Virus record (IMG/VR): IMGVR_UViG_3300017770_000097
Location: 1-30,045 of that record
Strand: one strand, 5' to 3'
From: a virus
Length of the DNA stretch: 30,045 nt
The notes under the pieces are model-generated. The model did not search any database. It saw nothing but the letters and a program-made list of their open reading frames with translations, and was not told the DNA's origin. Each line of letters begins with the position of its first letter. Positions within the stretch are counted from its first letter, which is position 1. The translations under genes were made by a program, and so were the position numbers. This document shows, piece after piece, positions 1 to 30,045 of this stretch.

Positions 1-204
1 GATAAAATACTTAACGGTATACCCTCCTCCCGTCAGTGGAGTAGGGTTCGCGCTGCTTGGCGAGGGCATAACGCCGGAGACCCAACAACTTCAAGACGTC
101 TATTAGAATTGTTGACGTCCTGGGAGGAATATGAGACTATTAGAAGTAAGGCTGAAAGTGAAAGCGTTCAGCGCGAACAGGATGTACTACCGGGGGAAGA
201 ATAA
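1..204 (+). CDS. 3' end of an unidentified upstream gene (partial)
   Basis: Frame 1 is open from the window edge to TAA at 202-204, giving about 67 residues of a C-terminus. It is Trp/Arg-rich, with W-S-R-V-R-A-A-W near residues 13-20, and ends in an acidic, charged tail (…REQDVLPGEE), which looks like real protein rather than noise. It would overlap the next gene by 74 bases, more than the other overlaps on this strand (32 and 62 bases). Frame 2 is also open, to TAG at 104-106, and would leave a 24-base gap before the next gene, so the frame choice is uncertain. No family is recognised. The position upstream of the resolvase and primase suggests another DNA-metabolism gene. Confidence 0.45.
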   Translation, partial: DKILNGIPSSRQWSRVRAAWRGHNAGDPTTSRRLLELLTSWEEYETIRSKAESESVQREQDVLPGEE

Positions 205-535
205 AACCCGAGAGTATTTAGAGTACCAGAATGATATACGGGATGAGCTCACTGGAGTAGAATGGCCCTTTAAGGATAACCCCGTATCATTTTTCGTTGA
301 AGTTGGTTTGTCTAATAAACGAGCTGATTTGGATAACGTATTGAAACCCTTCTTAGATACATTACAAAGAGTCTATGAAGAATTTAATGATTGTAGAGTT
401 TACTATATAGAAGCTGTTAAACGTATCGTTCCTAAGGGGGAAGAGTTTATACACTTCTCAGTAGACCTACATTCATCAACCCACATACAAAGAAAGAATA
501 AGGATGAAGACAAGTTGCAACAAGTGTCAGAGTAG
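131..535 (+). CDS. rusA: RusA-like Holliday-junction resolvase
   Basis: A 134-residue protein matching the usual 120-140 aa of the RusA family, Mg-dependent dimeric endonucleases that cut four-way DNA junctions. The family core D-x-D-N-x3-K is present as Asp66, Asp68, Asn69 and Lys72 (ADLDNVLKPFLDTL), followed by Asp76 and by Asp87 in the position of the last metal ligand. The N-terminus shows the expected pattern of a first beta strand followed by a basic segment (NRMYYRGKNKTREY). The ATG has a strong GGAGG at 123-127. In this operon it may play the branch-clearing role that T7 gives to its gene 3 endonuclease, before packaging or during recombination; that is inferred from context. The last 32 bases overlap the primase gene. 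Confidence 0.85.
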   Translation: MRLLEVRLKVKAFSANRMYYRGKNKTREYLEYQNDIRDELTGVEWPFKDNPVSFFVEVGLSNKRADLDNVLKPFLDTLQRVYEEFNDCRVYYIEAVKRIVPKGEEFIHFSVDLHSSTHIQRKNKDEDKLQQVSE

Positions 536-2117
536 TGACGCAGTTGAAGTATATGAAGATCACGAATATTGTTTCTCATGTAATACATATAACCCAAACA
601 AAGGAAAAGTAGTGTCATTAGATGAATTACGCACCGATAGAAATCCTACTACATATTCCGCCATTAGTTCCTATAGGTCTTATCCTATTACTTCTCGCGG
701 TATTTCACAACAGATTGTAGATTACTTCAATGTGAAAATGTCAGTAGATCAGGACGGAAAACCTGAATCTCACTACTACCCATACACACGCAATGGTGAG
801 ATTGTAGCTTATAAAGAACGTAAACTTCCTAAGGAGTTTAGAGTACATGGAGACTTCAAAAACACAGAACTCTTCGGACAAACACAGTGTGCCGGTAACA
901 GGACTCTCGTTATTACAGAAGGAGAACTTGACGCACTTTCCGTTGCGGAGGCATGGCAGCAAACCAAAGGAAGAATTTTCCCTGTGGTTTCTTTACCTTC
1001 TGCTTCTGCTACCTCTCATGCTTTGGCTCAAAGGGATTGGCTTAATAATTTCGACTCAGTAATCTTAATGCTAGATAACGATGAAGCAGGTCAGAAAGCT
1101 ACTAATTATCTAGGCAAAATGCTGAAGCCAGGTAAGGTAAGGATCGCTAAACTGAAACATAAAGATCCTAATGAAGTACTAATGAAGGAGGGCGCAAAGG
1201 CAATCTTGCAAGCGGTGTACGATGCAGCGCCGTGGTCTCCCTCAGGTATCGTTGTAGGTGAAGAGATATGGAATCAATTTGTCGCAAGGCAAAACGTTGA
1301 GTCAGTACCATATCCTAATTGTCTTTCTGGATTGAATGAAAAAATAAAGGGGATTAGACAAGGTGAAATTTCTCTATTTACGAGTGGTACTGGCTCTGGT
1401 AAAAGTACTGTTATTAAAGAGATCATTCTCAGTTTACTGGATACAACTGACGACAAGGTGGGCCTCATCTCTCTTGAAGAGAGTGTTGGAGACACAGCTG
1501 AAAAGTTTATCTCAATGCAACTCAAACGACCAATCAACGATCCTCCACCTCTATCTCAAGAGGAAATCAGAGCTGGATACGATCAAGTATTCGGAGACGA
1601 ACGGTTGGTACTTCTCGACCACCAAGGATCAGTTGGAGACGACAGCCTCATCGATAAAATCGAATACATGGCCTTACTCGGTTGTAAATACTTGGTCCTC
1701 GACCACATCACAATCGCCGTCAGCGAAGGAAGTGAAGGTCTATCAGGTAACGAAGCTGTAGATAAAGTTATGTCTGACCTACTTAAAGTAGTTAAGAGAC
1801 ATAACGTATGGCTAGGTTTAATCTCCCACTTACGTAAAGCATCACCACAAGGTAAATCATTTGAGGAAGGTAAACTTGCTAGCATCGATGACATCAAGGG
1901 CTCAGGCTCTATCAAACAAATTAGCTTCGACATTATCGCTTTCGCACGTAACCTCGTTGCGGAAAACGAAACAGAGCGAAACACAATCCAATTCCGAGTA
2001 CTCAAGTCCCGATTTACTGGACTTACAGGAAATGCCGGGTCAGCAATATACGACCCCTCCACCGCACGTCTTAAAGCGTCGGGTTCGTTCTCTATCGAAG
2101 CAGTTGACTTACGATGA
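504..2117 (+). CDS. T7 gp4-like primase-helicase
   Basis: A bifunctional replication protein of 537 aa (T7 gp4 is 566) that unwinds DNA at the fork and makes primers. The zinc ribbon of the primase is at residues 5-26: Cys5-x2-Cys8 and Cys23-x2-Cys26. The TOPRIM part has the acidic residue in TEGELDA (Glu139) and Asp191/Asp193 in LDNDEAG. The RecA-like helicase carries Walker A GTGSGKST at 295-302, the glutamate of SLEES at about 325, Walker B ending in Leu-Asp-His near 399-401, the SHLRK segment at 441-445, and a KSRFTGLTG segment near 510 fitting the arginine-finger region. All three modules look intact. The start is the first ATG of the zinc domain with only a weak AGG before it, so translation is probably coupled to rusA. 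It ends at 2117, just before the deaminase start. Confidence 0.96.
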   Translation: MKTSCNKCQSSDAVEVYEDHEYCFSCNTYNPNKGKVVSLDELRTDRNPTTYSAISSYRSYPITSRGISQQIVDYFNVKMSVDQDGKPESHYYPYTRNGEIVAYKERKLPKEFRVHGDFKNTELFGQTQCAGNRTLVITEGELDALSVAEAWQQTKGRIFPVVSLPSASATSHALAQRDWLNNFDSVILMLDNDEAGQKATNYLGKMLKPGKVRIAKLKHKDPNEVLMKEGAKAILQAVYDAAPWSPSGIVVGEEIWNQFVARQNVESVPYPNCLSGLNEKIKGIRQGEISLFTSGTGSGKSTVIKEIILSLLDTTDDKVGLISLEESVGDTAEKFISMQLKRPINDPPPLSQEEIRAGYDQVFGDERLVLLDHQGSVGDDSLIDKIEYMALLGCKYLVLDHITIAVSEGSEGLSGNEAVDKVMSDLLKVVKRHNVWLGLISHLRKASPQGKSFEEGKLASIDDIKGSGSIKQISFDIIAFARNLVAENETERNTIQFRVLKSRFTGLTGNAGSAIYDPSTARLKASGSFSIEAVDLR

Positions 2118-2124
2118 GGCATAC

Positions 2125-2547
2125 ATGGAAGTGGCTGAGATCTTTGCAGGTCTCAGTCACGACGAACAAATTAGAGTTGGCTGCTGCATTGTACAAGAGG
2201 GTCAGATTCTCTCTCAAGGTTGGAACGGAATGCCCTCAGGGATGGATAATAATACTCGCGACGGGGAAGGACTTACGAAACCTGAAGTAATCCATGCCGA
2301 GGCAAACGCTTTAATGAAGCTAGCTAGGAACGGAGGTCGCGCTGCAGGAGCCACCGTTTACGTTACATATAGCCCTTGCTATAGCTGCGCAGGATTACTG
2401 TTGCAAGCAGGAGTTACACGTGTAGTGTATAATAACTTATACGATAAGAAAGCAGTAAAATTCTTAAAAGAAAGAGGAGTTAAAGTTGACTGCATTAAAC
2501 CGAGTAACCGATCATCTTCGGGAAAAGATAAGGAAAGTAAATCCTAA
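2125..2547 (+). CDS. dCMP deaminase (cytidine/deoxycytidylate deaminase family)
   Basis: A zinc enzyme of 140 aa expected to convert dCMP to dUMP, feeding dTMP synthesis. The zinc and catalytic residues are present: His57-Ala-Glu59 and the Pro84-Cys85-x2-Cys88 pair. The substrate-side segment GWNGMPSG at about 32-39 matches the GYNG-P-G motif of dCMP deaminases rather than tRNA or RNA editing deaminases. The ATG at 2125 has GAGG five bases upstream (2116-2119) and gives the usual N-terminus. An in-frame TTG at 2104 and a longer open frame to 1861 exist; the longer one lies inside the primase gene and is not credible. The gene overlaps the RNA polymerase start by 62 bases. Together with NrdJ at 24.3-26.1 kb it implies phage control of dNTP supply. 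A thymidylate synthase was not seen in the window. Confidence 0.9.
   Translation: MEVAEIFAGLSHDEQIRVGCCIVQEGQILSQGWNGMPSGMDNNTRDGEGLTKPEVIHAEANALMKLARNGGRAAGATVYVTYSPCYSCAGLLLQAGVTRVVYNNLYDKKAVKFLKERGVKVDCIKPSNRSSSGKDKESKS
2475..2479 (+). promoter_or_regulatory. Shine-Dalgarno AGGAG that fixes the RNA polymerase TTG start
   Basis: AGGAG sits six bases before TTG at 2486, inside the end of the deaminase gene. It is the best ribosome site near the 5' end of the polymerase frame and supports a rare TTG start. A TTG start placed inside the upstream gene may keep polymerase synthesis low and coupled to the deaminase; that is inference. Confidence 0.6.
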
Positions 2548-4765
2548 AAATCCCAAAGCTAATTCCGGTGCTGTTCTTCTGCGGCTGCATAAAACTTGGG
2601 AAGAGGATATTGACAAGTTCGTCAGTATCTCCTTCTCAATAATCCAATTTCAATTCTCGAGGACAAGCTCTGACTCTCCAGCAGGGACGGCTAAGCTTAC
2701 AGCTACGTCTATGCTTATTGGTCAAGCAATATCTACGCGTATCCAACGAGAACCATTACCTTGGAATATGCAAGTTCGATTAGGTGATTTGTTTATTGAA
2801 GCATATAAAGTTAATAACTTAATCGAGTTATACTACCCGAAAGTACGGGATAGCTCCTACATTATATCCGCAACCTCTGATTGGGCTATTTTAGGAGACA
2901 TTCCAGAAACACGGGAACGTATAAACCTTATTGGAACCTCACGGAACCGCCCTCCCCTTATTAGGAAGTCAACCCAGTCAGTCTCTGATAGGACTATCCA
3001 TGTTGTGAAGAATAGCCAGGACGAGTTTGACATTAACAAGCCTTGGGTTAGAGCGATTAATAAATTGCAACGGACTGGGTGGAGGATTAATCGTAGAGTA
3101 TTAGATGCTCTGCTAGACAATGAAGACTTCTTCGTATCCTATAATCCCATTGAGGATAATGATGCGAAAGAACAGAAACGTAGAAGCAAATGTATTGAAT
3201 GGTATTTCATAACGGAGAAGGCTAAGAAGCTTAAAGATGCTGATGTATTCTATCAGTATTTAGAAGCGGATTATAGAAGTAGACTATATTATAGTGAACC
3301 TTTCTTAAACTTTCAAGGATCTGATTTAGCTAGAGGATTATTGAAGTTTGCGAGAGGTAAACCAATGACCGATGAAGGTCTACAATGGTTAGCTATACAC
3401 ACAGCGACTTCATTCAACATGTCCTACTCTATAGATGAAATACCAGAGTGGTGCAGCACAGACTACAAAACGTACTTAAAAGATGAAGGTCTAGATAATA
3501 TCTCAGTAGACAAAATGGTTATACAAGATAGAATCCAATGGACTAATGAATATATGGATGAGATAATGCAAGCAGGTAGAACTGCTAGTTTCTCAGAAGA
3601 CGCAGAGAAGCCGGTAGCTTTTCTCGCAACTTGTATAGAGTGGTACGATTATTCAATTGCCCGTGAGCAAAATAGAATATTCATGACCCACCTACCTATA
3701 CCGATCGATGGTTCTAATAACGGATGGCAGCACTTAGGTGCTATATCTAAAGACCCACAGACAGGTAAACTTGTTGGTCTAATACCTACAGATATTCAAC
3801 AAGACTTCTACGTGCAAACCGCAAAGGAGCTTATCAACCTCAATGAGGATGAGGAAATACAAGGTAAGCTCGACACCATGCCGATGAAGCACATCCGTAA
3901 AGGCATTAGTAAGAGAGGCTCGATGACTCGAGCATACTCAGCTGGTGCTGGTAAGATCGCAGAGAATATGTTCTTCGATTGTAAAGCAGATGACTTCCAT
4001 ATAACATACGACATCACAGAGGATAATTGCAAGAGCCTCGCAAAGACTTTGATTAGAGCGATTGATAACGTATGCCCAGGTCCATTATCTACTATGAGTT
4101 ACTTCCAAAATCTCGCTGCGTTTGAGATAGGTAAGTATGAACGCGTAGGCCCTGATGGAGAAAAGGCTGGTAAAGAATACGATACTATTAAAGCTAGGTA
4201 TAAAGAACTATACATCCAGGAAGACAAGACTGACGAAGAGTTAGACGAGTTGGATGAGCTGAAGAAGCAGCTAAATAGTTATACAAGTGTTAAGGTTTAC
4301 GGTAACGGATCAGATACACTTTCATGGGTAACACCCTCAGGATTCAAAGTCCATTACGAAAACTGGATTATGCGATCAGCTAAAACTAGAGGTAGTATTG
4401 ATGGAAAGCAGATAAAACATGTGGCGCAAGTCCCAAGTAAAATGCCGGACATAAGAGGATTTATGAGAGGTGTATCACCTAACTTCGTCCACTCACTAGA
4501 CGCAAGCCACATGGCACTCGTTATAGATGAATGGAATGAAGACTTTGGTGCAGTGCATGACTCATTCTCAACCCACGCATGTGATGTGGATAAACTCCTA
4601 TCACTAACTAAGAGCGTATTCATTAGGATGTACGATGTGGATAACTTCTACAACTACATTCAAGATCAATTAGTAACAAACCAATCAGAGTTAGATGTTG
4701 AGCAACCTACTATAGGCTCACTTGATATATCTGATATAGAGAAATCGGAGTATTTCTTTGCATGA
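2486..4765 (+). CDS. T7-like single-subunit DNA-directed RNA polymerase
   Basis: A phage RNA polymerase that would transcribe later phage genes. Family motifs are in order: D262-Y-R-S-R266 (the D-x2-G-R motif, with Gly replaced by Ser) followed by N-F-Q-G; motif A with catalytic Asp408 (PIPIDGSNNGWQHL); motif B R472-region with Lys476 and Tyr484 (KRGSMTRAY), the same eight-residue spacing as T7 Lys631/Tyr639; SPNFVHSLDASH at 664-675; and motif C His691-Asp692-Ser-Phe with the second catalytic Asp. The protein ends in Phe-Phe-Ala, like the conserved T7 FAFA foot. At 759 aa it is about 120 shorter than T7 (883), and nearly all the loss lies before Asp262, in the N-terminal promoter-binding domain. 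It starts at TTG 2486 with a good AGGAG, and its stop overlaps the next gene in ATGA. Confidence 0.95.
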   Translation: MTALNRVTDHLREKIRKVNPKNPKANSGAVLLRLHKTWEEDIDKFVSISFSIIQFQFSRTSSDSPAGTAKLTATSMLIGQAISTRIQREPLPWNMQVRLGDLFIEAYKVNNLIELYYPKVRDSSYIISATSDWAILGDIPETRERINLIGTSRNRPPLIRKSTQSVSDRTIHVVKNSQDEFDINKPWVRAINKLQRTGWRINRRVLDALLDNEDFFVSYNPIEDNDAKEQKRRSKCIEWYFITEKAKKLKDADVFYQYLEADYRSRLYYSEPFLNFQGSDLARGLLKFARGKPMTDEGLQWLAIHTATSFNMSYSIDEIPEWCSTDYKTYLKDEGLDNISVDKMVIQDRIQWTNEYMDEIMQAGRTASFSEDAEKPVAFLATCIEWYDYSIAREQNRIFMTHLPIPIDGSNNGWQHLGAISKDPQTGKLVGLIPTDIQQDFYVQTAKELINLNEDEEIQGKLDTMPMKHIRKGISKRGSMTRAYSAGAGKIAENMFFDCKADDFHITYDITEDNCKSLAKTLIRAIDNVCPGPLSTMSYFQNLAAFEIGKYERVGPDGEKAGKEYDTIKARYKELYIQEDKTDEELDELDELKKQLNSYTSVKVYGNGSDTLSWVTPSGFKVHYENWIMRSAKTRGSIDGKQIKHVAQVPSKMPDIRGFMRGVSPNFVHSLDASHMALVIDEWNEDFGAVHDSFSTHACDVDKLLSLTKSVFIRMYDVDNFYNYIQDQLVTNQSELDVEQPTIGSLDISDIEKSEYFFA

Positions 4766-5007
4766 GTAAAAAATCTTATAATTATTTAGCGCTACGCGGC
4801 GCCAATGTGGATGACATGGAATATGTTGAGGAGTTTGGATTACCTGAGGACGTAGCCTACACTCCCCGCATTAACGATGTTATGCTTAAACGTGTGTATG
4901 ATGAGAACATCGCTGATGGTGTTAGTGAGGAAATCGCTACACAAAACTTCAACACAGCGAAGCGTGACATCAAAGAACTGCTTGCCAAGAATGGTATGCT
5001 TAAATAA
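4762..5007 (+). CDS. Small protein translationally coupled to the RNA polymerase
   Basis: An 81-residue protein I do not recognise. It is acidic in the first half (DDMEYVEEFGLPED) and ends in a predicted amphipathic, Lys-rich helix (AKRDIKELLAKNGMLK). There is no signal peptide, membrane segment or cysteine. Its ATG overlaps the polymerase stop in ATGA and has no clear ribosome site, so it should be made by reinitiation after the polymerase at a linked ratio. That tight coupling makes a polymerase accessory or modulator conceivable, but nothing in the sequence proves it. It is the last gene of the + strand operon, with the terminator directly behind it. Confidence 0.75.
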   Translation: MSKKSYNYLALRGANVDDMEYVEEFGLPEDVAYTPRINDVMLKRVYDENIADGVSEEIATQNFNTAKRDIKELLAKNGMLK

Positions 5008-5060
5008 AAAAAAGTGCCCTACTTAGATCCGTAATGGACCTGAGTAGGGCTATTTTTTTT
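5005..5060. terminator. Bidirectional intrinsic terminator between convergent operons
   Basis: A 15-base stem (5016-5030 with 5036-5050) closes on a five-base loop (GTAAT). Only one mismatch and one G-T pair interrupt it, and the outer eight pairs are perfect (GCCCTACT/AGTAGGGC). Eight T residues follow at 5053-5060 for + strand transcripts, and an A-tract at 5006-5013 gives the matching U-tract for - strand transcripts. It sits between the stop codons of the two facing operons (5007 and 5076), exactly where a two-way terminator is needed. Confidence 0.93.
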
Positions 5061-5075
5061 GTCTCACCTTAGAGA

Positions 5076-8000
5076 TTAGTGAGCGTAATACTGATAGACT
5101 GGAACGCCTAATTCTTTTATTTTTTCTTTTAACTTCTTCTTGTTACTCTCAGTGTGAGCTATTGCTTGGTCAAATTGATTACTTAATTTACTTGCTCCAG
5201 CATCCACATCTTTACTAGATCCTAGATCATAGTGGGCTTGAGCTTGTAATATAAAATTAGTAAATACTCTAAGCTGCTCCCAAGTAGCTTCTCCTTCTGC
5301 AGGAGCGTTAGCAACATTATATCCTACATTGGACATCATAACTTTAATTTTGCTAGCAAGCTTCCAAAGTCTTGGATTGAAGCCATCTTCATCTGTATGC
5401 GAAGGAGGGATTATAAGCATTTTACTTATCTTATTAACAAAAGGTTTTTGACTAGGCTCACCTTTAGCGTTAGGCTCTAGACTAAGCATATAATCCATAA
5501 ACATTCTCTCTGTTCGAGAAAGTTTATCTTTAGGATCTCGACCTTTATTCTTTTTATTCCAAGCATTAACTGCTTTTTGAGTAGCCTCTTTAGTTTCTTT
5601 AAGATAAGACCATTCAGTAGAAGCTTTAAGCCAGTTAGCATTTACTTCTTCCAATATAGTATCATACCCATTAACATCCATCTTAAACGCATCATAAATA
5701 GTTAGCATATATGGGTTGCCACCGGAGTTGTATTTAAGTTTACTCCAGCTTTTTCCAGAAGAAGACATGGCTACAGTTGCAGCATCAAGAGATTGAACAG
5801 GAGCTGGTAAAGAACCACCATACACGTACTCTCCAGGGATATTTGTAATATTCCCGTCATCATCTGTACGAGTTCTAGCAGCAGCAGCGGTAAGTTTAGA
5901 ATCGTAATGCATAACCTTAGATACATTCCTTACTTTACCACCAGCAGCTTCTTGTAGCTTATCAAAGATAACTACATTATCTGTCTCAAAGTCTCCTGTG
6001 TTTTCATATCCACCTAGTATAAGGTCCATACCTGTATAGCTCTTAATAATTAAAGGCGAATCTATAGTCGCATGGACTATTGCAGAAGCCCGCATTAAAC
6101 GTCTAGCATTGACAGCTTCAGATGATATAACACCTACAAGAGCTGCACCGTACTTATTCATTAAAAGATCTTTAGCTACTTTGTCTTGCGACAGTTTAGA
6201 TTTCTTTATCAATCTATCTAAATTATCTGCAAAGTCTTTATCTTGTACAGCCAGTTCATCCATTAGATCAGACATAGCAAAAGCAAAGCTATTAATTTCT
6301 TTACCATAACCAAATGTCATAGTCGTCATCTTGTTTAACCCGCGATCACTATAAATCTCCCTAGCTACAAAATTAAGTTCGCCGATAAAAGCTTCTGTGT
6401 TACCATCCCAACCTTCGGTTATAGAGGATAGAGCAAGTTCTTTGAGTTGATCTCGCACATCACCTTCATCAAGAAGGTTTTCAGTGCCTAACCTAAGAAC
6501 ACCTGTTCGAAACGCAGTAGGAATATATCCCATCTGCATAGCGTTAGATGCAGTGCCATTAGTCTTACCATCGATGTAAGCGTTAATACTTGTTCTAAAG
6601 TCCTTACCTGCTTTCATCGCGTCTACATAATCCACGAAGTCAATCAACGCGTCCATATAATGTGGACCGTCTTCGCCTTTACTTTGTATAGCATCGATAA
6701 GATCCTTATCATTCGTAGGATCAAGAGCGAGAGGTTGAACTTTAGGGAATGCTGGATCAGAAAATGGTAACCCTTTCGAGATAGCTTCTGATACTGCTTC
6801 GTACTCTTCGTTCGTCATAGTTAGAACTTGCTTAAGCCTTTCACCCCATTGTTTTAGTTTTGGGGTTGCAACGGTTAAAGCGCTATCTCTAGCATCTGGT
6901 AAAAGAGAATCAGCTCCATTCATAGGTGAGCCACTAATGCTGTCGTTAAGTAATAACGTATAGATCTGTCTTAAATTACGTTCTTGTCTACTACCCTTCT
7001 TAACTACTGCAGGTGTTGCATTTTTAGTTACAAACCTAACAAGCTTAGATGTTACTGGATTGAAGTAAGTTTGCTGAGGTGTGAGGCGTCCATTAAAAGA
7101 CTGTACATTGTATGTTAGGTAATTAGCACCCTTTCTATTCTGTGCAATAGACTGTGCCTCTTGCGCAATCTTAAATCTCAACTTAGCCATATTCTCTTGT
7201 GGATCATATACACCGTTGAGTTTAATAAACTTATCTAATTCTCCTCGAGCTTCAGCTTCTTTAGCCTTTCTTTGATAACCTCTCTGCGCACCAAGAAAGT
7301 CATTCATTTTATCTTGGCCTATGCTATAGATGTCAGCCATCCAAGATGAAGATGAGTTTGTGGCAAGCACTGGTAAAAGAGTTTGATACATAATGCGTGC
7401 ACGTCTATTATCTACAACATGCGGTACTGTAGATAAATTCCTAGCAGCTTGAGCTATCTCTTTACCAAGTCTTATGTTTCCAACTCTGCCAGATATATCT
7501 TTTACTACTGTTGCACCTACATCTCCCGGTAATTTACCTTCTGGTAAAGGTATTTTAGAAGGCTGTACAATAGTTTTATTAAAGAACTTAGTACGCTCAA
7601 GAGTATTCCTCGCTAGCTTTGTTTGTCCTTCATCAGTAATACGATACGTAGCCTGCTCTTTCTCGTTGCCAGGGATAATCTCAATCATATCAGGATTATT
7701 GCGAGCCCATATTTCTTTCATAGCTTGCCCAAGAATTTCAGCTTCTTCTCTTGGTAAAGCTCTTTCAGGAATCGTAGGATCTGCAGATGCTTCACCTTTT
7801 AATCGTTGATACTCTTGGTATACCTTGTTACCGACCTTTGCATTATTCTTTGCACGAGTTACTTCAAGAGTTAACGGTTTTTGGTATTGTTCGTCAAACT
7901 TTGAGGTTTTCATTACTTCTTTTAAAGGATCTGATTCAGCTTCTTCTTCATTAAGCATAATTTCAGAAAAATCGTTTTCAACAACAAGCGCACCAACACC

Positions 8001-8639
8001 CATTAAAGCAGGATCAGCTTTATAAGAAAGCTTATCAGGCGTAAAGCCTAAATCTTCAGGTTGCTTTTCGACTACTGCTCCAAGCTTATGTAAGACTTTA
8101 CTCATTGCAGAAGTAGTTTCACCTTGAGGATCAGCTTGCACTGTAAACCCAATACCATTTTTATTATTAATAATATCAGTCGCGCGAGTCTTCATCCCAC
8201 CATCTGATTGGTTAGTTTGTAAAGGTAACGAGTTAGCATTTTGAGCTGAACTATTATATTGCCATTTATCCGGCCCGGTTTCCATGCGTTGTTTTTGTTT
8301 AAACGAAGGTATAGATTGTCTTTCTATTTCTTCTATAAAAGAACTATCAGGATTTACTATAGGTTGGGCAGGTGCAGACACAGAATCTTCTGGATTTTCA
8401 GGTGTACTTAACTGCGTCGTAGTTGGAGCTCTAACTTCCGTTGCTTGCTCTTGCTCAGATATGGCTTGCTCTTGCTCAGATATGGCTTGCTCTTGCTCTG
8501 GCATACCACGTAAGTTTTCAAGCCAAGAAGGTACAGCTTTAGCGTAATCTAATGCTGTCTCAGAGGGTAACTCTACCCCCTGAGGAATCTTCTTATCCTG
8601 TGCAGCACTAATACTACCTGCTACTGTTGCTCTAGCCAT
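5076..8639 (-). CDS. Putative virion-encapsidated single-subunit RNA polymerase (N4 vRNAP-like)
   Basis: A 1187-aa protein at the end of the late operon. Residues 1-170 are low-complexity and include three copies of an EQEQAIS repeat at about 48-66. The later part carries RNA polymerase motifs in order: S514-F-N-G-R518 followed by YFNP (the T/D-x2-G-R motif, with Ser first); motif A Asp690 in YIDGKTNG; motif B Arg766-x3-Lys770-x7-Tyr778-Gly (NKMTTMTFGYG), the same spacing as T7 R627/K631/Y639; a QSLDAA segment at 949-954 matching HSxDxS; and motif C Tyr982-Asp983-Ala-Phe. It lies beside two giant ejection-type proteins, as expected for a polymerase carried in the capsid and injected with DNA. 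N4 vRNAP is far larger (about 3500 aa). It could be a degenerate relative, but the catalytic residues are all kept. TAATG overlap and GGAG support the start. Confidence 0.8.
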   Translation of the reverse strand: MARATVAGSISAAQDKKIPQGVELPSETALDYAKAVPSWLENLRGMPEQEQAISEQEQAISEQEQATEVRAPTTTQLSTPENPEDSVSAPAQPIVNPDSSFIEEIERQSIPSFKQKQRMETGPDKWQYNSSAQNANSLPLQTNQSDGGMKTRATDIINNKNGIGFTVQADPQGETTSAMSKVLHKLGAVVEKQPEDLGFTPDKLSYKADPALMGVGALVVENDFSEIMLNEEEAESDPLKEVMKTSKFDEQYQKPLTLEVTRAKNNAKVGNKVYQEYQRLKGEASADPTIPERALPREEAEILGQAMKEIWARNNPDMIEIIPGNEKEQATYRITDEGQTKLARNTLERTKFFNKTIVQPSKIPLPEGKLPGDVGATVVKDISGRVGNIRLGKEIAQAARNLSTVPHVVDNRRARIMYQTLLPVLATNSSSSWMADIYSIGQDKMNDFLGAQRGYQRKAKEAEARGELDKFIKLNGVYDPQENMAKLRFKIAQEAQSIAQNRKGANYLTYNVQSFNGRLTPQQTYFNPVTSKLVRFVTKNATPAVVKKGSRQERNLRQIYTLLLNDSISGSPMNGADSLLPDARDSALTVATPKLKQWGERLKQVLTMTNEEYEAVSEAISKGLPFSDPAFPKVQPLALDPTNDKDLIDAIQSKGEDGPHYMDALIDFVDYVDAMKAGKDFRTSINAYIDGKTNGTASNAMQMGYIPTAFRTGVLRLGTENLLDEGDVRDQLKELALSSITEGWDGNTEAFIGELNFVAREIYSDRGLNKMTTMTFGYGKEINSFAFAMSDLMDELAVQDKDFADNLDRLIKKSKLSQDKVAKDLLMNKYGAALVGVISSEAVNARRLMRASAIVHATIDSPLIIKSYTGMDLILGGYENTGDFETDNVVIFDKLQEAAGGKVRNVSKVMHYDSKLTAAAARTRTDDDGNITNIPGEYVYGGSLPAPVQSLDAATVAMSSSGKSWSKLKYNSGGNPYMLTIYDAFKMDVNGYDTILEEVNANWLKASTEWSYLKETKEATQKAVNAWNKKNKGRDPKDKLSRTERMFMDYMLSLEPNAKGEPSQKPFVNKISKMLIIPPSHTDEDGFNPRLWKLASKIKVMMSNVGYNVANAPAEGEATWEQLRVFTNFILQAQAHYDLGSSKDVDAGASKLSNQFDQAIAHTESNKKKLKEKIKELGVPVYQYYAH
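8444..8501 (-). repeat. 21-bp tandem repeat in the virion polymerase gene
   Basis: Two identical 21-base copies (8444-8464 and 8465-8485) and most of a third encode EQEQAIS three times in the N-terminal linker of the 1187-aa protein. Exact identity between copies suggests recent slippage or duplication in a region under little constraint. Confidence 0.9.
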
Positions 8640-11600
8640 TACTGTTCTCCATTATAATTCCATCCGGAAAGATTACTTGCAAGCTTCTTATTAAGCTCTG
8701 TGAATGGACCAAGAAACGGAGTTGTCTTTAGCCCTTGATATGCTGCTCTTTCTATGTCACCTTCAATCACGCTTCCACCTACTCTACCAAGACGTTTAAC
8801 AGTGCTTAGTGCAGGTGATTCGCCAACTGATGTATTAAAGAACCACTCTCCCGCTCCATCAGAGCGTTGCTCATAGATCGGAAAGAACTGCTCTATAACT
8901 CTCTCACCAGTGCCAAGCAATCCGCTTGACATGACACCTCTTTGAATAATCTCAGCATCATCTAAGTACGGAGACTTTTGACCATACTTAATAAGGTCTT
9001 TTAAGTATTGAGATGCGAAGCCTAGCATAATCATAGTAGTCATAGTAGCAAACGCATTGTACTTCATAGCGGGAGTACCACGCTTAACGTACTCACCCCA
9101 TAACTTAGGTATATGGTTTGCTGTGAAGGTAGCCATAAAACCCTGGAATTGAGTGAAGAGAGCGAATCGAGGATCTTGGTAGATCATAGGTCTGTTAGCA
9201 GATTGTGGAAGCGCAACAGCATCATTGATGAATGTGAATGTTGCTTCACGAGTTGAGTCGTTCCAAAAGTTTAAATCCGCTTCATTCAAGACGTAACCAG
9301 AATCTAAAAGTTTAGATACTCTTACAAACTCATCTACGTCAATACCTAAATTACGCAAGGCTTCATCAGCCTCTTGCTGTTCTCTAGTTCTAGCTTCAGG
9401 ATTAACGCCACCAACATCTGCGTCGAATAGCGTTCTAGCTTTATCCACCATGTAGTCCATAGCAATAGCTGCTCGTGCTGCACGTGTAAAGTTAGTCCAC
9501 CCTGTTAGACCAGTGGCTTTAAAGAATAGTTCATATGCCCGCTGTGATAATTGATTAGTCTCTGTAACGCCTGTCACAGTAGCTGCACCAACATCCCACT
9601 CATAAAACCCTAATTCTTGTAGTCTTTCTTGGCCAGAAGTTAAAGCTCTTTCTTTTGCACCAGTAGCTACATCAGTAATAGAGCCTGCTCCTTGCCACAT
9701 AGCTTTAGCAAACTCTTCTCCCATGGTTTTTAAACTTCCATTCTTACCGAAGATTTGGTCGCTTGTTAAAGCTTTATGCACTAACGCGGCTTCAACAATT
9801 GAAGACACAGTTGCAAGAGGAAGTCCTGCTAGAGTAGTAAGCATCATAAAACTTCTTTGTATTCTCTGCAAGGCTTTACCTTGAGCTGATGTAGGACGTT
9901 TATAGTTTCCTGATTCAGCATCTAAGTAATCCTTCATTCGTGAAGCAACTTTGTTAACTTCCTCAGGAGATACACCCTCACTCACCATATCATCGAGAAG
10001 TTTATTAACTACTTCTCCATTCTTACCTATATATTTTCTATGAGCTACGTACCGTGCGGCTGACTTCGCTGCAGTTGAAACATTAGCAAACATATCTTGA
10101 TCCATATAGTCTTTAAATGCTTCTCTCTCTGAAAGACGTAGAGTTCTACGCCTATGCGCTGCAGGCACAATACCTCCATTCGTAACAGAGAATGCTTCAT
10201 CAACGTCAGACACTTGAGGATTATCTAGTATTTCGTCTACTAACTTCTTAGCATCTGCATACGTCATCCTATTATTAGGATCATTTGCAAATTCATCTAC
10301 TAAAGCCTGTTGAAATCCAGCTCTGTCTTTCCTAACCGCAGTTTTGTTTAAAGCCTTATACTTAAATAGGTAATTAGAAACTACGCCTAGCTCAGGGTTG
10401 TATTTCCTTTGGTCCCTATGCATATCAGCAGCAAGCTTATTCAGCTCCGCACCTAACTGGCGTATGACATCAGCATTCGGGCCTGTAACTCTATCAGGTT
10501 GAAACACTCCATTAACAACAGCAGCATTAAGCCTGTTATAAATATCTTGACTGATCTGCCCACGCTTCTTCCTATTCAACCATCTAGCATTGCCAGATAG
10601 CGTACGGTATACATCATCAGGTCTAGATATAGTATTCTTATACTTAGCTAGTATATGTTGCTTTGCGCTTTCAAAGCTTGATCCACTAAACGTTCTCTGC
10701 AATCCACCACCAAACATGTCGGCAAGTATTCTTGCAGATCTTGATCTAGCTTTTAACTCAGGTGTGAAGATATTACGAGTAGCGCCTTGCCATAGTTGAG
10801 ATACATTTAAAGCATTCTCTTTAAACACATCCCAAGTTGTACGTTCTCTATTGGATAACCTATGTTGATCTGATCTATCATTAAATGATGGGCCTGTAGT
10901 AGAAGGTCTATTAAAGATTTCTTCTGCTATCTCCTCAACAGATTGTATCCTCCCATTCTGACGCCTCTCCCAATCAGCCCACATACCAGCATCTGATGCA
11001 GTGGAGTTATCAGCATCATCTAACCTGTAAGCTAGATCAGCCCAAGCTCCCGTATTGTAGACAGCTCCAGGCACAGACATAGCACCACCTAGAGATCCGC
11101 CTGCGACAGCACCAGAGATCATCCGGTTATTAAGATCACCGAAGTCAAAGCCTTCTTGTAGGTGTGCTGCTGTGTAGCCTATAGCTTCTTGCAAAGCTTC
11201 AGTACCAGCCTCAGACGCTCCACCTAATCCAACGCGCGTAGATAAATCTTTAAACACTTGCTTCTTAGCGATTTGCTGTTTAGCAATATCTCTAACATTA
11301 CCTACTAATGCTGCAGCTTCTCTGCGAGTAGCCTCAAGAACACGGGCTTGAGCCATGCGTCTTGGTACACCCTGCCGGACAAGTTCTTCTGTGGCTTGTC
11401 TTATAACCTGCTTTGGTTTACCTGCTGCTACAATCCCCTTTAAACCGAGACGGTCTAATGCTGCTTGCATAACACCAGCACCGATTGCAACACCAGCATT
11501 TTTATTTTCTCCTTCCATCTCATTCCACACTTGCCCAGTGTAGAGCGAAACAGGGAGAAGCATAGAAGTACCATATGTAAATGGAGCTCCTAACGCGCCA

Positions 11601-12508
11601 ATAGCAGTACCAACCATGTATGGAATAGATAACGCTAAGTTATTGCCGAGATAATCAAACGCTTCTCCCGCGCTATCAACATCTCTAAAATCTAAAGTAG
11701 TTTCCCCGTAGGAACCAAGAAGATCACGCTGACGCTTCACTCCCTCCTCACCAATGTCGGCTAACCAATCAGACCCAGTAGTTTCTCCCATCATATTCAT
11801 GATGCCGTAGCTAGATTCCATAACACTAATCCAACCTTGCTCCCAAGAATCTGAGAAGGGGTTTAGTGATTGGTTATTTATATCCCTATCTAAGTGGTCT
11901 ATTTGTGTATTGCTATGGGAAAAGTAATTACCAAGACCAGAGCGCTTTGCATTTGCAAGTTGCTGCTCGTTCAATGCAGTCTGTTTAAATCCTAAAGACT
12001 TTGCACCTTCTTGTAAGGCACCATCTTCAATCATCTGTCTCGCAGTATCCCACTCATCCTTCGCAACGCCTACCTCAGCGTCACGCTCTCTTGAGTTCTG
12101 ACCAAGAGCCGCACGAGTCATATCCATACTAGAAGCATATTTAGTAGGCTCAAATATACCTTCTTTCAATACACGGTTTACAAATGAATCTCCTGCATCA
12201 TCTGTTAGATCAACGATAGGCCTACCAAACTGGCCAACCATAGGTTTACCATCTTCACCTATAACCGGTTTGATATTTGTATAACCTCGATCGCGTGCTA
12301 GCCTAGCGATAGATTCCGTAGCTACTTGTCCACCAGCTTCACCAGGTTTATACTGGTTATCGAATAGTTTTGAAACTTCAGGAGCATCAAACCCCTGAAG
12401 CCTATATAGATTACCTTCATTATCCTGAACAGTATCCGCGTCAATAAAATTTAAACGATCGTTAAGGCTCGTATCTGGACGATTTTGTATGTTATCTAAC
12501 CAACCCAT
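8639..12508 (-). CDS. Giant ejection-type virion protein with N-terminal SNase-like nuclease domain
   Basis: A 1289-aa protein. Residues about 18-120 match the staphylococcal nuclease fold: FIDADTV with Asp23/Asp25, Arg36, the D41-A-P-E44 motif and FGRPIVDL with Arg96, then GDSFVNRVLKEGIF like the SNase helix after the active site. These correspond to SNase Asp21, Arg35, Asp40, Glu43 and Arg87, so it should be active and Ca-dependent. Residues 290-325 are hydrophobic, as are an Ala/Gly-rich stretch near 425-480 and segments in the C-terminal part (around SFMMLTTLAGLPLATVSS and ATMTTMIMLGFASQYL). The long helical body fits internal virion proteins that cross the envelope with DNA, as T7 gp15/gp16 do. 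It sits between the transglycosylase giant and the virion polymerase. AAGGAG precedes the ATG. The nuclease call is firm; the virion role is inferred from position. Confidence 0.8.
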   Translation of the reverse strand: MGWLDNIQNRPDTSLNDRLNFIDADTVQDNEGNLYRLQGFDAPEVSKLFDNQYKPGEAGGQVATESIARLARDRGYTNIKPVIGEDGKPMVGQFGRPIVDLTDDAGDSFVNRVLKEGIFEPTKYASSMDMTRAALGQNSRERDAEVGVAKDEWDTARQMIEDGALQEGAKSLGFKQTALNEQQLANAKRSGLGNYFSHSNTQIDHLDRDINNQSLNPFSDSWEQGWISVMESSYGIMNMMGETTGSDWLADIGEEGVKRQRDLLGSYGETTLDFRDVDSAGEAFDYLGNNLALSIPYMVGTAIGALGAPFTYGTSMLLPVSLYTGQVWNEMEGENKNAGVAIGAGVMQAALDRLGLKGIVAAGKPKQVIRQATEELVRQGVPRRMAQARVLEATRREAAALVGNVRDIAKQQIAKKQVFKDLSTRVGLGGASEAGTEALQEAIGYTAAHLQEGFDFGDLNNRMISGAVAGGSLGGAMSVPGAVYNTGAWADLAYRLDDADNSTASDAGMWADWERRQNGRIQSVEEIAEEIFNRPSTTGPSFNDRSDQHRLSNRERTTWDVFKENALNVSQLWQGATRNIFTPELKARSRSARILADMFGGGLQRTFSGSSFESAKQHILAKYKNTISRPDDVYRTLSGNARWLNRKKRGQISQDIYNRLNAAVVNGVFQPDRVTGPNADVIRQLGAELNKLAADMHRDQRKYNPELGVVSNYLFKYKALNKTAVRKDRAGFQQALVDEFANDPNNRMTYADAKKLVDEILDNPQVSDVDEAFSVTNGGIVPAAHRRRTLRLSEREAFKDYMDQDMFANVSTAAKSAARYVAHRKYIGKNGEVVNKLLDDMVSEGVSPEEVNKVASRMKDYLDAESGNYKRPTSAQGKALQRIQRSFMMLTTLAGLPLATVSSIVEAALVHKALTSDQIFGKNGSLKTMGEEFAKAMWQGAGSITDVATGAKERALTSGQERLQELGFYEWDVGAATVTGVTETNQLSQRAYELFFKATGLTGWTNFTRAARAAIAMDYMVDKARTLFDADVGGVNPEARTREQQEADEALRNLGIDVDEFVRVSKLLDSGYVLNEADLNFWNDSTREATFTFINDAVALPQSANRPMIYQDPRFALFTQFQGFMATFTANHIPKLWGEYVKRGTPAMKYNAFATMTTMIMLGFASQYLKDLIKYGQKSPYLDDAEIIQRGVMSSGLLGTGERVIEQFFPIYEQRSDGAGEWFFNTSVGESPALSTVKRLGRVGGSVIEGDIERAAYQGLKTTPFLGPFTELNKKLASNLSGWNYNGEQ

Positions 12509-12528
12509 ATGAATCTCCTTAAGACTGT

Positions 12529-15500
12529 TTATTTTGCACTATTGATTTGCTCTTTTAAGAATTTAAAGAACGGTGTTTCAGTATTAGATGGTGTGTACTT
12601 AGACTGTTCTTCTTGACTTAGTTTTTCCCATTCAATTAATATTGAGTCAACAATCTGTACATCTGTTACGTTCTCAGCAGAACCACTACTTGTGACAATA
12701 CGTTTAGCAGTGGTGAGGGCTTCACTTATCTTCTCAGCACTCATCCGCTCACCCGCATTATCTCCTTCAGTGAGAGTAAATATACCTCTCCCAGTAGACA
12801 TTGCAGTAACGTACTGTGCTTGTAGATAAGGCTTAAGGCTTTGGCCCGCTTTACCACCATCTTTAACATCTCTCAATAAATCATTGTAAGCGTTACGGAT
12901 AATAGTAGGCATATAGGTTTCATCCACATTATTATCAATAGCCCATTTAGCAATATCTCCACCTACAACTTCAGGTGTTAATTGGGTTATTGTCCTATCA
13001 CTATCTTCGATACCAGCAAGATCCCTTTGAAGACCTTTAATTTGGTTAGCATAGTTTTTGCCTGCCTTTTGAACTGCTTCTCTATATTCAGGAGTTCTTG
13101 GTTGAAGCGCTGGATTATCATTCCAATATCCAGGAATTCTTTCACCAGTTTTAGCATTAACCCAGATGTTTTGATTAGTTCCTACGTTTACTTTCATAGC
13201 TCTAATACGTTGACCACTAGGGCTAAACACTGCTTTATATTCCCCTGTGCCTTCGCGCATAGCTTGCTTTGGAACTAGGTCTTCTAAGTTTTTACTTTTA
13301 CTATACGCCTTAATCGATGCAGTAGTATGGTCGCCTTCTTCCATTAACTCTTTGACATACTTACTATGTGCATCTCCACGAGATAGATAGTCTTTACCAG
13401 CAAACGCAAGTGCCTGCCCAGGTGTTGCACCAGTTAACATAGCACCAACAAATAGAACAGCTGCACGTTTCAACTCATCCGCTGTGAAGAGGTCTCCAAA
13501 GAATCCTTTAATAGCAGACATAGCTTTGGATTCTTCAGCTGGATTTTCAGCAATAACTGCAGCACCTTTACTTGCTGCTTCATCATTACTTATATTAGAA
13601 GCTGGACCTTCACCCTCATCAACTTCTGCAACTTTACTTCTAACAGTTGCTTCACGTTGACTAGAGTCTTGCGCCTGCTCAACAGTTTGACGTTGGTCAG
13701 GACCGCGAGGATCGTCAAAGTCTACTGTAGCATTCACATCAACCACATCTGCAAGAGCTAATGCATCTAATGTTTCAGGACTACTAGGATCCATAAGAGC
13801 TAACTCATGAGTTGATGGGATTACAGTTCCGTCTAACGTAGGAACATTTTCAGGACCTAACTCAGCAATAACTCCAGGCGATAAAGCGCCAAGGTGATCT
13901 GCTTCTGCGTATATACCAGGTCCTAGGTTTCCTATATCAGGCCTAGAATCATGTATACCCGGCGCCGTTAAATCAGTATAACCTAAGTTGCGCTGATCTT
14001 CAATGATAGGGTCTACAACATTTACTAAATCGTTGCGTCTCCTAATTTCATCTGAAGCAGTTTCATCTCCATCATCTGATAGTGTAATCAAAGCATCTTC
14101 GCTTAGTTGAGAGTAATTAATAGGTGAAGGCTGTGGTGGAACTGGAGGGGCTTGCGCTACAAGTCCCGATTCAATAGGCCTATCATTAGCATAACTAGGA
14201 TGAGCTGCAGCTTTTTGATGTAGCACATTGTTAAACGCTTCAATACGTCTAGGATCTCCTTCAGGAAACTGACGAGCATACTCTCTTAGCTGTGCATTAT
14301 GCTTTAGTCTATTTGCTTCTGCAATATCTTCCCTTTGCTCAACAATTTGAGATGAAGTATTCAGCAATGCCTCATCACTCATTGGTGCCGGTGCAGTATC
14401 CACAACTATTGGCTCTGCATCTACCGTAGGATTAGGCATAGTCGGAATGTTAAGCGGTGAGGGTGGGACCATTGTGTTAGATGTAGGTTGAACTACATTG
14501 TCTTGACCTGGACGTACAGGCATATTAGAAGTTAAGTCAAAAGTAAAGGGAGCAGGATTAGGATTTACGCGAGGTACTCTATCCTCATTAATAGTAGGCG
14601 CATTGCCAGTGTGACGAGGATCACTAGGTCCTACCCATATGTAACTTTGCGTAGCAGAATCCCATACCTTCTTCTTTCCTCCAGCTCTACCGCCGGGATT
14701 TAAATGTTGCACAGGACCTCCTTGGTTAAACACCATTCCACCTACGTACTGGCTAGGGCCTCTACGATAAAGATCGCGTTGCAAATCCTCAGCTACGGAG
14801 GGAACTGCCTGCATTTCAAATTGACGAGGCATTAAGTAATTATACGTGCTAACAGCAGCGTCCCTAAAATAATCGCTCCAAGAAAAGCCATCATCTGCAT
14901 CTTCAGCAGGTACCTCCCCTGTAGGATTTTTAATCTGTAAAGGCCGAACGTTTGTTTCAGGTCCTAAATAGATTTCATTACGTAACTGGGGATTAGACTC
15001 TTCCTTAATAGTTCCAGGAGGACTATAGCTGGGATTAGGAATAAGCTCTTGTTGCGGTGCAAAGTCAGGAATAAACACACCAGCATCAGGGTACCCTTGC
15101 ACAGGCACTTCTAACATAGGAGAAGGCTGTACTTGTTGAGGTACTTGCGGCATCACAACAGGTTGTTCTTGCTGCGGAAGTGTAGGTGTTTGATCCACCT
15201 GTACTTCTTGAGGTATTCCTACAGAAGTAGGTCTTGATTTAGGATTTATGGATGTTTCTACTGCTCCTGTTTCATTTGTGGTTATGATAGGAGGTAAGTA
15301 ATGATCCATACCTTTATCCATCCAATCTGGAAATAATGCCTTCGCTCTATCTAAATGAGTTATATTTCCAGCGTCTTCGTACATTGTATTTAATTTTTGA
15401 GAAACAGTGCCGGGCATACCGCCTGCAAACTCATCTGTCTTACCATGTGCTTTAGGTCCAACTCCACCAGCATTTATAGAAGAGTATAGGTCAAGAGCTC

Positions 15501-16068
15501 CATGTTCTCCTGGCTTAAATCCTCTAGCTAAAGAGTGTTTAACAATCGCACCAGGAACCCAGTTACCATCTTCACCCATGTATCCTAATTGCGACCTTAA
15601 AGATGAGTTTTTAGTATTGAACTCAACATCAAACTCATCTGCTATAGAACCTTTTGCAACCGATCCATCTTTACTTCCTGTTCCAAACTGAATAAGCCCT
15701 TTGTGCATTCCGTGTTTAGTCACTGGACCTTTTCTCAAAGGATCAAATGTTCCGGCTGTTTCGTAAGATATAACAGTAGCTAAATCTAAAGGAGATATTT
15801 TAAGTATTTTTGCGGTTTCAATTATACCTTCTTGCAAGTCATAAGGTTTGAATTTATCTGGTCTTGCTTTAGGCCTTAGAGATGAACCACCAGTATTTAA
15901 AGAGAGTACTCCCATATTCCCCTCCGCGCGTGCAGCCAAACCATTCTCATTCATTTGTTCGATGATAGGACCGTACATCTCCGTAGCTTCCTTATTGAGG
16001 ACGTACTCCCCTGGGGTGAGCATCGCGGGGACGCTATCCCTATTTGTTGGATCAGTAAGATCTTTCAT
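12529..16068 (-). CDS. Giant internal virion protein with lytic-transglycosylase-like domain
   Basis: An 1179-aa protein. It opens with SVPAMLTPGEYVLN (12-25), a segment common in phage tail-measure and ejection proteins. Residues about 75-250 look like a lysozyme-fold lytic transglycosylase: a helix ending in Ser-Tyr-Glu103 as candidate catalytic acid (ISYETAGTFDP), then GLIQFG at 124-129 and a second helical part. Such domains open peptidoglycan locally during DNA entry (T7 gp16 is the model). A long linker rich in Pro and Gln follows (about 290-660), and a hydrophobic stretch (AAVLFVGAMLTGATPG) lies in the last third. It precedes the nuclease giant and the virion polymerase in one operon. 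A good AAGGGAG lies seven bases before the ATG. The domain could instead be a related muramidase type. Confidence 0.78.
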   Translation of the reverse strand: MKDLTDPTNRDSVPAMLTPGEYVLNKEATEMYGPIIEQMNENGLAARAEGNMGVLSLNTGGSSLRPKARPDKFKPYDLQEGIIETAKILKISPLDLATVISYETAGTFDPLRKGPVTKHGMHKGLIQFGTGSKDGSVAKGSIADEFDVEFNTKNSSLRSQLGYMGEDGNWVPGAIVKHSLARGFKPGEHGALDLYSSINAGGVGPKAHGKTDEFAGGMPGTVSQKLNTMYEDAGNITHLDRAKALFPDWMDKGMDHYLPPIITTNETGAVETSINPKSRPTSVGIPQEVQVDQTPTLPQQEQPVVMPQVPQQVQPSPMLEVPVQGYPDAGVFIPDFAPQQELIPNPSYSPPGTIKEESNPQLRNEIYLGPETNVRPLQIKNPTGEVPAEDADDGFSWSDYFRDAAVSTYNYLMPRQFEMQAVPSVAEDLQRDLYRRGPSQYVGGMVFNQGGPVQHLNPGGRAGGKKKVWDSATQSYIWVGPSDPRHTGNAPTINEDRVPRVNPNPAPFTFDLTSNMPVRPGQDNVVQPTSNTMVPPSPLNIPTMPNPTVDAEPIVVDTAPAPMSDEALLNTSSQIVEQREDIAEANRLKHNAQLREYARQFPEGDPRRIEAFNNVLHQKAAAHPSYANDRPIESGLVAQAPPVPPQPSPINYSQLSEDALITLSDDGDETASDEIRRRNDLVNVVDPIIEDQRNLGYTDLTAPGIHDSRPDIGNLGPGIYAEADHLGALSPGVIAELGPENVPTLDGTVIPSTHELALMDPSSPETLDALALADVVDVNATVDFDDPRGPDQRQTVEQAQDSSQREATVRSKVAEVDEGEGPASNISNDEAASKGAAVIAENPAEESKAMSAIKGFFGDLFTADELKRAAVLFVGAMLTGATPGQALAFAGKDYLSRGDAHSKYVKELMEEGDHTTASIKAYSKSKNLEDLVPKQAMREGTGEYKAVFSPSGQRIRAMKVNVGTNQNIWVNAKTGERIPGYWNDNPALQPRTPEYREAVQKAGKNYANQIKGLQRDLAGIEDSDRTITQLTPEVVGGDIAKWAIDNNVDETYMPTIIRNAYNDLLRDVKDGGKAGQSLKPYLQAQYVTAMSTGRGIFTLTEGDNAGERMSAEKISEALTTAKRIVTSSGSAENVTDVQIVDSILIEWEKLSQEEQSKYTPSNTETPFFKFLKEQINSAK

Positions 16069-16070
16069 AT

Positions 16071-16694
16071 CTATCTCCCTTCCCGACTTATGAAGTATGG
16101 GAATCCGACTTTCTTTGCGTGCTCTTCTCGAGCTGCTTGCTCTTCTAGTCCAGCCTGCGATTTGTAGACGTGAGGAGAGCCTGTCTCCTTATATGAAGGG
16201 AACGTTTGACTTCCAAGAATACTTGTCATAATCGCTGGAGGTTCTTGGAATGCTACAGTTCCACTGCGTACCATACCAGATTCTTTAATAGCCTCACGAG
16301 CTAGCTTAGCAGCGTGAGCTTCTTCAGCACGGCGTTCCTTAGCAGCAGCCGCTTTATCTGCACGCTCTTGCGCTTTCTGAACTTCATACTCTTTCATCTT
16401 CATCTTATGTTGAGCAGCAGAGAAAAAGTTCATTGGTTGAGCTTCACCACCGTGGTTATAACCCATACGCTTCTTCCCTATAGGTCCACCAACATTCATG
16501 CCACCAAACATAGCTGTAAGAATCTTAGTAAATACTTGCTTACCAAAGTCTTCCGTAGTTTCTTGCATCATACCTTTCTGCATATGTGGTGCTGAGAGAG
16601 GACCTGTAGGAGTTATAGGAGTTACTGCAGCGTTTGATTGAGCAATCTTAATTTCTTGCTGTCGCTTTTGCTGTTCTCTTGGATCATAATACAT
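16071..16694 (-). CDS. Small ejection/virion protein, Ala-Lys coiled coil
   Basis: A 207-residue protein not assigned to a family. After an N-terminal basic segment (MYYDPREQQKRQQE) it has a Gly-rich patch with GGPIGKKRMG, then a strongly charged, Ala-rich stretch of about 45 residues (from KMKMKEYEVQKAQER on) typical of a long helix or coiled coil. The start at 16694 overlaps the stop of the upstream gene as TGATG, which is preferred over an in-frame ATG at 16724 lying inside that gene. The short motif GPIG-[R/K]-K recurs at the C-terminus of the upstream protein, hinting that the two are related or bind the same partner. Its position between nozzle and giant proteins suggests an internal virion component. 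Confidence 0.75.
   Translation of the reverse strand: MYYDPREQQKRQQEIKIAQSNAAVTPITPTGPLSAPHMQKGMMQETTEDFGKQVFTKILTAMFGGMNVGGPIGKKRMGYNHGGEAQPMNFFSAAQHKMKMKEYEVQKAQERADKAAAAKERRAEEAHAAKLAREAIKESGMVRSGTVAFQEPPAIMTSILGSQTFPSYKETGSPHVYKSQAGLEEQAAREEHAKKVGFPYFISREGR
16470..16484 (-). promoter_or_regulatory. T7-promoter-core-like sequence, copy 2 (weak candidate)
   Basis: Reading CCTATAGGGAAGAAG on the - strand, this resembles the initiation part of a T7-type promoter and repeats the site at 16706-16716. It lies in a coding stretch (GPIGKK), so coding constraint may explain it. Confidence 0.15.
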
Positions 16695-17359
16695 CAGTAC
16701 TTCTTTCTCCCTATAGGTCCACATACTCGGCCGCCTTTATTCATAGGCCCAAATAAGTCTCTTCCATCAAACCCTGCGCCAACACCAAGTCCACCTTTCA
16801 TAGTAGCACCAGAAAGATTTTTAATAACTTTTTCAGATGGAGGTGTGTATGGTTTTGCACCTTGCTTTTTACGTTCTTCGCCACCAGTTGTTGCTATATT
16901 TTCAGCACGCTTCTTACTATAGTAGGTAGGAGCATAAGATTGGTTTTCAGAAGCTTTAATTCTGTCTAGCCTCAACTGCTCAGCAACTGAAATTCCCTTC
17001 TTCCTAGGAGGTGGAGCAACTGCAGCAGAAGCTCGGCTTTGTTTAGATTCTTCATACCTAACTTCACCCGCTTTTCTAGCTTTTGCTAATGCATCATTCA
17101 ACCATGCATCATGAGCTGCGCTATCGTATGATAGTTTTACAGGAGAAGTTCCTTGTAAGTACTGTGCGATAGCCCCTTGTGCATGTCCGCCTTGAGGTAT
17201 ACCTGTCTGCGTACCTGCGTTTGGATTATGAGTCCATACAGATGTTGGAGCTGTGGAGGGAGTATACGTACCTGTAGGGGGAGGAGACCAAATACCCACA
17301 TTAGCACCCGGCTGTATGGGAGGTCCTGACTTCATAGTTGGATTACCACCAAAACTCAT
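16694..17359 (-). CDS. Small ejection/virion protein, Pro-Gly rich
   Basis: A 221-residue protein with a Pro/Thr/Gly-rich first third, a short charged helix in the middle (LNDALAKARKAGEVRYEESK), a second basic helix (GISVAEQLRLDRIKASE) and a Gly-rich C-terminus ending in GGRVCGPIGRKKY. No known domain is recognised and there is no membrane segment. The start at ATG 17359 is chosen because AGAGG lies eight bases upstream and it directly follows the stop of the preceding gene (TGATATG). The longer frame to 17398 would lie inside that gene. As one of three small genes in a row before the giant ejection proteins, it is probably an internal or tail-associated structural protein. Confidence 0.72.
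   Translation of the reverse strand: MSFGGNPTMKSGPPIQPGANVGIWSPPPTGTYTPSTAPTSVWTHNPNAGTQTGIPQGGHAQGAIAQYLQGTSPVKLSYDSAAHDAWLNDALAKARKAGEVRYEESKQSRASAAVAPPPRKKGISVAEQLRLDRIKASENQSYAPTYYSKKRAENIATTGGEERKKQGAKPYTPPSEKVIKNLSGATMKGGLGVGAGFDGRDLFGPMNKGGRVCGPIGRKKY
16706..16716 (-). promoter_or_regulatory. T7-promoter-core-like sequence, copy 1 (weak candidate)
   Basis: On the - strand the bases read CTATAGGGAGA, identical to the T7 promoter from -5 to +6, and in the right direction to transcribe the ejection genes. The specificity part (-7 to -12) does not match T7, which is expected if this polymerase reads a different sequence. It lies in codons for GPIGRK at the end of the 16694-17359 gene, so chance through coding is quite possible. 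Confidence 0.22.
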
Positions 17360-17360
17360 A

Positions 17361-18044
17361 TCACTTGCCTCTCTTAGTAGAGATCTGCTTCTGTCCAATA
17401 GCAGGAGAACCCATCAATCCGAATAGACGTTGTATACCTTGGTAAGCAGCGTCTCCTTCATTCTGTCCTTGTTGTTGTAAAGCATCTCCAACACCTTGCA
17501 GCATATCTGAACCAGTTTGAAATCCTTGTTGCAATGTACCAGTCGCACCTAAAGTACCACCAGCGCCTTGCATAGCAAATCCTCTCCGGTTCGCTAACTC
17601 ATTAGCCGCTATATCAGCACCCGTTTTAGTTAGCGCTTGGTTCATAGCAGCTTCACTTCTAGCAGAACCTAAATTCCCTTGATGGGAATATTGTCCAGCT
17701 AGTCCACCCATTTGATCTTTAACAGCTTGACCAATACTATCTTTCATAGCCGCTGTTTGTTTACCTAAAGCATCCGCTCCAAACAGTCCTGTGCCCGCAG
17801 CCGCATCTCTATATGCTTGCGTCCCACCATAGGCATCGTGCGCGATTTGATCCATCACACCACCTTGCCCACCAAGTTCTGCTTTAGCCTTCATAGCTGC
17901 TTGTTGCTCGGGAGTTAAGTTTTCTACGTGGGAAAACGCACCATCACCATGTAAAGATACTGCTTGATTTAACGAACTCTCTACCGCGGGACGAGCCCAA
18001 TCAGGTAATCCTGACTCTGTTGTTTGACTTCCACCTCCACTCAT
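17361..18044 (-). CDS. Ala/Gly-rich internal virion (ejection) protein
   Basis: A 227-residue protein rich in Gly, Ala and Gln. It starts with GLPDWARPAVESSLNQA and continues with helical, Ala-rich segments including GNLGSARSEAAMNQALTKTGADIAANE and GFQTGSDMLQGVGDALQQQG. This kind of N-terminus and the SAR-x-E-A-A-x-N-Q-A pattern recur in podophage proteins encoded just after the tail nozzle, where T7 encodes its internal core protein gp14. That placement is the main support; the identity is not firm. GGAGG lies nine bases before the ATG. The stop is one base before the next start. Confidence 0.75.
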   Translation of the reverse strand: MSGGGSQTTESGLPDWARPAVESSLNQAVSLHGDGAFSHVENLTPEQQAAMKAKAELGGQGGVMDQIAHDAYGGTQAYRDAAAGTGLFGADALGKQTAAMKDSIGQAVKDQMGGLAGQYSHQGNLGSARSEAAMNQALTKTGADIAANELANRRGFAMQGAGGTLGATGTLQQGFQTGSDMLQGVGDALQQQGQNEGDAAYQGIQRLFGLMGSPAIGQKQISTKRGK

Positions 18045-18059
18045 CGTGTGGCACCTCCA

Positions 18060-18473
18060 TTATAATTCTTTCATCAGTGTTGTGTATGGTTCTTCATACC
18101 CATAATCCTTTAATGCTCGGACCCAACCCTTCCTTCCATAGACGGAAGCGTACTTACATTCCATATCTCTACCGAATTGTTCAAGCATCTCTAATATCTC
18201 TGGGCCGTGTTCAAACCAACCCTCTGAAGTTGTACAGACAATTACCATCTCTTTATATTGCTTATGCGTAAGTAGTCTGGTTATGGCGACGCCATTGATA
18301 ACTCCATGTTCCTCTTCCCTAACCCAACATTGACAAATGAATTGTTGGCATTCGATGAAGATGTCATACGTAGTTAAATCCCCCAACCCATAGGCGAGGG
18401 ATTTACGTACGTAAGGTTCGATGATGTGCCAGCGTAGTGCTAGCTCCTCACCAGTTAGCATTCTTGTCCCCAT
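18060..18473 (-). CDS. GNAT-like (acetyltransferase-fold) protein of the structural cluster
   Basis: A 137-residue protein. The pattern is that of a short GNAT fold: N-terminal helix (ALRWHIIEPYVRKSL), beta strands around QQFICQCWV and VINGVAITRLL, a helix (EGWFEHGPEILEMLEQFGRD) and a final strand-helix with GRKGWVRALKDYGYEE. This last segment is the commonest signature of the phage GNAT-like proteins found between tail and internal-virion genes, where some are annotated as N-acetyltransferases. The classical acetyl-CoA loop (Q/R-x2-G-x-G/A) is not clearly visible, so catalysis is doubtful and a structural or assembly role is equally likely. The ATG overlaps the upstream stop as TAATG. Confidence 0.65.
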   Translation of the reverse strand: MGTRMLTGEELALRWHIIEPYVRKSLAYGLGDLTTYDIFIECQQFICQCWVREEEHGVINGVAITRLLTHKQYKEMVIVCTTSEGWFEHGPEILEMLEQFGRDMECKYASVYGRKGWVRALKDYGYEEPYTTLMKEL

Positions 18474-18796
18474 TAAAATATATCCTGTACTAAAGCCTCA
18501 TTTGGAATTGTTCCAGTAGAAGGATAGTCTAACCACTGTTGTCTCCACGTAGCTAGATTACTCTGTTGTGTTGAAGTTAACGAGTTATACCATATTGGAT
18601 TAAGCTTATCTATAGTAATAGAAAAAACTTTAGTTCTTTCACTCTGTCTTTGTCTTGCATACTCTGACTGCATCACAGAATCTGATATATTATCTGTAGT
18701 CAAATATTCGCGAGTCCCGAAGTCGCTGTGGTTAGCATCATCAGGAATTTCGATAACGTTAATAATAACACCATCTTTTTCTATTGTTGCTTTCAT
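18473..18796 (-). CDS. Small tail-fibre assembly-type protein
   Basis: A 107-residue protein directly behind the long fibre gene. Its C-terminal half (NPIWYNSLTSTQQSNLATWRQQWLDYPSTGTIPN) shows the W/Y-R-Q-x-W/L-x-D-Y/I-P pattern of phage tail-fibre assembly chaperones, which help fold or attach the adjacent fibre. The first half is a small acidic beta-type domain. A similar C-terminal pattern occurs in the 26659-27096 gene beside the other fibre locus. GGAG lies eight bases before the ATG. The chaperone role is inferred from pattern and position. Confidence 0.6.
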   Translation of the reverse strand: MKATIEKDGVIINVIEIPDDANHSDFGTREYLTTDNISDSVMQSEYARQRQSERTKVFSITIDKLNPIWYNSLTSTQQSNLATWRQQWLDYPSTGTIPNEALVQDIF

Positions 18797-18797
18797 A

Positions 18798-21700
18798 CTA
18801 CGTCTCCGTTATAACAATGCGACCCGCAGCACCATTACCTCCTGGAGAGTTGCCATAGCTTCCACCATTAGCACCACCTCCGCCTCCTGGTTCATTACCA
18901 TTTTGTGTAATTGAACCACCATTACCACCATTATCAGAAGTACCAGCTGAAGATGTTTGGCCTCCCCGTGCTTTCGTAGAACCACCACCACCTGCATGCG
19001 TCACGTTAGCAGTAGCTCCACCGGATAAATATCCATTACTCGATAAACCTGAAGTAGAACCACCACTTTGTAAAAGAGAAAGGGTAGCGATAGCACTAAC
19101 AGCGGTTGAAAGTGATCCAGACCCACCGGGCGCGCTACTGCGTTGAGATTGGTTGCCTGCGCTACTACCTCCGGTTCCGCCGGAAGCTGTCGCGTTGCCG
19201 ACGCTTGGTACTGTAACAGTTGTAGTACCTCCACTTCCTGCTCCTTCATTAGTATCATTACTTCCAGTACCACCACTACCAATAGTGTAAGAAATACTTG
19301 TGCCAACACCACCTAAGTTTGATAATGAAGCTGTAAAACTAGCGTAGCCTCCACCGCCTCCACCAGTGCCATTCGTGTGTCCACCTCCACCTCCTCCACC
19401 AGCGCCCCATATCTCAATCTTAACTGTTTGAGTTTGTCCGCCTTGGAGGGTGTACGATCCAGAGGAAGTAGCTGAGTGGAGAAATCCAGTAGGTCTCCAT
19501 ACAGATTGCCCACTAGCAATAGAGAGATAGTTCCCATCAGACGCACCAGTCACACTTAACCTGTTGACAGATATACTTCCCGTAGTAATGTTGCCACCAT
19601 CAATGTTAGTGATGGTAGCTCCGCCTGTTACAAAGTCTCCACTGGAGAAAGTAACTAGTCCAGAGAACTCTGTAGCTTTTACAGGAGTTGCACCAGTTGC
19701 GGTAGTAGTTGTAGCGGTTCCGGAAGTATCATTAAATACCACAACGGAAGAGTATACACTATCACTACTTGTTGCGCTTTGCGTAGGAGGAGATTCTGAC
19801 CACCCACTAGACATACCAGATAAAGCACCAGTTGACCAAGTCACAGTGGCAGCAGGCGCTGAAGGAGCTGTAGCAACCGCTGGGTTTGTATATATAGTTC
19901 TTTGGGCTAATCGAGGAGCATCCGCACCATCATCACCGTCTTGTCCATCAGCTCCATTTTGAGCTAAGATTTGAGGTGAAGACCATGTAAGTGAGGTATC
20001 AGATCCTGTTGCGCCTTGCACAGTAGCAAGACTAGTAGATACATAAATTGGATTTGTCCCGGATGGAACGCTTGTACTCCATCCACTTGGCGCAGTTCCA
20101 GAGTTTGTGCCAAAGTTATAAGCACCTCCTGTGGGAGTACTTGGAGCTGAGCTAGCTCTAATATAAATTGGAAATAAGAATGTGCTTAATCCATCCGCTC
20201 CATCAGTCCCATTAGTACCATTTTCAACAAACAATGTAGGTGTCGACCAGTTGACAGAAGTATCGGTTCCAGTATCTCCTGATATACTAAACAAATTTCT
20301 TGTAGCGTATATCGGGTTATTACCGCTGGGCACTGTGTCAGACCACCCTGTAGGATTTGTAAGCGTGTTATTACCAAAGTTAAAGCTTCCATTAGTAGGT
20401 GCGCTTGGCGCAGAAGTTGCGCGTTGGAATACTATAGCTTGATAAGTAGATACACCATCAGAGCCTGCGGCACCGGTAGCACCAGTACCTCCATCATTAC
20501 CATCAGCACCATCAGCTCCATTTTGAGCTAATAATGTAGGTGTTCCCCAAGTTAAAGTAGAGTCTGTACCTCCACCTCCTGCCGCGCTTATAGCAGTAGA
20601 GACTGACATGTACACAGGGTTATTTCCTGAAGGAACACTTGTATACCAATTGTTAGGAGCTGTTAAAGTGTTATTAGTAAAGTTATAGCTGCCGCCAGAC
20701 GATGGAGCACTTGGCGCAGAGGATGCTCTTTGATATATTGATACAAATGCTACTGAAGATCCATTACTACCAGCGGCACCATCAACACCATCTGCACCAT
20801 TTTGAGATATTATTACAGGTGTGCTCCACGTAAGTGAAGAGTCTGTAGCAGTTGTTCCTTGTACAGAAGCAACAGTTGTACTTATATATAGAGGATTAGT
20901 TCCGGAAGGTACAGTAGTAGACCACCCAGTAGGAGCGGTACCTGTATTATTTCCAAAGTTATAACTACCTCCAGTAGGAGCTGATGATATAGTAGAACTA
21001 GACCTTTTGTAGATTGGAAAGAAATAAGTGCTTAACCCATCAGCCCCATCAGTTCCGTCAGTTCCGTTAGTACCATTAGTTCCGTTAGTACCATTTTGAA
21101 CAAACAATTCAGGTGCACTCCACGATACAGTTGAATCTGTACCTGTATCTCCTGAGACGGAGAACAATCCGCGGGATGCATATATTGGATTAGTTCCTGA
21201 AGGTACTGAAGCTGACCATCCTGAAGGGGTTGTTAAAGTATTTGTACCAAAGTTAAAACTTCCACCTGAAGGTGTGCTTGGAGCGGATGCAGCACGTATA
21301 AATATTAATGCTTGGTATGTAGACCTTGCGTCTGTCCCAGGCGCGCCAGCTGCTCCATCTTGTAGATATAAATCAGGAACACCCCAAGTTAAACTAGAAT
21401 CTGTGCCTGTACCCCCTGCAGCACTAGTAGCTGTACTCAAGGATATATAAACAGTTCCTGTTCCAGATGGAACGCTTGCACTCCAACCAGTCGGAGGAGA
21501 TATAGCATTGCTGTTAAAGTTATAACTGCCTCCTGTAGGAGCTTGTGATATAGTAGAGCTTGACCGTTTATAAATAGATAAAGCAGCTACCGATTTACCA
21601 TCATCCCCATCAACACCGTCAGCGCCATCTGCACCACCAGTTCCTAAAAGCGCTGCAGTATTCCATGAGTTAGACCCGGTTATAGTACCGCTTCTTGCCG

Positions 21701-22013
21701 CAACATACCGTAGAGTAACCCATACGTTATCACCACCTGTAGTAGGAATCGTTGAAGTCCATCCATTATTCGCAGATGAAACTATGGGTGAGTTTTCAAA
21801 ATTATATACTACACTAGTAGGTAAGGTTGGAGCAGTAGAATTTGATGTTGATCTTTGATATAGGAAAAGCGCTGTGCTTCCAGAATCCACACTCGATTGA
21901 GACGCTGAGATTTCCCCTGCGTTTAACCCTTGGTTTATCAAACTTGTTAGTCGGTATGTCCAACTATCTAGTTGCGGATCACCAGTAATTGGAGGGTGGA
22001 TTAAAGTCGTCAT
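18798..22013 (-). CDS. Long tail fibre with tandem repeats, collagen-like segments and Gly-rich tip
   Basis: A 1071-aa fibre. Residues 1-50 form a short base-attachment segment (TYRLTSLINQGLNAGEIS). About seven to eight repeats of 95-105 residues follow, each with the pattern S-I-Y-x-R-(S/A)-S…GG-S-Y-N-F…GW-S-x2-VPSG…S-L-TWS-x-P. Between them lie short collagen-like Gly-x-Y runs (GADGADGVDGDDG, NGTNGTNGTNGTDG). The last 200 residues are dominated by Gly, with runs of six to seven, and end in AAGRIVITE. Gly-rich tips of this kind carry receptor binding in T-even-type adhesins. TAATG overlap and AAGGAGG support the start. The nozzle-type gene is upstream and an assembly-type gene downstream. 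It is the probable host-range determinant; the receptor is unknown. Confidence 0.9.
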   Translation of the reverse strand: MTTLIHPPITGDPQLDSWTYRLTSLINQGLNAGEISASQSSVDSGSTALFLYQRSTSNSTAPTLPTSVVYNFENSPIVSSANNGWTSTIPTTGGDNVWVTLRYVAARSGTITGSNSWNTAALLGTGGADGADGVDGDDGKSVAALSIYKRSSSTISQAPTGGSYNFNSNAISPPTGWSASVPSGTGTVYISLSTATSAAGGTGTDSSLTWGVPDLYLQDGAAGAPGTDARSTYQALIFIRAASAPSTPSGGSFNFGTNTLTTPSGWSASVPSGTNPIYASRGLFSVSGDTGTDSTVSWSAPELFVQNGTNGTNGTNGTDGTDGADGLSTYFFPIYKRSSSTISSAPTGGSYNFGNNTGTAPTGWSTTVPSGTNPLYISTTVASVQGTTATDSSLTWSTPVIISQNGADGVDGAAGSNGSSVAFVSIYQRASSAPSAPSSGGSYNFTNNTLTAPNNWYTSVPSGNNPVYMSVSTAISAAGGGGTDSTLTWGTPTLLAQNGADGADGNDGGTGATGAAGSDGVSTYQAIVFQRATSAPSAPTNGSFNFGNNTLTNPTGWSDTVPSGNNPIYATRNLFSISGDTGTDTSVNWSTPTLFVENGTNGTDGADGLSTFLFPIYIRASSAPSTPTGGAYNFGTNSGTAPSGWSTSVPSGTNPIYVSTSLATVQGATGSDTSLTWSSPQILAQNGADGQDGDDGADAPRLAQRTIYTNPAVATAPSAPAATVTWSTGALSGMSSGWSESPPTQSATSSDSVYSSVVVFNDTSGTATTTTATGATPVKATEFSGLVTFSSGDFVTGGATITNIDGGNITTGSISVNRLSVTGASDGNYLSIASGQSVWRPTGFLHSATSSGSYTLQGGQTQTVKIEIWGAGGGGGGGHTNGTGGGGGGYASFTASLSNLGGVGTSISYTIGSGGTGSNDTNEGAGSGGTTTVTVPSVGNATASGGTGGSSAGNQSQRSSAPGGSGSLSTAVSAIATLSLLQSGGSTSGLSSNGYLSGGATANVTHAGGGGSTKARGGQTSSAGTSDNGGNGGSITQNGNEPGGGGGANGGSYGNSPGGNGAAGRIVITET
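19950..21640 (-). repeat. Diverged tandem repeat array (fibre repeats and collagen-like linkers)
   Basis: Units of about 290-310 bases recur, each with a Gly-x-Y linker that is near-repetitive even at base level (for example alternating gttccgttagtaccatta at 21056-21098). Units are diverged rather than identical, so the array is old, but the short linkers are nearly exact and could expand or contract by slippage. Confidence 0.75.
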
Positions 22014-23755
22014 TAGCGTTGACCTCCTTTAGAAACACCAAATTGCATTCCTGTAAGATTAAATGTATTTGATGTGGATGTATGCGTAACTCTGTAGTTT
22101 AAAAAGCGACCATGCACTCTTATGTCTTGCTTATAATCGTTAGCAATGTTAAAACTAGTTGTGTTCATTTGGCCACTAGCAGAAGCAGTAGGATCTTTAT
22201 TATCTCCAGGAGCATTTGATCCAACAGCATCTACTTCTAATGTTCCACTACCTTCAACTATGAAAGCAATGGATGATAAAGATTCTGTGTCAAACTCAGG
22301 AGTTATAGAGATTCTTCTACGCTCTACGTAAGACTCACTTAGATAATTCTCATTCACTGTCTTTAGTTTTGTAGCAGTTGCTAAGATTAAATTATTATCT
22401 ATGCTGTCTAGTGCAAGTGGAGCGGAGCCAACTCTTTTTGTCCATACATCTTTTCTGTAATTCCAAACGTATTGAGTTGCATTATTTCTATAGAACCATA
22501 TCTCATCAAACAAGTTAAAGCGTACTGCTTTGTAATCATGGCCTTGCCTAAAGATACTTCTTACTCTTCCATCTGCGATTGATGCAATTGATCCTGGATG
22601 CCCAGCAAAAACGTACACATCTCCTGAGCCATACACAATATGTTTACCATCAACTTGTAAAACAGATCCAGTATTATTAGCACCGTAGCTATCTGTTATA
22701 GTCGAAAACTGAAAAGGTATAAATGAATTACCAGTGCGCTGTAGAGCATGTATTGAAGTATCCGTGTAGATGTACAATACTCCTTGCAGTTCAGCCATGT
22801 CCTGGATTGTCCCTGTTGACGAGAGAGTGAACTCATCAGCAGTACTAGCACCTATCTCAAACGGGTTCCATCCTAACGGCATATTTCCAGGCGGAGCAAC
22901 GTCTGAAGTTCTAACTACACCTGTTAGTTTCCTACCATTACCACCAGTCTCTGCTAGATTACCTGCGACTAATAGATTTCCGTAAGCTCTAATAACACCT
23001 GCTGTTACAGCTGTTACGGGGTTTTGTGCTACGAGAGAAATAATAAATTGGCTTCCGCCTAATCCATCATTAGGAGTAAACCTAAACGCCGTAGCAGACA
23101 CATTATCAATAGTTCCAATATCTACTAGTGTTCCATCCGGTGTAACTCCATTAACTGATCCATTAACAGTTACAGTTTCAGAGCGTCTAGGTGTAGCTGC
23201 GCTTTTAGGAATCATTTCTACTTTTATCTTATCACCTGAAGCAAGAGCTGTAGAAATAGTTTTATACGCGCCTGTTTCTCCTTCGTACTCAAAGGTTTTA
23301 ATAGCTGTGCTTGGTGCATAGCTTTCCCACCCTGGTAGCTTTTTAATTACCGGAGTGGAGTCGTCTTGTATATACATTGGCGCCTGAGCACCATTATTAA
23401 TAATGATGTGAAATCCACCATTGAATAAAGTATGCTGCCAATTAGAGCTATCAGATATAGATATAGACTCTGGGTTTGTGTAAGACACATTACTATAGCT
23501 AGCATTTAAAATCTGTAAAGTAGTTCCACGGATAACAACGTACTTATCTCCAGAAGGAGCAGGCCAAAAAGCTACATAGTCTATACCAGTAGAAGTAAAT
23601 CGGTCTGTTTCTCCAGGAAACTTTTGTACTGCTCCATCACGGAACCGCACGTTTTGAACATCGCTAAAGACATTTGGTGGGAGAGATACTGCAGGAGTAT
23701 CAACTACTAGCCCAATCTCTGTCAGATTAGAAATAGTTAAAGGTTCTGTTGGCAT
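22013..23755 (-). CDS. Tail nozzle/tail-tube-type structural protein
   Basis: A 580-residue beta-rich protein. Near the N-terminus it has NVFSDVQNVRFRDGAVQKFPGE, a segment characteristic of a widespread podophage tail family encoded just before the ejection proteins. Later segments (YGSGDVYVFAGHPGSIASIADGR, WFYRNNATQYVWNYRKDVW) look like repeated beta blades. It most likely corresponds to the T7 gp12 position, the nozzle that closes the DNA channel and carries fibres, but homology to gp12 itself is not shown. AGGAGG lies five bases before the ATG. It follows the lysis-type genes and precedes the fibre with TAATG overlap. Confidence 0.72.
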   Translation of the reverse strand: MPTEPLTISNLTEIGLVVDTPAVSLPPNVFSDVQNVRFRDGAVQKFPGETDRFTSTGIDYVAFWPAPSGDKYVVIRGTTLQILNASYSNVSYTNPESISISDSSNWQHTLFNGGFHIIINNGAQAPMYIQDDSTPVIKKLPGWESYAPSTAIKTFEYEGETGAYKTISTALASGDKIKVEMIPKSAATPRRSETVTVNGSVNGVTPDGTLVDIGTIDNVSATAFRFTPNDGLGGSQFIISLVAQNPVTAVTAGVIRAYGNLLVAGNLAETGGNGRKLTGVVRTSDVAPPGNMPLGWNPFEIGASTADEFTLSSTGTIQDMAELQGVLYIYTDTSIHALQRTGNSFIPFQFSTITDSYGANNTGSVLQVDGKHIVYGSGDVYVFAGHPGSIASIADGRVRSIFRQGHDYKAVRFNLFDEIWFYRNNATQYVWNYRKDVWTKRVGSAPLALDSIDNNLILATATKLKTVNENYLSESYVERRRISITPEFDTESLSSIAFIVEGSGTLEVDAVGSNAPGDNKDPTASASGQMNTTSFNIANDYKQDIRVHGRFLNYRVTHTSTSNTFNLTGMQFGVSKGGQR

Positions 23756-23770
23756 CTCTGCCTCCTACGT

Positions 23771-23902
23771 TTATTCGTCTTTCTTAAGCTTAGGAAGTAC
23801 AAACTTCCAAACAATAAATCCCACTACTGCGGCGAGGATAACATACTCAAGTAATGAGTTTGGCATCATCGTTGTAGCTGGTAAAGCTGCTTCAGTTTCC
23901 AT
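23771..23902 (-). CDS. 43-residue single-span membrane protein (holin candidate)
   Basis: A small gene between the lipoprotein and the nozzle-type gene. It encodes 43 residues: a short N-terminal part with few charges (METEAALPATTMMPNSLLE), one hydrophobic span at about 20-36 (YVILAAVVGFIVWKFVL) and a basic tail (PKLKKDE). AAGGAGA lies six bases before the ATG and the upstream stop is two bases away, so expression is well supported. Charges suggest the N-terminus faces the periplasm. Size, topology and position beside a spanin-like lipoprotein fit a small holin or pinholin, but single-span phage proteins have other roles and no endolysin gene is seen here. Confidence 0.72.
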   Translation of the reverse strand: METEAALPATTMMPNSLLEYVILAAVVGFIVWKFVLPKLKKDE

Positions 23903-23903
23903 A

Positions 23904-24317
23904 TTAAGTCTCCTTCATTTTGTTTACGAGGATCTTTTCTAGTTTCTTTTCTTCTGGACGACGTGCACGTAACCCTAAGTATCCAGTTAGAATCCATACA
24001 ACTCCAGCTACAACACCTAATCCAATTAAATGCTGTGTGAAGTTAGACCACATAAATGCTAACATTTCCCAAAAGTTCAACTCACCATCAGCTCCAGAAA
24101 AATCTTGTGGAGAGCTAGGCGGAGTTGTTACAACATCTGTTACAACACCCGCGGCTACTCCTACAGTCGCACCCACTATTGGTCCACCCGCCGCCGTGCC
24201 TATAACAGTCGCAGCACTCGAGCCCATCGTCGACATTATCCCATCTTTCGATAAATTGCCTAAGCACGCTGTAAGGGTCGTCATTAACAGTATACATATA
24301 CTTATCCTATAAATCAT
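23904..24317 (-). CDS. Lipoprotein with C-terminal membrane span (candidate unimolecular spanin)
   Basis: A 137-residue protein starting at ATG 24317 (TGATG overlap with the NrdJ stop). Residues 1-18 form a lipoprotein signal with lipobox L15-T-A-C18. Next is a Gly/Ala stretch at 34-59 with GxxxG spacing (ATVIGTAAGGPIVGATVGVAAGVV), then a short soluble part (60-96), one strong membrane span at about 97-116 (HLIGLGVVAGVVWILTGYLGL) and a Lys/Arg-rich tail. An outer-membrane lipid anchor plus an inner-membrane span in one chain is the architecture of unimolecular spanins such as T1 gp11 (131 aa), which join the two membranes at lysis. The Gly-zipper stretch also resembles outer-membrane lipoproteins, so this role is a hypothesis. 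A GTG at 24326 is a less likely start. Confidence 0.75.
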   Translation of the reverse strand: MIYRISICILLMTTLTACLGNLSKDGIMSTMGSSAATVIGTAAGGPIVGATVGVAAGVVTDVVTTPPSSPQDFSGADGELNFWEMLAFMWSNFTQHLIGLGVVAGVVWILTGYLGLRARRPEEKKLEKILVNKMKET

Positions 24318-26068
24318 CAAGCACACTCTTTAATTCCTGTGACGGGATCAAAGAAGCAAGCTTCCGCTTTATTCTCCTCCGTTCCACCCGTCGTTGCAGT
24401 GATTTCAGTCGCGCCCTCTGTCTCCTCTTCCTTTTCCACGGTTTGTTCAATGGTGTTGAGAATACCGTACCGCTTTCCCGCGGCGCGGAATGTTGTGACA
24501 CCTTTACAACCGTTCTTCCAAGCTTCCAAGTAGACATCTTTAAATTCTTCATACGTAACATCATCTCCCACGTTACAAGTTTTAGACACAGCACTATCGA
24601 TGTAATGTTGTGCTAAGGCTAATACGGCGAGATGTTCTCTAACGGTAATTTCATTTGACGTACGTCCGCTGACTCCTCTTGTGTAAGCATAGTCCTCAAC
24701 GCGCTCAAAGCGTGGTCCGTTAGCAGTTTGGATGGTACGCTCATAGTAATGTGAAAAGACTGGTTCGATTCCTCCGCTGATGTTATCTGCCACCAGTGAT
24801 ATGGTGCCTGTTGGAGCAATTGAGGTAAGGTGTGAATTTCTGATACCATACTCTTTAATTCCCTTTCGTAGTTTGTATGGAAGAGTTTTTGCAAAGCCTG
24901 ATTTAAGCCAGCTCGATCTATATAGAGGGAATGCACCTTTCTCTTTTGCAAGTTCTAATGAGGCACGGTATGTAGCGTTACGGAGGGTTTTGAATACCTC
25001 TTCTGCCCATTCGAGGAATGATTCACTACCATAATTATGTCCTAACATTTCACCTGCGTTAGCTAATCCAGAGATTCCAAGTCCCATTCGTCTCTTATTC
25101 TTAGCTTCATCCTCCTGTTCTTTAAGTGGGTAGATTGTTCTATCAATAACATTATCCATTGCGCGGACAATGTGAGGTATATCATTATCAAACTGTTTCC
25201 AATTGAAAGTCTCACCATCAACATACTTAGTTAAGTTGAAACTTCCAAGCAAGCATGCCCCGTAAGGTGGAAGAGGCTGCTCACCACAAGGATTAGTGGC
25301 TGCAATGCTTTCACAATACCATAGGTTGTTTGATTCGTTAATTCTATCGATGAAGATAATACCTGGTTCCGCCCAGTCCCAAGTGCTTTCCATAATCATA
25401 TCCCAGATTTCAGTAGCACTTTCCTGTCCCCACACTTCACCTTCAAATATTAGATCATAAGGAGCGTCATTCTCTACTGCTTCCATAAACTTATCGGTTA
25501 CGGCAACACTAACATTAAACCCAGTAAGCTTATCAGAATTACGTTTAGCAGTAATGAACTCTTTAATATCCGGGTGGTCCACACGTAAAACCCCCATCTG
25601 CGCACCCCGTCGATGTCCTGAACTCGAGATGGTTTGGCAAACAGCGTCAAATATGCCCATAAAAGATACGGGCCCAGACGCTGAGGAATCAAGGGATTTA
25701 ATCTTACTCCCCGATGGACGCAGTTGTGAAAAATCATAACCAATACCTCCGCCTCGACGCATAGTCTCTGCTGCTTCTCCAGCTCGTTGCATAATAGTAT
25801 CCATGCTATCATCAATCGTACCACTTACAAAACAGTTGTACGCTGTTGTAATACGACGTGAACCAATAGCTGATTGTACTCGTCCAGCTGGTAGGAATCT
25901 CATCTCACCTAAAATACTTTCTAAGTATTCCTTATGTTGGTCATCATCACATAAAGCTCCAGCGATACGTATAACCTTATCATGGAAGGTTTCGTCTGCT
26001 TGTCTATACTTCATTTGATCGATTTCTTGAGAGATGGTTAGTTCAGGGCCTTGGTATGCGTTCTTCAT
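24317..26068 (-). CDS. nrdJ: Class II (adenosylcobalamin-dependent) ribonucleotide reductase
   Basis: A 583-aa enzyme reducing ribonucleotides to deoxyribonucleotides. The first redox cysteine is Cys79 (YNCFV). The radical site is N259-P-C261-G-E263, and the partner is Cys272 (GACLLGSFNL), eleven residues after Cys261 as in class II enzymes. SIAPTGTIS lies at 416-424, RRGAQMG at 153-159, and a C-terminal pair Cys571/Cys582 could shuttle electrons. The pair is ten residues apart rather than the usual tight CxxC, and a Thr/Glu-rich linker precedes it. Oxygen-independent class II enzymes need B12, so the host must make or import it. The ATG 26068 follows GAGGA; GTG 26083 is a poorer start. The gene sits between a coiled-coil membrane protein and the lysis-type genes inside the late block. 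Confidence 0.93.
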   Translation of the reverse strand: MKNAYQGPELTISQEIDQMKYRQADETFHDKVIRIAGALCDDDQHKEYLESILGEMRFLPAGRVQSAIGSRRITTAYNCFVSGTIDDSMDTIMQRAGEAAETMRRGGGIGYDFSQLRPSGSKIKSLDSSASGPVSFMGIFDAVCQTISSSGHRRGAQMGVLRVDHPDIKEFITAKRNSDKLTGFNVSVAVTDKFMEAVENDAPYDLIFEGEVWGQESATEIWDMIMESTWDWAEPGIIFIDRINESNNLWYCESIAATNPCGEQPLPPYGACLLGSFNLTKYVDGETFNWKQFDNDIPHIVRAMDNVIDRTIYPLKEQEDEAKNKRRMGLGISGLANAGEMLGHNYGSESFLEWAEEVFKTLRNATYRASLELAKEKGAFPLYRSSWLKSGFAKTLPYKLRKGIKEYGIRNSHLTSIAPTGTISLVADNISGGIEPVFSHYYERTIQTANGPRFERVEDYAYTRGVSGRTSNEITVREHLAVLALAQHYIDSAVSKTCNVGDDVTYEEFKDVYLEAWKNGCKGVTTFRAAGKRYGILNTIEQTVEKEEETEGATEITATTGGTEENKAEACFFDPVTGIKECA

Positions 26069-26090
26069 ATTTGTTGTCCTCACTGGGCTT

Positions 26091-26366
26091 CTATTGTTCT
26101 GTATCCTTATTCGCCATCTTTTCCACAGAGTGGCGGATAGCTTTTATATTTTCGTCCATGCGCCCTAATGTGACGGCTTGCTGTTGAACTACTTTCTCTA
26201 AGGCTTCTATACGTGTTTCATGACGTATTAGCTGTTTACTATTATTATCAATATTGTTATCTAAACTTGACACGTACCAGACGAGTGCGACCGTCTGAGC
26301 TATAATTCCTAAAATAAAAGAAATAGGCACTGATTTACTTAAATGCCAACTATCATTTGGATCCAT
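26091..26366 (-). CDS. Single-span membrane protein with coiled coil
   Basis: A 91-residue protein. The N-terminus MDPNDSWHLSKSVP leads into one membrane span at about 13-33 (VPISFILGIIAQTVALVWYV), followed by a predicted coiled coil at about 38-85 (NSKQLIRHETRIEALEKVVQQQ). Proteins with this W-H-L-x-K-x-V-P opening are common in marine and environmental phages near lysis or tail genes, and their role is not settled; holin, inner-membrane spanin or tail attachment have been considered. The ATG 26366 is preferred because AGGTGG lies five bases before it. GTG 26375 also fits the frame. It is the gene directly before nrdJ. Confidence 0.75.
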   Translation of the reverse strand: MDPNDSWHLSKSVPISFILGIIAQTVALVWYVSSLDNNIDNNSKQLIRHETRIEALEKVVQQQAVTLGRMDENIKAIRHSVEKMANKDTEQ

Positions 26367-26390
26367 AGTTTCCACCTTACTTTATTATTT

Positions 26391-26600
26391 TTATTCTTCT
26401 TTACTTTCTAAAGATGCAGTTAGAAGATTGTAGAACGAATCTTTAGCTACTGATATTTGATCTAGGTTAAATTTAGCAGCAGCTATCTTTTTATCTAAAT
26501 CTAAAACTTGAGATAATAAAATCTTTTGATGGTCAGTTAACTCATCGATTTTGTATTCATTATCGTTGATGGTTAAAATATTTTCTTCTTCTGTAGACAT
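26391..26600 (-). CDS. Small coiled-coil protein (DUF6447-like)
   Basis: A 69-residue, acidic protein with no membrane span. Its pattern, ITINDNEYKIDELTDHQKILLSQVLDLDKKIA followed by an Ala/Leu helix, resembles a small family frequent in marine phages near tail genes (DUF6447-type), of unknown function. A good GAGGAC precedes the ATG. It is the first gene after the 58-base gap that holds a small hairpin. The family assignment is from memory of the pattern, not a search. Confidence 0.7.
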   Translation of the reverse strand: MSTEEENILTINDNEYKIDELTDHQKILLSQVLDLDKKIAAAKFNLDQISVAKDSFYNLLTASLESKEE

Positions 26601-26628
26601 TTTTTGTCCTCACTTTTAAATATTAAGC

Positions 26629-26643
26629 TCCCTACTAAAGGGA
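26629..26643. promoter_or_regulatory. Small palindromic hairpin in the late-operon gap (candidate phage promoter)
   Basis: TCCCT and AGGGA pair as a five-bp stem around a five-base loop, in the only gap of more than 50 bases inside the late block. On the + strand ACTAAAGGGA (26634-26643) is identical to the T3 promoter from -6 to +4. On the - strand the same element reads TAGTAGGGAG, close to the T7 start region. N4 virion polymerase promoters are also small hairpins. It lacks a U-tract, so it is a poor terminator. The match may be chance. Confidence 0.3.
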
Positions 26644-26658
26644 CTTATACTCATATAT

Positions 26659-27096
26659 TTAAGGTTTTAAAGGCCAAGAGATACTGCTTGGGAAACCTTC
26701 TTGCTGCGGGATATTTCTTAACGAAACCCTATATGCTTCCATCTCATCACTCATTGTAACATCTGACAAAGCGAAAAAATCTGTTTCCTCAAGCAAAGCA
26801 TTGCGCTTGTTTCGTGCAACCCTTGCAGCATCTTGAGTTGCCGTAAGGATTGGAAAGGCGCGATGCAGATTGTCAGAGGATGTATCTGGCTCTACTTCCA
26901 TAGCCGCAACCTGATCTGAACCTAGCGCTGCCTTTGTTGCTGTAATTAAAGCAGCTTCGCTTACATCAAGTGCTTGCGGTGAAACATTAGCTGAACCCAT
27001 TGATGAGCCATTAGATAAAACAACTTCCCAATTTGTCTGCACAATTTGGCTCTGGTCTTGGGAAAGAACCACGCCGTGAATTTTCCATGTCGCCAT
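26659..27096 (-). CDS. Tail-fibre assembly-type protein
   Basis: A 145-residue protein. The N-terminal half is a beta-rich region (MATWKIHGVVLSQDQ, VQTNWEVVLSNGSS). The C-terminal half has the strong phage signature R-N-A-L-L-E-E-T-D-F…Y-R-V-S-L-R-N-I-P-x-Q-x-G-F-P…WP, common in tail-fibre assembly chaperones. It lies directly behind two fibre-type genes, as such chaperones usually do. GGAGAAAATC precedes the ATG. A shorter protein with a similar C-terminal pattern follows the other fibre (18473-18796). Confidence 0.8.
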   Translation of the reverse strand: MATWKIHGVVLSQDQSQIVQTNWEVVLSNGSSMGSANVSPQALDVSEAALITATKAALGSDQVAAMEVEPDTSSDNLHRAFPILTATQDAARVARNKRNALLEETDFFALSDVTMSDEMEAYRVSLRNIPQQEGFPSSISWPLKP

Positions 27097-27105
27097 GATT
27101 TTCTC

Positions 27106-27846
27106 CTATGGTGTATATCTGACGCAGCACATGCCGCCTGTCAGGCTAGAGGTTGAGTAGGTCACGCTTCCACTAGACGATTTCATATCCACGCCATACT
27201 TGTGCTGCCCTGCGCTTTGTTGGTTGTCTAAGTTAGAAATGTTAGAGGGGCTTGACCAGTTGTGACAAGCTCCTACAAACACAGCATCCCCTGCATTACC
27301 GCCTTGAGTAAGGGAGTTACCTGACCCTTGTTGATTTTGGGGCATGCTGGGATTTCCAGTGACTTCCCAAATACCCATACCCTGACTATTCCAACCACCT
27401 GTCGGCGCACCACTTCTACCCATTGTTACGGAAGTAGATGTTCCAATGTAGTATCTATAAAATGAAATATACTGTGTTTCATTTGAGTACGTTGCGTGAC
27501 GGTAAATATCCCTAGTCATATTGCTACCATTTACGCTTGGTACAGGCGCACTGCCTTGCCCATAGACATCTTCATGCCAAAAATAGACCCCTGCAATGAG
27601 AGTTGTTGCGCTTGAACTCAACCCGCTAAGAGTAAAGGAAGTTGAACTTGTCGAGCCTTGGCGCAAGGTTGCTGTGATTGACGAACTTGCACCATACCAT
27701 TCGTTGAAAGCCATCTGTGCGCCAGAGGACTTACTAATAAGCCCCCTGATGTCACTGTCATTAATTTCACACGCTGAACCAGAGGAACCCCCTGCCTCAA
27801 CGTGAATATCATTTAATGAAATCTGTCCACTACTTTGCAGAGCCAT
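27106..27846 (-). CDS. Fibre/spike-type structural protein
   Basis: A 246-residue protein beginning MALQSSGQISLNDIHVEAGGSSGS and continuing with DSDIRGLI…AFNEWYGAS. This N-terminal module recurs in many marine phage tail and neck proteins. The rest is a Ser/Thr/Gly-rich beta domain with a TLIAGVYFWHEDV strand and Cys in the last part (MCCVRYTP). No enzymatic motif is seen. GAGGAG lies eight bases before the ATG, inside the end of the S74 fibre gene (17-base overlap). It probably forms a tip or side piece at the same fibre. Confidence 0.78.
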   Translation of the reverse strand: MALQSSGQISLNDIHVEAGGSSGSACEINDSDIRGLISKSSGAQMAFNEWYGASSSITATLRQGSTSSTSFTLSGLSSSATTLIAGVYFWHEDVYGQGSAPVPSVNGSNMTRDIYRHATYSNETQYISFYRYYIGTSTSVTMGRSGAPTGGWNSQGMGIWEVTGNPSMPQNQQGSGNSLTQGGNAGDAVFVGACHNWSSPSNISNLDNQQSAGQHKYGVDMKSSSGSVTYSTSSLTGGMCCVRYTP

Positions 27847-29665
27847 TCTTTAACTCCTCAATCTCAGCTTTCAGTTCCTTGATGGCCTCGATAAGCAAGC
27901 CGTGAAGTTGGTCATACTGTACGGTTTTGTATTCAACATCATCGTCGGTCTTTAAGGGCAGTGTACTTTCTGTAACTGCGCTTGGAAGAACCGCCTCGAC
28001 CTCTTGGGCAATGACCCCTGCGCTCTGTTTGCCATCTGCTTTGTAAGTAAACGTGTAGCCCGATAGCTGACCGACTTTATCAAGTGCGCCTTCGATTGGC
28101 TTGATGTCCTCTTTGAGCCGTTCATCAGAGATTGTGGTTGAGTAGGCAATGACGTTACCATCAACGTGAAGGTCGCCATCAGCTTCAAGGCGCATCCTCT
28201 CTGCCCCTGCCGTTTCAAACTTAATCGAACCGCTAGGGTCTAAAGAGATGCCCTCATTTCCATCGTGGGTTTTGATTTGCGCTTTGCCAACGGAACTCCG
28301 CGCGTTAAAGCTAAAGTTATCTCCGCTACAACTAATGTCGCCTTTATCGTTTCCATCCTTGTTGAAAACAATGAATTCACCGTCACTTGTTAAACGGTTG
28401 AGATACACAACAGGAGCGTTGTCTCTAGCAACATCTAAAGACGCACCCGCGCGATAGACCATGCCAGTATCACCGCCACTGGTCAGGCCGTATTGGTTGA
28501 CGGTTGTGCCGACCATGAGCGTCCCATCGGATTTCAGGCGCATACGCTCAGTATCTGACGCACCAGTGTGTATAGTAAGTGTGCCTGTCCGAAGCTGTAA
28601 ATTAGCATCGTCGCTAGTTGTGCGGTACAGACTGTCTATTCTTTGAGTAGTGCTACCTGAGTTGTCGTGGCTTATTTCTAAACCTGCACTGCTACCAACA
28701 GACATTGAGCCATTGCCCGAAGAATTTCGAACATGGAGAAGATGCGTGGGGCTGCTTGTGCCGATGCCAAGCGATGCAGCACTTGCATCCCAGAAAAAGT
28801 TAGCGTTCCCAGAGGTGTCGTAGAAACTAACATCCCCTGCGTTGTCTACCTTGAACCGCTTAGTATCATTCGAGATACCATACCAATCGTGATTAGTAGT
28901 TGTCCCAAAATGGAAACCAGTATCCGCATCGACGTACTTTAGCTGCCCCGCCACTGCATCACCGACACGGCTAAAGTCTAATAGTGTGCCATTGTTATCT
29001 AGTGTTGCACTGCCTGTGACTGAAATTCCGCTAGTCGTAGTCGCCAGTTTAGAGCTATTGTCATAGTAAAGTGTAGATGCACCGTTAGATAAGCCAACAA
29101 AGAAATTTTCACCTGTGTGGGCTTGGAGTTTTATTTCGTTGTTGCCACGAATAAGTACATCCCCAAGTTCAGAAGAAAATTCTAAGGCACTCCCGTTCCA
29201 ATGGATTGATGCGTCTGATCCGTCTCCAAAAACAGCCTTAGCGTTGTCTGCAAATCTTAAAGAATTGGCAGACTTATCCCATACAACGTTGTAGGAAGCG
29301 CCATCGAAAGTGACATCACCCGTAAACGTACCCCCTGCAAGAGGCATCTTTGCAGCGATAGAATTTGTAACAGTGGTGCTGAAGTTAGCATCGTCACCAA
29401 GCGCCGCAGCTAGTTCATTTAAGGTGTCTAATGTAGAAGGTGCGCTGTCCACCAATCCGCTTACAGATGCGTCTGTATAAGCCTTTACGGATTGCTGTGT
29501 AGGTACTTTTGTTGCTGAATTAGAGACCATATTATCTTCATCAATAACGAAAGACATACTCGCCGTTGATGTGTCACCTTGAGTAACGAGGGAGGAGCCA
29601 TCAATGGTCATATCTCCACTCGTGGCACTAATGTCATTTGTTTGATGGTTTATAGTAATTGCCAT
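27830..29665 (-). CDS. Tail fibre with C-terminal S74 intramolecular chaperone
   Basis: A 611-residue fibre. The N-terminal 130 residues have the classic phage fibre pattern APSTLDTLNELAAALGDDANF and MPLAGGTFTGDVTFDG. Middle segments are beta-rich with repeated RMRL-x-SDG and GIGTSSPTHLLHV motifs. From about residue 513, SDERLKEDIKPI begins the S74 chaperone, which trimerises the fibre and cuts itself off just before that Ser; Ser513 and Lys518 are present. GVIAQEVEAVLPSAV and a final coiled coil (AIKELKAEIEELK) complete it. The mature fibre would therefore end near residue 512. GGGAG lies nine bases before the ATG. Base composition here looks more GC-rich than in the neighbouring genes. Confidence 0.93.
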   Translation of the reverse strand: MAITINHQTNDISATSGDMTIDGSSLVTQGDTSTASMSFVIDEDNMVSNSATKVPTQQSVKAYTDASVSGLVDSAPSTLDTLNELAAALGDDANFSTTVTNSIAAKMPLAGGTFTGDVTFDGASYNVVWDKSANSLRFADNAKAVFGDGSDASIHWNGSALEFSSELGDVLIRGNNEIKLQAHTGENFFVGLSNGASTLYYDNSSKLATTTSGISVTGSATLDNNGTLLDFSRVGDAVAGQLKYVDADTGFHFGTTTNHDWYGISNDTKRFKVDNAGDVSFYDTSGNANFFWDASAASLGIGTSSPTHLLHVRNSSGNGSMSVGSSAGLEISHDNSGSTTQRIDSLYRTTSDDANLQLRTGTLTIHTGASDTERMRLKSDGTLMVGTTVNQYGLTSGGDTGMVYRAGASLDVARDNAPVVYLNRLTSDGEFIVFNKDGNDKGDISCSGDNFSFNARSSVGKAQIKTHDGNEGISLDPSGSIKFETAGAERMRLEADGDLHVDGNVIAYSTTISDERLKEDIKPIEGALDKVGQLSGYTFTYKADGKQSAGVIAQEVEAVLPSAVTESTLPLKTDDDVEYKTVQYDQLHGLLIEAIKELKAEIEELKNGSAK

Positions 29666-29684
29666 TTGATGACTCCCTTATATA

Positions 29685-29990
29685 TTATACCGCTGATGAT
29701 CCTGACATATCAGATTGAGCCATGACCCACGCATAGCACTTATCTAGAAACGTATCACCCGATGCTGCGTTGATGTCATCAAGTGGCGCGTTATAACGTT
29801 TAAAGTCTACCTCACGAGTGTCATCTGTAGGCGTTGATGTCGCATACGCTGACAAGTCAAGCATCACTGAAAACTTAGGGTTACTCTCACGTTGCCGTGA
29901 TATAGCTGCGGTTATAATGCGGTAGTATGCGCCGTTAAAGGCAATACCATATTGGCTGTTTTCAGCCGTTATATCATTTGAAATAGCCAT
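29685..29990 (-). CDS. Small structural protein of unknown role
   Basis: A 101-residue protein. It opens MAISNDITAENSQYGIAFNGAYYRIITAAISRQ and has a beta-rich middle (KFSVMLDLSAYATS) and a helical end (DDINAASGDTFLDKCYAWVMAQ). The pattern resembles small proteins encoded beside tail-fibre genes in marine phages, possibly fibre connectors. No known family is recognised. AAAGGAG lies eight bases before the ATG and the next fibre gene follows 19 bases after the stop. Confidence 0.7.
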   Translation of the reverse strand: MAISNDITAENSQYGIAFNGAYYRIITAAISRQRESNPKFSVMLDLSAYATSTPTDDTREVDFKRYNAPLDDINAASGDTFLDKCYAWVMAQSDMSGSSAV

Positions 29991-30003
29991 TAGTTTATCT
30001 CCT

Positions 30004-30045
30004 TTAGGCGTATGTAACTTCAGTGGTTCTAATATTAGCCACCCA
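30004..30045 (-). CDS. 3' end of an upstream late gene (partial)
   Basis: Only 13 codons and the TAA stop lie in the window (WVANIRTTEVTYA). The short tail ends in RTTEVTYA, a common kind of C-terminus for phage structural proteins, and the AGGAG of the next gene directly follows the stop. No function can be given. Confidence 0.55.
   Translation of the reverse strand, partial: WVANIRTTEVTYA

Follow-up and report, generated by a model that had tools for sequence, protein, structure and literature searches.

A compact protein, very likely of the N4 virion RNA polymerase type, encoded beside a T7-like RNA polymerase in a phage contig

Introduction

Phage N4 pairs its virion RNA polymerase (vRNAP, gp50) with a T7-family enzyme, RNAPII (gp15/gp16) (PMC4496689), and the combination of a vRNAP with a T7-family RNA polymerase (RNAP) is thus already known. 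In the N4 enzyme, K437 and R440 hold the initiating nucleotide (PMC4496689). One paper treats the vRNAP as unique to the Schitoviridae (PMC12633501) and another calls it characteristic of that group (PMC7650795); the reference N4-type vRNAPs are 2,842-3,820 aa long (PMC10654107). The largest survey of N4-like viruses dropped vRNAP-like candidates of less than 2,500 aa (PMC10654107), a cut-off that would hide a compact family. In the papers searched, what comes nearest to such a family is a 2270-aa protein of phage StenR_269 (OR838459), proposed as a vRNAP on the basis of its size, its helix content and its lack of cysteine (PMC10747016).

Here we describe P0001, a 1187-aa protein encoded by a 30,045-nucleotide stretch of DNA from a short-tailed marine phage (IMG/VR record IMGVR_UViG_3300017770_000097; the whole stretch is called the window below). 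Homology, predicted fold and conserved catalytic residues make it very likely that P0001 is a single-subunit RNAP of the N4 virion-polymerase type, its enzymatic activity being inferred. An initial annotation had considered a genome carrying both polymerase types to be not well described; that claim failed, as N4 has gp50 as well as gp15/gp16 (PMC4496689).

Results

The initial annotation had recognized P0001 as a polymerase candidate by an ordered set of motifs, and its open reading frame and every residue it cited were present as claimed: SFNGR at residues 514-518, FNP at 526-528, IDGKTNG containing D690, R766/K770/Y778, and QSLDAA followed by IYDAF containing D983. The interval given there, 5691-7100, is the span of the motifs only, while the whole gene covers 5076-8639 (Table 1). 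The ordered motif set was found in none of 20,000 shuffles of the P0001 sequence, with a pattern that was composed after the motifs had been seen. As a single sequence, P0001 had no match in Pfam, PHROGs, NCBIfam, the PDB or 50,697 phage records, and so one sequence alone cannot decide its identity. A 21-bp tandem repeat, in frame and encoding EQEQAIS, occupies residues 49-69 (window ~8432-8495) of the disordered N-terminus.

Table 1. Positions of P0001, its motifs and neighboring features. Coordinates are those of the window, except for the remote homologues, which lie on other contigs.
Feature	Position	Strand	Basis or remark
T7-like RNA polymerase P0005, 759 aa, 7 Cys, TTG start	2486..4765	+	Pfam PF00940 1e-57; 36.5% identical to CRP-7 gp30
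P0001, compact vRNAP-type single-subunit RNA polymerase (very likely), 1187 aa, 0 Cys	5076..8639	-	HHalign, Foldseek, family conservation
P0001 N1000 (N4 N968)	5640..5642	-	N in 35/37 family members and 13/13 Schitoviridae; R/K/Q in T7-type enzymes
P0001 motif C block, residues 949-985	5685..5795	-	D952, D983 = N4 D929, D951
P0001 motif B, residues 766-780	6300..6344	-	R766, K770, Y778 = N4 R666, K670, Y678
P0001 motif A, residues 688-695	6555..6578	-	D690 = N4 D559; Y688 at N4 E557
P0001 GR motif and following block, residues 514-535	7035..7100	-	R518, K532, R535 = N4 R424, K437, R440
P0001 N-terminal 161 residues, low-confidence, probably disordered, with in-frame repeat EQEQAIS	8157..8639	-	AlphaFold2 pLDDT <50 for residues 1-161
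P0002, putative ejection/internal virion protein, 1289 aa, no Cys, SNase-like N-terminus	8639..12508	-	PHROG 6958; PaP3 ORF19 relative
P0003, large late protein, probable internal virion protein, 1179 aa, no Cys	12529..16068	-	Position, composition, weak PHROG matches
Candidate phage promoter, 16 bp, GTATAAGTCCCTTTAG	26635..26650	-	5 identical copies in the complete sibling (57.6 kb); chance ~0 in window
Remote homologue at the same locus, L081	5543-9271		
Remote homologue at the same locus, L083	4266-7994		
Remote homologue at the same locus, L085	4223-7549		

By iterative profile search of marine contigs reached through RNAPs resembling P0005, we assembled a family of 37 non-redundant P0001 homologues, which are 14-36% identical to P0001. 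Across these 37 sequences R518, D690, G713, R729, G779, G936 and D983 are invariant, and K532, R535, Y778, D952 and N1000 are among the nearly invariant columns; K532 and R535 are each kept as K or R in 35 members. Position 770 is Lys in 27 members and Arg in 10, and the equivalent of N4 E557 is Glu in only 13/37, being Tyr (Y688) in P0001. That R518, D690, G779 and D983 do not vary at such low identity implies that catalysis has been under selection in the main family, P0001 among its members, an inference from sequence conservation without biochemistry. When family members were scanned singly, three matched PHROG 2206, virion RNA polymerase (best 3.9e-11), six matched PHROG 414, RNA polymerase (best 4.7e-8), and three matched Pfam RNA_pol (0.0013).

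Aligned by HHalign with an RNAP-domain profile built from the vRNAPs of 13 diverse Schitoviridae, the family profile matched at 99.5% (E 9.6e-23) over 708 columns, with the following pairs in register: R518/R424, K532/K437, R535/R440, D690/D559, R766/R666, K770/K670, Y778/Y678, D952/D929, D983/D951 and N1000/N968. Six column-shuffled profiles and a reversed profile, used as controls, scored approximately 0, as did profiles of the N4 N-terminal and C-terminal regions against the family. The match to the lone N4 gp50 sequence was weak (2.7%), the 13-member profile being required. A weaker match linked the family to the T7-like RNAPs that these phages also encode (97.3%, E 2.7e-11), and hmmsearch with the family HMM retrieved T7-like RNAPs from the same contigs (E to 1.8e-5).

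An AlphaFold2 model of P0001 (pTM 0.70, core pLDDT >90) gave 69 Foldseek matches in the PDB at E<=0.001; 50 of these were identified, every one as a T7, mitochondrial or N4 (mini-vRNAP) RNAP (E 1e-14 to 1e-11). A fold search in a viral structure library agreed with this result. TM-scores were modest (0.34-0.57) and the overall rmsd was large, in line with the disordered N-terminus of the model. By this prediction, the right-hand fold of the single-subunit RNAPs is present in P0001. The initial annotation had named the absence of a right-hand palm as grounds for refutation, and the predicted fold did not refute it; whether the catalytic residues cluster in space, which it had also raised, was judged only through the structural matches, with no coordinates measured. 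Its polymerase assignment and its proposed affinity to the N4 vRNAP held, on the profile comparison with controls, the PHROG matches and the predicted fold. That P0001 is encapsidated, as it had further proposed, is not shown and rests only on gene position and lack of cysteine.

Comparison with N4 gp50 (mini-vRNAP 998-2103) indicates the same catalytic domain, in which the motif residues correspond one for one, including K437/R440 and N968; the TxxGR/DxxGR, A, B and C motifs follow one another in the expected order, with the catalytic Asp/Asp/Lys/Tyr present. Both proteins lack cysteine, and both are encoded by the last gene of a late operon, converging on the replication genes and beside ejection genes. 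They differ in that P0001 has 1.2 kaa, against ~3.0-3.8 kaa for Schitoviridae vRNAPs, and no detectable N4 N- or C-terminal region; in the family, the residue equivalent to E557 (ExDGxxxG) is mostly lost. The phage genome is of 58 kb and has a one-chain T7-like RNAP in place of the heterodimeric RNAPII. The T7-type RNAPs (T7 gp1, P0005 and CRP-7 gp30) are alike in fold and catalytic core, but the family lies outside the T7 clade, is cysteine-poor, has its gene in the structural operon and carries Lys at position 532, as in N4, where 36/37 T7-type enzymes have Asp. Like K532, N1000 is common to the family and N4, and not to T7-type enzymes. P0001 has no Pfam match to PF00940-type RNAPs and does not group with T7, SP6 or phiKMV.

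We built an unrooted tree from 387 columns of 37 family, 13 N4-type and 37 T7-type sequences, the last comprising the co-resident RNAPs, T7, SP6, phiKMV and three more phage RNAPs (two Pelagibacter, one Agrobacterium). It consists of three clean clades, in which the co-resident RNAPs fall with T7, SP6 and phiKMV to the exclusion of the family (branch support 1.0), which rules out a recent duplication of P0005 as the origin of P0001. The family forms a separate deep branch, and, with the root unresolved, sisterhood to N4 cannot be shown from the tree. As the tree is unrooted and E557 is not kept in P0001, we describe its membership as vRNAP-type, a separate deep lineage, and not as a Schitoviridae vRNAP.

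The genomic neighborhood also resembles that of N4. A sibling contig of 57,568 bp, 99.8-99.9% identical to the window, looks complete, as suggested by its 123-bp terminal repeat. Its early and replication genes form a single rightward operon with P0005 as the last gene, and its structural genes a single leftward operon closed by P0001, the same layout as in N4, where the vRNAP gene ends the late operon and is convergent on the replication operon. A ribonucleotide reductase (588 aa, barrel domain 1.3e-117) is encoded within the late operon (window 24317-26083). Of 49 loci at which the sequence runs on for at least 2.5 kb past the RNAP, 46 had the family gene, 256-842 bp from the RNAP gene. In all 46 clear cases it is convergent to the T7-like RNAP gene and adjoins a gene for a cysteine-free putative ejection protein. 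Each of the other three loci has a remote homologue (98.4%, E 1e-14) in the form of a cysteine-free ORF of the same size, one of the three being truncated at the edge of its contig. All three retain an intact motif B, and the motif A and C aspartates are clear by pattern only in L081; L083 and L085 are possibly inactive or strongly diverged. Scanning bacterial and archaeal genomes with the RNAP gave no match, and no host is therefore inferred.

Cysteine occurs at 0.13 per 1000 residues in the family, with at most one per member, versus 18.2 in the co-encoded RNAPs, and is absent from all 13 N4-type vRNAPs. P0002, P0003 and other structural proteins of the same phage are likewise cysteine-free, and thus lack of cysteine here marks virion-type proteins, not polymerases. 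Of 26 relatives of P0002, 22 match PHROG 6958, virion structural protein, and P0002 relatives also match PaP3 ORF19, annotated as "constituent protein." P0002 also has a moderate HHalign match to the N4 gp50 N-terminal region (85%, E 6e-6, 118 columns). A correspondence of P0002 to the N4 C-terminal region was considered and rejected for want of structural support, the C-terminal half of P0002 having no PDB fold match. The N-terminus of P0002 (window ~12130-12460) resembles a staphylococcal nuclease domain, with the motif IDGDT...G.DA.E; PF00565 is matched in 4/26 members (best 5.5e-6).

The only isolate found to carry a family member is Roseobacter phage CRP-7, for which podovirus morphology and hosts have been described (PMC6918029) and whose record is unclassified Caudoviricetes; of the seven Schitoviridae hallmark genes, the present analysis covers the vRNAP alone. 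Its gp33 (QBQ72826, 1235 aa) is annotated "hypothetical protein." CRP-7 is syntenic with the window, having the RNAP followed by gp33, gp34 and gp35 on the opposite strand; gp30 is the closest relative of P0005, and gp34 is recognizable as a relative of P0002. BLASTP found no match between gp33 and P0001, and gp33 joins the family by profile (E ~1e-243 to 1e-254, with gp33 itself in the profile). It is the orthologous gene at the same place, with K766/R770 where P0001 has R766/K770. The putative vRNAP of StenR_269 is likewise large, cysteine-free and in a similar late position, at 2270 aa against 1187 aa. The family profile had no match in the whole StenR_269 record; at that sensitivity it also missed N4's own vRNAP, and the StenR_269 proposal is therefore not excluded.

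Interpretation and alternatives

The best explanation of the data as a whole, which we consider likely by analogy with N4, is that P0001 is an active vRNAP-type polymerase, cut down to the catalytic domain, that is packaged, ejected and used for early transcription. The data establish homology and fold, the conservation of the catalytic residues, the order of the genes and the absence of cysteine, while activity, packaging, ejection, an early role and promoter use are inferred for P0001, without proteomics or biochemistry. In this model, P0001 would be a late product, its gene closing the structural operon; it would enter the particle together with P0002 and P0003, the large ejection proteins, and be ejected with the DNA into the host. 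It would then transcribe the rightward early operon, which includes P0005, and P0005 would take over from phage promoters, probably GTATAAGTCCCTTTAG. Several points stand against this explanation: the Tyr at N4 E557, the Arg at 770 in 10 members, the lack of an N4-like hairpin in a simple scan of the sibling early region, the unrooted tree and the two remote homologues without clear aspartates.

The alternative that survives best, which we regard as unlikely, is that P0001 is a genuine but unpackaged polymerase, a second intracellular RNAP made late for a subset of genes. Virion proteomics is absent, and a place in the late operon predicts late expression whether or not the protein is packaged. 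Against this, P0001 shares its near-total lack of cysteine with the N4 vRNAPs and the neighboring large late proteins, unlike the cytoplasmic enzymes of the same phage, and its gene lies beside that of a putative ejection protein, as N4 gp50 lies beside gp51/gp52. It is very unlikely that P0001 derives from a vRNAP but is no longer catalytic, working as an ejection protein with a purely structural role, such as in DNA entry. In L083 and L085, two of the three remote homologues, the aspartates of motifs A and C are not clear by pattern, and K770 is Arg in 10/37 sequences; on the other hand, R518, D690, G779 and D983 are invariant across 37 sequences at 14-36% identity. Less likely still is that P0001 arose by duplication of the T7-like RNAP in its own genome, then diverged, and is not a relative of the vRNAPs. 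The family does match T7-like RNAPs (E 2.7e-11), but the match to the N4 vRNAPs is far stronger (E 1e-22), K532 and N1000 are common to N4 only, and T7, SP6 and phiKMV form a cluster with the co-resident RNAPs that leaves the family out. Coincidental motifs in a tape-measure or coiled internal protein, consistent with the lack of any match to the single P0001 sequence in Pfam, PHROGs, the PDB or phages, are all but excluded by the profile, PHROG and fold evidence with its negative controls, the fold match already contradicting them.

We regard four features as new: the bare 1.2-kaa form without the N- and C-terminal thirds of N4; the one-chain T7-type RNAP as its partner; its occurrence in phages not assigned to the Schitoviridae; and the fact that it recurs in marine contigs yet carries only a hypothetical annotation in the sole isolate found. 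A natural vRNAP of 1.2 kaa would mean that such a polymerase can do without fusion to the large end regions of N4, which bears on packaging and on passage through the narrow tail. As CRP-7 is an isolate with a cultured host, a compact vRNAP is testable now, and the family offers a small, cysteine-poor polymerase for biochemistry. A bolder reading is that these phages form a widespread marine podovirus lineage with a two-polymerase cascade, largely free of host RNAP, in which a packaged bare vRNAP would serve the early genes and a one-chain T7-type RNAP would follow, and that the split arrangement, with separate polymerase and ejection protein, could be ancestral to the giant fused polymerase of N4. 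Taken as a whole, this reading is somewhat less likely than not.

Candidate promoters

The best candidate for a P0005 promoter is GTATAAGTCCCTTTAG, its use being inferred. The five copies in the sibling are at promoter-like places, three of them clearly intergenic, and the intergenic sites include those ahead of the late operon and ahead of the ribonucleotide reductase genes. N4-type vRNAPs start transcription from hairpin promoters in single-stranded DNA. For P0001, a simple scan of the sibling early region for N4-like, short-loop, GC-rich hairpins of at least 7 bp found none that was convincing. In the sibling, pyrimidine content over 80 nt reaches its genome-wide maximum (72/80) just upstream of the first early gene (~35381-35480, reversed G001 coordinates), and an AT-rich 8-bp hairpin comes directly after this stretch.

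What the first reader, a model, noticed from the sequence alone, without database searches (positions are those of the whole stretch)
12149..12457. SNase-like nuclease domain at the N-terminus of a giant ejection-type protein
Residues 18-120 of the 1289-aa protein keep all catalytic positions of staphylococcal nuclease (Asp25, Arg36, Asp41, Glu44, Arg96). A nuclease attached to a protein thought to enter the cell ahead of or with phage DNA is unusual. It could destroy host DNA or invading plasmids, cut host RNA, or process phage DNA ends during entry.
Basis: partly seen in the sequence, partly recalled or inferred. Interest (0 to 1): 0.75.

Follow-up and report, generated by a model that had tools for sequence, protein, structure and literature searches.

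The report
Nuclease domain on phage ejection protein
A group of marine short-tailed phages carries an intact-looking staphylococcal-nuclease domain on the front end of a giant protein that is probably pushed into the host cell before the phage DNA, so these virions may bring a DNA/RNA-cutting enzyme with them.

Summary
Residues 16-141 of the 1289-aa protein (window 8639-12508, minus strand) fold as staphylococcal nuclease: AlphaFold pLDDT 92, then Z 10.5 against SNase crystal structures. In 55 non-redundant relatives the equivalents of SNase D19, D21, R35, E43 and R87 are invariant. Only the D40 equivalent (Asp41) drifts to E/N/S/T/Q. All 81 fetched loci that reach the N-terminus have the domain, although nearly all were collected with body peptides. 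The body is homologous to a phage virion-structural family (phrog_6958, hhalign 99.9%), and its predicted fold is closest to T7-type ejectosome/core proteins. The gene before it carries peptidoglycan-lytic domains (lysozyme or SLT in relatives). Three relatives carry lysozyme-SNase-body in one chain. Cultured phages share the fusion: Roseobacter phage CRP-7 gp34 (annotated hypothetical) and, in a second lineage, the gp16-type internal virion protein of Alteromonas Foturvirus phages. Best reading: an ejection protein whose N-terminal enzyme is a nuclease, delivered at the start of infection, most likely to the envelope side of the DNA channel. Activity, delivery and target are untested. I found no description of an SNase ejection-protein fusion in the papers I could search. 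It is a new variant of a known, modular kind of protein.

The parts
12086..12463 (-). SNase-fold domain, residues 16-141 of the 1289-aa protein
   Evidence: AlphaFold model pLDDT 91.7; Foldseek listed top 50 all SNase; VIA-align Z 10.5, 115 aa, 3.3 A; profile hit to SNase E 2.6e-5
12434..12442 (-). Asp23-Ala24-Asp25, equivalent to the DGDT motif of SNase (D19, D21)
   Evidence: both Asp invariant in 55 relatives and in 81 rows
12401..12403 (-). Arg36 = SNase R35
   Evidence: invariant
12386..12388 (-). Asp41 = SNase D40, the one catalytic-site residue that varies
   Evidence: D 36, E 8, N 5, S 4, T 1, Q 1 of 55
12377..12379 (-). Glu44 = SNase E43
   Evidence: invariant
12221..12223 (-). Arg96 = SNase R87
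   Evidence: invariant
8639..12508 (-). whole 1289-aa gene: N-terminal SNase plus ejection-protein-like body
   Evidence: ORF and RBS; body homologous to phrog_6958 virion structural protein
9224..10819 (-). part of the helical body (residues 564-1095) that matches T7-type ejectosome/core proteins by predicted fold
   Evidence: 8vb2_A Z 8.7 over 290 aa, 7eyb_I Z 6.5, 9jyy_I Z 6.4
12529..16068 (-). 1179-aa gene read just before the SNase gene, conserved neighbour
   Evidence: synteny across relatives; relatives' copies carry Pfam Phage_lysozyme or SLT near the N-terminus
15322..15900 (-). probable peptidoglycan-lytic cassette of that neighbour (residues 57-249)
   Evidence: 32-45% identical to segments of annotated internal virion proteins / tape measure proteins of other phages; the lytic role itself is inferred from its position and from relatives
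5076..8639 (-). 1187-aa gene right after the SNase gene, third giant protein of the set
   Evidence: conserved neighbour in relatives; no match among phage records

Best explanation
The protein is an internal virion (ejection) protein in which the N-terminal enzymatic head is a staphylococcal-nuclease domain instead of the transglycosylase found on T7 gp16. The peptidoglycan-cutting head sits on the neighbouring protein in this phage, and on the same chain in some relatives. At infection the set of giant proteins leaves the capsid before the DNA and builds a channel through the envelope. By analogy with T7, where the gp16 N-terminal domain stays in the periplasm on the outside of the tunnel and the C-terminal hub faces the cytoplasm, the nuclease most likely ends up outside the DNA channel on the envelope side. 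There it would cut DNA or RNA without sequence preference, while the phage's own DNA passes inside the tunnel. Shown: SNase fold (predicted), conserved catalytic residues, purifying selection, ancient and fixed fusion, virion-structural homology, lytic-domain neighbourhood. Inferred: that it is packaged and ejected, that it is active, where it sits, and what it cuts.
For: SNase fold and register. Catalytic residues invariant. Pfam SNase gathering cutoff met by relatives L092 and L090. Present in 81 of 81 loci that reach the N-terminus; the 80 loci were selected by body peptides only. dN/dS of the domain well below 1 in close pairs. Body: hhalign 99.9%, E 2e-33 to phrog_6958-type proteins; 7 of 8 relatives hit phrog_6958 virion structural protein, best E 7e-36; structure matches to internal virion proteins and to PhiM1 and T7 ejectosome/core proteins as top three. 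Lytic partner. Lysozyme-SNase-body in L090-L092, using a lysozyme cassette related to those on vRNAPs and next to internal virion proteins of other phages. Same fusion in isolate CRP-7 gp34. Second lineage: Alteromonas phage R8W gp44, annotated internal virion protein, SNase 27.0 bits vs cutoff 21, body homologous to T7-type gp16 (hhalign 94%, E 1.6e-7). T7 topology and domain swapping: PMC8954989.
Against: The window family's body has no detectable sequence similarity to T7-type gp16, and Z 8.7 is modest for a helical protein (note). The body model is only medium confidence (pLDDT 69). No proteome shows the protein in a virion. No activity data. An active nuclease inside a capsid full of DNA needs some form of restraint that I did not identify. 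The periplasmic placement is by analogy only.
Confidence: 0.55

Rival explanations
1. The nuclease is delivered all the way into the cytoplasm and attacks host DNA or RNA in the first minutes, to stop the host or free nucleotides.
For: Injected multi-domain 'polyvalent' proteins with DNase domains are proposed to do this (PMC5512222). The window also encodes a ribonucleotide reductase that could use recycled nucleotides.
Against: In relatives the SNase lies right behind a lysozyme domain that must act on peptidoglycan, which suits the periplasm better. SNase products are 3'-phosphates (own knowledge), poor precursors for dNTPs. Only a handful of copies per virion are expected, by analogy with T7.
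Confidence: 0.22
2. The nuclease acts on the phage's own DNA, for example trimming or releasing a genome end during packaging or entry.
For: A gp16-type body is close to the portal and the DNA in T7-type cores (PMC8954989).
Against: SNase is sequence-nonspecific and leaves 3'-phosphate ends that block polymerases (own knowledge). Homologous bodies in Vibrio BA6 and Pseudomonas JB8 phages do without the domain.
Confidence: 0.1
3. The domain is a catalytically silent nucleic-acid-binding or structural module.
For: The D40-equivalent metal ligand is replaced in about a third of relatives.
Against: D19, D21, R35, E43 and R87 equivalents are invariant over relatives with about 33% mean column identity; this is the pattern of an enzyme, and D40 is the most tolerant of the SNase catalytic positions (own knowledge).
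Confidence: 0.08
4. The protein is not ejected; it is a nuclease made late in the infected cell that happens to be fused to a structural protein.
For: No virion proteome available here.
Against: Virion-structural homology, fold matches to ejectosome proteins and lytic-domain neighbourhood.
Confidence: 0.05

Closest known systems
T7 gp16 / internal virion protein D (ejection protein)
   Same: Giant, largely helical protein with an enzymatic N-terminal domain, in an operon with other internal virion proteins; fold match to T7 and PhiM1 core proteins
   Different: N-terminal domain is SNase instead of lytic transglycosylase; no detectable sequence similarity of the body to T7-type gp16
Foturvirus (Autographiviridae) Alteromonas phages R8W gp44 and H4/4 gp40, 'putative internal virion protein'
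   Same: SNase at the N-terminus of a gp16-type ejection protein, downstream of a lysozyme domain
   Different: Different phage lineage; body not detectably related to the window body at sequence level
Roseobacter phage CRP-7 gp34 (hypothetical protein)
   Same: Same fusion, same gene order, body relative at 19% identity
   Different: Lytic domain on the upstream protein is pesticin-like; not annotated as a nuclease
phrog_6958 virion structural protein (Vibrio BA6, Pseudomonas JB8)
   Same: Homologous body
   Different: No SNase domain
Polyvalent proteins with DdrB-like ParB DNase domains
   Same: Injected multi-domain phage proteins with a DNase and sometimes a lysozyme on one chain (PMC5512222)
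   Different: Different nuclease fold; that paper does not mention a staphylococcal or thermonuclease domain

Membership tests
Staphylococcal nuclease superfamily (PF00565) | SNase OB-fold | tested here: met
   pLDDT 91.7 model, Z 10.5 over 115 aa to SNase structures
Staphylococcal nuclease superfamily (PF00565) | Catalytic residues D21, R35, D40, E43, R87 | tested here: met
   all five present in the window; four invariant across the family, D40 equivalent varies
Staphylococcal nuclease superfamily (PF00565) | Profile score above the curated cutoff | tested here: inconclusive
   met by relatives L092 (26.4) and L090 (22.0) vs 21; not by the window sequence alone
Staphylococcal nuclease superfamily (PF00565) | Nuclease activity | not testable with these tools
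   needs biochemistry
phrog_6958 virion structural protein | Homologous body | tested here: met
   hhalign 99.9%, E 2e-33 over 816 columns; 7 of 8 relatives match by profile
T7 gp16-type ejection protein | Core/ejectosome fold of the body | tested here: inconclusive
   top three structural matches are PhiM1 and T7 core proteins, Z 8.7, 6.5, 6.4, but the model is medium confidence and helical
T7 gp16-type ejection protein | Detectable sequence homology to gp16 | tested here: not met
   hhalign probability 0.9%, E 0.058; ejection proteins are known to diverge below 10% (PMC8954989). So it is described as working like gp16, not filed as a gp16
T7 gp16-type ejection protein | Peptidoglycan-lytic domain at the N-terminus of the same chain | tested here: not met
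   replaced by SNase; lytic domain is on the neighbouring gene, or in front of the SNase in L090-L092
T7 gp16-type ejection protein | Present in virion and ejected into the host | not testable with these tools
   needs virion proteomics
Polyvalent proteins (Iyer et al. 2017) | Large injected protein with effector domains and LPD regions | tested here: inconclusive
   several fold matches are named 'large polyvalent protein associated domain'; no profile test of LPDs

The most novel reading that the evidence does not exclude
A virion-borne nuclease parked on the outside of the entry channel that destroys foreign nucleic acid at the envelope, for instance the DNA of a competing phage entering the same cell, while the phage's own genome is shielded inside the tunnel: exclusion delivered with the particle, before any phage gene is expressed.
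Probability: 0.15. Interest if true: 0.85.

Novelty: new variant of a known kind. Interest (0 to 1): 0.6.

Why it matters
Ejection proteins are known to swap peptidoglycan-cutting domains, but the main review of them does not mention a nuclease (PMC8954989). A nuclease that is fixed across a diverse marine phage group, and that appears again in a second lineage, suggests that some phages bring a nucleic-acid-degrading enzyme into the cell with the particle. It makes a direct test possible in cultured phages (CRP-7, R8W, H4/4): what is cut, where, and whether rival DNA or host nucleic acid is the target. It also raises the question of how an active nuclease is kept from cutting the packaged genome.

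Tried and rejected
Pfam and PHROGs on the window protein alone: no SNase or virion hit; only the family profile shows it. PDB phmmer with the window domain: nothing. tblastn of the window domain against phage records: noise only. Foldseek of the body against PDB: no significant match; the ejectosome match appears only with VIA-align and BFVD, so it is treated as supporting, not decisive. Profile comparison of the body with T7-type gp16 and with the Foturvirus body: no significant match. Direct hhalign of the window SNase profile with the Foturvirus protein: only weak, 49 columns with the motif aligned; the Foturvirus domain is identified by Pfam instead. Relatives in bacterial genomes: none, so no prophage or host clue. 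Phage GBSV1 nuclease as a precedent: rejected, its paper reports no homology to known nucleases. CRP-822-type roseophages: unrelated siphoviruses. Calcium dependence as an argument for periplasmic action: dropped, because an SNase homologue can prefer Mg over Ca (PMC3585158). Ten loci without the domain were checked: their matches begin inside the protein, so the N-terminus was not recovered; L056 has the domain in a shifted frame.

Full report
Observation. The window is a 30,045-base viral fragment with a T7-like RNA polymerase, a primase/helicase and a ribonucleotide reductase. The protein in question is encoded at 8639-12508 on the minus strand, 1289 aa, with a clear ribosome-binding site.

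Is it really SNase? The single sequence scores nothing in Pfam or PDB searches. Relatives were therefore collected from viral contigs. A profile of eight N-terminal regions already finds staphylococcal nuclease among PDB sequences (E 4.8e-4). A profile of 55 finds it at E 2.6e-5 with the catalytic residues in register. Relatives L092 and L090 pass the Pfam SNase cutoff, and ten of 55 match SNase in Pfam at E up to 0.1. AlphaFold gives pLDDT 91.7; the 50 matches listed by Foldseek and the 50 listed by VIA-align are all SNase, best Z 10.5.

Is it likely to be active? Across 55 non-redundant sequences the equivalents of D19, D21, R35, E43 and R87 never change; D40 is D in 36 and E, N, S, T or Q in the rest (confirmed on 81 rows). 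Only six columns of 165 are invariant and four of the five predicted catalytic residues are among them (P about 2.5e-6). The closest pairs show dN/dS of about 0.03-0.4 in the domain. The Foturvirus domains described below show the same pattern, with Asn at the D40 position. Activity itself is not shown.

How fixed is the fusion? The 80 loci were found with peptides of the body, not of the nuclease. Of the 91 loci from both scans, all 81 that reach the N-terminus give an SNase-profile hit; in the other ten the match to the protein begins inside it. Some loci are the same contig fetched twice; 55 are non-redundant. The isolate CRP-7, at only 19% identity in the body, has it as well. Its gp34 is annotated hypothetical, and the text of the CRP-7 paper does not use the word nuclease. 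The fusion is therefore old and kept.

What is the body? Seven of eight relatives match phrog_6958, 'virion structural protein', and the profile comparison with two members, from Vibrio phage BA6 and Pseudomonas phage JB8, gives 99.9% and E 2e-33. Those two lack the SNase. The predicted body is almost all helix (pLDDT 69). In BFVD it matches internal virion proteins, internal virion protein D and 'large polyvalent protein associated domain' proteins. Among PDB chains the top three VIA-align matches are the PhiM1 ejectosome and T7 core proteins, Z 8.7, 6.5 and 6.4. Sequence profiles do not connect it with T7-type gp16, so the gp16 link rests on fold and context.

Context. The gene before it (12529-16068) and the gene after it (5076-8639) are conserved neighbours. 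Relatives of the first carry Phage_lysozyme or SLT domains near the N-terminus; CRP-7 has a pesticin-type lysozyme there; and the window copy shares residues 57-249 with internal virion and tape measure proteins of other phages. In L090-L092 a phage lysozyme sits in front of the SNase on one chain, and this lysozyme is related to those on virion RNA polymerases and next to internal virion proteins of Vibrio and Alteromonas phages.

A second lineage. Following that lysozyme led to Foturvirus phages of Alteromonas. R8W gp44, annotated internal virion protein, starts with an SNase domain (27.0 bits, cutoff 21). Its position behind the preceding internal virion protein and the lysozyme, and in front of the tail fibre, is that of T7 gene 16, and its C-terminal part is homologous to T7-type gp16 (hhalign 94%, E 1.6e-7). 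In H4/4 the lysozyme and the SNase-bearing protein are annotated as joined by a -1 frameshift; an AAAAAAG run lies there. An SNase on an ejection protein thus occurs in at least two marine podovirus groups. Whether the two arose independently was not tested.

Mechanism. In T7 the N-terminal 156 residues of gp16 form the wings of the periplasmic tunnel and the C-terminal hub is placed in the cytoplasm (PMC8954989). PhiM1 shows that lytic domains move between ejection proteins (PMC11440229). The window protein fits this modular plan with a nuclease as the head. Because SNase follows lysozyme on one chain in relatives, and lysozyme must work on peptidoglycan, I favour the envelope side for the nuclease, with the phage DNA protected inside the tunnel. 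The first rival is cytoplasmic action on host nucleic acid. Which nucleic acid is cut is unknown.

Novelty. In the papers I could search, no SNase ejection-protein fusion was found. The 'polyvalent protein' survey describes ParB-like DNases in injected proteins and states that other DNase domains do not displace or accompany them (PMC5512222). The library lacks most subscription papers, so prior mention cannot be excluded.

Noticed in passing
L098 (Alteromonas phage H4/4) 5998-11867 and L104 (R8W) 5998-11951: The lysozyme gene ends in an AAAAAAG run just before the SNase-bearing internal virion protein; H4/4 is annotated with a -1 frameshift, so a lysozyme-SNase-gp16 fusion may be made as a frameshift product.
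   Followed up: partly
L090 709-5295, L091 6467-11020, L092 6326-11155: Three viral contigs encode lysozyme, SNase and ejection-protein body in one chain of about 1500-1600 aa.
   Followed up: yes
window 24317-26083 (-): A ribonucleotide reductase gene lies inside the structural-gene block; CRP-7 has its RNR in the same block but split into two ORFs with another ORF between them, perhaps an intron.
   Followed up: no
window 5076-8639 (-): The third giant protein (1187 aa) is conserved next to the SNase gene in relatives but has no match in phage records, PHROGs or Pfam.
   Followed up: partly
window 18798-22013 (-): 1071-aa protein with repeated collagen-like G-x-y stretches and a glycine-rich end, probably a tail fibre or adhesin.
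   Followed up: no
window 27830-29665 (-): 611-aa fibre-like protein whose C-terminus (SDERLKEDI...AQEVEAVLP) looks like a peptidase S74 intramolecular chaperone.
   Followed up: no
L056 6971-7710: The SNase and the body are in different frames in this contig, probably a sequencing error or a frameshift site.
   Followed up: partly
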